64,000 bases of DNA from Liolophura sinensis (taxonomy: Eukaryota; Mollusca; Polyplacophora; Chitonida; Chitonidae). A program made the position numbers and the translations under genes. Each line of letters opens with the position of its first letter. Position 1 is the first letter of the stretch. Below are positions 1-64,000 of this stretch, piece by piece. The stretch spans positions 93,923,805 to 93,987,804 of the forward strand of contig NC_088295.1 of assembly GCF_032854445.1 (NCBI RefSeq), in the 5' to 3' direction. A model generated the notes under the pieces. The model worked only from the letters and a program-made list of their open reading frames with translations, ran no database searches and was not told the origin of the DNA.

Positions 1-99
1 GCAGAGGCGGACAGCAGGCCCTGAACTCAGCATATGTAAACAGTGGCAAGCTAAAATTAGAAGCTGACGGCAGTTGTGCACATAACAACACACAAGGAC

Positions 100-1175
100 A
101 TCTGCATCCACAACTCCTACAAATCTATACATACATACACACAAGGACATCTGTATCCACAGCTCATACAAATCTATTCACACATACACACGTGGACATC
201 TGTATCCACAGCTCATACAAATCTATTCACACATACACACGTGGACATCTGTATCCACAGCTCATACAAATCTATTCACACATACACACGTGGGCATCTG
301 TATCCACAGCTCATATAAATCTATTCACACATACACACGTGGGCATCTGTATCCACAGCTCATACAAATCTATTCACACATACACACAAGGACATCTGTA
401 TCCACAGCTCATACAAATCTATTCACACATACACACTTGGACATCTGTACCCGCAACTCCTACAAATCTATTCACACATACACACGTGGACATCTGTATC
501 CACAGCTCCTACAAATCTATTCACACATACACACGTGGACATCTGTATCCACAGCTCATACAAATCTATTCACACATACACACGTGGACATCTGTATCCA
601 CAGCTCATACAAATCTATTCACACATACACACGTGGGCATCTGTATCCACAGCTCATATAAATCTATTCACACATACACACGTGGGCATCTGTATCCACA
701 GCTCATACAAATCTATTCACACATACACACAAGGACATCTGTATCTACAGCTCATACAAATCTATTCACACATACACACTTGGACATCTGTACCCGCAAC
801 TCCTACAAATCTATTCACACATACACACGTGGACATCTGTATCCACAGCTCCTACAAATCTATTCACACATACACACGTGGACATCTGTATCCACAGCTC
901 ATACAAATCTATTCACACATACACACGTGGGCATCTGTATCCACAGCTCATATAAATCTATTCACACATACACACGTGGACACCTGTATCCACAGCTCAT
1001 ACAAATCTATTCACACATACACACAAGGACATCTGTATCCACAGCTCATACAAATGTATTCACACATACACACGTGGACATCTGTATCCACAGCTCATAC
1101 AAATCTATTCACACATACACACGTGGACATCTGTATCCACAGCTCATACAAATGTATTCACACATACACACATGT
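100..1175. repeat. 49-bp minisatellite, about 22 units
   Basis: Tandem units of about 49 bp contain the words cgtggacatctgtatcc and acaaatctattcac. Variant units (aagg or cttgg in place of cgtgg) recur in the same order, for example around 390-480 and 730-830, so blocks of several units were copied together. Because 49 is not a multiple of 3, long open frames of HTH/YPQL-rich peptide arise by chance; they are not genes. The array starts about 200 bp past the donor of the Ig exon at 1,383 and shows no match to that exon. Confidence 0.95.
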
Positions 1176-1382
1176 CCGCGTGTGTATATCCAAGGCATAG
1201 TTTACGTGTACTCCACACAGACCTTGGAAATTTACAGAATACTGTACTAAAATATAATTAGAACTTACATGCCATAATTTGTACAATATGTGCCTTGGGA
1301 ATATACGCTTTACTACTAGCCCAGTTAATGTCCACCACCCTCCCGTGGTTCCCACACCAGTGAACATCCCGGTTTAACTCAC

Positions 1383-1511
1383 CGTCTATAGTTTTGTCGT
1401 TGTGGGACCAGGAGACCTCGGGCTGAGGGCTACCACCCACGCGACATTCGATAAGGGCATCTGTGTAGATGGTGGGACGCTGATACTGCTTACCCGTAAA
1501 CGTAATATCCT
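1383..1511 (-). CDS. Ig-superfamily adhesion gene, exon (second Ig domain, first half)
   Basis: Minus-strand exon of 129 bp. The acceptor (cttgcag before 1,511) and donor (gtgagt after 1,383) both fit consensus. It opens with two bases completing a codon begun in the 4,186-4,325 exon, then reads 42 codons and leaves one base. The peptide has the B strand and first cysteine of an I-set Ig domain (ALIECRVGG) followed by the invariant tryptophan in PEVSWSHNDK. This resembles the second Ig domain of NCAM and Fasciclin-2. The exon with the second cysteine of this domain must lie left of the window edge. The call as an NCAM/Fas2-like adhesion receptor is inference from domain style; other cell-surface Ig proteins are possible. 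Confidence 0.8.
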
Positions 1512-1596
1512 CTGCAAGCACCAAGAAATCAGTATTAGCTCAGCACAACTGTATGATTCACATTTCTTTCCATTAAAGACGTCAAATTCAAATCAA

Positions 1597-1772
1597 TAAA
1601 TGGAAAGGGACCATCTCACAAACTCTGACCTGTCAGTGTGAGGGACCATCTCACAAACTCTGACCTATCAGTGTGAAGGGCCCATCTCTCAAACTCTGAC
1701 CTGTAAGTGTAAAGGGACCATTTCTCAAACTCTGACCTGTAAGTGTAAAGGGACCATCTCACAAGCTCTAGT
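1597..1772. repeat. Short tandem repeat, about 36 bp x 4-5
   Basis: Units carry gggaccatctcaca and ctctgacctgt, with variation between copies. It lies inside the Ig-gene intron. Confidence 0.9.
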
Positions 1773-3309
1773 TGTAAATGAGCAAAAAGTGGTTGTGAGA
1801 GGAAGCAGAATCATTGCGTGGCTTAATTCGTAACTCAATTGTAACTGGAGGTTGTCTTCAAAACAAAGGCTTGCTGGTGGCAAACGGGTTAAGTAATTTT
1901 CTACACTGTTGGTACCCAAATAACACAGTTGGGTGGTAGAGATCAGTAGATTTGAAACTAAAACAAAATGCGTCTAACGTGGGAGGTAGCTGCTGTATTG
2001 TTTCTGTGTAGCGGATCCCCAGCATGATTTCAATAGACCGCTTTGAAATTCCAACTGCTTGCAGCGATTGGATGGAAAAATACAGTTCAAGGATCTCATT
2101 TTATTCAACGGAAAAATCCTTTTGGAATCGGTAGGATCTCGTAGCTCATGTGGTTCTCTGGGGAACGGGATATTTTGTCAGCTTTCCAAACCACACCTGT
2201 GTCGGCCAGACTGAAAACATCAGGCTGAAAGATCAGAAAATGTTAGTTCGTTTTTCCTGCTCAGTGTACAAACATCACAGCTCACTGTAGCTGGATCAGG
2301 TCTCCACGGGACATATTTCATTAACTGGCAGTTAAGATAGACTTTCCTGGGTGAAAAGCAGATCCTATATCATGAAGTAAATATAACAATTGTATTGCGT
2401 TAACAGCCATCAGCATTATCACCTAGGTTAACTCATCATCGGTATAAACGACTATGTTCACACTTATAGCTCTCAACACTACACGCAGGGATTAATAACT
2501 GTTCTAATCACGCTTGGTACCTAGGTCAAACCACTGAGTTAGCAAGGCTGCCTATAGCAAACGCCTTGCTGGACATCTCTTTTCTGGACATTTTCGAACT
2601 GAATAATATGCATGTATGCATCAATGCTAGTAAAGTAAGACGCTTATGTATCAGATTCAGAAGTGAATTGATGGTATCCATCTCAAAATGATGGTACTCA
2701 ACATGCTTGTAACATTTTGACAAATTCGGTGTCTTTCTGTCTGCCCATTTGGAGAAATATTGGTGACAACTATTCCCCAAATGTATGGTCAGATCTCACA
2801 AAGGGCATTTTTACCAAGAGTTTCTCAATCTAATGACAAACAAGCTCTTTTTCATTCTCGATAAACCGATTTCGCTTGGGGGCATAAACCTGATTAGGTA
2901 TTATTTATTTGTAATTTATATAAATGCATTTATATGTAATAGTACTGAGCTCACATTTTACTGTGACAACAAGCCAGTCTAAGGCTTTTTACGGGTTGCT
3001 GCTGTTGTTCTGGTTACCTCTACGCCCTCTGTAACCATCCCTGTGTCGGACAGAGTGGCTTAATTCACTGATTTCTTGAACATCACATTTGAACATCACA
3101 TACCCGAAACAGGCAACATTATCTGACAAATATTTTATCGAGCTTTTATTGTATGTCTTTCTCCAAGTGCTGATCCGCCATGTCGACCTCCCAGCCGCCT
3201 CAGTCGGAACTTGTGCCAGTTTCTTTGAGCTACTCCAATTAGAATGTGGCGAACGCTTACCGTTAGAAATGTTGTCGCGGTATTCTGGCGATTTAGAACT
3301 TCTAGTTTT

Positions 3310-3705
3310 CCTTGTCGTGCTTTCCAGCGCTATAGCAAACGATTCTTGGTTGTCGTGCTTTCCAGCGCTATAGCGAACGATTCTTGGTCGTCGTACTTTC
3401 CAGCGCTATAGCGAACGATTCTTGGTCGTCGTACTTTCCAGCGCTATAGCGAACGATTCTTGGTCGTCGTACTTTCCAGCGCTATAGGGAACGATTCTTG
3501 GTCGTCGTACTTTCCAGCGCTATAGCGAACGATTCTTGGTCGTCGTACTTTCCAGCGCTATAGTGAACGATTCTTGTTCTTGGTCGCCCAGTGCTATAGT
3601 GAACGATTCTTGTTCTTGGTCGCCCAGTGCTATAGTGAACGATTCTTGTTCTTGGTCGCCCAGTGCTATATTGAACGATTCTTGGTCGTCGTGGAGGGCC
3701 AAGGT
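3310..3705. repeat. 37-bp minisatellite with a variant 36-bp block
   Basis: About seven units contain cgctatagcgaacgattc and ggtcgtcgtac. Three further units have a changed half (ttgttcttggtcgcccag), so a mutated unit was amplified secondarily. It lies in the Ig-gene intron. Confidence 0.95.
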
Positions 3706-4185
3706 TGCAGCAGATATCTCTTCCCTGCTAGAAAAAGTTACATACCACGTCTTCTGACTACAACAGTAAATTAGCGCATGTCTACTGGCCAGATCACGCG
3801 CCATCTCATCATGGATCCCAGAGTGAACCACAGCGATTTAGAACTATTATTCACATGACTGGCTTTCATACGGTTTATTAGGTTAAAGTGTAGGTCTGAT
3901 TAGACTTATAATATTTTAAGTTTTGAATATTTGTGTGCAAGAACAAACAAATGTCTGTCCACTTGACCTTTTCTATAACTGTAGGACTGCAGAGTGTGCA
4001 ACTAATGTAGCAAAAGTCCAAAGCCAATTGATGACCGTTGCCAATAACTCTAGGTTGATCGCTGTTGCCTGTGTGGCCTGGATATGTAACTTAAGTAAAG
4101 AGGTAAGCCTACATGTGCAGGTATAAGCATATTGTACAGGACTTGAAACACACCCAGCTGTACAGGGGGTGGCACTGATACGTAC

Positions 4186-4325
4186 CCCACACATCAAACA
4201 TGACGGCCATGGTCTGTTTCTGCCCGTTAAGCACCCCTGTGCAGGTCCATTTGCCGGTATGTTCCTCTTGCACAGAGGGGATCCGCAGCTTCAGGCTCTG
4301 GGGGCCCTTCCTCTGAACATACACC
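4186..4325 (-). CDS. Ig-superfamily adhesion gene, exon (first Ig domain, second half)
   Basis: Minus-strand exon of 140 bp between an acceptor ending acgcag (before 4,325) and a gtacgt donor (after 4,186). One base completes a codon from the 4,615-4,783 exon, 46 whole codons follow, and one base is left for the 1,383-1,511 exon. The peptide ends an Ig domain: LKLRIPSVQEEHTGKWTC holds the F-strand second cysteine and a D-x-G-x-Y/W-x-C-like signature (here H-T-G-K-W-T-C), followed by a G strand (MAVMFDVW). GC content is clearly higher than in the flanking intron. Reading phase is kept across both junctions, which supports it as a true exon. Confidence 0.85.
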
Positions 4326-4614
4326 CTGCGTGAGAGTGAGACGTGGGTTAACACGAACATCTAAACTGACTTTTATACAGTGTACAACTGAGTCCAAGTA
4401 CACCGAAATCACAACAACATAAGTTTTTTGAATGATCTGAAACTTTTATGATGCTTTCGTCAGGTACTGTATTAATCAAGATCATCGATCAAACACTGTC
4501 ATATGAAATGCAATACCTAAATGCAGTGCAGAATTCAAATAACACAAGTAAATTCTTAAAAGTTAAACTTGGAAAACAATTCTCATTGAGAAACCTTATT
4601 ACAGGTGAACTCAC

Positions 4615-4783
4615 GGGTCATTAGAGTTGGTGGAGGTGATAACATTGCCCTGAGCACTTGTCCACGTGAGCTGAGGGTCTTCCCAGGGTCCTAGTCCTGT
4701 GGCATCACACTTTATGATCAACCCAAAGCCTTTCTTCTTAGGTTGTATTTTGTCGCCTGGTACCAACACCAGCGACTGTGCCC
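4615..4783 (-). CDS. Ig-superfamily adhesion gene, exon (first Ig domain, first half)
   Basis: Minus-strand exon of 169 bp with acceptor ttttcag before 4,783 and donor gtgagt after 4,615. It opens in phase 1 (two bases finish an upstream codon), as is usual after a signal-peptide exon, then reads AQSLVLVPGDKIQPKKKG, a beta strand with the first Ig cysteine (LIIKCDATG) and the core tryptophan (PQLTWTS). It leaves two bases that join in frame to the 4,186-4,325 exon. This is therefore probably the first Ig domain of a secreted or membrane adhesion protein. I could not find the signal-peptide exon to the right. Confidence 0.85.
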
Positions 4784-7425
4784 CTGAAAACAGAAACAGA
4801 ACCACTGTACAAAAATGGCCACACCTACTCACATACAGAATGACATGTATCAAGCTATACGTTTATTCCGCCACCAACAAATCTGTATTCTATCATGACT
4901 CCCCAGACTCCTGTATTAAAGGATTAGAGTAGGACTTTGGTAATGGTCCTAATTATAAAGAGTATTAAACAAGTCGATCTCCCGCCAGCCGCAGCGGTAC
5001 ACGGCACAACGGGTGACATCACAGCCGACGAACCCACTGATAGTTTGGGCTATATAGCCTGAGATTTCGTATTAAAATTTCGTAAATAAAATCTCCACAG
5101 ACAGTCCGGTCCAAGTCCAAATCAGGACACGTCTCTGAATTAGGACAAAAGTGTTCTAAACAGGAAAACTTCATGAACTTTATATATTTCATTTTCCTCT
5201 GTTTCTGCACCTTGCTGCACAAAGAACTTGTGCAAAAAAGTAGCCAAGTATATACTTGTTATTATATAACACGTGTCTTTGTCGTTTGCCTTCGTTAGCC
5301 TGGGAGATTTAATTTTTTAATGACCGCTTCCTAAACTGGACACATTCATTAAGCACAGACAAGCCTTTCCTCAACAGGAAATATATCGCATGTTACCTGA
5401 ATAGGAAACACACCGTAACGTTTCAGGAAATGTTTCCCAGGCCATCTGGCGGGTATTGCTTTGTACAGGTAGTATCCTCAACTGGAAACATATGTACAAA
5501 TACAAGTACATGTTTCCTGAATGGGAAATATTTAACACTTGACTTCTTGAAATGACAACATTCAAAACTGATATGTCAATATTAGTTTTTACTGTGATAC
5601 TAGTATTTAATTATGCAGTTCAGTGTATGAGATCTACAAATGTGGTTACATAAGCATTTATACAGATTTTCTTTCTTATTAATATATGCACTCATACATA
5701 TATACCTGTACATGCAAAAGTGATATGCTGATAAGTTATAGTCTGACGATTATCGCTTAAGCTGATATGTTATCGTCTGACGATTATCGCTTAAGCTGAT
5801 ATGTTATCGTCTCATGATTATCGCTCATGCTGATATGTTATCGTCTCGTGATTATCGCTCATGCTGATATGTTATCGTCTGACGATAATCGCTTATGCTG
5901 ATTACACGCACTTGTGATAATCAGTTTATCTAACTCTCCTTACGTTTAATGGTCTATAATTTGCAAACTATATCTAGCTATCTGTATCAGACACTCAAGC
6001 TCTAAAGCACATTTATACGGTTGTACTTATAAGTATACAATGTTTTGCCTTCCCAAACATTAAATACTTCTCGAAAATTTATCTGTAAACTGCAGAAATT
6101 TGGCTAAAGTCATTTAGTGTATATAACATAAGCAGCTATTAACATTTTCAAAATCCTTTTGTTAAAAAAATTATTTTATACTGAAATAATTCCATATGCC
6201 GATCTAGGATATGCTTTTAAAATGCCATGAAAGTTTATAAGTCTTAAAATATTACACACAGATGTAACCGATGTGACAGATGTGACAGATGATTTTCATG
6301 AAGCACAGTGGGTTGGCTTATTAGTATCTAGTGGTCCTCAAACTCAACACACAATATATCACCACCTAGTAAGTTAATGAGCTTTTAACTGTGGACATGT
6401 GGACGCTAAGTGGCTGTTCCAGCATGACATAATGGCTATTCTTACTTACATGTAAATAATGTCATGCGGCTAAGACTATGATTAAGTGTAGGCCATAACG
6501 TACTGAAAATCTTCAAAATTTTCAATCACTAAAGCACTTTTTACAGTGGAATTTATGTATATAATTATTACGAATACGAAGCTAAAAATGATTTGTTGTC
6601 TCATTAAAGGCTTCATAAAACTACATATGCAAATTGTTACTCTACACCTCATAGTTCAATGTTTTAAAATATCGGTTGCAGAGGCGGTTGTAAAAGTTGA
6701 AGAATTTGGGGTATGTCAGCATGGAAATGCGGTACCTGGCTTTCCCCTATATATCACTTTCAATCAAAGTGACAGATAATGCAAGTTTCTCATTTTGTAA
6801 GATACGTATGACTTCCAAATTTTATAACACATTAAATATAAATTATACATAATGAAAACTGTTATCTAATCTATTCGTCAAAAGAGACATTCGTAAACCA
6901 GTCATCAACCAAAATGAACGTTCTGGTTAATGTGGTATAATCCATGAAATTGTTAATTACCTTTTCCCCAAATAAACTTAGATATGAGCTATCCTGACAT
7001 TCTAATACCTACTGCCTCAGAAAATCATCACCAAACAGGTGTCTACATATCTTTGATCTATTAACAGGAATGACATTTCATCAGAATCCACTCAAATTTC
7101 TTCCACTAGAGGACCCCTATGAAGGTAAGATTTGACCATATTGGTCAAAGAGTAGACAAAACGAAAACCTACAACATTCTGTGAAATATGTTCATATGAT
7201 ATAATCTTTGACGAATAGCTGAGGATCAAATCTAATCTTCTGACTCAGGTGGGTCAGACAGTATTAAAAAAATTCAGCTAGTTTTGATGGAAAATATTCT
7301 CTCCCCTGTGTTATTTGTTCCCATTTTCAGCACATACAAGTTTTATAGACCTTATATACGCTGACTGTGCAAGATTGGAGAGGCAGTGATGTCAGGTAAT
7401 ACCATTTCAGACTGATGTTATATCG
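4784..7425. other. AT-rich region without a recognised gene
   Basis: Probably the first intron and/or 5' flank of the Ig gene. A 33-bp repeat lies at 5.73-5.90 kb. The rest is AT-rich with only short frames and none resembles a known protein. The signal-peptide exon of the Ig gene may be here but is too short to call. Confidence 0.5.
5730..5902. repeat. 33-bp tandem repeat x 5
   Basis: Units read gctgatatgttatcgtct followed by a variable tgacgattatcgctta or catgattatcgctcat. Confidence 0.92.
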
Positions 7426-7466
7426 CAACAGCCACTATATATATATACTATATATAGTGGCTGTTG
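7426..7466. repeat. Perfect 41-bp inverted repeat (hairpin)
   Basis: caacagccactatatata pairs with tatatatagtggctgttg around a short centre. It stands about 35 bp left of a long (TA)n tract and could form a cruciform together with it. Confidence 0.9.
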
Positions 7467-7496
7467 TACACTATATATGTATGGTATATGGTATAT

Positions 7497-7499
<3 letters not shown>

Positions 7500-7591
<92 letters not shown>
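7500..7591. repeat. (TA)n microsatellite
   Basis: About 45 uninterrupted TA dinucleotides. Frames through it (YIYIYI) are not coding. Confidence 0.98.
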
Positions 7592-7592
<1 letters not shown>

Positions 7593-8284
7593 GAGATTTG
7601 CAATTGTTCATTCGTGACGACTTGTAAGTCTCATGTTTATTACAACCACTGGTAATGGTTGTATCCAAAGAAGAACTGCATGTACTGAGTTAAGGGTTTG
7701 CATACATATACTTAGAAGAGGATGAAGGAGATATTCCTTATCTTGAGCTGTTTGTATTAGGTTTAAGATGGATTTAAGTTTAAATATGGACAGCTAGAGT
7801 GCGCAGAATCTCTGGCGCAGCGCTCTGCTTCATACCTGTGTTTAATCCTGCTTAACGTCTGTCTATGGACCACATGCAGATCGCCACCTTGGATATGTAT
7901 GAAAAGTTGCAATCAAAGCACTTAGATACGTATTTCGATTATTGAGAACTGTTGAGACGATTTGGATACTGATTTCATTCATTTACCTAAAACATTTCTT
8001 GCATTTTTTCAACATCCTCGAAAACTGCTGACTTCTTTTCTTTTCATGAATGCATGAGGTGATTTCTTCCTTTAAAAACTTCCTTGGTTCTCTTTTGGTG
8101 TATGTTAAACATCCTTTTTCGGACTTGGGGTTATTGATCAGGGTGTGTGCCGGTGATAGTAATTACAAAATTAATGACCTTCACATCTGCGGTACGCGTA
8201 AAATACAAGTACATCTTGTAGTGAGCTGCAGTTTTACTTTCCTGTGTCTCCTACATGTCTCCTAATCCGTTTCAGTTTCAATCT
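7592..8284. other. Unassigned single-copy-like sequence
   Basis: No gene or repeat recognised. A 71-codon plus-strand frame at 8,050-8,265 shows no domain. Confidence 0.5.
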
Positions 8285-9897
8285 ATTGTGCTACCAGTCA
8301 AAGGACTTGGTGTCACCAGTTTCACAATTTAGTGTTACCAGTCACAGGACTTCGTGTTACCAGTCACACGACTTGGTGTTACCAGTCACATGACTTGGTG
8401 TTATCAGTCACAGGGCTTCGTGTTACCAGTCCCAGAACTTGGTGTTACCAGTCACAGAACTTGGTGTTACCAGTTACAGAATTTGGTGTTACCAGTTTCC
8501 AAATTTAGTGTTACCAGTCACAGGATTTAGTGTTACCAGTCACAGGGCTTGGTGTTACCAGTTACATAACTTGGTATTACCAGTTACAAAATGTTAGTGT
8601 AACCAGTCACAGGAATTGGCGTTACCAGTCACAGGACTTGGTGTCACCAGTTTCAAAATTTAGTGTTACCAGTCACAGGACTTAGTGTTACCAGTAACAG
8701 GACTTGATGTTACCAGTCACAGGACTAGGTGTTACCAGTAACAGGGCTTGGTGTTATCATTCACAGGACTTGGTGTTATCAGTCACAGGGCTTCGTGTTA
8801 CCAGTCACAGAACTTGGTGTTACCAGTCACAGGACTTGGTGTTACCAGTTTCCAAATTTAGTGTTACCAGTTTCAAAATTTAGTGTTACCAGTCACGGGG
8901 ATTGGTGTTACCAGTTACAGAACTTGGTATTACCAGTTACAAAATGTTAGTGTTACCAGTCACAGGACTTGGCGTTACCAGTCACAGGACTTGGTGTCAC
9001 CAGTTTCAAAATTTAGTGTTACCAGTCACAGGACTTGGCGTTACCAGTCAAAGGACTTAGTGTTACCAGTAACAGGACTTGGTGTTACCAGTCACATGAC
9101 TAGGTGTTACCAGTAACAAGGCTTGGTGTTACCGGTCCCAGAACTTGGTGTTACCAGTCAGAGGACTTGGTGTTACCAGTCACAGAACTTGGTGTTACCA
9201 GTTTCCAAATTTAGTGTTACCAGTCACAGGATTTGGTGTTACCACTCACAGGGCTTGGTGTTACCAGTTACATTACTTGATGTTACCAGTTACAAAATGT
9301 TAGTGTTACCAGTCACAGGACTTGGTGTTACCAGTTACAAAATTTAGTGTTACCAGTAACAGAACTTTGTGTTACCTGTCACAGGACTAGGTATTGCCAA
9401 TCACAGGACTTGGTGTTACCAGTCACAAGACTAGGTATTACCAGTCACAGGACTCGGTGTTACCAGTCACAAGACTAGGTATTACAAGTCACAGGACTCG
9501 GTGTTACCAGTAACAGGACTAGGTATTACTAGTCCCAGGACTTGGTGTTACCAGTTACAGAATTTGGTGTTACCAGTTTCCAAATTTAGTGTTACCAGTA
9601 ACAGGGTTTGGTGTTAGCTGTCACAGGGCTTCGTGTTACCAGTCACAGGAAATGGTGTTAACAGTTTCAAAATTTAGTGTTACCAGTCACAGGACTTGGT
9701 GTTACCAGTCACAGGGCTTGGTGTTACCAGTTACAGAATTTTGTATTACCAGTCACAGGAATTGGTTTTACCAGTCACAGGGCTTCTTGTTACCAATCAC
9801 AGAACTTGGTGTTACCTGTTACAAAATGTTAGTGTTACCAGTCAGAGGACTTGGTGTTACCAGTTACAAAATTTGGTGTTGCCAGGTAACAAAACTC
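8285..9897. repeat. 22-24-bp minisatellite, about 70 units
   Basis: Units follow gtgttaccagtcacagg plus acttg, with variants (tttcaaaattta, ttacagaattt, ttacaaaatgtta). The variants come in recurring blocks, which indicates multi-unit duplication. Open frames of the type VLPVTGLGVTS are products of the repeat. Confidence 0.97.
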
Positions 9898-11764
9898 TAG
9901 ATTAATACTTTTTCACAAAGCTTTACTGTACTGACTTATAAGCTTTTAAGCGTTTTTTTTTTGTTTTGAGCCTTGTTTTGATGTTTTCAGTTTAAAAGCC
10001 GACAGAGAACTTTTTGGGACGAATGATTGCTGATTTTCGGAGATAAACTATAAGTACACGTATTTGTATGTGAAGCTCTACAGGCCAACTTGAGGTCACT
10101 GTATATATTGATGAGAATGCATGTCATTACATATGAAACCCAAGGCTACCAGGCATAATGACACCTCGTAGCGTCCATTCCTAACTTATTATTTTGTTCA
10201 GTGTAACAGTAGCACATGGATAGATTGTTAACTGATATGCAGATTAAACTTCTCAATCTAGACTGGCCATCTTCCCCTGACGGAACTGTGCTGGAGGGAG
10301 GTAATTACATAGTGATTCCTATTAAAGACTAGAAACACCTGAGATACCTAAAGAGCTTTAAAAGTGTTAAAACGGGTGGATTTAAAATTGGGAATGGCAA
10401 AGCCTTCTTTAGTGCTGAAATCTAACAACAGAGCTGAATTTATCCTAACATAAGATAGAGCCTGTGATAACACCAGGAGAAATGTGCAGAGTGTGTATGC
10501 GTGAGTATGTTTGTGTATGTCTTTGTAGTGATCAGTATGAAGTGCATCCAGTTTTATCTTCCCTGTTTCCCGGATAGGTGCAAAAACCGGATAAGAGCGT
10601 AACGAGGCAGTTATAAATGCCGTTTGCAGGAAAACAATCCTATAAATCGAGCCAAACTCAAAAGGATCGGAAAGAATACACTGTTAGTCATCGACACGTA
10701 CTAAATTGGTGTCATTAAGCATTTATTTTAGTACATTTATCTTCACCAGACGAGAGTTCATGGAAGAGTACTCGAGGCAAAAATTGCTGTTAAAAAGAGG
10801 GTGCCGAAGCAGCTTTTATAGACCTCAATTAGAAGTTTACAAGTTTAACTTGTAACTTCAAATCAGAATAGATAAATTAATTCTAGTTCATTCAAGTTCA
10901 TTTAAGTTACAACTATGTACTTGTAAGTACTAACTAAAGGTCTTTATTATAAATGCCGATTGCAGGAAAATTAACACACCACAATGGCTTTTTGACGGAA
11001 CCATCGAAAATGACTAACTGGGTCTTCTTCACCCTAAACAACCAAAAAGCCCTGATTAGAACTGGGTATTTAGGGCTACAGGAGTCAGTAATGTATAGAA
11101 GAGAGAGAGGGAGGGGGGGAGGTGAAACAGTGTAATAGCGGCTGTGTTAACGTATCAGCCGTGTGGGTCCCCGTTCGCTACCGTACTTACTTACCTGAAT
11201 ACTTCACTAGACACAAGGATATTATGCTTAAGATAAGCACAGTCGCCATTTTCTTCTCTTCCCGTGACAAAACGTAATGACCAAATGATCGCCCGTCCTC
11301 CCGATACGCAGCGCCGAAAGCGTACAGTCGCCCAGCTCTGTTTGCATTAGAGGGCATCTGGATATCACATGTTTTCCTCTTTGTTCGTTCACAATGACCA
11401 TACCAATGAACTCACTTCATAAGCCGGGATATAATCCCTGCTCAGCAAGAATGTGCGCTCCAGATGTAGGCAGAATGCGGGCACATTAAGCAGACAAACA
11501 CTCACGGAACTAATTTGACGTTACCCCAAACAGGATACAGACGTTTGGCGTAGGCATCGGCTTGCCAACTGAACGTTGGCCCAGTGTTGATACACAGTAC
11601 ATATGCCGTTTTCCTATACAACATACTAGTTGACCCACATTGGTTCAAGAGCCACTCATAACTCCAAAGGTGTACTCGACAACGATGGTGTAATATTAGC
11701 TTTGTTGATTTAGTTTGACTGAATGGGCTTAATGTAATAATGACAAAGCTTTATCATGCCGATT
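9898..11764. other. Unassigned sequence
   Basis: No gene recognised. A phrase (ataaatgccg with tgcaggaaa) occurs twice, near 10,610 and 10,950, pointing to a diverged dispersed repeat. The segment at 11.1-11.6 kb has higher GC but no recognisable exon. Confidence 0.45.
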
Positions 11765-11905
11765 AATTAATTAATTAATTTATTTATTTGTGTTTTACGC
11801 CCTACTCAAGAATATTTCAATTATATATTGGCGGGCAGCATTATGGTGGGAGAAAACCGTGTATAGGCTGGGGAAATTGACAACATTGGCTTGATTTTGG
11901 TTTGA
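11765..11905 (-). mobile_element. Truncated SINE (family 1, 3' half)
   Basis: It carries the family-1 block (ttatttgtgttttacgcc, ctcaagaatatttca, cagcattatggtgggag) next to an attaattaattaattt run. This is the A-rich tail and core of a minus-strand copy; the tRNA-like head is absent. Confidence 0.8.
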
Positions 11906-12299
11906 TAGCATCGGTTTGATGTTGGTTTGACAACATTGACTTAATGTTGGTAAAACATCATCCTGCCGCTCAGCCATGAATGCATTTGCCTTTGCTGGCT
12001 GGGAAGGCCATTGGGATTTCAGCTTTATGACAGCATCAATTAATCTGTATTGGCCATACATCACTCACTGAGATGTACATTTGCTAGTGTCGGTCTGGGT
12101 TGAACCAGTGAAGGACTGCTTCTAACTGGAATGTAAGTTTGATGCTGGCAAGACAGCATTCTGCCTCTCAGCTATTAGAAATGCATTTGCTGCAGTCTAG
12201 TCTCCAGAGTCATCATCAGCAACAGCTAGTACATTACCCAGTATGCCAAGAAACAGGATCATCAGAACAGCTAGTACATTATCCAGTATGCCAAGTACT

Positions 12300-12815
12300 A
12301 ATTGGAAACTGGTTATATACAAGATATGTACTGAATAGAAAACTGACTATATACAGCGTGTGTACTGAATGGAAACTGATTTGTCCTTACGTTTTACTAA
12401 TTTAATTGCAGTTGTGGTGTTGCTGATTTGGAAACTCATCATGTACAGCGTGTGTACGGAATGGAAACTGATAACATACGAGACATGTACTGAATGGAAA
12501 ACTGATTATATACAAGATATGTACTGAATGGAAAACTGATTATATACAAGATATGTACTGAATGGAAAACTGATTATATACAAGATATGTACTGAATGGA
12601 AAACTGATTATATACAGCGTGCGTAGTGAATGGAAACTGATTATATACAAGATATGTACTGAATGGAAAACTGATTATATACAAGATATGTACTGAATGG
12701 AAAAGCTGATTATATACAGCGTGCGTAGTGAATGGAAACTGATTATATACAGCGTGCGTAGTGAATGGAAACTGATTATATACAAGATATGTACTGAATG
12801 GAAGCTGTACAGGAA
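12300..12815. repeat. 34-bp minisatellite
   Basis: Units contain gtactgaatggaaaactg and attatatacaaga, with a variant cagcgtgcgtagtg. A less regular start reaches back to about 12,230. The 98-codon minus frame at 12,574-12,870 is a product of the repeat. Confidence 0.94.
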
Positions 12816-13924
12816 ATCGCCCCCTCTTCGGTGCAGCAGTGAGTTGTCGTTTTTTCACGCAGAAAAACAAGTAAAACTTATTTTAATACGAAGTACAATG
12901 ACTGAAGAACATGTGTGTGAAAATTGGAGTTATGGAATTTATATATTTTGTTTTATCGAAAAGCAAAAGTAGGGTCAATTGTAGATTTTGCTATATGTAT
13001 TTTAAGGCGTTGCCCTGAGGGAATTCCCTTCATAATAAAAATATGATTGCGTGAAACAAGGTCATTTCCACATATCTGGTGTCTAGTTAGAGGGTAGTAA
13101 GCTATAACGAAGTATCGTGTAGATTTATGCAACCATATTTTTATAAATCGAAAAAAAAAATAATTTGGAAGTTCAGAGGAACTCTACATAATATTCCATG
13201 GCTTATAGGCTGTTGCCCATATTGGTCCAGTGGTAACATGTATGCATTTAAACCCTTGCGTCGACTAGGATCACCAGTTCGATTCCTATAATTTGGTACT
13301 TTGTTTTTTCGTGCTTAACAAAATGAGGTAATGGATCGAGGAGAAGAATTTTAACCTCTCAAGGACTTTTTTATGTTTCTTTATTCATATGTTAAATAAG
13401 GTATATGTTAAATAAGTTTAAATGTATTATTGTAAATCTATACAGATTATATACAGTGTTCTTAAAATGAAAGCTCAACACAATTTACTTCAGCTAACAG
13501 CATATCCTATTACACTGAGAACGGGGGCACCTGTTTATCAGTTTAGCTTGGTTATAAATGTCCATTAAAGGCACTGTTATATATTCACTGTATAAGTTGT
13601 AAGACAAATCTTGTTTCGAATACCAACATTAGACGGAGAAGGGTATTATCTTACGCATTTAACGGCATATAGTAGACTGATGCTTACCAACGATGATTTC
13701 GCAGATATTCTGTCACTGTGAGCACGTTATCATATCGATCTGAGCGACACATTTTGACCTTGCTACACACGGTTTCGTTTTGTCCGTACGTTTTACTAGT
13801 TTAATTGCAGTTGTGGTGTTGCTGATTTCACGGGACACTGTTTCGATATTTCAAAATAAAGAGGTAAAACACCAATCTGCTTAAGGTGCTTGCCTATCAA
13901 TCGATAGCATATCAGCACCACAGG
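12816..13924. other. Unassigned AT-rich sequence
   Basis: No gene seen. A tRNA-like relic lies at about 13,210-13,300 on the plus strand: a box-A-like tggtccagtgg and a box-B-like agttcgattcc, with no matching acceptor stem. I read it as a decayed SINE head rather than a tRNA gene. Confidence 0.45.
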
Positions 13925-14425
13925 CAGAACACGCGAAAATGCGGTATTAGCTGCACAGATTGTACACGCAAAATGCGATATCACCTGCACAGATAGAACA
14001 TGCGAAAATGTGATATGAACTCTACAGAAAGAACACGCGAGAATGCGATATTAACACTACAGATAGAATACGCGAGAAAGCGATATTAGCTGTGCAGATA
14101 GAACACGCGAGCACATGTGATATTAACTCTACAGATAGAACAGGCGAGATTGCAGTATTAACTCTACAGTATTTTATTCATTTATTTATTTGATTAATGT
14201 TTTACGCCGTACACAAGAATAGTTCACTTATACCACGGCGGTCAGCATTATGGTGGGTGGAAACCGATCAGAGCCCGGGGAAAACCCACAACCATCCGCA
14301 GGTTGCTGGCAGACCTTCTCACGTACGGCCGGAGATTAACTCTACAGATAAAACGTGCGAGAATGCGATATTAACTGTACAGATTGAACACGCGAGAATG
14401 CGATATTAGCTGTGTATACAGCAAC
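13925..14425. repeat. About 35-bp minisatellite split by a SINE
   Basis: Units contain agatagaacacgcgagaat and gcgatatta. Array sequence lies on both sides of a SINE (14,168-14,332): attaactctacag stands left of it and gattaactctacag right of it, so the element sits inside the array. Confidence 0.9.
14168..14332 (-). mobile_element. SINE (family 1) inside a minisatellite
   Basis: Minus-strand copy. The tail (ttcatttatttatttgat on the plus strand) is followed by the core words ttttacgccgta, cagcattatggtgg, gagcccgggg and ccatccgcaggttgctgg, and ends at cacgtacggccgg without the tRNA-like head. Confidence 0.88.
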
Positions 14426-14697
14426 TCGGCCTTCTACACCGAGATATTACATACTCCAGGGCTAGATACTTTTTAATAATTTAATGCAGATTATTCCTCG
14501 ATTATATATATATGCAGTATGGTTTAATTGGGACAATAAATCAAAGCAGAAAAACCAGTGTATGCGTTTTATAAAAAAATTTATTCTGAGACTAACAGGC
14601 AAATAACTTTCGATCAAACATGTAAACAGACACATCTGGGATTTCATTAACAAGATCTGATATTATTAACAATGGGTTTATTACAATGCACGTATAT

Positions 14698-14868
14698 GCT
14701 GGCTTCCTCTCCCGCCGTACGTGGGAAGGTCTGTCAGCAGTCTGTTGATGGTCGTTGGTTTCCCCCGGGCTCGACCCGGTTTCCTCCCTCCATAATGCTG
14801 GCCGCCGTCGTATAAGTGAAATATTGTTGAGTACGGCGTTAAACACCAAATAAATAAATAAATTTGTA
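14698..14868 (+). mobile_element. SINE (family 1)
   Basis: Plus-strand copy: ggcttcctctcccgccg, core ccataatgctggccgcc, then gtacggcgttaaacacc and a tail of AAAT repeats at 14,850-14,868. The head is missing. It lies 120 bp past the stop of the first Yellow-family gene. Confidence 0.88.
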
Positions 14869-14988
14869 CAATGTACGTGGGACTTCAATGAAATAGACAA
14901 TTATAAAAAGTGCAATATATATGTCTGTATAACACAAAATAGAATTTGCACTTTTACGAGAATGACATAAAATAATACAAACGGACGG

Positions 14989-16419
14989 TTAGCAGCTGTA
15001 GACTATAGCTGGATCTCTCTTAGCTCTGAAGAAACATTGGATGTTTCTTAAGATGCTTTCGTTTTTGCAAGCCAGTCTGGCTTTTCTGAGGATCACTCTA
15101 AAGCTACATTTATATTCTCTGGGCTCCCGGAGTGGAACTCCACGTTTTAGATACGACTGTTCGCCCACGTAAAAGCGGTAGATTCGGTAGTTAGGACCCC
15201 GCCTTCCTGTAAAGTCGAGACCACCGCCCTCCGTGTCCAGGAAGGTAAGAAGTCGGTTTGTGGTCAGCCAGAGGAAGCCACTGTCGTCCCAGCCAAACGT
15301 GTCCTGGAACTGAAGCGTTTCGGTGTCCTGAACTAGTTCCAGTTGTGTTTCCATCCTAACGCTGTGCTCAGGTCTACCTTGGCGTCGCTGGTCATCAGTT
15401 TTCGGCCAGTAATACACGGCGTTTCTGGGAAGGACACCATAGTACAAGTTGTTCTCACCGTGTGTGATTCCTCCACTCTGACCCAACTTCCTGCCAACGC
15501 TTCGCACGGCGTTGCCGATGTCAGCGTTTGGATCTCGGGCCAGGCTGGTGGGCAGCTGGAACAGGTCGAAGCCTGTGAGCACGCAGTAGTACAGGAAGTT
15601 GTAATCTGAAGACATAGCGATTCCGTCCATAGGAACGTCAAAGAAATAGGTCTCGTTGCTGTAACCAGTGTTTGTTGGGAAGGTTCTGGCTGCCGGGTCC
15701 GTGTCTACGTCCATGGAGGGATGCTCGTGACGATGAGAACGGTCTCTTCTGGAATCGTACACCACGAGTCCGCCATTGCCCCCAGCGTCGGAGACAAACA
15801 CATATCCTTGGTCGTCAATGACAACGTCGTTAAGGAAAGTGCTCGTGGCCCGGGCCACGGATTCGGGAAAGGTGTGGTTCTGGACGAAGCAGTCCCGCTC
15901 AAGGTCGTAGATGAAGATCTGGTGAGGGCAGAGGTTGAGTGTCTCAGTGCCCGGGGGTGCAAACGTGTTGATGCGGCCAGTGTCCACCATGTACATCAGT
16001 CCCGTCTTCGGATCCACTTCCATACTCATCACATACTGGAAGGCGGCACAGTTGTTCAGATTCTGCATCTCCCAGCTGGGGAAAGGTTTAAGAACCGGGC
16101 GGCCATTTTTGACAATCACCTCGCTCAACGTTGCCGGGACGCCGAGCCTCCATCTCGGCACGGTGACGAAAATACGACCCTTGTAGACTTTTATACCAGT
16201 GAAGACATTGTTCTCTGGGATGTATCTGCCGCTGGCTATTGCTCTCTGTTTCTCAGCCTCAGAGGGCCAGTCGTATTCTAGCTGGACCCAGTCATGAACC
16301 AGAGTCGTGTGTCCAAACGGCAGGTTGGGTGCCCAGGGGCGAGGTCTACGATGAAGGAAGAAGGACTGAACACTACAGATGCTCAGTCCGAGGGCAAATA
16401 TCATCAACAGTCGGTTCAT
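14989..16419 (-). CDS. Yellow/major royal jelly family secreted protein, copy 1 (476 aa)
   Basis: Single-exon minus-strand gene. The open frame begins at 16,518, but I choose the Met at 16,419 because MNRLLMIFALGLSICSVQS is a clear signal peptide and the longer start would include the leader just below the TATA box. Family marks, numbered from this Met: FVTVPRWR (84-91) followed by GVPATLSEV, the Cys at 124 and 164 around a D-P-K-T-G-L-M-Y-x-V-D strand, Cys 177 and 279, a beta-propeller blade with DVVIDDQGYVFVSDAGG, and FGWDDSGFLW near 375-384. Possible N-glycosylation sites are NHT, NET and NES. In insects this family includes Yellow and dopachrome conversion enzymes and royal jelly proteins; a role in pigment or shell and cuticle secretion is inference only. 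A candidate poly(A) signal lies at 14,580-14,585. Confidence 0.93.
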   Translation of the reverse strand: MNRLLMIFALGLSICSVQSFFLHRRPRPWAPNLPFGHTTLVHDWVQLEYDWPSEAEKQRAIASGRYIPENNVFTGIKVYKGRIFVTVPRWRLGVPATLSEVIVKNGRPVLKPFPSWEMQNLNNCAAFQYVMSMEVDPKTGLMYMVDTGRINTFAPPGTETLNLCPHQIFIYDLERDCFVQNHTFPESVARATSTFLNDVVIDDQGYVFVSDAGGNGGLVVYDSRRDRSHRHEHPSMDVDTDPAARTFPTNTGYSNETYFFDVPMDGIAMSSDYNFLYYCVLTGFDLFQLPTSLARDPNADIGNAVRSVGRKLGQSGGITHGENNLYYGVLPRNAVYYWPKTDDQRRQGRPEHSVRMETQLELVQDTETLQFQDTFGWDDSGFLWLTTNRLLTFLDTEGGGLDFTGRRGPNYRIYRFYVGEQSYLKRGVPLREPREYKCSFRVILRKARLACKNESILRNIQCFFRAKRDPAIVYSC

Positions 16420-16487
16420 CGTGGGCAAGGTGGTAGTATGGCTGAGCGAAATCTTCAGCTGTGTTGGGGAACAGTCTGCAGCGGCTT

Positions 16488-16495
16488 TATTTATA
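16488..16495 (-). promoter_or_regulatory. TATA box of Yellow-family copy 1
   Basis: TATAAATA on the minus strand, about 70 bp before the chosen ATG. The same octamer and the leader after it (gccgctgcagactgttcc) recur before copy 2, so the core promoter was duplicated with the gene. Confidence 0.7.
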
Positions 16496-16519
16496 CAAAA
16501 ATCCATCAGAAACGTCACA

Positions 16520-17819
16520 TCGACAATCTATAGACAACAAAAGAAGCGGAATTTGACGTCAGACTAGGATGCAGGATATCCCGGACACTTGTCAGAGGGG
16601 AATCCCCCAGGCCGTCCAGAGATCCGGCTTTAACGACGCAGTGAACCTATTGACTAGTTAAGGTCTATATATCTATTGTTCACATGCAACAAAACACGCG
16701 CACGAAATTATGCTAGAAGTTTTAGTTACACTGAGGTCTGTCCTGCTGTATAGGCGTTGGTATGGTTGTACTGTAGACTAGTCGAATGGAAATGGTCGAA
16801 CAAAGGAAACATGAAAAACTTTTTTCCATCTAAACTAAAGTCATTTCAAGGTTTACACATTTTAATTTTGCTGCATTCTTATAGCTGTAATATTAAAGGC
16901 ATCTTATAAACGTGATATTATGTTTATTAAATGCTATGTTTCCATGTAATACATAGCTTACTGTATGTTATTTTTGTTCTGATTTCCAATCCTCCCTTAC
17001 ACATGCTCTTACAGATTTCGTTTAAACCATCTATTTACTTCATCGGTTTTTAACACCGTTTTAAAGATTTTTTCACATAGGCCTATACACGTCATATTGA
17101 ATTATTACGTTATCCGGTGGACCAGAAATACAAACAGTGCCATTTTTAAAGCCGTTGTTTTTACGTCTTATCTGACCAGCAGATAAATAGATGTCTCTAT
17201 TATTGTCACTGCTCATAACAATTAATTATCTAATCAGCTGGGAAAAGACAAATTCTTGTAAACGTATGTTCATGTTTATGTAGTAACACCCGCAGAAAGA
17301 GGGAACTGTGTTACGCACACAAACACATACAGTGGGGTTACCTTTTGAAGATGTCCAAACAGGAAAAGTACTTTACAATACACGTATATGCATAGGAGTT
17401 TCCATTAATGCAAGCGTCAGTGCAAATGAAAGTTTGTAGGTAATACTTTCGGATGAGAGTTACAGACCGATGTAAAAATGGCCGATGTAAATATGACCCA
17501 TGTGAAAATGACCGATAATGAAACGGGTGGATCTAAGATAATCCAGAAGGGACGGTTCAATCCCGGAAAGAGTTACATGCAATAAATATCCAAAAACTTC
17601 GAATGAAATTGCATGACACTAATAAGCCACCGGATGGCGCTGTGGATTTTAGATTATACAGATTCCTACACTACAAACACTGCGTCTCAAATATAGGAGA
17701 TACCTTGATCTAACTCAGAGTGCTCGAAATTTCTGTGTATGAGTAAATTATGTGCACGGTGTTATTGACATGAGCTTTCCAGAAAAACTGCTCCCATCAT
17801 CAGCTATATCATAGACACA

Positions 17820-17903
<84 letters not shown>

Positions 17904-19549
17904 AGTGCATTCTGCTCAAAGCTATGTACAATAACTGTACAATGAATATGGAAAGTATATAATAGGTGTGTAATACTAAATCCTGTACAGCACTTGCGAT
18001 TAGTTGAACAGTTTTAAAGGTACAGAGCTGCCTGGTATGTTCTGAGAGGGAGACGGTCGCTTTATATGGAGTGAATCGTTCTGCGAGACCGATATAAGAG
18101 ACGGATATAAGAGGCCATGCATCGTCCGCATTTAGCATTATTGATCATATTGCTCCCAAGAGCTTCATCCTCTTTGTCCTTAAATTTAAAATATGAGCCA
18201 GTAGTACATGCTGTATATACACAGATAAATTCTACTGCTGGTATAACTCCCCTTTACAAGGGATTTCAATTGTCTTAAGGTAGTGTGTTAAAGATAAGGT
18301 AAAATAAGATAGTTTGATAAACATTTTGTCTCTAGGCTGTCCGGAGTACTTAGGTTTCGTGTTGTTTTGAAATAATGCGAGAACTATGAAAGGGCTTGTG
18401 AAGATATGTCATCGCTAGACGTGCTAGATATGTACATGTACAATATGAATCTAGGCTAGAGGGCATACAGGCAGGCCACACTCGGTGTATTCCTGATGGG
18501 TACTTAGACGGGCCTTCCTGTCCTGCAAAGTCATCTGGCCGTCACGTGACTGACTCAACCGTGACATATACGCATACATTTGTAAATCTATCACGCCTAC
18601 AGCTAGGCTGTTTGAACGTAGACATGTCTTTAAAGATTCGCTTTTCTTTAAATTGGACTTTTTAAATTGAAACTTTTATTTCTGATTTTTATTACACTGT
18701 ACCATGGATCGGAAATGCATAACTGCTTTGTAGTCTCTGTTTTAATTGCGTTTGGTTGAGACCAGTCACCTCTGACCGACACCGGGAATACTGAATGGCC
18801 CTCGTTATTGTATTAATCTCTGTGAGTTATCAGTCGAGACCCTGTGGTTGGGTTCTGACGTGAATCATCACGAAGGGACATTCCGTGGAATTCTCAATAT
18901 GCACCTGTTCCTATCTCAACGCATCTTCGTGCTGTCCGTACACGGCTGACAAAGTTCCGGGACGACACAGGAGGCCTGTAACACATCAATTATACCCAGT
19001 GAACATATTAGTGTTCCAAGTTCTAAACCCACGCAAGTTTGAATGAGGGCCAGGACGTGTGTCATACGCCAGCTACACAAACTCTACTGACTTGACACTC
19101 AACCATCATTTTAGGTCAAGGAGTCACAGATATTTCACGCGCAGTATATGAAACTTCACATAGGTCTACATCCGGCAAAGTCCTTATTCTGTCAGATTAC
19201 ATTTGCAGTTGAAACATGTAGAGATATATGTAGGGTTCATCGAGCACTTATCCCTCCCAGGAGTTCGCCTGATGAATTACTTTTAATTTCATCCTTATGA
19301 TAGTTTTAATAAACTATACTCTTTTAATGCCAGAGATTTAGGGTATAATGTGTATAACATTCACTTAGTTGTTTCTAAATAATGTCGTCAGAGGCCTACC
19401 GATAAGTTAGCCAATATAACCAGGAAATGATCTATGGTTTTGTATGTATCTACGGTGTTCCGTGAATACAGAGGACGACACAATGATGTGTCGCGTTGAT
19501 TTATATCAGTCAGTGACAACAGACTGTGACGCTTGCATGGATGTATACC
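16520..19549. other. Intergenic sequence upstream of Yellow-family copy 1
   Basis: No gene recognised. It holds the (TA)n tract at 17.82-17.90 kb. Upstream regulatory DNA of copy 1 would lie at its left end. It is mostly unique-looking, AT-rich sequence. Confidence 0.5.
17822..17900. repeat. (TA)n microsatellite
   Basis: About 39 TA dinucleotides without interruption. Confidence 0.98.
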
Positions 19550-20595
19550 ATTGTTCATGACCATAGATTGTGGTGTTTGTGTGATTGTGTAGACCTGTTA
19601 TTTCATGACAAGAGACTGTGATGTTTGTGTGATTGTGTAGACCTGTTATTTCATGACAAAAGACTGTGATGTTTGTGTCATTATGTAGGCCTGTTAGTTC
19701 ATGACAACAGACTTTGATGTTTGTGTCAGTATGTAGACCTGTTAGTTCATGACAACAGACTGTGGTGTTTCTCTGGATGTGTAGACCTGATAGTTTATTG
19801 ACAACAGACTGTTATCTTTGTGTGATTGTGTGGACCTGTTAGTTCTTGACAACAGACTGTGATGTTTGTGCGGATGTGTAGACCTGTAAGTTCAGGACAA
19901 CAGACTGTGGTATTTCTCTGGATGTGTAGACCTGATAGTTTATTGACAACAGACTGTTATTTTTGTGTGATTGTGTGGACCTGTTAGTTCTTGACAACAG
20001 ACTGTGATGTTTGTGTGGATGTGTAGACCTGTTAGCTCATGTCAACAGACTGTGATGTTTGTATCATTATGCAGACCTGTTAGTTTATGACAACAGACTG
20101 TGATGTTTGTGTCATTATGCAGACCTGTTAGCTCATGTCAACAGACTGTGATGTTTGTGTCATTATGCAGACCTGTTAGTTTATGACAACAGACTGTGAT
20201 GTTTGTATCATTATGCAGACCTGTTAGTTCATGACAACAGACTGTGATGTTTGTATCATTATGCAGACCTGTTAGTTCATGACAACAGACTGTGATGTTT
20301 GTGTCAGTATGTAGACCTGTTAGTTCATGACAACAGACTTTGATGTTTGTGTCAGTATGTAGACCTGTTAGTTCATGACAACAGACTGTGGTGTTTGTGT
20401 GATTGTGTGGACCTGTTAGTTCTTGACAACAGACTGTGATGTTTGTGCATATGTGTAGGCCTGTAAGTTCATGACAACAAACTGTGGTATTTCTCTGGAT
20501 GTGTAGACCTGATAGTTTATTGACAACAGACTGTTATTTTTGTGTGATTGTGCAGACCTGTTAGCTCATGACAACAGACTGTGATGTTTCTGTTT
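19550..20595. repeat. 48-bp minisatellite, about 21 units
   Basis: Units contain agacctgttagttcatgac, aacagactgtgatgtttg and tgtcattatgc or tggatgtgt variants. The variant blocks recur in order. It directly abuts the 45-bp array to the right. Confidence 0.96.
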
Positions 20596-20599
20596 TCAT

Positions 20600-21885
20600 T
20601 GTGTTGATGTCTCCTACACGCTTGCATATTAGCAAGTGTCTGATCTACATCGTCACCCCTACACGCCGGTTTGTCTCCAGGTATCTGATCTATCTCCTGA
20701 CTTCTACACGCCTGCATGTTAACAGGTATTTAATCTATCTCCTGATTTCTACACGCCTGCATATCCGCGTGTGTCTGATCTAAATCCTCACACCTACACA
20801 CCGGCTTGTCTCCAGGTATCTGATCTATCTCCTGACTTCTACACGCCTGTGTGTTAACAGGTATTTAATCTATCTCCTGACTTCTACACTCCAGCATATC
20901 AGCGTGTGTCTGATCTACATCGTCACTCCTACACACCGGCTTGTCTCCAGGTATCTGATCTATCGCCTGACTTCTACACGCCTGCATGTCAACAGGTATT
21001 TAATCTATCTCCTGACTTCTACACTCCAGCATATCAGCGTGTGTCTGATCTACATCGTCACTCCTACACACCGGCTTGTCTCCAGGTATCTGATCTATCT
21101 CCTGACTTCTACACGCCTGTGTGTTAACAGGTATTTAATCTATCTCCTGACTTCTACACTCCAGCATATCAGCGTGTGTCTGATCTACATCGTCACTCCT
21201 ACACACCGGCTTGTCTCCAGGTATCTGATCTATCGCCTGACTTCTACACGCCTGCATGTCAACAGGTATTTAATCTATCTCCTGACTTCTACACTCCAGC
21301 ATATCAGCGTGTGTCTGATCTACATCGTCACTCCTATACACCGGCTTGTCTCCAGGTATCTGATCTATCTCCTGACTTCTACACGCCTGTGTGTTAACAG
21401 GTATTTAATCTATCTCCTGACTTCTACACTCCAGCATATCAGCGTGTGTCTGATCTACATCGTCACCCCTACACACCGGCTTGTCTCCAGGTATCTGATC
21501 TATCTCCTGACTTCTACACGCCTGCATGTCAACAGGTATTTAATCTATCTCCTGACTTCTACACTCCAGCATATCAGCGTGTGTCTGATCTAAATCCTCA
21601 CACCTACACACCGGCTTGTCCCCAGGTATCTGATCTATCGCCTGACTTCTACACGCCTGCATGTCAGTGTGTGTCTGATCTACATCGCCACCTCTACACA
21701 CCGGCTTGTCTCCAGGTATCTGATCTATCGCCTGACTTCTACACTCCAGCATATCAGCGTGTGTCTGATCTACATCGTCACTCCTACACACCGGCTTGTC
21801 TCCAGGTATTTAATCTATCTCCTGAATCTGATACGCCCGCATGCCAACAAGTGTCTGATCTACCTCCTGACTCCCCCTTGTCTGT
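20600..21885. repeat. 45-bp minisatellite with a 270-bp higher-order repeat
   Basis: Base units of 45 bp contain ctgatctatctcctgac and ttctacac. Three unit types alternate, and the pattern repeats exactly every 270 bp (for example at 20,906, 21,176 and 21,446). Because 45 is divisible by 3, a 229-codon plus frame stays open with a 15-residue period (VSDLHRHSYTPACLQ and relatives), and other frames are open too. I see no signal peptide, start context or splice site that would make it a gene, so I treat the frame as passive. Confidence 0.93.
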
Positions 21886-21892
21886 ATAAAAG

Positions 21893-21965
21893 TGTATGAT
21901 TGTATAAGTGAAATATTCTTGAGTATAACGTAACACACCAATCAAACAAATAAAGAATTAAAGAA
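21893..21965 (+). mobile_element. SINE (family 1) tail fragment
   Basis: ataagtgaaatattcttga, then gtataacgtaacacacc and an AAATAAAG-type tail. This is the 3' end only, joined to the right edge of the 45-bp array. Confidence 0.7.
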
Positions 21966-24145
21966 ATAAAGTGTATGGACGACACATCAGCAATATGAAT
22001 TGATTATTTATTATCTTGTCAAAAACTGAAACCTCCGTATATCACTAGCCTTAAGCCTACTTGTTGAGGCATCAATTTCGTGGTGTATTTGTGTAGAATT
22101 AAGTGGATAATGATCCGGATGCATTTTCAAAAGTCACTATGTCTTAGTGTGAAATCTATTTCTGCTCAGTGAAGAGGTATATACAGAATCAGTGACTCAG
22201 CGCAGTGTAAATAGAAGAGTGTCCAGTCTTTGTCTCGGTAGCTCATATTTGAGAACACTATGTCATATCCGGTCAAGTGAGCACACTATTGTTGTTCACG
22301 ATGAAAATCGTAATACATTCAAAAATATTTTTGTAACAGGATTTTGGTCTAAATCAGTGTTGTAGATGGAGTAACTTCCGAGTGTGGTTTACACTGTACT
22401 GACACCAGTATCGGCTATCTACTCGTTCTTCGCTGATTCAGTTCTGCTCTTTACGCCACTCTTCACAGCGGATGTGTCGTAATCTTCTTGGTTATTGGGC
22501 TTATATGCTGTGGAGATAAATCTTAAATATAGAATATACGGCATTAAACTTCAATAGAATGAATAAATAAGTATATAAAGTAATTTAATAAATTGCATAA
22601 ATGTTGGTAGGGAATGTCACGGCGTTCTGATTAGACATCCTATCGATTGTTTAATAACAGCATTTGTTGGTACATATAGTCGCAACCAAAACAAACTTGT
22701 ATAAAAAATTTGTATATATTAATGATAGACGTTTGATGTATTTTAAATCTTTATTTGAAGAAGCTTATAAATGTCATTCATCAGCATACATTTTCTTTAC
22801 CTAATCCTGCTTAAGTCATTGTGTGCGTGTGTGAGTGTGTGTGTGCGTGTGTGCGTGCATGCGTGTGCGTGCGTATGCGTGTGCGCGTGCGTTGGAAGGG
22901 AGACGGGGGGGTAACTTGCTACTCCTAACTGAGGCAAACTGGCAAGAGGCAGTATGTTTTATCATTTATGTGTGACCATTTGCTAGCTGTCACACTGTGG
23001 TAGCTGCTCTGCTGTCACTCTCTGTGCTGTAACTCTTTTGTAATCATACAAGTTTTACTGCCAGCATTTAAGTAGACGCCTAAAAAAGTTAAAAGATTTA
23101 TAAATCTCGTCTTATTTATATTCCGGTATTGCATTTTATATGCCCTATCTGTCAGTTGATGGAATAACCGTACTGATACCTGTAGCTGAAATGCTATGGG
23201 CTGCATGTCAGTAAACCTCTTAAACCGTAATCGTCACCGTGAGCGTCACTGTGTGAACGCCACTGTACAAAAGTCACGGTATGAATGCCACCATATAAAT
23301 GTCACTATATGAACACCCCCATATAAATGTCACTATAAGAACGCCCTTATATAAATGTCACTGTATGAACGCCCCTATATAAAAGTTACTATTCGTCGTA
23401 ATTATACTATATGACCACCATTATATAAATAAATAAATGGATGTTTGGGGTGTAAAGTCGTACTTAGCAATTTTTTAATCATGTGACGGAGTCAGTAAGA
23501 GTGGGTACATATACTGTGTCTTCTTTGGTAGAGCGAGTCCATGCCGCCAAAGTGTTGCCGCCATTGAAGTATTATGCCGAAGACACCAAACATGACACAC
23601 CAACTAGTCGCATTAAGTACACTGACACCGGGGCCAACCCGTCCCGTTTCCTTGCTCTAGCCATCTCCTTTTGACATGTGTATACAACATTGTCCTTTTG
23701 TGCATGTGTACACAATGTTGCCTTTTGGCATGCATATGTGAACACAAACATAGTTCATGTATGTGTGTACACAGCTTTGTATTGTTTGTGTGTGTACACA
23801 GCATTGTCCATGTGCATATATATGGGCAGTGTTGTATTTTTGTACGCGTGTACAGAATTGTGTCCTTTGTGAACATCAGTTCCCAATGGAATATAAAAGA
23901 AAGGATTTATAAATTGCAAACAGAGCCGGCAACAATTAAGAGAGTTTGATGCTTCACTGATGCAGGGAGGGCAGTCGACATTTCAGGCATGGTATCCAAT
24001 TCAAATTTCCACCTTGTAGTCCGTGAATAAATTGGAATTCGAATACAAAAGCAAGTTTTGTAATATTTCTCTTTCAAATCCGTATTCCATCAAGCTTAGA
24101 ACAAACCCATGTCCTGGGAAAACCTGTCAAGCCACGGTCTGTCAC
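21966..24145. other. Unassigned sequence with simple repeats
   Basis: No gene recognised. It contains a (GT)n/(GC)n-like tract near 22,822-22,893, a weak repeat of about 28 bp at 23,225-23,400 (tatataaatgtcactatat) and loosely repeated TGTGTACACA-rich DNA at 23,670-23,870. Confidence 0.5.
22822..22893. repeat. Imperfect (GT)n microsatellite
   Basis: Alternating purine-pyrimidine run (gtgtgtgcgtgtgtgcgtgc and similar), capable of Z-DNA. Confidence 0.9.
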
Positions 24146-24149
24146 ATGA

Positions 24150-24845
24150 CTGTATGCCAATTATCACACTTTCGTCGATGTTTGGCTTATGTGTGGCCAT
24201 GAGCTAATTATTACCCTGTCGTCGATGTTTGGCTTGTTATGTGTGGCCATGTGCTAATTATTACCCTGTCGTTGATGTTTGGCTTGTTATGTGTGGCCAT
24301 GTGCTAATTATTACCCTTTCGTCGATGTTTGGCTTATGTGTGGCCATGTGCTAATTATTACCCTGTCGTTGATGTTTGGCTTGTTATGTGTGGCCATGTG
24401 CTAATTATTACCCTGTCGTTGATGTTTGGCTTGTTATGTGTGGCCATGTGCTAATTATTACCCTGTCGTTGATGTTTCTCTTGTTATGTGTGGCCATGTG
24501 CTAATTATTACCCTGTCGTTGATGTTTGGCTTGTTATGTGTGGCCATGTGCTAATTATTACCCTGTCGTTGATGTTTGGCTTGTTATGTGTGGCCATGTG
24601 CTAATTATTACCCTGTCGTTGATGTTTCTCTTGTTATGTGTGGCCATGTGCTAATTATTACCCTGTCGTTGATGTTTCTCTTGTTATGTGTTGCCATGTG
24701 CTAATTATTACCCTGTCGTCGATGTTTGGCTTGTTATGTGTGGCCATGTGCTAATTATTACCCTGTCGTTGATGTTTCTCTTGTTATGTGTGGCCATGTG
24801 CTAATTATTACCCTGTCGTTGATGTTTCTCTTGTTATGTGTGGCA
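24150..24845. repeat. 50-bp minisatellite, about 14 units
   Basis: Units contain gtgtggccatgtgctaatta and ttaccctgtcgttgatgttt, alternating with ggc or ctc before ttgttat. Confidence 0.96.
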
Positions 24846-24949
24846 ATGCGCTGAATATCATAATGTCAACGTTATTTGCCTTATTCCGTGTGCTAATTAT
24901 CCCACTATCATCCCTATTTCACCTGTTTAGTGTAACACTGTTTGGGAGC

Positions 24950-25250
24950 TTGCCTGTGGCGAAGTGGGGGTGGGGTGAGGGTGCGGGTGCTGGTCGGTCA
25001 CAGCGAGGGTGTTTAACACCGCACTCAAACGTGTGTTGCTTAAATCACAGCGGTCACATATATCAAGTCTCCCGAGTCAAAGTCGCACGGGGAACTGCAA
25101 CAGCTGGGTTCGAACACGCGGTTTCGCTGGTGAATGGCCTGATAGCGAGCGATCTCTCTAACCATCTGAACCAGCTTGTACAGTGATTTACAATGTACAC
25201 GCATGTGTGCATGTTTGTGGTTTTACGTCGTACTTAACAGTTTTAGCAAT
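24950..25250 (-). mobile_element. tRNA-derived SINE-like element
   Basis: On the minus strand, from about 25,175, the sequence reads gctggttcagatggttagag (box A-like) and then gttcgaacccagc (box B-like), as in a tRNA head. The flanks carry further SINE-like phrases (gtggttttacgtcgtactt at 25,217). It is not a working tRNA gene because it is embedded and shows no closed cloverleaf by eye. Confidence 0.6.
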
Positions 25251-26285
25251 TCATATGAAAACAAACAATGTACATGTAGTTGCCCCTTTGCTGGTATATA
25301 AAGATGATTTAAGAGGGAGACGTCTTGATGGTCTTCAACAATATGAAACGCAAACATTACTTATATTATTTTTCAATTCTCTGAACAACTCTGAACAACT
25401 CTCCGAACAGCAAGTAAGACATGGATTTCTACTGTGTCTGTGAAAATCCAAAACTCAGCCTGTCCTCTAGTGCTGATATGCTTACAGCAGTTATGTCCCT
25501 TGAATCACGCTGCCTCTCACGACGCCAAAACATAGCGTATATGAATTTCCCAAGAAGTCCGTCCGAATGACAAGTCGGTGTCTACCAGTTTGGATTACCC
25601 ACAGCTTGTCTTTGTCATCTATGTGTACGTAATTCCCACAAGTTTAGAATTGTTACTCACGAACAAGTTTATCTGTCTTTTGGTAAAATTCTTAAGATCA
25701 CGGTTACAGATGCAGGGCAGCGTAATTTGAGCTAAATTATGTGGATATCAGTCAGAATTATGCTGCTCTGGCTCTCATTCCACCAGGAAACTTATTCAAC
25801 ACAAATTGTGTAATTGTAATATTAGAGCTAATAGATAATGTACGCATGATGCCAGCTTCTTAGGGTGTAGTCCATATCTTGGATCTTTAGTGTAACCAAC
25901 AGAGTTGGCCAAGGTCGAAATTTGCCCGCTTCATTATATTTTTGTGTTTTTATAAACTCCACAAATCACATTATATGTACGTTAGTTTACACGTATAGTA
26001 CTTCATTCGAAGTGAAAGGGAAGGCGGTGTTTGTAGACTAAGGATGTAATCATGATGTGATACGCCACAAATCCTCCCCTGTGGAAGATTGTGCACCACA
26101 CTAAAATCATACAGCATCAGAACTGGAAATTATATGACAGATTAATGCAGGCATTTCTGAAACTGGATACCAATGTCCTGCGGAATGCATTAGAGGTATA
26201 CAATGACATACGTGTAATGACCAAAACTGTATTTGCACCAACTGTCTAACCTACATATAGCCATCGAAGTATCTACAAACATAGC
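25251..26285. other. Unassigned sequence
   Basis: No gene, domain or repeat recognised in about 1 kb. Confidence 0.5.
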
Positions 26286-26287
26286 TA

Positions 26288-26815
26288 AATACCACCACAG
26301 CAAAGAGAAGCCGCTGGATCTACTGTCATAACAGTAGGTCCACGACATCGCAGACAAGCACTGACGCTGGATCTACTGTCATAACAGTAGGTCCACCGCA
26401 ACACAGAGAAGCCGCTGGATCTACTGAAGGAAACACAGAGAAGGTCCACGACAACACAGAGAAGTACAGCCTCTGGCCCTACTGTATGAAACACCAAGCC
26501 CATCACAACACGGAGAAAGCACAGCCGCTGGTTCGTACTGTACTAACCGTAGGTCCACGACATCACAGAGAAGCACAGCAGCTGGATCTACTGAAGGAAA
26601 CAGTAGGTCCACGACAACACAGAGAAGAACATCCGTTGATTCCACGGTAGAAAACAGTAGGACCACGACAGCACACAGAAGCACTGCCGTTGGATTTACT
26701 GTAGGAGAAAGTAGATCCACGACAACACAGACAAGCACAGCCGTTGGTTGCACTGTAGGAAACAGTATGTCCACGACAACACAGAGAAGCACAACAGCTG
26801 GTTCTACTGCAGTTC
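26288..26815. repeat. Minisatellite, about 45-50 bp units
   Basis: Units contain gtaggtccacgacaacacag, agaagcacagccg and tggatctactg, with irregular lengths. Confidence 0.9.
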
Positions 26816-27270
26816 TTATCATCCAGTATCACTGGTTTTACTACATCCAATATGACTGGTTTTACTACATCCAATATCACTGGTTTTACTACATCAATTA
26901 TCAATTGCTTTACTACATCTATTATCACTGGTTTTACTACATCCAATATGACTGGTTTTACTGCATTCATAATGACTGTTTTTTACTACATCCAATATCA
27001 CTGGTTTTACTACATCCAATATCACTGGTTTTACTCTATCAATTATCAATTGTTTTACTACATCTGTTATCACTGGTTTTACTACATCCAATATAACTGG
27101 TTTTACTGCATTCATCAATTATCAGTTGTTTTACTACAGCTTGTACAGCTTGTTTTACTGCATCCATTATCACTGATTTTGCTTCATTTATTATCACCGG
27201 TTTTACTGTATTCATAATTATTTGCTTTACTACATCCACTATTTACATCTGTAATCACTGTTTTTACTAA
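26816..27270. repeat. 24-bp minisatellite, about 18 units
   Basis: Units read actggttttactacatcc plus aatatc or variants. 24 is a multiple of 3, so frames stay open on both strands (minus: VVKPVILD repeated); these are not considered genes. Confidence 0.95.
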
Positions 27271-27364
27271 ACGTAACGTAAAATCGGCAGCGTGTACGTC
27301 ATAAAACATTGTCGCTGAAACTTCTAAATCAAAGTCTTACTGTTGGGGCGCTCCATTCAAAGTT

Positions 27365-27925
27365 TCTCACAGGACCGGGCAGTGTAAGGCGGGGAATCGG
27401 CCCCAGAGAGAAAGGGCAAAGAACCTAGCAGTGTAAAGCGGGTATTCGGCCCCAGAGAGAAAGGGCAAAGAACCTGGCAGTGTAAGACGGGTATCGGCCC
27501 CAGGGAGAAATGGCAAAGAACCTGGCGGTGTAGGACGGGGAATCGACCTCAGAGAGAGAGGACAAAGAACTTGGCAGTGTAAGGCGGGGAATCGGCCCCA
27601 GGCGGCGTCTGTGTCATAAAACATTGCCGCTGAAACATGTACTTAAAAGTCCCCAGAGAGAAAGGTCAAAGAACCTGGTAGAGTAAGGCGGAGAATTGGA
27701 AAGAGCAAAGGACCTGGCAGTATGAGGCGGAGAATTGGCTTCATAAAGAAAGGGCAAAGAACCTGGCAGGGTAAGACGGGGAATCGACCCCCATAGAGAA
27801 CTGGCAAAGGATATGGCAGTGTAAGACGGGGAACCGTTCCCAGACAGAAAGGGCATATGACCAGGCGGTGTTAGTCGGGGAATCGACCCGAGAGAGAAAG
27901 GGCAAAGGACCTGGCAGTGTAAGGC
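27365..27925. repeat. About 49-bp minisatellite
   Basis: Units contain aagaacctggcagtgtaag, cggggaatcg and gccccagagagaaaggg. A short phrase (cataaaacattg with cgctgaaac) occurs both before the array (27,300) and inside it (27,613). Confidence 0.93.
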
Positions 27926-29049
27926 AGCATTTTGAGTAATTCTAAATCAGTGACGATTTCTCTTCTCCGAAGAGAACTGATGATGGCAAAATAAAGTGCG
28001 GAAATATCGAGTCAAGATGAGTCTTTCAATACTACTTTATACTAATAAAATAGTGTTACGTAAGGACGTTCACCATTCTGTAATTGTAAATAAATGACGT
28101 CTAATAAATTACAATTAACACCACTGCAAATGTTTATACATGCATAATTCTGTTTGACTCAACCATGGTGAAGTCACAAAGATACAAATAGACAAGTTGT
28201 CCTGCGGCCACTGCGGCCACATCTCATGCGTGACACCTAACAAAAAAGCGCCTAACTTAAATTGACGGAATTTGTATTCGATATTGAGATTATTCGCGGA
28301 CAACGGGTTTGAAATTTGATTTGGATATCATGTCTAAAACATCAACTGTCTGTAATGCATCACTGGACACTGATATCTATTTCTTTCTTACATGTGGACA
28401 GCTTTGTTTACATGCAGAGTTATTTCTATTTTCCACTGGGAACTGGCGTATTGGGTCTTTCAACTAGCCATTTGGCATGTCAGATTTGGCCTACGTTCAC
28501 GAATGTAACTTCATAAATTTACAATTACATTACATTCCTCCGTGCAATTGGCGCAACTTATTTAAACGGTCGAGTGTAAAATCAATAGGGGAGTTTCGAG
28601 TTAGGACTCTTTTGTCGTCAAAGGTAACAGCTGTCCTACTTTGTCATGTGACTTGTGAAATATGTTAGGCAGCCTGTGTTGATATTAATTTACCGATCAC
28701 AGACAGTCTCACTCAGTTCCAGAGGCATAAACGGCATCTCTTTCCTTTAGGAACTTAACAATTTTGCCAACGTTCATCTTCTCTGTTTTTTCCATCATTC
28801 GTCTGGTTTAAATTACTTTTATCAAACTTTGTTTCAGAATCCTGTGTTATTGTAAATGTGATCAAAAATAGTTGTCTAACTTTTTTTGACAGGTCACAAG
28901 ATACAGCAGGACTTTTCCTACCTTTATCGACAAAAGAGTTAGTTCTCGAAACTAACCCATTGCAGGGTCTACAAATGATTGTAGCTACGATATCTTTGTG
29001 CAAGCTGGCTCTATGGGCAGTAATAAGAAATCCACAACCTTGTGTAATA
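27926..29049. other. Unassigned sequence
   Basis: No gene recognised. Open frames of 60-80 codons at 28.1-29.0 kb have no recognisable domain. Confidence 0.45.
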
Positions 29050-29445
29050 CCTCACCTCGAAGCGTAAAGTACTGAAGCCGTGAACTTGGTAATTTACGGT
29101 AATTAATATTTACACAGAGCATCAGTGATGGAACAACCCTCTCGTCCAATTGTGCTTTACATGCAAAAACTTCAGCTCAATATAAGTGTAAGCCATGAAT
29201 TTGGCAAATTACGGTAACTGATATTCACAGAAACCATTAGGTATAAAACTTCCCTATGGAGTCATTGTGCTTTATATACATATAAAAGCCTTAAGTCAAT
29301 ACATGCAGTATTTCTTTGAGATACCGAATCACCAAAAATACACAAAACTCCAAGTCATGAATTTTTGTAATTTACGGTATTTAATATGCTCACAGCGGTG
29401 GGATATTCCCCGGATGTGTGCAAAACCTGACTTCAACACATGCAC
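29050..29445. repeat. Diverged tandem repeat, about 130 bp x 3
   Basis: Three imperfect copies share the words tgaa-ttt, aatttacggtaa and ttgtgctttata, spaced about 130 bp. It is older and more diverged than the other arrays. Confidence 0.65.
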
Positions 29446-29734
29446 TACTTTTTAGGAAAACTACTCATTTTGTTTAACATCGCTTTCCTTGTTGTTGGAC
29501 GACGTTCAGGGTACGACGCCGACGCTCAGGGTACGAGCCGTCGCTCAGGGTACGACGCTGACGCACAAACTACGATACAAGTTACATCTGTGCTCTTTAC
29601 AGGCGAACTAAAAACGTTTTTAAGGATTTGCTGGGACATGTTTTCAAAGCATTACACGCGACACTCCAGAAAGTATAACAAAACAAATTTAGTGTTTTCA
29701 AGCAGCCTTGAATTTATGACTTAAAATAGGACAG

Positions 29735-29940
29735 CTAGCAGCTGTAGACAATAGCTGGGTCTCTCTTAGCTCTTTTGAAACATCTGATTTTACGAAAAAT
29801 GTTTTCCTTTTTGCAAGCCGGTTTGGCTTTTTAAGAATCACCAAGAGGCTACATCTGTATTGTGTGGGCTCCCGGAGAGGAGTTCCACGTTTGAGATACG
29901 ACTGCTCGCCCACGTAGACACGGAAGATTCGGAAATATAT
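29735..29940 (-). pseudogene. Yellow-family pseudogene fragment (3' end only)
   Basis: The sequence aligns almost base for base with the last ~200 bp of copy 2 (31,632-31,840). It encodes FRIFRVYVGEQSYLKRG and then TQYRCSLLVILKKP, after which a frameshift moves the reading into another frame (LRETQLLSTAA in place of AKRDPAIVYSC). The 5' side stops abruptly at about 29,940, where a different tandem repeat begins. All upstream propeller blades are missing. It is evidence for a third, lost copy of this gene. Confidence 0.88.
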
Positions 29941-30345
29941 ATTATATTCCGATATAACTGTGGACAGTGTCACAATCTGCCGATATAGGGAAGAACATCA
30001 CGTAACCATAGAACATCTGTGGTCAGTGTCGCAATCTGCCGACATAGGGAATCACAGGACGAGAACGTACAACATTTGTGGACAGTGTCACAATCTGCCG
30101 ATATAGGGAAGAACATCAGGTAACCATAGAACATCTGTGGTCAGTGTCGCAATCTGCCGACATAGGGAATCACAGGACGTGAACGTACAACACCTGTGGA
30201 CAGTGTCACAGTTTGCCGATATTATGAATCACAGAACGTCAACCTACAGAAACGTCAACATGCGGGGACTGTGGAGCGTGTCACAATCTGCTGATACAGG
30301 GAATCACAGAACGTGAACGTACGTGTACAGGGACGATGGACAGTG
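29941..30345. repeat. Minisatellite of about 59 bp
   Basis: Units contain cagtgtcacaatctgccga, atagggaa and gaacatctgtgg. It begins exactly where the Yellow-family pseudogene fragment breaks off. Confidence 0.88.
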
Positions 30346-31637
30346 AGTGCTCTGGATTTGCCGACAATCTGTCAAATATATGGCTGTCTGAGATGGACTT
30401 CATTGAACACCGTCTGCTACATTAAGCCCGAGGGTGTGTTCCTTGTGTAGCACTATATCACGAAGTCTCCATCACGCTCTGAGACGTAGCTTTACTATAA
30501 TTTAGCTTGTAAATCTCTGTCAGTATATTTGTCTGTATTTCAAAATAAAATTATATTTGCATGGAGTTAGAAAATGAAACTTGAACACTTGAAGATCATC
30601 ATCCGTTACTCCGGGACTACGGTCTTGTAGACCTACGGCTGCGCTTCTTGGTACCAGAACTTGTAACGGTTCGGTACCTGCATGACGTTTTTCAGTCTAC
30701 AGGGTACGGGTATAGACAAATACACGTGTCTCTACTGACCTCTGGTCATCGAGATATCGTCAGATGAGCCACACAAACCCATACTTCCGATGATGAAGTC
30801 GTTGTATATCTATATGAAAAAAAGCCCTACTTCTTTCCTCACAATGCAGCACAGCCACACATTACTTGATTGTGGATCATGGAAGCCATTGGCTTCCGAG
30901 GAGTTGAGCTTTGTAAGCATTCTCTACATGAACAGTTAGTCTAAGAATGAAACATCTGGCCTAACTGAGGTAAGCTGATTATGTGTGAGAGATCTGCCAT
31001 TTATCACACTCCTGTTGCTGTTCTCATTTTGCCCCATGTGAGACATCTGTCATCTATCACACTTCCGTCGCAAAATCTCATTGTGCCCTATGCTCTCATT
31101 TTGTCCTATGCTCTCATTTTGTCCTATGTTCTCATTTCTAGCATGTTTTATGTATACACATACTATGATGATTTTAATTCAAAACAAACTGAGCTGGATG
31201 CGTCTTTCAACATCTTAAATCTGCAACGACAGTTAGCCTATATTAATTAGCGACGTGGTAACTGATGACAATTTGAAATATTGATATTACATGTACATAT
31301 TGTTTTATTCGTCGTTTGTCATTTTCTTAGCAAATTTCATCATAACAAGACAATACAATAGAAAGTTTGACAAAAGTGATAATCAACGGACAATCTCATA
31401 ATACCTGTCAATCTAAGTTTCAATCAGTCAGTTAGCAGATCATTAGTGCTCGACCGCCCTGACCGGATATTCTTACCGTTATGCTAGCTATAACCATTAC
31501 TCTTCCCACAAAATGTTGACACACAAAGATAAATGTTGCTTATACCGTAACATGAGGGCTTAGTTGGGACTAAAGAGAAAGTGTACAAAATAATGTATAG
31601 TAAAAATCAATCTTTTAAATTAGTCAGAAAAAGACAG
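30346..31637. other. 3' flank of Yellow-family copy 2, no gene seen
   Basis: No gene recognised. A possible poly(A) signal (AATAAA, minus) lies at 31,304-31,309. A short local repeat (ctcattttgtcctatg) is at 31,090-31,135. Confidence 0.5.
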
Positions 31638-33077
31638 TTAGCAGCTGTAAACAATAGCTGGGTCTCTCTTAGCTCTTATGAAACATCTGATTTTACTAAA
31701 GATGTTTCCGCTTTTGCAAGCCAGTATGGCTTTTTTGAGAATCACCAAGAGGCTACATTTGTATTGCGTGGGCTCCTGGAGAGGAGCTCCACGTTTGAGA
31801 TACGACTGCTCGCCCACGTAGACACGGAAGATTCGGAAATTGGCTCCTCGCCTGCCGGTAAAGTCTAAACCACCGCCTTCGGTGTCCAGATAGGTAAACA
31901 GACGGTTAGTGGTCAGCCAGAGGAAGCCGCTGTCGTCCCAGCCGAACGTGTCCGCTTGCTGGAGAGTCTCCGTGTCTTGAGCCAATTCTAGCTGTATCTC
32001 CAATCGGACAGTTCTCTCGGAGTTACTCTGTCGATGCTCTTCGGCCTTTCTGGGCCAGTAGTATACTGCATTTCGAGGAATAATGCCATAGTACAAGTTG
32101 TTCTCACCGTGTGTGATTCCCCCACTCTGACTCAACTTCCTGCCAACATTTCTCACGGCGTTACCGATGTCAGCGTTTGGGTCACGAACCAGGCTGGTGG
32201 GCACCTGATACAAGTTAAATCCTGTCAGAGCGCAGTAATACAGATAGTCGAAACTCGGAGACATGGCGATTCCGTTTATAGGGCCGTCAAAGAAGTAAGT
32301 TTCGTTACTGTACCCTGTGTTTATGTTGAAGGTCCTAGCTGCGGGGTCGGGGTCCGCACCCATGGACGGGTGCTCGTGACGATGAGAACGATCTCGTCTG
32401 GAGTCGTACACTATTAGACCACCAGCGCCGGAGGCGTCAGAGATGAAAGCATAGCCTTGATCATCAATCATCACATCGTTGAGGTAAGAACTGTTGTAAT
32501 GGGCCACCGAGTCGGGAAAAGTATGCGTCTTGACAAAACGGTTCCTCTCAAGGTCGTATATGTGGATCTGGTGAGGGCACAGGTTCAGCGCCTTTGTGCC
32601 AGGTGTTGCCGCCAAGGTGTTGACTCGTCCATTGTCTATCAAGTACATGAGTCCAGTGTTAGGGTCAATCTCCATACTCATCACATACTGCAAAGCGGAA
32701 CAATTGTGTACGTCCTGTGCCTCCCAACTGGGGAATGGTCGCAAAACGGAGCGCCCATTTTTCACGATAACCTCATTGAAGGTGGAGGGAATGCCCAGTG
32801 CCCATCTCGGAACGGTCACAAAGAGGCGGCCTTTATACAGTTTTATACCGTTGATTACGCTGTTTTCTGGGATGTAGCTGCCGCTGGCGATTGCTCTCTG
32901 TTTCTCAGCCTCGGAGGGCCAGTCATATTCTAGCTGGACCCATTCGTGAACTAGAGTTCTGTGACCAAAAGGCAGGTTGGGCGCCCAGGTGCGAGGTCTA
33001 CGATGATGGAAGAAGGGCCGGACACTACAGACAGTCAGTCCGAGGACAAATATCACCAACAGTCGGCTGGGCATCAT
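31638..33077 (-). CDS. Yellow/major royal jelly family secreted protein, copy 2 (479 aa)
   Basis: Single-exon minus-strand gene, closely similar to the copy at 14,989-16,419 along its whole length. The frame opens at 33,155, but the start is placed at the first of two adjacent Met codons (33,077), where a signal peptide begins (MMPSRLLVIFVLGLTVCSV); the Met at 33,074 is equally possible. Shared marks include FVTVPRWALGIPSTFNEV, PSWEAQDVHNCSALQYVMSM, a LNLCPHQIHIYDLERNRFV blade, HGENNLYYGIIPRNAVYYW and FGWDDSGFLWLTTNR, ending in AKRDPAIVYSC. Relative to copy 1 it has a two-residue difference in the TLAATPGTK loop and a Trp-Arg to Trp-Ala change after TVPR. The protein is probably secreted; its substrate is unknown. 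Confidence 0.93.
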   Translation of the reverse strand: MMPSRLLVIFVLGLTVCSVRPFFHHRRPRTWAPNLPFGHRTLVHEWVQLEYDWPSEAEKQRAIASGSYIPENSVINGIKLYKGRLFVTVPRWALGIPSTFNEVIVKNGRSVLRPFPSWEAQDVHNCSALQYVMSMEIDPNTGLMYLIDNGRVNTLAATPGTKALNLCPHQIHIYDLERNRFVKTHTFPDSVAHYNSSYLNDVMIDDQGYAFISDASGAGGLIVYDSRRDRSHRHEHPSMGADPDPAARTFNINTGYSNETYFFDGPINGIAMSPSFDYLYYCALTGFNLYQVPTSLVRDPNADIGNAVRNVGRKLSQSGGITHGENNLYYGIIPRNAVYYWPRKAEEHRQSNSERTVRLEIQLELAQDTETLQQADTFGWDDSGFLWLTTNRLFTYLDTEGGGLDFTGRRGANFRIFRVYVGEQSYLKRGAPLQEPTQYKCSLLVILKKAILACKSGNIFSKIRCFIRAKRDPAIVYSC

Positions 33078-33139
33078 GGACAAGATGGTATGACTGAACG
33101 AAATGATCAGCTGTGTTAGGGAACAGTCCGCAGCGTCTT

Positions 33140-33147
33140 TATTTATA
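33140..33147 (-). promoter_or_regulatory. TATA box of Yellow-family copy 2
   Basis: TATAAATA on the minus strand, 63-70 bp before the ATG at 33,077. It is followed by a leader (gacgctgcggactgttcc) nearly identical to that of copy 1. Confidence 0.7.
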
Positions 33148-33155
33148 CCGAGCAA

Positions 33156-34914
33156 TTTGCTAAAGTAGGTCAGATCCGCATCTATTTACTGAGTACTGAG
33201 CCGTGAAGGTGAAGTGTTCCGGAAGTCTTAAATACCGCAAATTCTCAATGATTCTGTTGACCATCAACAAAGCAGAGGGGTATTTTAGCATGCGGTCATA
33301 TTTCACGAAAATACGGCTTGGGTATTTCGTTCACGATGTGTCATGATTATCGTAAAAGCGCACGTAATATCGCGCGGTCATTTTGCATGACATGTACGCG
33401 AATTTGGTTCAGCCGCGTGTAGTTAAACTACGACTAAAACTGTCTATGTATCGTTTCCGCCCGAGGATTTTGCTGTTTTTGTCTTTCAGGAAGTACTTTA
33501 TCTGGAGAGCTGTAAGAAAGAGAAACCGCCGCGTCATATAGATCAGCATGAGGGTTATACCTGTTATACTGGTGATGTGAAGTCTGTAAAAACATAGCCA
33601 TGGATACGCATAATCGAACTTCTGGCAATGTTTCGCCGATATCGTTGTTAGGCCTTCACGTTTGCCGCTATGAGGAACTACTCTATTTTCTGGTGTATCG
33701 GTGCCGGATGTATATGAAGGCCTGCAGGAGTACAGCAGTATCCGGTATCACTAAATTATACCGTGTATCTCATCTAGCATCTAGTTTCTGTGTCAAATGT
33801 ACCCTTGGGCCCATGCATGCCATATTTCGGAGAATTATTACTTTAAACGTCATGTTTTGCAATACCGTTACTTCTATTTACCGTAACAGGACAGTTCGCC
33901 GAATACCTTGTGACGTACATTAACAGACACGTCATCACTCACTTCGACTGTTACGAGTAATAACTTTTACGAATTCATTTTATAAAAATCTTTTAGCTGT
34001 AGAAAATGAAGAGCATGTATAATATTACTGATGTTTACCTGTTCTTTGTAAAGTATGTTATTGAAGAGCGAGTATGACAGTTACAGCATTTATTTATTGA
34101 TTTAATTGGTTATCATAATTATATCTAATTGCGAATAAGCCTGGGCAGCGGCTGTATGAACGTTTATGTTTACCACATTAATTTGGTGCTTTTATGAACA
34201 TTTCCAATTGATGCGCGACTTATCGATCAGAGGTGTCGCCTGGAAGGGGTTTGGGGGATGGGTGGTGGATACCCCGCCTGTTTGGGTGAACAGAAATAAA
34301 AACTAAAAAAAGGAGAACACTTGAGAATGAGGACCTATTCATTGATTTGATTGGTGGCTCACGCCTTGCACACGAATCTATAGGGGAGAAAGGAGAGTGT
34401 TTGAGTTATTTCCCCTTGCGCGACCGCGATGTTACATACCTTCACAAGATTTGCCAGATAATGACAGTATTTTTCCATTTTTTATCTGTTATTCAATGTA
34501 ATATGATGGAGAAATTTCGCTGTTTATTTACGGACACAGTTGTCTTGGTCTAATTGACTATTATTTGATTTAACTACTTTTTATATACTAAATTGTGCGT
34601 GCGAAGTGCATTTGATTTAATGCGCGTCACTGTTCTGATATACTGTATTTCTACATTTTACAGAACTTATTTACAGCTGCCGAACTGATTAGCGAACACT
34701 TTGTCTCGTAGTGCACGCTGTATGAACTGTTCCTGAAATATTCTCTGCCTACTGAGCATTTTTATCGGTCATGATTACCCGTCTCATCCAGAGAAAAAAT
34801 AAAGAAACACGCGAGCTATCTATCTTTTAAAAAGCACACGTGATGCGAGTTGAGCAGAACTTCGATTGAGCGATATCCGAGGTTCATTCCAGTTTGTCAC
34901 TTTATGGGATGTGT
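33156..34914. other. Intergenic sequence upstream of Yellow-family copy 2
   Basis: No gene recognised on either strand. I looked here for the missing MSH2 ATPase exons (Walker A GPNMGGKST, DELGRGTS) and did not see them. Confidence 0.5.
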
Positions 34915-35590
34915 ACGTGTGTACGTGTAGACTGTCGACGTACTTTATGAGAGGTGTACGTTTATTTATTAATTTGATTGGTATTTTACGCCGCACTCAA
35001 GAATATTTCACTTATACGACTGCGGCCAGCCTAATGGTGTGAGGAAACCGGGTAGAGACCCGGAGAACCCACGGCCATCCTCAGGCTGTTGCCAGACCTC
35101 CCAGACGTACTTTATGGACGTGTACGTGTGTAGATGTAGACTGTGGACGTACTTTATGGGAGGTGTACGTGTGCACATGTAGATTGTGGACGTTCTTTAT
35201 GGGACGTGTAAGTGTGTACATGTAGATTGTGGACGTTCTTATGGAGGTGTACGTGTGTAGATGTAGACTGTGGACGTACTTTATGGGAGGTGTACGTGTG
35301 TAGATGTAGACTGTGGACGTACTTTATGGAGGTGTACGTGTGCACATGTATACTGTGGACGTACTTTATGGGACGTGTAAGTGTGTACATGTAGATTGTG
35401 GGACGTTCTTTATGGGAGGTGTACGTGTGTAGATGTAGACTGTGGACGTAATTTATGGGACGCGTAAGTGTGTACATGTAGACTGGACGTACTTTATGGG
35501 AGGTGTACGTGTGTAGGTGTAGACTGTGGACGTACTTTATGGGAGGTGTACGTGTGTAGGTGTAGATTGTGGACGTACATTCCACACCAT
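34915..35590. repeat. 43-bp minisatellite split by a SINE
   Basis: Units contain gtggacgtactttatggga and ggtgtacgtgtgtagatg. Array sequence occurs both before (34,915-34,957) and after (35,099 on) a family-1 SINE. Confidence 0.93.
34958..35098 (-). mobile_element. SINE (family 1) inside a minisatellite
   Basis: tttatttattaatttgat tail, ttttacgccgcactcaag, ggccagcctaatggtg and ccatcctcaggctgttgcc; truncated at the head. The 43-bp array resumes directly after it. Confidence 0.85.
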
Positions 35591-35879
35591 GGTTCGCTTC
35601 AGTGGTTACATCTCCATAAAACAAGATTCCCAAATATGGAGCTACTGACTTTGAGGAAAGTTCTGATGACTAATAGAGGACAGTGGTCATAATCCACCAG
35701 CATAAAACGCTAAGCAAGCATTATCAATCGTGATGATTAAATAAAGTAATAATAAGAAAAAGGCGAATACCGGTACAGAGTTTATTCCCGCCTCTTCTCA
35801 TACATTTCCTTGCCTGAAATAGCCTAAATTGTGTCTCTGGCTATCTGAAATACTTTATCGTTCGGGGCCTTGGACGGCC

Positions 35880-36013
35880 CCTGGATTCTTGCCTACTGGG
35901 CTGGGATACATGTAGATAACTGGATTCGAACATATCACCTTATTCCTTAAGGACCTGACTGGTAGTAAGCTAGCGTGTTAACTATGTAGATAGACTTTCG
36001 GTCTGAGGCCCCT
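35880..36013 (-). mobile_element. Decayed tRNA-derived SINE head
   Basis: On the minus strand, ggggcctcagaccg, then gttaacacgctagc and a box-B-like gttcgaatccag. This resembles the family-1 head at 56.93 kb (ggggcctccgcgg, gttaacgcgctagc). Confidence 0.55.
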
Positions 36014-36113
36014 TTAAAATTTTGAAAGAACGACAGTGTTTAATGGTGTAACTCGGTTTCAAACATTGCGTGGCCAGTATGCTTTGGTGCATACCTATGA
36101 GAAAGCAGCCATA

Positions 36114-36313
36114 NNNNNNNNNNNNNNNNNNNNNNNNNNNNNNNNNNNNNNNNNNNNNNNNNNNNNNNNNNNNNNNNNNNNNNNNNNNNNNNNNNNNNNN
36201 NNNNNNNNNNNNNNNNNNNNNNNNNNNNNNNNNNNNNNNNNNNNNNNNNNNNNNNNNNNNNNNNNNNNNNNNNNNNNNNNNNNNNNNNNNNNNNNNNNNN
36301 NNNNNNNNNNNNN
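36114..36313. other. Assembly gap (200 N)
   Basis: Exactly 200 N, so the length is probably a placeholder. The right flank starts inside a 34-bp array, which suggests the assembly broke in tandem repeats. Confidence 0.99.
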
Positions 36314-36908
36314 GGGTCTTTATAACTCCAGTTATGGCTTGTGATATGGGTCCTTATAACTCCTGCTATGGCTTGTGATATGGGGTCCCTTATAACTCCT
36401 GTTATGGCTTGTGATATGGGTCCTTATAACTCCCGTTATGGCTTGTGATATGGGTCCTTATAACTCCCGTTATGGCTTGTGATATGGGTCCTTATAACTC
36501 CCGTTATGGCTTGTGATATGGGTCCTTATAACTCCCGTTATGGCTTGTGATATGGGTCCTTATAACTCCCGTTATGGCTTGTGATATGGGTCCTTATAAC
36601 TCCTGTTATGGCTTGTGATATGGGTCCTTATAACTCCCGTTATGGCTTGTGATATGGGTCCTTATAACTCCCGTTATGGCTTGTGATATGGGTCCTTATA
36701 ACTCCTGTTATGGCTCGTGATATGGGGTCCTTATAACTCCTGTTATGGCTTGTGATATGGGTCCTTATAACTCCCGTTATGGCTTGTAATATGGGTCCCT
36801 TATAACTCCTGTTATGGCTTGTAATATGGGTCCTTATGACTCTCGGAATGGCTTGTAATATGGGTCCTTATAACTCCCGTTATGGCTTGTAATATGGGTC
36901 CTTATACA
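36314..36908. repeat. 34-bp minisatellite (family A)
   Basis: Units read gggtccttataactcccg plus ttatggcttgtgatat. The array is cut by the gap on the left. Two inverted copies occur at 38,135-38,195. Confidence 0.95.
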
Positions 36909-37088
36909 TGTATGTATTGGTGTAACGTGTGTAACTAATAACACTATCTCAGAACTCTACATGCATATATATATGTACTGGTGTAACATGTGTAACTAAT
37001 AACACTATCTCAAGAAACAGAACTCTACATGCATATATATGTACTGGTGTAAAGTGTGTAACTAATAACACTATCTCAGAACTCTATA

Positions 37089-37135
<47 letters not shown>

Positions 37136-37490
37136 GGGGGTAACGTGTGTAAACTAATAACACTATCTCAAGAAACAGAACTCTAAATGCATATACATGT
37201 ACTGGTGTAACGTGTGTAACTAATAACACTATCTCAGAACTCTAAACGCATATATATGTACTGGTGTAACGTGTGTAACTAATAACACTATCTCAAGAAA
37301 CAGAACTCTACATGCATATACATGTACTGGTGTAACGTGTGTAACTAATAACACTATCTCAAGAAACAGAACTCTACATGCATATACATGTACTGGTGTA
37401 ACGTGTGTAACTAATAACACTATCTCAGAACTCTATATGCATATATATATATACGGGGGGTAACGTGTGTAACTAATAACACCATGTGAA
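36909..37490. repeat. About 64-bp minisatellite (family B)
   Basis: Units contain tactggtgtaacgtgtgtaa, ctaataacactatctca and agaactctacatgc, and include a (TA)n stretch at 37,087-37,132. The reverse complement of the same unit forms the array at 38.19-39.35 kb. Confidence 0.94.
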
Positions 37491-37495
37491 GGAAG

Positions 37496-37650
37496 AGAAT
37501 TTATTTATTTATTTATTAGATTGGTGTTTTACGCCATAATCAAGAGTATTTCACTTAAATGACGTTGGCCAGCTTGTGGTAGGAGGGAATCGAGCAAAGC
37601 CTGGGGAAACCCACTAAACTGTACACATCTAGTGAAGGTCTGCCATCATG
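37496..37650 (-). mobile_element. Diverged SINE (family 1)
   Basis: tttatttatttattagat tail, ttttacgccataatcaaga, cagcttgtggtaggagg and ggggaaaccca; truncated, at the edge of the family-B array. Confidence 0.75.
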
Positions 37651-38134
37651 TATCGCATTTCCCGACGTGCACCAAAATCTATCAATATTTTGATGTTCTA
37701 TTCTAGCTTCATTTTCTACTCCCTGTAGTGCAGCAACCATATTTTATAAACACATATTTGTGTATATTTTCTGTGGTTTGTAGGAATTAAGCATGTGCAA
37801 ATAATTTACATTATAATTCATCAAGTAGTCTGATCAAGTCTAACATATTTCAAAGTACAAATGTAAATGCACCCATTTTCACCTGTACCTGCACAAAACG
37901 TGTCTCCACCCTGTTGTGGTTGAAGCATAATGAAACGTGATAACACATGTCAAATTAATAATAATATAAACATGAGTGTAGGAAGTAATCATATCGCTTC
38001 TGAACTGATTTCCAAAGGTGTCAGTATTTCCTTCAACGGAACCACAAGGGTCAGAACCTATAACTCATCAAAAATATTCTTCCAACTGAAGAGACCTGGG
38101 CATAAAATGTTTCCCATTTTGTGCTTGAACTTGT
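37651..38134. other. Unique spacer between inverted arrays
   Basis: No gene recognised. This AT-rich segment separates family A/B arrays in one orientation (left) from the same families in the opposite orientation (right). Confidence 0.5.
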
Positions 38135-39355
38135 CATATTACAAGCCATAACGAGAGTTATAAGGACCCATATTACAAGCCATAACGGGAGAGTGACATG
38201 TACATATGCATGTAGAGTTCTGTTTCTTGAGATAGTGTTATTAGTTACACACATTACACCAGTACATACATATGCATGTAGAGCTCTGTTTCTTGAGATA
38301 GTGTTATTAGTTACACACGTTACACCAGTACATACATATGCATGTAGAGTTCTGTTCCTTGAGATAGTGTTATTGGTTACACACTTTACACCAGTACATA
38401 TATACACATGTAGAGTTCTGTTTCTTGAGATAGTGTTTAGTTACACACGTTACACAGTACATATATATATGCATGTAGAGCTCTGTTTCTTGAGATAGTG
38501 TTATTAGTTACACACGTTACACCAGTACATATATATGCATGTAGAGCTCTGTTTCTTGAGATAGTGTTATTAGTTACACACGTTACACCAGTACATATAT
38601 ATGCATGTAGAGCTCTGTTTCTTGAGATAGTGTTATTAGTTACACACGTTACACCAGTACATACATATGCATGTAGAGTTCTGTTTCTTGAGATAGTCTT
38701 ATTAGTTACACACTTTACACCAGTACATATATACACATGTAGAGTTCTGTTTCTTGAGATAGTGTTTAGTTACACACGTTACACCAGTACATATATATAT
38801 GCATGTAGAGCTCTGTTTCTTGAGATAGTGTTATTAGTTACACACGTTACACCAGTACATATATATGCATGTAGAGCTCTGTTTCTTGAGATAGTGTTAT
38901 TAGTTACACACGTTACACCAGTACATATATATGCATGTAGAGCTCTGTTTCTTGAGATAGTGTTGTTAGTTACACACGTTACACCAGTACATACATATGC
39001 ATGTAGAGTTCTGTTTCTTGAGATAGTCTTATTAGTTACACACTTTACACCAGTACATATATACACATGTAGAGTTCTGTTTCTTGAGATAGTGTTTAGT
39101 TACACAAGTTACACCAGTACATACATATGCATGTAGATTTCTGTTTCTTAAGATTGTGTTATTAGTTACACACTTTACACCAGTACACACATATGCATGT
39201 AGAGTTCTGTTCCTTGAGATAGTGTTATTAGTTACACATGTTACACCAGTACATACATATGCGTGTAGAGTTCTGTTCCTTGAGATAGTGTTATTAGTTA
39301 CACACGTTACACCAGTACATGTATATGCATTTAGAGTTCTGTTTCTTGAGATGAA
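38135..39355. repeat. Inverted family A (2 units) and family B (about 18 units) arrays
   Basis: 38,135-38,195 holds two copies of attacaagccataacg-type units, the reverse complement of family A. From 38,205 the units (catgtagagttctgtttct, tgagatagtgttattagtta, cacacgttacacc) are the reverse complement of family B. Blocks of four to five units recur with the same variants at about 38.40-38.74 and 38.75-39.09 kb. Confidence 0.93.
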
Positions 39356-39465
39356 TTTGACTTTGTACTGGGCCACAGTAACCGTATAAAGTTTTTCTGA
39401 GTATGATCTTCCGCAATAATCAAATAACCACACATTTAACACAAACATGGGAGCTATAAACTGAC

Positions 39466-39591
39466 CTTTCTGATGCAGTTTGGGTCTGATGTATGGGACA
39501 GGAGCACCTGCTGCTACATAGGCAAAGCTTACAAGAACGTCCAACTGAGCTATGACATCATTGAGCAGACACATCGGCTCCACATAGCCAC
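39466..39591 (-). CDS. MSH2: MSH2 exon k (lever into ATPase domain)
   Basis: 126 bp; acceptor gtttcag, donor gtcagt. It reads [18 protein letters not shown] and then [17 protein letters not shown], matching the human GYVEPMQTLNDVLAQLD region, and ends K-L-H-Q-K-G. The next residues in the family lead into the ATPase domain (RHPC..., Walker A), and no exon for them is visible to the left. This is the last recognisable MSH2 exon in the window. Confidence 0.94.
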
Positions 39592-42500
39592 CTGAAACAA
39601 TGTCATAATCAGAATTCTCACCTTAGCTAAGTATGCCTTCCAAAACAGACAAGACATGAGGAGCTGTTCAAACAGGACAAGCTATATACATCTCAACTAC
39701 ATCTCCACTAGAAGCTCAAAGTTCCCTGGCTATCATTAGGTCATGTAACTTACGAAGTATAGGTCTTTACACAAGCCAAAGACAACAAGTCAAAACACCT
39801 GCTTTAGTGGAAACTTCTAAATACTGAAATACATTCTGAAATGTTTTAAAAAGTTTTACTTTAATAGTGAACATGAGGTGTCAACCCTCCGGACGCAGTA
39901 ACGTGTATGCTAACCTCTGCTAGAGAGAACTTCAGTGACAACAGACTTCTGTGACAACAGATTTACGAGGAGAACTGACCAGTGATAGAGAGGATTTCTG
40001 TGACAACAGACTTCTGAGGTGAACTAACGTGTGATAGAGAGGACTCCTGTGACAACAGATTTCCGAGGTGAACTAACCTGTGGTAGAGGGGACCTCTGAG
40101 ACAACAGATTTCTGAGGTGAACTAACCTGTTGTAGAGGGGACCTCTGAGACAACAGATTTCTGAGGTGAACTGACCTGTGGTAGAGGGGACCTCTGAGAC
40201 AACAGATTTCTGAGGTGAACTGACCTGTGGTAGAGGGGACCTCTGAGACAACAGATTTCTGAGGTGAACTGACCTGTGGTAGAGGGGACCTCTGAGACAA
40301 CAGATTTCTGAGGTGAACTAACGTGTGGTAGAGGGGATCTCTGAGACAACAGATTTCTGAGGTGAACTAACCTGTGGTAGAGGGGACCTCTGAGACAACA
40401 GATTTCTGAGGTGAACTGACCTGTGGTAGAGAGGACTTTTGTGACAACAGATTTCTGAGATGAACTAACCTGTGACAGAGAGGACTTCTGACAAGAGACC
40501 TGAGGTGCACTACCCTGTGGTAGAGAGGACTTCTGTGACAACAGATTTCTGAGGAGAAATGTTCAGTGATACAGAGCATTTCTGAGACAACAGATTTCTG
40601 AGGTGAACTGACCTGTGATAGAGAGGATTTCTGTGACAACAGACTTCTGAGATGAACTAACGCGTGGTAGAGAGGACTTTTGTGACAACAGACTTCTGAG
40701 ATGAACTAATCTGTGACAGAGAGGACTTCTGTGACAACAGATTTCTGAGATGCACTAACCTGTGGTAGAGAGGACGTCTGTGACAACAGATTTCTGAGGT
40801 GAACTAACGTGTGGTAGAGAGGACATCTGAAACAACAGACGTCTGAGGTGAACTAGCCTGTGGTAGAGAGGACTTTTGTGACAACAGACTTCTGAGATGA
40901 ACTAACCTGTGACAGAGAGGACTTCTGTGACAACAGATTTCTCAGATGCACTAACCTGTGGTAGAGAGGACTTCTGTGACAACAGACTTCTGAGATGAAC
41001 TAACCTGTGACAGAGGGGACTTCTGTGACAACAGATTTCTGAAGTGAATTGGCCAGTGATAGAGGGGACTTCTGTGACAACAGACTTCTGAGGTGTACTA
41101 AGATGTCATAGAGGGGACTTCTGTGACAACAGATTTCTGAGGTGAATGTGGTAGAGAGGACTTCTGTGATAACAGACTTCTGAGATGAACTAACCTGTGA
41201 CAGAGGGGACTTCTGTGACAACAGTTTCTGAGGTGAATGTGATAGAGAGGACTTCTGTGACAACAGATTTCTGAAGTGAATTGGCCAGTGATAGAGGGGA
41301 CTTCTGTGACAACAGACTTCTGAGGTGTACTAAGATGTCATAGAGGGGACTTCTGTGACAACAGATTTCTGAGGTGAATGTGGTAGAGAGGACTTCTGTG
41401 ATAACAGACTTCTGAGGTGAACTGACATGTGATAGACAGGATTTCTGTGACAAGAGACTTCTGAGGTGAAATGACCTGTGATAGAGAGGATTTCTGTGAC
41501 AAAAGACTTCCAAGGTGTACTAACCTGCAATAGTGATAACTTCTGTAACAACAGATTTCTGCTGTTCGTTGTAATCCTCCTTTATTTGAAGATACTCCTC
41601 ATTTAGCTTCCTCAGGGCACTGTTGTGAAAACGTACTCCGTTTTTATTGGTGTCTATAGTGATGTAGTTTTTGTTGTTTCTCAAACATCTTTCTTCCTAC
41701 AAAATTAAACCAAAAAATAAAATAATACCTAAACAGCTGCTGTCCTAATTATCTTAAATACACAAGTTGATACTCCACTGTTTTGCTCAAGCTCCATTTC
41801 TAGAGCGAACACTACATGAGAACTGTGTGGAGAGCCTGGCAATGTACACAGAAGCTTGTATTAGACTCTAGGGTAAGAGTGTAACTTTCCAGGAGTGGGC
41901 CATTGCTTATGGAATCACAAAGAACTGGTGGCAGAAACATATGGTTCACCAATCACGCTTTCCAAGAATTTACCTTCTGTGGGCAGCAATGCGTTTGAAG
42001 AATGACACAGGGCTGGTGGCAAAAAACCATAGTTCACAAAAGGTGAGGCATTGGTAAGATTGTAGTGCATCAGTGGTGTGTTAGAGATGTTCCAGAGGTA
42101 AGCTACATGTGGTTGTGAATTAGGAGTGTGCCAGACGGGAGCTGACAGTGTGGCATTGGTGAGCCTTTTCATGTGTCAGAGGTGAGATTGTAGCACATCA
42201 GTGGTGTGTTAGAGATGTTCCAGAGGTAAGCTACATGTAGTTGTGAATTAGGAGTGTGCCAGACGTGAGCTGACAGTGTGGCATTGGTGAGATTGTAGCG
42301 CATCAGTGGTGTGTTAGAGATGTTCTGGGGTGAGCCATATGTGAATTGGGAGTGTGCCAATAGTGTGGCATTGGCGAGCTAATGGTGTGCAAGAGGTGAG
42401 TTTGTAGCGCACCAGTAGTGTGGTTGTGATGAGTTTATGGTGTGCTATAATGGTGAACTACTGCAGAACTATTGCCGAGCTAGTGATTAGCTAAATGTAG

Positions 42501-45500
42501 TCAGAAAACCTAAAGTCTTATTGCCCCTGTACAAGACAAAACAAACAAGTACACCATAAAATATAGCTGCTAAAGCAGCGATGCCGGGGTTCAAGCCAGT
42601 ATTGCCAGCTTATGCAGTGTCACTTCGGGTTACCTAAAGGTGTTCATGCCTAGATATATAACCAACCTATATTCTTCTTAGTGCACTGTATGAACACTAT
42701 ACGGCATGTGTACGAAGATTTGCTAAATGTAGTCAATCGACCTGTTGGCCAATATTTGAGGGCTTGCATGTCCCCTGTTTCTTAGTACATATACAGCTCT
42801 TTACACACAGCGATTTTCAGCTTTACAGCTGTAACAGCTTTTTGTCACATGACCTGCAAAAAAGGGAGAAATTACACTTTTTTGTGTTTTGATGGCAGTT
42901 TGCGACAAAACTATACATGGCAGGACAAAACAAACAAAGACCGGATTCGTAAGTAGGACCTCAAACTACCTTGGGTGGCATAATACAATATTTCTACATT
43001 CAGCCTGGACATGAACAGATTACATACATTGGGTGGCATAATACAATATTTCTACATTCAGCCTGGACATAAACAGATTACATACATTGGGTGGCATAAT
43101 ACAATATTTCTACATTCAGCCTGGACATGAACAGATTACATACATTGGGTGGCATAATACAATATTTCTACATTCAGCCTGGACATGAACAGATTACATA
43201 CATTGGGTGGCATAATACAATATTTCTACATTCATGCTAGACATGAAGAGATTACATATGCATCCTATAACATATACGTGTACTTGTCAATGTGCCAAGA
43301 TATAGTAAATCGGCCTCTGGTCAGATTTGGAAGCTCTATGCATCCTGTATTTATTATGATCACTTACAGATTTTCAGCATACATAGAATACATATATAGT
43401 CCCTTCCACTCAGCAATTATGAACTTTACAGCTGATCAGTTTTCTATCATGTGATCTACAAATATATGAGGAAATTTTCGATTTTTGATTGCAATTTGCC
43501 ACCTAAGTACATCTTACAGAGAAATAATAAGATCTTGTTTGTGATCAGGACATTAAACTAGGTCAGGTAGCACTGATAATATTGAAATTCAACAAATAAA
43601 AAAAAATCATGTAACATCACTTTCACCGTATCGGCTAAAACTTAATTTGCATAAACATTGCATTCTTTCTTCCAAATAATCTCCAGGGAATGTTTGTAAC
43701 GTGTGCTAAATTTCATGTCAATCAGACATTTGGTTTTGAAGAAAATAACTGTTAAATGTTTTAACTTCAACCCCAAATTGCCGCCAGATCGTGTGATTAA
43801 GGACAACACAATCTTTACTCATAAGAGCGCATCTTCAGATGTATCATGAACCTAAGTTTCCACGCATTTCTGTTGAGATGCCTCAGTTTTTCAATTTTGA
43901 AAAATGTAAACATGGTGATATTTTTTTGGGTATGTACTACTTCTGGTTTGCTGACGTCACTTCTAGCTATGTAAAAGTTGTCTGCTTGCCTCGGGATGAT
44001 GTTAAACCTTAAGATTGCATCTCTAGCTTCACTTCCAGTTTTGATGATGACACATCCAATTTTGGAAAAACTGCATATTTGAAATCAGTACCTAAAATTG
44101 CATCGGATGAGACTATTTGCTGGGCATCATCTTTGGAAGTTTAGAAATTATTAGCAAACAATGGATTTTTTGGTCACATGACATTTTCACCCAATAGCGA
44201 GCCTGTCCAGTTTTCAACAGAGAAAGTACTCAATCACACCCTGAATGTACCTAAACTTTGTGCAACTGCAGTTAAAATTTCAGCTCATTTGCATTAGCTA
44301 TTCAGGAAAAGATTCTTTAGGTTTTCATCAAAATCCAAGATGGCCGCAAAGTCGAGTGATATCTGCCCAAAAAGTTGCCATGCACAACTTCAAGTCATAC
44401 ACACAAACATATCACAATTTCCTAAACATCTAATAACTACATGTACACATCAGAAGAGTAAGTGAGTGAGTGCTTGGGGTTTAACGTTGTACTTTCAGTC
44501 ATATGACGACGAACGGGTCCTTAGAGTGCATGTACGTGTAATGTGCCTCCTTGTTGCAGAACGGATTTCCACCGCTCTTTCAAAAAGGCAAGTAAGCCGC
44601 CCCATGTGAGCCATTATACTGATACAGATCAACCAGTCATTGCACTATCACCCTAATGCTGAACGTCAACCGAGGAAGTTACAACTTCCTCTTTTAAGGT
44701 TGTAGGTGTGTCCCAGGAATGACTCTGGGTCTATATTTCCCGAAGAGGACCCTCTACCAACTGAACTGTCGATGCCGGTTTCACATCAGAAGAATTAAAA
44801 ACGACAATTTACTACAACCAAAATTCATCCGTAGGCACAGGGTTCCCACTGGGTGTTTACTGGCGTAGGACATTCTTTAATCTGATTGGATAACTCTGTT
44901 ACGTACCTTTCGTGTGACACGGAAGAAATATCCCAGTTGTGCATTAGACTCAAGTTTGAGGGTCTTGTTAGGTTCCAGAGAGAGATCACGAGCAGCCTAC
45001 AACAACAATTCATGATCACATATTAGAAACCTGTTTACAATACATACTCCTTAATACTGCACATGCGCCACTATCTTCCTTTCATTTCCATCACTGCCAC
45101 CGCTAGCAAAATTTGCACGGGAATCTTCAACAATGTCAAGGTCACTGGTGTCATGGCGATGGGGCAAGAAGTGATGTCATAAAACAATAAACACTGTGTC
45201 TCAATCTTTGTTTCTAATACTAAATTGTACAAATACATTATCTTTATCTTAAGTCCATGTATGCACAACATGACTGTAATGGATATGTATGCACAACATG
45301 TCTGTAATGGACATGTATGCACAACATGACTGTAATGGACATGTATGCACAACATGACTGTAATGGACATGTATGCACAACATGTCTGTAATGGACATGT
45401 ATGCACAACATGTCTGTAATGGACATGTATGCACAACATGACTGTAATGGACATGTATGCACAACATGACTGTAATGGACATGTATGCACAACATGTCTG

Positions 45501-48500
45501 TAATGGACATGTATGCACAACATGGCTGTAATGGACATGTATGCACAACATGACTGTAATGGACATGTATGCACAACATGACTGTAATGGACATGTATGC
45601 ACAACATGACTGTAATGGACATGTATGCACAACATGACTGTAATGGACATGTATGCACAACATGACTGTAATGGACATGTATGCACAACATGTCTGTAAT
45701 GGACATGTATGCACAACATGTCTGTAATGGACATGTATGCACAACATGTCTGTAATGGACATGTATGCACAACATGACTTTAATGGACATGTATGCACAA
45801 CATGACTGTTATGGGCATGTAAGCACAACATGTCTGTAATGGACATGTATGCACAACATGTCTGTAATGGACATGTATGCACAACATGACTGTAATGGAC
45901 ATGTATGCACAACATGTCTGTAATGGACATGTATGCACAACATGTCTGTAATGGACATGTATGCACAACATGACTGTAATGGACATGCATGCACAACATG
46001 ACTGTAATGGACATGTATGCACAACATGACTAATGGGCATGTATGTACAATATGACTGTTATGGGCATGTAAGCATAACATGATTGTAATGGGCATGTAT
46101 GCACAACATGGCTGTAATGGACATGTATGCACAACATGACTGTAATGGACATGTATGCACAACATGACTGTAATGGACATGTATGCACAACATGACTGTA
46201 ATGGACATGTATGCACAACATGTCTGTAATGGGCATGTATGCACAACATGTCTGTAATGGACATGTATGCACAACATGACTGTAATGGACATGTATGCAC
46301 AACATGACTGTAATGGACATGCATGCACAACATGACTGTAATGGACATGTATGTACAACATGGCTGTAATGGGCATGTATGCACAACATGACTGTAATGG
46401 GCATGTATGCACAACATGACTGTAATGGACATGTATGTACAAAATGACTGTAATGGACATCTGATAAAGCCTAGATAAAACCAGGCGTGTCCCACAGGCT
46501 CCAAGAGTCAAGCTTGCCTAGTGGAGGCAGTGATTTAAAGTGAGAGTAGAGAGCTCAACATGACCCATAAGGAGTATGACAATTAACCTATTCATTGTTT
46601 CCATCTTTAGCTCACGTTTTCCAATAACAAATGACAATGTGTCCAAAGATATATTCCTGGGGTTGTTAATAAGAGTAATATGACCAGTACTTATTTAGGG
46701 TGGGGCGAGTAAGCTGGTTGAGCTATGTACACCACCCCCAGATGTTTGTGTTGACTCACCTGGCCAGTGTTTATTCCAGGTGGGGCGAGGAAGCTGGTTG
46801 AGCTATGTTCACCCCCCAGATGTTTGTGTTGACTCACCTGGCCAGTGTTTATGTAGGGTGGGGCGAGGAAGCTGGTCGATCTATGTACACCCCCAGATGT
46901 TTGTGTTGACTCACCTGGCCAGTGTTTATGTAGGGTGGGGCGAGGAAGCTGGTTGAGCTATGTCCACCCCCCAGATGTTTCTGCCGACTCACCTGACCAG
47001 TATTTATTTACGGTGGGATGAGGAAACTGGTTGAGCTATGTACACCCCCAGATGTTTGTGTTGACTCACCTGACCAGTATTTATGTAGGGTGGGGCGAGG
47101 AAGCTGGTCGATCTATGTACACCCCCAGATGTTTGTGTTGACTCACCTGACAAGTGTTCATTCCAGGTGGGGCGAAGAAGCTGGTTGAGCCATGTACATC
47201 CCCAGATGTTTGTGTTGACTCACCTGACCAGTGTTTATTTAGGGTGGGGCGAGGAAGCTGGTCGATATATGTACACCACCCCCAGATGTTTGTGTTGACT
47301 CACCTGACAAGTGTTCATTCCAGGTGGGGTGAGGAAGCTGGTTGAGCCATGTACACCCCCAGATGTTTGTGTTGACTCACCTGACCAGTGTTCATTCCAG
47401 GTGGGGCGAAGAAGCTGGTCGATCTATGTACACCACCACCAGATGTTTGTGTTGACTCACCTGACAAGTGTTCATTCCAGTTGGGGTGAGGAAGCTGGTC
47501 GAGCCATGTACACCCCAGATGTTTGTGTTGACTCACCTGACCAGTGTTCATTCCAGGTGGCGTGAGGAAGCTGGTCGATCTATGTACACCACCCAAAGAT
47601 GTTTGTGTTGACTCACCTGGCCAGTGTTTATTTACGGTGGGGCAAAGAAGCTGGTTGAGCTATGTACACCACCCCCAGATGTTTGTGTTGACTCACCTGA
47701 CCAGTGTTTACTTAGGGTGGGGCGAGGAAGCTGGTCGAGCCGGGTACACCCCCAGATTTTTGCGTTGACTCACCTGGCCAGTGTTTATTTAGGGTGGGGC
47801 GAGGAAGCTGGTCGATCTATGTACACCACCCCCAGATGTTTGTGTTGACTCACCTGACCAGTGTTTATTTACGGTGGGGCGAAGAAGCTGGTCGATCTAT
47901 GTACACCACCCCCAGATGTTTGTGTTGACTCACCTGACAAGTGTTTATTTACGGTGGGGCGAGGAAGCTGGTCGATCTATGTACACCCCCAGATGTTTGT
48001 GTTGACTCACCTGACAAGTGTTCATTCCAGGTGGGGTGAGGAAGCTGGTCGATCTATGTACACCACCCCCAGGTGTTTGTGTTGACTCACCTGGCCAGTG
48101 TTTATTTACAGTGGGTTGAGGAAGCTGGTCGATCTATGTACACCCCCAGATGTTTGTGTTGACTCACCTGACAAGTGTTCATTCCAGGTGGGGTGAGGAA
48201 GCTGGTCGATCTATGTACACCACCCCCAGATGTTTGTGTTGACTCACCTGGCCAGTGTTTATTCCAGGTGGGGCGAAGAAGCTGGTCGATCTATGTACAC
48301 CACCCCCAGATGTTTGTGTTGATTCGCCTGACAAGTGTTCATTCCAGGTGGCGTGAGGAAGCTGGTCGAGCCATGTACATCCCCAGATGTTTGTGTTGAC
48401 TCACCTGGCCAGTGTTTATTTAGGGTGGGGCGAGGAAGCTGGTCGATCTATGTACACCCCCAGATGTTTGTGTTGACTCACCTGACCAGTGTTTATTTAG

Positions 48501-51500
48501 GGTGGGGCGAAGAAGCTGGTCGATCTATGTACACCACCCCCAGATGTTTGTGTTGACTCACCTGGCCAGTGTTTATTTAGGGTGGGGCGAAGAAGCTGGT
48601 CGATCTATGTACACCACCCCCAGATGTTTGTGTTGATTCGCCTGACAAGTGTTCATTCCAGGTGGCGTGAGGAAGCTGGTCGATCTATGTACACCACCCC
48701 CAGATGTTTGTGTTGATTCGCCTGACAAGTGTTCATTCCAGGTGGGGCGAAGAAGCTGGTCGATCTATGTACACCACCCCCAGGTGTTTGTGTTGACTCA
48801 CCTGGCCAGTGTTTATTTACAGTGGGTTGAGGAAGCTGGTCGATCTATGTACATCCCCAGATGTTTGTGTTGACTCACCTGGCCAGTGTTTATTTAGGGT
48901 GGGGCGAGGAAGCTGGTCGATCTATGTACACCCCCAGATGTTTGTGTTGACTCACCTGGCCAGTGTTTATTTAGGGTGGGGCGATGCTGACTCACCCGGT
49001 TTGTGATTATCAGTCACACTGTGTGATGTTTATGTTGACCTACCTTATTTGTGATTATCAGTCACACTATGTGATGTTGTGTTGACTCACCTTATTTGTG
49101 ATTATCAGTCAGATTGTGATGTTTGTGTTGACTCACCTTATTTGTGATTATCAGTCAGATTGTGATGTTTGTGTTGACTCACCCGGTTTGTGATTATCAG
49201 TCAGATTGTGATGGTTTGTGCTGACTCACCTTATTTGTGATTATCAGTCAGATTGTGATGTTTGTGTTGACTCACCTTATTTGTGATTATCAGTCAGATT
49301 GTGATGTTTATGTTGACTCAACTTGTTTGTGATTATCAGTCACACAGTGATGTTTGTGTTGAATCACCTTGTTTGTGATTATCAGTCAGATTGTGATGTT
49401 TGTGTTGACTCACTTTATTTGTGATTATCAGTCACACTGTGATGTTTGTGCTGACTCACCTTGTTCAACTGAGCCTTGATGCTTTCCTCTAACTCATCCA
49501 TACGTTCACGGAGACCTGAAAGTCAGGACATCAATGCTTGCTTTATCTGACAACATACAATATCATGTCTATATACAGGTGTATACATGCAGGACCAATT
49601 GATGGCATGTGCTTCGTTAGCTCGGAGATCCATTGGCCATGTTCCCAGCTAGCTTTCCCATTAAAACACTCTGAATCAATACATTCACTAATCTGAAATT
49701 CGAAAAAAGTCCCTGTCTCGATGCTGAACGCCACAAAAAGAGGTGCCCGTGCCCTAAAAGTAATTCTGAATTGATATCACCTCATTACGTGGGAATAGTA
49801 AGGACAATAACATCGCAATTAATGCAAAAGTCACCATGCAATCCACAGGACTGCATTAGAACTTCATAAACCTGAATTTTCGAATCACGTCACTTGTCTG
49901 ATCATCTCATTTTCTCATAACAGTGAAAGTTCCTTTCTGTGCATAATTAACTCACAAATTTAAGTTAAGACTTCCACACAATTTGTCAGTTGCCTTTTAG
50001 ATGGTGTACATCTTGTTGTCTCAATTTATTTATTTATTTGATTGATGTTTTATGCTGTACTCAAGAATATTTCACTTATACAACGGCGGCCAGCATTATG
50101 GTGGGAGGAAAGCGGGCAGAGCCCGGGAAAACCCACAACCATCCGCAGGTTGCTGGCAGACCTTCCCACGTACGGCCGGATAAGGAAGCCAGCGTTGGTC
50201 TCAATCAGATCATGCCACGAGTTTATCTTTTTCTGGACAAGTGCAGCCAACTCAAACTGAAAATGCAGTCAGCGAAGTTTGTCCTTACTGCCGATGTGAC
50301 AGGTACATTTGTGTTATATGTGACATTATGGTCTTTAATATGCATGAATAACTAAGTGATACGAAGAATTACAGGAAACCTGCTTTTGTAGTGAAAAGCT
50401 TCAATATATTTCTATATATTTCAGAAATCAACGCTCCAAAGGCATGTAAGCGTTCACACCTGGATATGCAGAAGGGGGATTTTACAAATCCAGTAGATTA
50501 TATGTTAGTGTTTCACACCTGGATATGCAGAAGGGGGATTTTACAAATCCAGTAGATTATATGTAAGTGTTTCAAACCTGGATATGCAGAAGGGGGATTT
50601 TACAAATCCAGTAGATTACATGTAAGTGTTTCACACCTGGATATGCAGAAGGGGGATTTTACAAATCCAGTAGATTATATGTAAGTGTTTCACACCTGGA
50701 TATGCAGAAGGGGGATTTTACAAATCCAGTAGATTATATGTAAGTGTTTCACACCTGGATATGCAGAAGGGGGAATTTACAAATCCAGTAGATTATATGT
50801 AAGTGTTTCAAACCTGGATATGCAGAAGGGGATTTTACAAATCCAGTAGATTACATGTAAGTGTTTCACACCTGGATATGCAGAAGGGGGATTTTACAAA
50901 TCCAGTAGATTATATGTAAGTGTTTCACACCTGGATATGCAGAAGGGGGATTTTACAAATCCAGTAGATTATATGTAAGTGTTTCACACCTGGATATGCA
51001 GAAGGGGGATTTTACAAATCCAGTAGATTATATGTAAGTGTTTCACACCTGGATATGCAGAAGGGGGATTTTACAAATCCAGTAGATTATATGTACTGTA
51101 TACATACAGGGATTCATTATTCATTAATAATGTGCAGCTTAAGTAAGACTACACACATTTACACCAGTTCCTGTTATTGGAGAAACCTTTTTGGTTTTCC
51201 TTATAGGTGGAGTAGATCCTTTTTTTTTGTAAATGATGCTGATACTCCTGCCATATGGAGAATTGAGGTGCATCTCACCGGTCAGTCCTTCATCAAAGTC
51301 TGGCTTTATAAGGTACTCATGGTTTTCCACCTGGGACAGGTCAACTGTTGCCTCTACCATTTCCTGGTACTTACTGAAGTCCATCAACAATTCCTGTAAT
51401 CATGGCAACACAAACTATACAATTCCTGTAATCATGGCAACACAAACTATACAGTACTTATCCATCTAGTGAAGGAAACACTTCCCTGCTTTTCTGTTGT

Positions 51501-54500
51501 TTATTTTTAACAGAACAAATATTCCTCTTTATTCACAGGGCTCCAGATCTGATAAGATCATTTCCAAAGGTTCACACAACAATGTCATTATTGAGGGGTC
51601 AAAGGGTTGACTAAAATGCCACTGTCAGAATTCCACAAAACCTGTTAATGTTGTTAACGACCTAAAATTCCTCTCACCAAAGAGCAATTTTAGAGGCAAT
51701 AAACGTGACCAAATATTACTGTAGGTGATAAAACTTTTCCCAATAGGATATTATTCAGCCTCCTACAAGAAAACACCTTTCTAGGATGAATGGACCTCTC
51801 AGAAACAGGAAAAATGAGCAACATCGTCTTGGATGAAACTTTAGGTCTATCACCATTGTAGTCAAAGCTACTCAGGTTGATAAATACGATGTCCACAGAC
51901 TCTGTGCTATTTCAGCGTGTCCTTTATTTGTATGCCTTTGCCCATTCTCACTACTTGAGGAGCTTTGGTCACAATAATTCACACACCACTTTTGACATAA
52001 TTTCCTGTAGAATGTCCGTCCTCACCAGACATCCTCACCACAATCAGCTATTCTCACCTTCATAGGATTTGTGAAACTTCCATTAGTAAGTTCCTGTGCT
52101 TGCCCCCATGTTTCTCCAAACGCCTCTAACAAATATGGCATTTTGTCCAGGCCTTGATACACTCTATAGCAGTCCTGTCAAGGAGAGATAACAACCATAA
52201 TTGAGACACCAGTGGTGTAACTTAACGCTTTCCTCATCAAAGAGTAGAAAATCTCTCCGGCAACCAACTTTGCCAATGTGCCTGCCCCCACCAGAAAGTG
52301 CATTTCTTTTGCCGATCAGTCCGGTCTAAAGTATCAGAAGTCAGTAATGTTATTCATTGAAACACAAATTCTTCAGCATGGCATTAAGTACAATCAAACA
52401 GGCAACTAAATAAATAAATTTTATTGAAGCAAATCCTCCGCCGAAGCAAAATAAAAACAAACCCTCAAATAAAATGGCTGTCACAACAACCTAGAGAAGG
52501 AGGCTATTTGTACTCTTCACAATCTGGGACGTTTCGTTACACAACTTGCAAGAGTACAACCCTGCGGAATTTCCCCTATCACAGAGAATGTACTTTCATC
52601 CCTGGGTTGACTGCAATGCTTTTACAGTTGTCAAGTGACGATGCATCACTTTTTGACAAATTATAAAGGCCCTCCCGGAAATGCCGATAGAAACTCGTGG
52701 GCTTCAAAATCAGCTACTACAAATGTGGAATACAACCATTACAAGCGACAATGGCAGTCTGTTCGGTCTTGGAAGGTAACGATTCCATGGGCGACTGAAG
52801 TGGAATATGGATGTGGAACCCGGCACACGTAAATACATCGTGTGCTCCATTTGCAGTGAATACACCGACGTCAAGCTTTGCACTGACCCTAATGACAGGA
52901 CTTAAAATGATCCTTTTATTCATGGCTGCAGTTTAGCATGTAACAATGCACTTTCAGAAGTACATTATGAAAAAGGCATTAAAATGATTCTGACATTTTT
53001 TTTTTTTTCTGACAAGAAATTATCACGCTTCACAAGAAACTCTTAACTGGCCCTGGTTGAATCATTGATAATCACATAAAATTTGCCACCTGAAGAATAC
53101 TAAACTTTAGGTGAAATACAGTAATTTACAGAATATTTCACTCATACGACAGCAGACAGCATTATGGTGAGGAAACCAAGACCATCCACGGATTGCTAGC
53201 AGCATTTCCCACATACACAGCGGACAGTAATTATGGTGGGGAAACCCAAGACCATCCACGGATTGCTAGCAGCATTTCCCACATACAACAGCAGACAGTA
53301 TTATGGTGGGGAAACCCAAGACCATCCACGGATTGCTAGCAGCATTTCCCACATACAACAGCAGACAGTATTATGGTGGGAAACCCAAGACCATCCACGG
53401 ATTGCTAGCAGCATTTCCCACATACAACAGCGCACAGTATTATGGTGGGGAAACCCCAAGACCATCCATGGATTGCTAGCAGCATTTCCCACATACAACA
53501 GCGGACAGTATTATGGTGGGGAAACCCAAGACCATCCACGGATTGCTAGCAGCATTTCCCACATACAACAGCAGACAGTATTATGGTGGGGAAACCCAAA
53601 ACCATCCACGGACTGCTAGCAGCATTTCCCACATACAACAGCGGACAGTATTATGGTGGGGAAACCCAAGGCCATCCACGGATTGCTAGCAGTATTCCCC
53701 ACATGCGACAGGCAAGGAAGCCAGCATGAACTGGACCTGAACTCATCACCATCTGAAAGGCGCCAGGGCCACTGCCTTAGTGGCTCCCTAACTCGGCCAT
53801 GGGGGCCCCTACCAGGCATATGACATGTTAAATATTTGTTGCTGGAATCTTACTTCCTGCTAGGTATTTGAACATTAAAATTTCAGGCCAATTGAAAATA
53901 TTTCAGGGCAACCAGGTTTAAGATTTTGGTTGCTCTGATGGCAACCACCTGAAAAAGTAAAGTTAAACCACTGGATAGAGGGGAGAAAATCATAGATGAG
54001 AGGGCGTGCAGCAGAAAGACTCTCAGCAGGGTTGGGATTAAGAGAAGAACGCTTATTTGGGTTACACATGGATCGCCATCCGTCTAATTATGGGGAACGG
54101 TTGCCTTTTCGCCTGGAGCTAAGGCTAAGATTCAAACATTTTAAGTTCACAGAGAAAAGGGCTTTAAAATCTGAACAGCAGGACAAGTTTAAGTCGATTT
54201 ACTCTGGCACTTGTCATCATACTGTCATCATTTTGGACGATGAGCAGTCTGCACTCATAGCAATCTATGGGCATTATATTAATCATTTTGGACATTAAAC
54301 GCGCCTCCACACTAAAGACTTCCACGTAGCCACGCACACTGAAAGTCAGCTAAAATGGTCAGTTGATCTCCGAGAAAATGTCGAAAAAGTAAGGGGACAA
54401 TTTCTGTCACGGAAAAAACACTTCTTTCGTGGGACTTTCACGATGACTTTACATATGAAATGAGTGAAGACAAATGATTGACTAGACTCTAATGTAAAGT

Positions 54501-57500
54501 ATGTTTGGAAAATATTCCCAAGATTCGTGGCGAGGCAAAGATTCGAGGCATCGGTGGACAGTCACTGCAGCCCCTCATAAACCATGTGGACGGTGTAACT
54601 TACGTCCACAAATCCAATGTGACAAGACATGTCAAGTCCGGATCTTTGCATGACTGGGCAAAGCTAAAATTCTGTTTATTTAGGCAATGAGAACCATCGG
54701 CAACAACAACATGCACTGTTTGCAGCACGAGTAGCACACAGGTTACCATCACCGGAGATTAATGCCAACCCTGCTCAGATAGCTTATGAAGAGAACAACG
54801 AGTAACATTACCAGAGCTTGGACGTAACTATAAAACAACTGAGGCCTTCTAGCTACAAATTGCTTGAGCAAGGTATAAACTGAAACTAGACAAAAAGTTG
54901 GCATCAGTAATCATAAACAGAAACTCACCTGCAGGTTGGCTTTCTTTCGCTGAAATTTTTTGGAAAGGCGTTGGAAATCAGGAATTCTTCGCAGCTGATC
55001 TTCCTGTAGAATTTGTCGTAACTCTGTGTCTTCCATGAATGACTCCACAATATTGAGTCGCTCCTCTGGTAGAGCCAGAAATAAAAATATCGTAAGGGTC
55101 AAGCTTCTAGTGTACAGGGCAGACAAAACTACTGCTATGACCAAATGCCAAGCCGAGTCATAAACATGTACATCCGATGTGTATCAGAGTGGGCTGGCAA
55201 TTCATCTCAAACCACATTCTTACTGAAGTTAAAGGCATGTGTATTTGTGGTATTTACAGGTATGTACATGTAAAGGAATGTTACTTGATACATGTACCAA
55301 CCTCCAAAAATTGACCCCAATACAAAGGTCATCTGTTTTATGGGCTCATAAACCTACCCCCTCTGACTAGTCACTGACAAACTTTTCCACATCTAAAATA
55401 TGTAACATGCAGACTTTTTAAAGCTTATAAACCATTCTTGGTGAAGCTTATGTATCATGTTGATATCAACCAAGACTGTGGTATACGGTGGGGAAACCCA
55501 AGACCATCCACGGATTGCTAGCAGCATTTCCCACATACAACAGCAGACAGTATTATGGTGGGGAAACCCAAGACCATCCACGGATTGCTAGCAGCATTTC
55601 CCACATACAACAGCGGACAGTATTATGGTGGGGAAACCCAAGACCATCCACGGATTGCTAGCAGCATTTCCCACATACAACAGCAGACAGTATTATGGTG
55701 GGGAAACCCAAGACCATCCACCGATTGCTAGCAGCATTTCCCACATACAACAGCGGACAGTATTATGGTGGGGGAAACAGAAGACCATCCACATATTGCT
55801 AGCAGCATTTCCCACATACAACAGCGGACAGTATTATGGTGGGGAAACCCAAGACCATCCACGGATTGCTAGCAGCATTTCCCACATACAACAGCGGACA
55901 GTATTATGGTGGGGAAACCCAAGACCATCCACGGATTGCTAGCAGCATTTCCCACATACAACAGCGGACAGCATTATGGTGGGGAAACCCAAAACCATCC
56001 AAGGATTGCTGGCTGACCTTTCCACGTATGGCCAGAGAGGAAGCCACATGAGATGAACTTGAATTCAGAGCAACCAGAGCAGGTCAATACGCTGCGCTAT
56101 CTGGACTTTGAGACAGACACTGTAACCATTAGGCCACCAAAGCAGTCGTATCCTTTTGATATCAACCAATGGCTGCATATCTAACAATGGCTGCATATCA
56201 ACCAATGGCCACATATCAACCACTGGCTGTATATTAACCAATGGCTGCATATCAACAAATGTGTGCATATCTAACAATGGCCCCAAATCAGCCCATGGCT
56301 GCATATCAACCAATGCCTGCATGTCAATCAATGGCTGCATATCAACCTATGACTGAAGATCAACCAATGGCTGCATATCTAACAATGGCTGCATATCAAC
56401 CAATGGCTGCATATCTTACAATGGCTGCATATCTAACAATGGCTGCTTATTAACCTATGGCTGAATATCAACCAATGGCTACATATCTAACAATGGCTGC
56501 ATATCTAACAATGGCTGCATATCTAACAATGGCTGCATATAAACCAATGGCTGCATATCTAACAATGGCTGCATATCAACCAATGGCTGCATATCAACCA
56601 ATGGCTGCATATCAACCAATGGCCGCATATCTAACAATGGCCGCATATCAACCAATGGCCGCATATCTAACAATGGCTGCATATGTTATTTATTTTTATT
56701 TATTTGATTGGTGTTTTATGCCGTACTCAAGAATGTTTCACTTATAAGACAGCGGCCAGCATTATGGTGGGTGGAAATCGGGCAGAGCCCGGGGCAAACC
56801 CACGACCATGCTGGAGAGGAAGCCAGCATGAGCTGGACTTGAACTCACAGCGACCGCATTGGTGAGAGGCTCCTGAGTCCTTACGCTGCGCTAGCGCGTT
56901 AACCAACTGAACCGCGGAGGCCCCCTGCATATCTTACAATGGACGCATATTAACCTATGGCTGCATATCTAATAATGGCTGCATATCAACCAATGGCTGC
57001 ATACCAACCAATGGTGAAGAATAAAATGTCCGAAAGAAAGTTTACCTATCCTATTGATATCAACCAGTGGCTGTTTTACCCACTGTGACAACAGCCTCTG
57101 ACCTTGGGCCGTCCGACATTTATTCAACAGTCCCAGGATGCACTGGTTCTTATTCCCACCTGCATTTGACAAAAGAATAAATGTTGTCATATGAAGTTTA
57201 CATTCTGTTGCTTTTCTATTTTAACACTTCAAGAATACCCAGCTTAATTTGACTAGAAGATGACAGGAATCTCTCTGAAGATCAGTCTATATTTACATTA
57301 TACCAAAAAACCAAATATCACATATAATAATTTACCAGATTTATTCACATCTTGATGTGTACCATCAATAGTGGATCTGCATGTACTTTATGCTCAACTC
57401 ACACTAGTTTTACTCACCCCCCACCCACCACCTCCCTTTGTCCCTGGCCTGACATCCTCACCTCCCTTTGTCCCTGGCCTGACATCCCCACCTCCCTTTG

Positions 57501-60500
57501 TCCCCGGCCTCACACCCCCATCTCCCTTTGTCCCTGGTCTGACATCCCCACCTCCCTTTGTCCCTGGCCTGACATCCCCAATCCCTTTGTCCCTGCCCTC
57601 ACACCCCCACCTCCCTTTGTAACTGGCCTCACACCCCCACCTCCCTTTGTCCCCGGCCTCACACCCCCACCTCCCTTTGTCCCCGGCCTCACAGCCTCAC
57701 CTCCATTGTCCTTGGCCTCACACCCCCACCTCTATTTGTCCCCAGCCTCACACCCCCACCTCCCTTTGTCCCTGGCCTCCCTTTGTCCCTGGCCTCCCTT
57801 TGTCCCCGGCCTCACACCCCCACCTCTCTTTGTCCCTGGCCTCACACCCCCACCTCCCTTTGTCCCCGGCCTCACACCCCCACCTCCCTTTGTCCCCAGC
57901 CTCACACCCTCACCTCCCATTGTCCCTGGCCTCACATCCCCACCTCCCTTAGTCCCCAGCCTCACCTCCCATTGTCCCTAGCCTCACACCCCCACCTCCC
58001 TTTGTCCCCAGCCTCACACCCTCACCTCCCTTTGTCCCTGGCCTCACATCCCCACCTCCCTTGTATTGTTGCTTTTTGTATGTTTGAATGTATGTACCTT
58101 CACTTTCCAAATTACACGATGCTTTATGTTCTTTTATATATGCTGATGTATTTTGATTGAACTCATTTCCTATATATTGTTTTCTCTGTAAGGGCCTTGG
58201 GGAAGAACAGTTTAATTGTAAATTAGCCGAGCTAAATTCAATAATTATTAATTATCCGCCTTTATCCACTGGCTCCATGCCCACCTCCCCAATTATCCCA
58301 TGGACTCACCTTCTAGAGAGTTAGGCAGCAGGTTCAGGGCTCTGACAGCAGCTGCATCTAGCCGTAAATACTGATCCAAATCAAACGATGTCAAGCTGAA
58401 CTGGTTAAAATTATCTTCATCTGATAACAACTGAAGCACAATAAACATACCTCCTGTCAATCAGATAAATGTATGTGTATTGTGCAGGCAATAACAGTCA
58501 TCAAAAATCAATTCATCAACAATGTTTGCAGATAAATATGGCGTTAGTGAGCCAGTGTAGCAGCAACCTTGCAATCCAGGTATTTCATCTTCCCTCCGGG
58601 TATCTCATCTTCCCTCCAGGTATTTGATCTTACCTCCAGCTATCTGGTCTTACCTCCAGGTATTTGATCTTACATCCACATATTTCATCTTACCTCCAGG
58701 TATTTGATCTTACATCCGGGTATTTCATCTTACCTCCACATATTTCATCTTACCTCCAGGTATGTGATCTTACTTCCACATATTTGTTTTTACCTCCAGG
58801 TATTTGATCTTACCTCCACACATTTGTTTTTACCTCCAGGTATTTAATCTTACATCAAGGTATTTGATCTTACATCTACATATTTGTTTTTACCTCCAGG
58901 TATTTGTGTTTACCTCCAGGCATTTGATCTTACATCCAGGTATTTGATCTTACATCCTCAAATTTGTTTTCACCTCGAGGTATTAGATCTTACCTCTAGG
59001 TATTTGATCTTACTTCCACGTATTTGATCCTACCTCCAGGAATTTGATTTTTACCTCCACATATTTGATGTTATCTCCACATATTTGATCTTACCTCCAG
59101 GAATTTGATTTTTACCTCCACGTATTTGATCTCACCTTTAGGTATTTGATCTTACATGTAACCCTTGGTTTTGATCTTTCCAAGCATTTGATTTTACCAA
59201 ATTTGCTCTCAACTCTTAGTTTTGTTCTCACCTGCATCTCATCTCCAGGTATTTGATCTGACCTCCAGGTATTTGGTCTTACATTAAGGTCTTTGTTCAC
59301 AACTTCAGGTATTTGATCACACCTTCAGGTATTTGACACCATCTCCAAGTATTTTACTTCACCCTCAGTTATCTGACCTCACCTCCAGGTATTTGGTTTT
59401 ACATTCTGGTATTTGGTCAGAACTTCAGGTATTTGATCACACCTTCAGGTATTTGACTTCATCCCAAAGTATTTTACCTCACCCTCAGGTATCTGATCTC
59501 ACCACCAGGTATTTGGTCTCACAACTTCAGGTATTTGATCACACCTTCAGGTATTTTACTTCACCCTCAGGTATCTGATCTCACCTCCAGGTATTTGGTT
59601 TTACATTCTGGTATTTGATCAGAACTTCAGGTATTTAATCACACCTTCAGGTATTTGACTTCATCCCAAAGTATTTTACCTCACCCTCAGGTATCTGATC
59701 TCACCACCAGGTATTTGGTCTCACAACTTCAGGTATCTGATCATACCTTCAGGTATTTGATCATACCTGCAGGTATTTGACCACACCTTCAGGTATTTGA
59801 CCACACCTTCAGGTATTTTTCATCTCCAGGTATTTAAGCTTACCTCAAGGTACCTGTATGTTTTTGTATCCCACTTTCAGGTATTTGATCTTACCTCAAG
59901 GTATTTGATGAGACTGGAGATACAGCTCATGGCATGGCATTTGTCCATCTCCGCTGAAATACAGGAATAATCAGAGTCAGGAAATTCAACATTAAAAACA
60001 AGACCACTGATGCTGCTAGAAGATTTTGATACAGACTTGATATTTTCTGTATCATCTATAACTTTCTTATAAACTGATCTCTATCTTTTTTACCATTGAT
60101 ACAGATATAGTGTTTGATGTACATAGCTGGACATTGACACATTAAATAACGAAAACTCCTGGTTCCTGATTCAGATGCACCTTTACAGGAACAATACAAG
60201 GCATCATAGCTGTTATTATACAAAAGGTAATTTAATGACAGCCAAACATGACAGAACACAACGACCCAACAGAACACACCACAACCAAACAGGACAGAAA
60301 ACAACAACCAAACAGAACACACAACAACCAAACAGAACATACCACAACCAAACAAGACAGAAAACAATAACCAAACTAAACATACCACAACCAAACAGGC
60401 CAGAAAACAACAACCAAACAGAACACACAACAACCAAACAGAACACATAACCACCAAACAGAACACATCACCACCAAACAGAACACATCACAACCCAACA

Positions 60501-61400
60501 GAACATGTAACAACCAACAAAGAACATACCACAACCAAACATGACGGAAACAACAACCAAACAGAGAACATAACAACCAAACAGAGCACACCACAACCAA
60601 ACGGGACACACAACAACCAAACTGGACAGACAACAACAACCAAACAGAACACATATCAACCAAACAGAACACACCTGTCACCACAACCAAACCAGACAGA
60701 AAACAATAACTCAACAGAACACACAACAACAAAACAGAACACACCGCAACCAAGCAAATATTGACCAACAAAGTTGACAATTGTTAGCCAGCCCATCTGG
60801 GAATGAAAAGCACAACCGAAGTGTGACCAGAACAAGCAATTACCAGCACAAAGAACAGCCAATCACCACCACACAGAGCAGGCAATCACGAAGATGCAGA
60901 ACAGGCAATCCACCCCACCCCCCCTTCAATAAAGAACAGGCAATCTCCCCCCCCCTCTCCCCGCTAAAGACCAGGCAATTCCCCCACCCCCCCCTGGCCT
61001 CCCATCCGCCCGCCCTCCCAATACAGAACAGGCAATCACCAACATACAGAACAGGCAATCAGCACGATACAGAACAGGCAATCACCTCAATACAGAGCAG
61101 GCAATCACCACCACACAGAGCAGGCAATCAGCACAATACAGAACAGGCAATCACCTCCATACAGAGCAGGCAATCAACATACAGAGCAGGCAAACACCAC
61201 CGTACAGAACAGGCAATCACTTCCATAATGAGTAGGCATTCACCTCCATACAGAGCAGGCAATCACCTCCATACACAACAGGAAATGACAATCAAGCAGA
61301 CTGGTGTACATACGTAGTGCTGAGCTGTTTGGCTGCTCTCCCTTTTTGAACTTCACCAGCCTGTTCAAATCTTGAACATTGTCTTTGGTTGTGAACTCAG
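39466..61400 (-). CDS. MSH2: MSH2 (DNA mismatch repair), 11 internal exons, both ends missing
   Basis: Eleven minus-strand exons (61,314-61,400; 59,895-59,953; 58,310-58,430; 57,046-57,159; 54,929-55,065; 52,058-52,174; 51,279-51,393; 49,460-49,515; 44,907-44,996; 41,525-41,696; 39,466-39,591) join into one frame of 1,194 bp, 397 whole codons with no stop. All have AG acceptors and GT donors. The peptide aligns end to end with human MSH2 (recalled, about residues 230-617): end of the connector, lever, clamp, lever. MSH2 pairs with MSH6 or MSH3 to recognise mismatches in nuclear DNA. The N-terminal mismatch-binding domain should lie right of the window. The ATPase domain should be left of 39,466 but is not seen. 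Nearly every intron contains a minisatellite. Confidence 0.95.
39592..39898 (-). other. MSH2 intron, non-repetitive part
   Basis: Unremarkable intron sequence between the acceptor of the last exon and the 49-bp array. Confidence 0.6.
39899..41524 (-). repeat. 49-bp minisatellite made of an MSH2 exon end plus its splice donor
   Basis: About 32 units. On the sense (minus) strand each unit reads cagaaatctgttgtcacaga, agtcctctctatcacag and then gttagttcacctc. The neighbouring MSH2 exon (41,525-41,696) ends cagaaatctgttgttacaga, agttatcactattgcag and continues gttagtacacc into the intron. Each unit is therefore a diverged copy of the last ~37 bp of the exon plus about 12 bp of intron, and most units keep a GT donor. 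The array runs up to the real donor without a break. The minus-frame peptide QKSVVTEV repeats the exon's own residues. Confidence 0.95.
41525..41696 (-). CDS. MSH2: MSH2 exon j (clamp and second lever)
   Basis: 172 bp; acceptor attttgtag, donor gttagt. It reads [20 protein letters not shown], then [19 protein letters not shown] and ends [13 protein letters not shown], matching human [20 protein letters not shown] and KLTSLNEEYTKNK. Its 3' end is the apparent source of the adjacent 49-bp array. Confidence 0.95.
42030..42430. repeat. Imperfect tandem repeat, about 110-120 bp x 3
   Basis: Copies share catcagtggtgtgttagaga, tgttccagaggtaagctac, tgaattaggagtgtgcc and gtgtggcattggtgag. It lies in an MSH2 intron. 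Confidence 0.85.
42431..44454 (-). other. MSH2 intron with old dispersed repeats
   Basis: It contains a 58-bp tandem repeat (42,960-43,245; units cattgggtggcataataca and attcagcctggacatg, five copies). The flanks of that array (about 42.7-42.95 and 43.27-43.55 kb) look like diverged copies of each other. No exon is seen. Confidence 0.6.
44455..44785 (-). mobile_element. tRNA-derived SINE (family 2)
   Basis: The minus strand starts accggcatcgacagttcagt, then tggtagagggtcctcttcgg, a tRNA-like head with box A. It ends near 44,460 in gttaaaccccaagcactc plus an ACTC-repeat tail. Internal words include gttgtactttcagtcatatg and acaacttcctcttttaa. The tail is the likely seed of the 61.6-63.4 kb array. 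Confidence 0.8.
44907..44996 (-). CDS. MSH2: MSH2 exon i (clamp)
   Basis: 90 bp, exactly 30 codons; acceptor gttgtag, donor gtacgt. It reads [18 protein letters not shown] and [12 protein letters not shown], matching human AARDLGLDPGKQIKLDSS and AQFGYYFRVTCK. Confidence 0.95.
45255..46460. repeat. 28-bp minisatellite, about 43 units
   Basis: Units read tgtaatggacatgtatgc then acaacatgac or acaacatgtc. The array begins about 250 bp upstream of the acceptor of exon i, in the long intron between exons h and i. Long minus frames ([12 protein letters not shown]) are products of the repeat. Confidence 0.97.
46461..46689 (-). other. MSH2 intron, unique stretch
   Basis: Short single-copy-like segment between two arrays. 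Confidence 0.5.
46690..48985 (-). repeat. About 77-80-bp minisatellite containing a donor-like core, about 29 units
   Basis: Units contain ggtggggcgaggaagctgg, tcgatctatgtacacc and cccagatgtttgtgttgact plus cacct. The last words match the plus-strand sequence at the donor of MSH2 exon h (gatgtttgtgctgact plus cacc). On the sense strand each unit therefore offers an AGGTGAGTCA-type donor. Confidence 0.92.
48990..49459 (-). repeat. About 45-bp minisatellite abutting the exon h donor
   Basis: About ten units: gatgtttgtgttgactcacc, then ttatttgtgattatcagtca. The last unit runs directly into exon h (cacc at 49,457-49,460 spans the donor). Some units (for example at 49,368) extend the match into exonic TTGTT, so the copied segment included the donor and the last exon bases. 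Confidence 0.93.
49460..49515 (-). CDS. MSH2: MSH2 exon h (lever to clamp, 56 bp)
   Basis: Short exon; acceptor ctttcag, donor gtgagt. Two bases complete the Gly started in exon g, then [18 protein letters not shown], matching human LREIMNDLEKKMQSTLIS. Its size makes it easy to miss by gene finders. Confidence 0.92.
49516..50439 (-). other. MSH2 intron with a SINE
   Basis: It contains the SINE at 50,025-50,192. A minus-strand stretch at 50,190-50,265 after an AG reads [13 protein letters not shown] but would put a stop in the MSH2 frame, so it is not called as an exon. Confidence 0.6.
50025..50192 (-). mobile_element. SINE (family 1)
   Basis: atttatttatttatttgat tail, tactcaagaatatttcact, ggcggccagcattatggtgg, gggcagagcccgggaaaac, cacgtacggccgg and gaagccagc; the tRNA-like head is missing. 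Confidence 0.9.
50440..51095. repeat. 59-bp minisatellite, 11 units
   Basis: Units read tttcacacctggatatgcag, aagggggattttacaaatcc and agtagattatatgtaagtg. They are very uniform, implying recent expansion. It lies about 180 bp past the donor of exon g. Confidence 0.96.
51279..51393 (-). CDS. MSH2: MSH2 exon g (lever)
   Basis: 115 bp; acceptor gattacag, donor gtgaga. It reads [18 protein letters not shown] then [18 protein letters not shown], matching human DFSKFQEMIETTLDMDQ and VENHEFLVKPSFD. Its acceptor region is duplicated immediately upstream. Confidence 0.96.
51386..51455 (-). repeat. Tandem duplication of the exon g acceptor
   Basis: Two adjacent copies of a roughly 32-bp plus-strand segment, caattcctgtaatcatgg followed by caacacaaactata. 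Each copy includes the AG acceptor and the first exon bases (GAATTG on the minus strand), giving two candidate acceptors about 30 bp apart. Confidence 0.88.
52058..52174 (-). CDS. MSH2: MSH2 exon f (lever)
   Basis: 117 bp, 39 codons; acceptor cttgacag, donor gtgaga. It reads [18 protein letters not shown], matching human DCYRLYQGINQLPNVIQA. The rest ([16 protein letters not shown]) is more divergent, as in other animals' MSH2. Confidence 0.93.
52175..53124 (-). other. MSH2 intron, no repeat recognised
   Basis: About 950 bp with open frames on both strands (for example 52,635-52,832 plus) but no recognisable domain. Confidence 0.5.
53125..53815 (-). mobile_element. SINE (family 1) with its core expanded into a 70-bp array
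   Basis: The outer parts are SINE: gaatatttcactcatacgac at the left and gaagccagcatgaactgg plus gggggcccct at the right. Between them, about eight 70-bp units (gacagtattatggtgggg, aaacccaagaccatccacgg, attgctagcagcatttccc) match the SINE core (cagcattatggtggg, ccatccgcaggttgctgg, cagaccttccc) with an internal deletion. The array therefore grew inside a SINE copy. Confidence 0.9.
53816..54492 (-). other. MSH2 intron, unassigned
   Basis: A 100-codon plus-strand frame (53,996-54,298) has no recognised domain. No exon of MSH2 is seen. Confidence 0.45.
54493..54690 (+). pseudogene. Possible zinc-finger/transposase fragment
   Basis: A plus-strand frame starts [16 protein letters not shown] and ends [18 protein letters not shown]. 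The C-x2-C followed by H-x6-H recalls BED- or TTF-type zinc fingers found in hAT transposases and their domesticated relatives. A stop codon stands directly before the first Cys and another soon after, so this is a fragment, opposite in strand to MSH2 and inside its intron. The assignment is tentative. Confidence 0.3.
54929..55065 (-). CDS. MSH2: MSH2 exon e (lever)
   Basis: 137 bp; acceptor ctaccag, donor gtgagt. It reads [18 protein letters not shown], then [18 protein letters not shown] and [10 protein letters not shown], very close to human EERLNLVEAFVEDAELRQ and LLRRFPDLNRLAKKFQRQ. This is the most diagnostic MSH2 exon in the window. Confidence 0.98.
55066..55484 (-). other. MSH2 intron, unique stretch
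   Basis: Unremarkable, AT-rich sequence. Confidence 0.5.
55485..56140 (-). mobile_element. Second SINE with core expanded into a 70-bp array
   Basis: About seven units nearly identical to those at 53.2-53.7 kb, closed on the right by SINE 3'-side sequence (cacgtatggccagagagg, gaagccacatgagatgaac, tacgctgcgctatctgg) that leads into a degenerate tRNA-like head. No SINE tail is seen on the left. It lies in the intron next to the first such array. Confidence 0.88.
56147..57020 (-). repeat. 18-bp minisatellite made of the MSH2 exon d 3' end
   Basis: On the minus strand the units read cagccattggttgatatg or cagccattgttagatatg (encoding [12 protein letters not shown]). The 3' end of exon d reads cagccactggttgatatc followed by aataggatag and encodes QPLVDINRI. 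The farthest unit (about 56,147-56,180) keeps the longest match, including aaaaggata, so it still spells QPLVDIKRI. The array is interrupted by a full SINE (56,686-56,928). Confidence 0.93.
56686..56928 (-). mobile_element. Near-complete SINE (family 1) inside the 18-bp array
   Basis: Minus-strand element. The head ggggcctccgcggttcagtt, then ggttaacgcgctagcgcag, holds a tRNA-like box A. A box-B-like gagttcaagtccagc follows, then the conserved core and an AAATA-rich tail. The flanking array word ctgcatat stands on both sides and may be the target-site duplication. It is the best reference copy of this family in the window. Confidence 0.9.
57046..57159 (-). CDS. MSH2: MSH2 exon d (connector/lever)
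   Basis: 114 bp; acceptor aaatgcag, donor gtaaac. It reads [18 protein letters not shown], then [18 protein letters not shown], matching human [20 protein letters not shown] and IKQPLMDKNRIE. Its 3' end is the source of the neighbouring 18-bp array. Confidence 0.97.
57160..57417 (-). other. MSH2 intron, unique stretch
   Basis: Short intron segment upstream of the exon d acceptor, no repeat seen. Confidence 0.5.
57418..58062 (-). repeat. About 30-bp G-rich (sense) minisatellite near exon c
   Basis: Plus-strand units: cctcacacccccacctccct plus ttgtccccgg. The sense strand is therefore rich in GGG and GGGGG runs (gggaggtgggggtgtgagg). The first intron bases after exon c (minus strand from 58,309) contain ggggaggtgggcatgg, agcc and ggataaagg, a close match to the unit. 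Confidence 0.93.
58063..58309 (-). other. MSH2 intron next to exon c donor
   Basis: The right end (58,260-58,309) resembles the G-rich array unit; the rest is AT-rich. Confidence 0.5.
58310..58430 (-). CDS. MSH2: MSH2 exon c (connector to lever)
   Basis: 121 bp; acceptor gcttcag, donor gtgagt. It reads [18 protein letters not shown], then [18 protein letters not shown], matching human LLSDDSNFGQFELTTFD and [15 protein letters not shown]. Confidence 0.97.
58570..59894 (-). repeat. About 20-bp minisatellite made of the exon b/intron junction, about 65 units
   Basis: Plus-strand units read ccaggtatttgatcttacct. On the sense strand this is agatcaaatacctggaggta, which is the end of exon b (atcaaataccttgag) plus its gtaaga donor. 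Many units keep a perfect GAG-GTAAGA donor. The array abuts the true donor at 59,895. Variants (tcagg, ccaca, ttcagg) form sub-blocks; the right third is more regular. Confidence 0.95.
59895..59953 (-). CDS. MSH2: MSH2 exon b (connector, 59 bp)
   Basis: Acceptor atttcag, donor gtaaga. Two bases finish the Pro begun in exon a, then [19 protein letters not shown], matching human EMENQVAVSSLSAVIKFLE. The frame is kept on both sides. Confidence 0.94.
59954..60234 (-). other. MSH2 intron, unique stretch
   Basis: AT-rich; no feature seen. Confidence 0.5.
60235..60760. repeat. About 20-22-bp irregular minisatellite
   Basis: Units of the type aaccaaacagaacacacc and acaaccaaacaggacagaa. Almost all purine plus C on the plus strand, so the sense strand is T/G-rich. 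Confidence 0.92.
60860..61280 (-). repeat. About 23-bp minisatellite near the exon a donor
   Basis: Units read gagcaggcaatcacctcc plus ataca. A C-rich interruption (poly-C runs at 60,912-61,018) lies in the left part. The array ends about 35-40 bp from the donor at 61,313; the last part (aacaggaaatgacaatcaag) looks like a decayed unit. Confidence 0.92.
61314..61400 (-). CDS. MSH2: MSH2 exon a (connector)
   Basis: 87 bp; acceptor caatttcag, donor gtatgt. Two bases complete a codon (Ala in the family), then [18 protein letters not shown] and [10 protein letters not shown], matching human DFSTKDIYQDLNRLLKGK and KGEQMNSAVL. It is the most N-terminal MSH2 exon visible. Confidence 0.96.
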
Positions 61401-61639
61401 CTGAAATTGATGAAGTATCAGAGTTTTCAATAATAAATGTACAAACCCTATGTACTACAAGTCTAGCTCCAGATATCTGACCAATAACAGACTCTTTCTC
61501 ATTTACCAGCGTAAGCAATTCATAACTTTAATTGAACTAAATACAGGGAAAGTAACTTCACGAGACTCATCATCATTTTGGACTGAACGCAATCTGGCTA
61601 CTGGTAGCTTAACATGCTCGGTCAGGTATACTTCCACAC
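61401..61639 (-). other. MSH2 intron upstream of exon a
   Basis: Unremarkable; no further exon recognised. Confidence 0.5.
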
Positions 61640-63365
61640 TAATGACATCTCCAGCTGGTCAGTGAGCTGGACATTAACCCCAAGCACTCACTCACTCCAG
61701 CGGGTCAAAGAGCAGGATGTTAAACCCCAAGCACTCGCTCATTCCAGCTTGTCAGTGAGCAGGACGTTAAACCCCAAGCACTCACTCACTCCAGCGGGTC
61801 AGTAAGCAGGATGTTAAACCCCAAGCACTCACTCACTCCAGCTGGTCAGTGAACAGGATGTTAACCCCAAGCACTTGCTCACTCCAGCTGGTCAGTGAGC
61901 AGGACGTTAAACCTCAAGCACTCACTCACTCCAGCTGGTCAGTGAGCAGGACGTTAAACCCCAAGCACGCACTCACTCACTTACTCCAGCTGATCAGTGA
62001 GAAAGATGTTAAACCCCAAGCACTCGCTCACTCCAGCTGATCAGTGAGCAGGACGTTAAACCCAAGCATTCACTCGCTCCAGCTGGTCAGTAAGCAGGAA
62101 GTTTACCCCAAGCACTCACTCACTCCAGCTGGTCAGTGAACTGGACGTTAAACCCCAAGCACTCACTCACTCCAGCTGATCAGTGAGCAGGACTTTAACC
62201 CCAAGCACTCACTCGCTCCAGCTGGTCAGTGAGCAGGACGTTAACCCCAAGCACTCACTCACTCCAGCTGGTCAGTGAACTGGACGTTAAACCCCAAGCA
62301 CTCACTCACTCCAGCTGGTCAGTGAGCAGGACATTAACCCCAAGCACTCACTCGCTCCAGCTGGTCAGTGAGCAGGACGTTAACCCCAAGCACTCACTCA
62401 CTCCAGCTGGTCAGTGAAAGGACGTTAAACCCCAAGCACTCACTCACTCCAGCTGGTCAGTGAGCAGGACATTAACCACAAGCACTCACTCACTCCAGCT
62501 GGTCAGTGAGCAGGACATTAACCCCAAGCACTCACTCACTCACTCCAGCTGGTCAGTGAGCAGGACGTTAACCCCAAGCACTCACTCACTCCAGCTGATC
62601 AGTGAGCAGGACATTATCCCCAAGCACTCACTCACTCCAACTGGTCAGTGAGCAGGACGTTAACCCCAAGCACTCACTCACTCCAGCGGGTCAGTGAGCA
62701 GGGTGTTAACCCCAAGCACTCACTCACTCACTCCAGCTGGTCAGTGAGAAGGACATTAACCCCAAGCACTCACTCACTCACTCCAGCTGATCAGTGAGCT
62801 GGACGTTAACCCCAAGCACTAACTCACTCCAGCTGGTCAGTGAGCAGGACGTTAACCCCAAGCACTCACTCACTCCAGCTGGTCAGTGAGCAGGACATTA
62901 ACCCCAAGCACTCACTCACTCATTCCAGCTGGTCAGTGAGAAGGACATTAACCCCAAGCACTCACTCACTCAATCCAGCTGGTCAGTGAGCAGGACGTTA
63001 ACCCCAAGCACTCACTCACTCCAGCTGGTCAGTGAACTGGACGTTTAAACCCCAAGCACTCACTCACTCCAGCAGGTCAGTGAGCGGGACATTAACCACA
63101 AGCACTCACTCACTCCAGCTGGTCAGTCAGCAGGACGTTAACCCCAAGCACTCACTCATTCACTCCAGCTGATCAGTGAGCAGGACATTAACCCCAAGCA
63201 CTCACTCGCTCCAGCTGGTCAGTGAACAGGACGTTAACCCAAAGCACTCACTCACTCACTCCAGCTGGTCAGTGAGCAGGATGTTAAACCCCAAGCACTC
63301 ACTCACTCCAGCTGGTCAGTGAACAGGATGTTAACCCCAAGCACCTACTTACTCCAGCTGGTCAG
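61640..63365. repeat. 44-46-bp minisatellite built on a SINE tail, about 38 units
   Basis: Units read gttaaccccaagcactcact, cactccagctggtcagtga and gcaggac. The part gttaaaccccaagcactcac is the reverse complement of the plus-strand gtgagtgcttggggtttaac at the end of the family-2 SINE (44.46 kb). The (CACT)n length varies between units like a nested microsatellite. Confidence 0.95.
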
Positions 63366-64000
63366 TGTTCATCCCTGGGCTTATGCCTGAACTATCAAAC
63401 TAAGAGCTTGATCTTTATTTATGAACACAGCTGTAAGCCGGAGAAAGCCCTCCAAAGTCAATGGTTGTTATGTCAGTAAAAGCTACAAGTTCTAGCATGC
63501 CCAAGCATTATATATTTAGAACTGGAGCCCAAGTGAAATGGGTCTATCACTCTTCTTCTGTTTTTATTTTTGTCGTAACTAATGACCAATTGTCTTCTAG
63601 TACAATTCAGCAGCCTTCTCCAGCCAGAAAGGGCCTATCAGTTATTCTGTCTGTAATGGAGGACCTGGGCCCCACCTCAGAACGTTAAATAATGATATAT
63701 TGTAAGATTATACACATTTTCCCCAAAAAGTTTTGGGCAACTCAGTTGTTACCTTTTCTATTTGTTCAGTGCCACTGCTGTATGTGGTAACAGATCAAGG
63801 CAACATATCGTAATACATGTTTTGGTCCTTACATCGTAAAGTTGTATCTCAACAGTACACATACAGGCAAGGACACAAAAATACATGTACAATCTGTCCA
63901 CCTCTTTTTTCTCAATCTTTTCAGGATTCTATCCAAAAGTTCATCACACATAGCAAACGTAATTAACACCTCATTCCACAAAGTAACAGGTAATATCTTG
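63366..64000 (-). other. Probable MSH2 intron to the window edge
   Basis: No MSH2 exon recognised. A minus frame open to the window edge (63,884-64,000, MCDELLDRILKRLRKK) has no identified homology and no donor in the phase needed to join exon a. Confidence 0.45.

Follow-up and report, generated by a model that had tools for sequence, protein, structure and literature searches.

Minisatellites built from exon edges in introns of a chiton MSH2 gene: a probable by-product of a repeat-rich region

Several introns of the MSH2 gene of the chiton Liolophura sinensis contain tandem arrays whose repeated units include a piece of the neighbouring exon. In the arrays that follow exons b, d, h and j, the similarity to the end of the preceding exon exceeds chance, and arrays of a comparable kind derive from splice acceptors in kinesin genes. 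A general mechanism operating at splice donors is not supported. These arrays are probably ordinary intronic minisatellites in which the founding duplication fell by chance over an exon edge, reflecting random birth and tolerance in a repeat-rich region.

The MSH2 locus and its arrays

The window, that is, the whole stretch of 64,000 nucleotides that was analysed, corresponds to C1:93923805-93987804 in a genome of 609,464,459 bases in 632 contigs; C1 itself (96,433,062 bases) ends about 2.4 Mb beyond the window. The assembly was first published as Liolophura japonica and was built, according to the accessible part of that report, from HiFi reads (PMC11068029). Its authors later changed the name to L. 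sinensis (PMC12441733).

In the 200 kb around the window, residues 30–629 of human MSH2 are matched on the minus strand, on which the exons in the window lie, and residues 655–929 on the plus strand further to the right. The minus-strand part belongs to a 59-kb contig flanked by two gaps of 200 N (Table 1). Flipping this contig restores the collinearity of MSH2, and thus the split across strands is most simply read as a scaffolding error, not as a broken gene. The predicted model, with junctions assigned from DNA alone, comprises 26 exons with 25 donors and as many acceptors. At exon l, which lies outside the window (L015, about 3950-4005), homology to human MSH2 is seen in two different frames.

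No further multi-exon gene from the surrounding 264 kb was used, judging by the 45 longest of 378 open frames of at least 70 codons, among which a single-exon gene family was foremost by eye. Five related uninterrupted open frames of about 490-535 codons occur here, two of them on the minus strand of the window (14992-16527 and 31641-33185) and three more in the flanks. They are candidate members of the yellow/major royal jelly protein family.

Table 1. Exons, arrays and assembly gaps at the MSH2 locus (window positions unless marked C1)
Feature	Position	Strand	Remarks
200-N gap	36114..36313		left edge of the mis-oriented contig holding MSH2 up to exon k
Second 200-N gap	C1:94019309-94019508		outside the window
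MSH2 exon a	61314..61400	-	donor after 61314
MSH2 exon b	59895..59953	-	donor after 59895
MSH2 exon c	58310..58430	-	donor after 58310
MSH2 exon d	57046..57159	-	donor after 57046
MSH2 exon g	51279..51393	-	
MSH2 exon h	49460..49515	-	donor after 49460
MSH2 exon j	41525..41696	-	donor after 41525
MSH2 exon k	39466..39591	-	donor after 39466
Array near donor a	61021..61286		23/69-bp unit; starts 27 bp from the donor; unrelated to the junction
Donor-derived array after b	58575..59852	-	20-bp unit: GTAAG preceded by about 15 nt of the exon's end
Array beyond c	57422..58062		starts 247 bp from the donor; weak similarity
Exon-end-derived 18-bp arrays after d	56925-57014 and 56159-56684 (span 56159..57014)	-	dispersed element between them
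Two-copy 32-bp duplication over the exon g acceptor	51387..51453	-	
Donor-derived array after h	48988..49462	-	46-bp unit: 6 exon bases, GTGAGT and a longer intron part
Second array after h	46681..48984	-	about 80-bp unit, also with the donor segment
Donor-derived array after j	39944..41561	-	49-bp unit: ~37 nt from the exon's end plus 12 nt of intron
Array beyond k	38204..39352		113 bp from the donor; unrelated to the junction

Tandem arrays make up 38% of the window. Along MSH2 they consist of units of roughly 10-100 bp repeated inside introns, which makes them intronic minisatellites. The units after exons b, d, h and j carry their own exon end, and those after b, h and j also include the GT of the donor. 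At exon d the alignment ends one base before the junction; this array thus originates in the exon end and lacks the donor GT. The sequence-only reading, which had placed arrays with exon-end or donor sequence after these four exons, was right in every case.

The similarity was judged, array by array, against a null of 1000 random non-array 60-mers set beside the true junction. Of the 1000 nulls, one did as well as the junction for either d array, none did so for either h array, and 11 did for the b array, whose null is contaminated by unmasked parts of that same array. The array after j, which the filter of this comparison passed over, has a period of 49 and matches its own exon end over 35 exon bases. 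The array near donor a shows no relation to its junction, with 815 of 1000 nulls as good, while the one beyond donor c has a weak similarity (39 of 1000), and no similarity was found between the exon k junction and the array close to it. Arrays within about 50 bp of donors a and c had also been described; the distance proved correct for a and too short for c (Table 1).

Outside the segment from exon a to exon k, three further donor-derived repeats occur in MSH2, at n2, n5 and c3; the repeat at c3 has no more than about three copies. The sole case among the 25 MSH2 acceptors is the two-copy duplication at exon g, already recognised as the only acceptor-side event in that segment.

A SINE-like dispersed element is also present at this locus, near 50030-50200 and 56690-56920, and interrupts the array after exon d. 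By eye, two 70-bp arrays (53135-53711 and 55487-56010) look like amplified pieces of this element. Their apparent origin from it fits the founding of arrays at arbitrary places.

Donor and acceptor junctions compared

The comparison of the two splice-site kinds covered 169 junctions of one genome, 84 donors and 85 acceptors, from MSH2 and 17 kinesin stretches (L023-L039). These stretches hold 60 of the 132 exon matches of a kinesin profile search and were selected for their match rank and for how many exon matches they contain, not randomly. Their 59 donors and 60 acceptors were assigned from profile matches, splice-site scores and inspection by eye, leaving out exons without a profile match and junctions for which no assignment was possible. 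Two of the stretches, L024 and L025, probably form one gene, because they lie within 11 kb of each other and match neighbouring profile positions. All 169 junctions went through one alignment test with a threshold of 15. Scores of reversed-flank controls did not exceed 11, and those of swapped-junction controls (30 per junction) did not exceed 14.5, apart from two junctions at 17.5 and 16.0.

By this test, repeat units spanning the exon–intron junction occur at 8 of 84 donors and 4 of 85 acceptors (Fisher p=0.25), the d unit stopping one base short. The sample is compatible with a modest donor bias, the pooled odds ratio being 2.1. Within MSH2, the counts are 7/25 donors versus 1/25 acceptors (p=0.049), although p-values for this gene are optimistic, since it was chosen for its pattern. 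The segment from exon a to exon k alone gives 4/11 versus 1/11 (p=0.31), and the remainder of the gene 3/14 versus 0/14. Beyond MSH2, no donor excess was found, as the kinesins yield 1/59 donors versus 3/60 acceptors (p=0.62).

The only donor-derived kinesin array, in L025, has a 63-bp unit in about 17 copies; the exon 4 donor of L026 scored a borderline 14.0, just below the threshold. Arrays derived from acceptors are found in L028 (64-bp unit, about 12 copies), L027 (27-bp unit, about 44 copies) and L024 (44-bp unit, about 28 copies), where the exon 1 acceptor is a choice among possible AGs and is less certain.

A word test was applied to the whole genome, recording exact copies for which a second copy starts 20-50 bp on, and thereby counting copies, not arrays. 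The donor 9-mer CAGGTAAGT occurs 9807 times, 386 of them with such a second copy (3.9%). Three control words of matched base composition gave 228/4849 (4.7%), 456/9629 (4.7%) and 719/12663 (5.7%), so the donor word is not over-represented genome-wide in tandem copies of this period. The rows for C1 contain 14 donor-word clusters versus 11 for one control word. A clear donor excess, on which the sequence-only reading depended, is seen neither in these words nor in the sampled junctions taken together.

Position relative to the junctions was assessed by array coverage, the MSH2 k-l intron being excluded because of the gap inside it. Arrays cover 71% of intron interiors in MSH2 and 26% in the kinesins, and of 400 intron points drawn at random from each, 298 and 110, respectively, pass the copy test. 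At 5, 50 and 75 bp into the intron, MSH2 donors lie inside arrays in 4/24, 7/24 and 9/24 cases, and MSH2 acceptors in 1/24, 1/24 and 0/24. The corresponding kinesin values are 1/59, 3/58 and 5/57 for donors and 3/60, 4/59 and 5/58 for acceptors. In MSH2 and kinesins alike, coverage is lower by junctions of both kinds and climbs with distance. By this measure junctions are depleted in arrays, in MSH2 donors less so than acceptors, and it does not show the proposed clustering of minisatellites at MSH2 donors. With all genes combined, 14/81 donors and 5/82 acceptors lie in arrays at 75 bp (p=0.03). This modest asymmetry stems from MSH2 and may reflect different survival of duplications at acceptors.

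Because expansion inflates coverage, a founder-unit null was added, in which founders take up 7.5% of the ancestral intron in MSH2 and 1.9% in the kinesins. For MSH2 donors it predicts 1.9 cases where 7 are observed (p=0.002), and for MSH2 acceptors 1.9 where 1 is observed. In the kinesins, 1 donor case stands against 1.1 expected and 3 acceptor cases against 1.2. The founder-unit null is therefore kinder to the idea of donor clustering in MSH2, though not in the kinesins.

Coverage also depends on chromosomal position, decreasing with distance to the contig end across the 17 kinesin stretches (rho=-0.66, p=0.004). Ten of the 17 have a coverage of at most 1%, and L030, which is devoid of arrays with a contig end 0.19 Mb away, is an exception to the trend. 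MSH2 is located in an array-rich, near-terminal region. The earlier suspicion that the link with a mismatch-repair gene may be accidental agrees with an array load that tracks nearness to chromosome ends in these stretches. At the last MSH2 exon (C1:94059301 on, plus strand, outside the window), partial copies follow the coding end and the stop codon it contains (98 bp, 2.2 copies), which indicates that an exon end can be duplicated without any donor.

Decoy splice sites and the origin of the arrays

Decoy donors were counted as intron sites scoring at least as high as the true donor, up to 3 kb after it, with the antisense strand as control. In MSH2, 15 such sites follow exon j, nine follow b, six follow n2 and four follow h, versus 0-1 on the antisense strand; no excess over antisense was found in n5, d, c3 and L025. 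Decoy acceptors at least as strong as the true site precede it 20 times in L024, 10 times in L028 and nine times in L027 (antisense 0-2), and the exon g acceptor has no excess (2 versus 3 antisense). Near-equal decoys, within 2 bits, are not commoner after b than on the antisense strand (25 versus 30). The first donor, or the last acceptor, would be the site in use, because only that choice keeps the conserved protein. Selection eroding decoy donors was also considered, with a mixed outcome: copies differ from the true site at donor positions in n5 and L025, not in b, and no h or j copies were found at the mismatch limit used.

Under the favoured explanation, short tandem duplications would arise at many sites in a repeat-rich region, and some would span an exon–intron junction. 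Such a duplication would be harmless when an undamaged exon edge stays where it was in one of the copies; at a donor, or around a stop codon, this would be the first copy, and at an acceptor the last. The surplus copies would sit in non-coding DNA, where they could expand to dozens. Both the duplication and the expansion are steps that we infer. The occurrence of exon-edge arrays at both kinds of splice site in other genes argues for a by-product of a repeat-rich region and not for a donor mechanism. Of the three suggestions made in the sequence-only reading, the best support goes to a tolerance of donor duplications that leave the first site working. Counting against this explanation are the donor-heavy distribution in MSH2 with its low founder-null probability, seen also outside the segment from exon a to exon k, the donor excess at 75 bp and the array-free L030, as well as the assignment of junctions from DNA alone.

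The same MSH2 counts are what would be expected if minisatellites were actively seeded by splice donors, with R-loops or nicks at 5' splice sites under transcription as conceivable routes and MSH2 as a strong example. Such seeding is quite unlikely, as kinesin donors carry no more arrays than the founder null predicts and the kinesins lean, if anything, towards acceptors, the donor word shows no excess in short-period arrays, and MSH2 was picked for its pattern; the large acceptor arrays and the non-significant pooled comparison likewise speak against the mechanism at 5' splice sites that had been thought conceivable. Duplications might instead be unbiased and then removed more strongly by selection at acceptors, where an upstream copy is likelier to be used, leaving a modest donor excess. 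This is unlikely as well: the asymmetry at 75 bp that it would explain is driven by MSH2, it is absent from the kinesins at that distance and at 5-50 bp, and L024, L027 and L028 tolerate big arrays derived from acceptors. It is rather unlikely, too, that in repeat-rich chiton regions transcribed 5' splice sites seed minisatellites several-fold above other intron points, while many downstream copies of the donor, as strong as the true one or stronger, are reliably passed over by the spliceosome. If donor seeding and decoy neglect were both true, MSH2 would be one among many genes with natural arrays of decoy donors.

A function of the donor arrays in MSH2, such as buffering or regulating the splicing of a repair gene, could draw on the four introns (n2, b, h and j) rich in donors as strong as the true one. 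It is very improbable, since the other four donor-derived repeats lack a decoy excess, kinesin junctions bear similar arrays, and with unit lengths of 20, 46 and 49 the use of a later copy would cause a frameshift. The mis-oriented contig at the locus raises the thought that the arrays were created by wrong joining of reads, but this is scarcely credible for an assembly from HiFi reads, given that the copies have diverged from one another and that the four arrays in question do not adjoin the two gaps. Chance founding over exon edges, followed by tolerance, thus remains the preferred account.

Comparison with known systems

Natural genes of this kind, with 4-20 sites of equal strength next to the true donor or acceptor, offer a test set for how the spliceosome selects the first of several donors or the last of several acceptors. 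Exon-edge arrays also represent a simple model for how minisatellites acquire exon fragments, and exon pieces repeated within introns can mislead gene prediction.

No title reporting junction-derived arrays in chitons was present among the matches listed for the minisatellite, intron-origin, mollusc and chiton repeat literature, and the accessible portion of an earthworm paper with intronic minisatellites does not mention junction-derived units (PMC12783039). Splice-donor-derived minisatellites had been supposed to be undescribed as a general class. In human segmental duplications, as the available part of the report states, tandem repeats at exon–intron boundaries were described as a group (PMC2812944). 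As far as that part goes, these human repeats resemble the chiton arrays in being short tandem units that straddle the boundary and include the splice site; they vary between recent paralogs, and novel introns as well as alternative transcripts were reported to result from them (PMC2812944). The chiton arrays differ in belonging to a conserved single gene and to kinesins of a mollusc, in reaching tens of copies and in being known from their DNA only.

Intron gain through tandem duplication of a proto-splice site was reportedly proposed by Zhuo et al. in 2007. For Drosophila, intron gain by tandem duplication has been reported, and in the part of that work available here the duplicated sequence holds a splice signal, as in the chiton arrays (PMC2891723). 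Unlike intron gain, which yields a new intron, the chiton duplication lengthens an existing intron at its edge.

Minisatellites cluster in subtelomeric regions more widely. Human examples named in the accessible text of one report are HRAS1, CEB1 and CEB25 (PMC3486850). The human subtelomeric minisatellites and the chiton arrays share units of tens of base pairs, and the chiton arrays, across 17 stretches of one assembly, become denser towards the chromosome ends.
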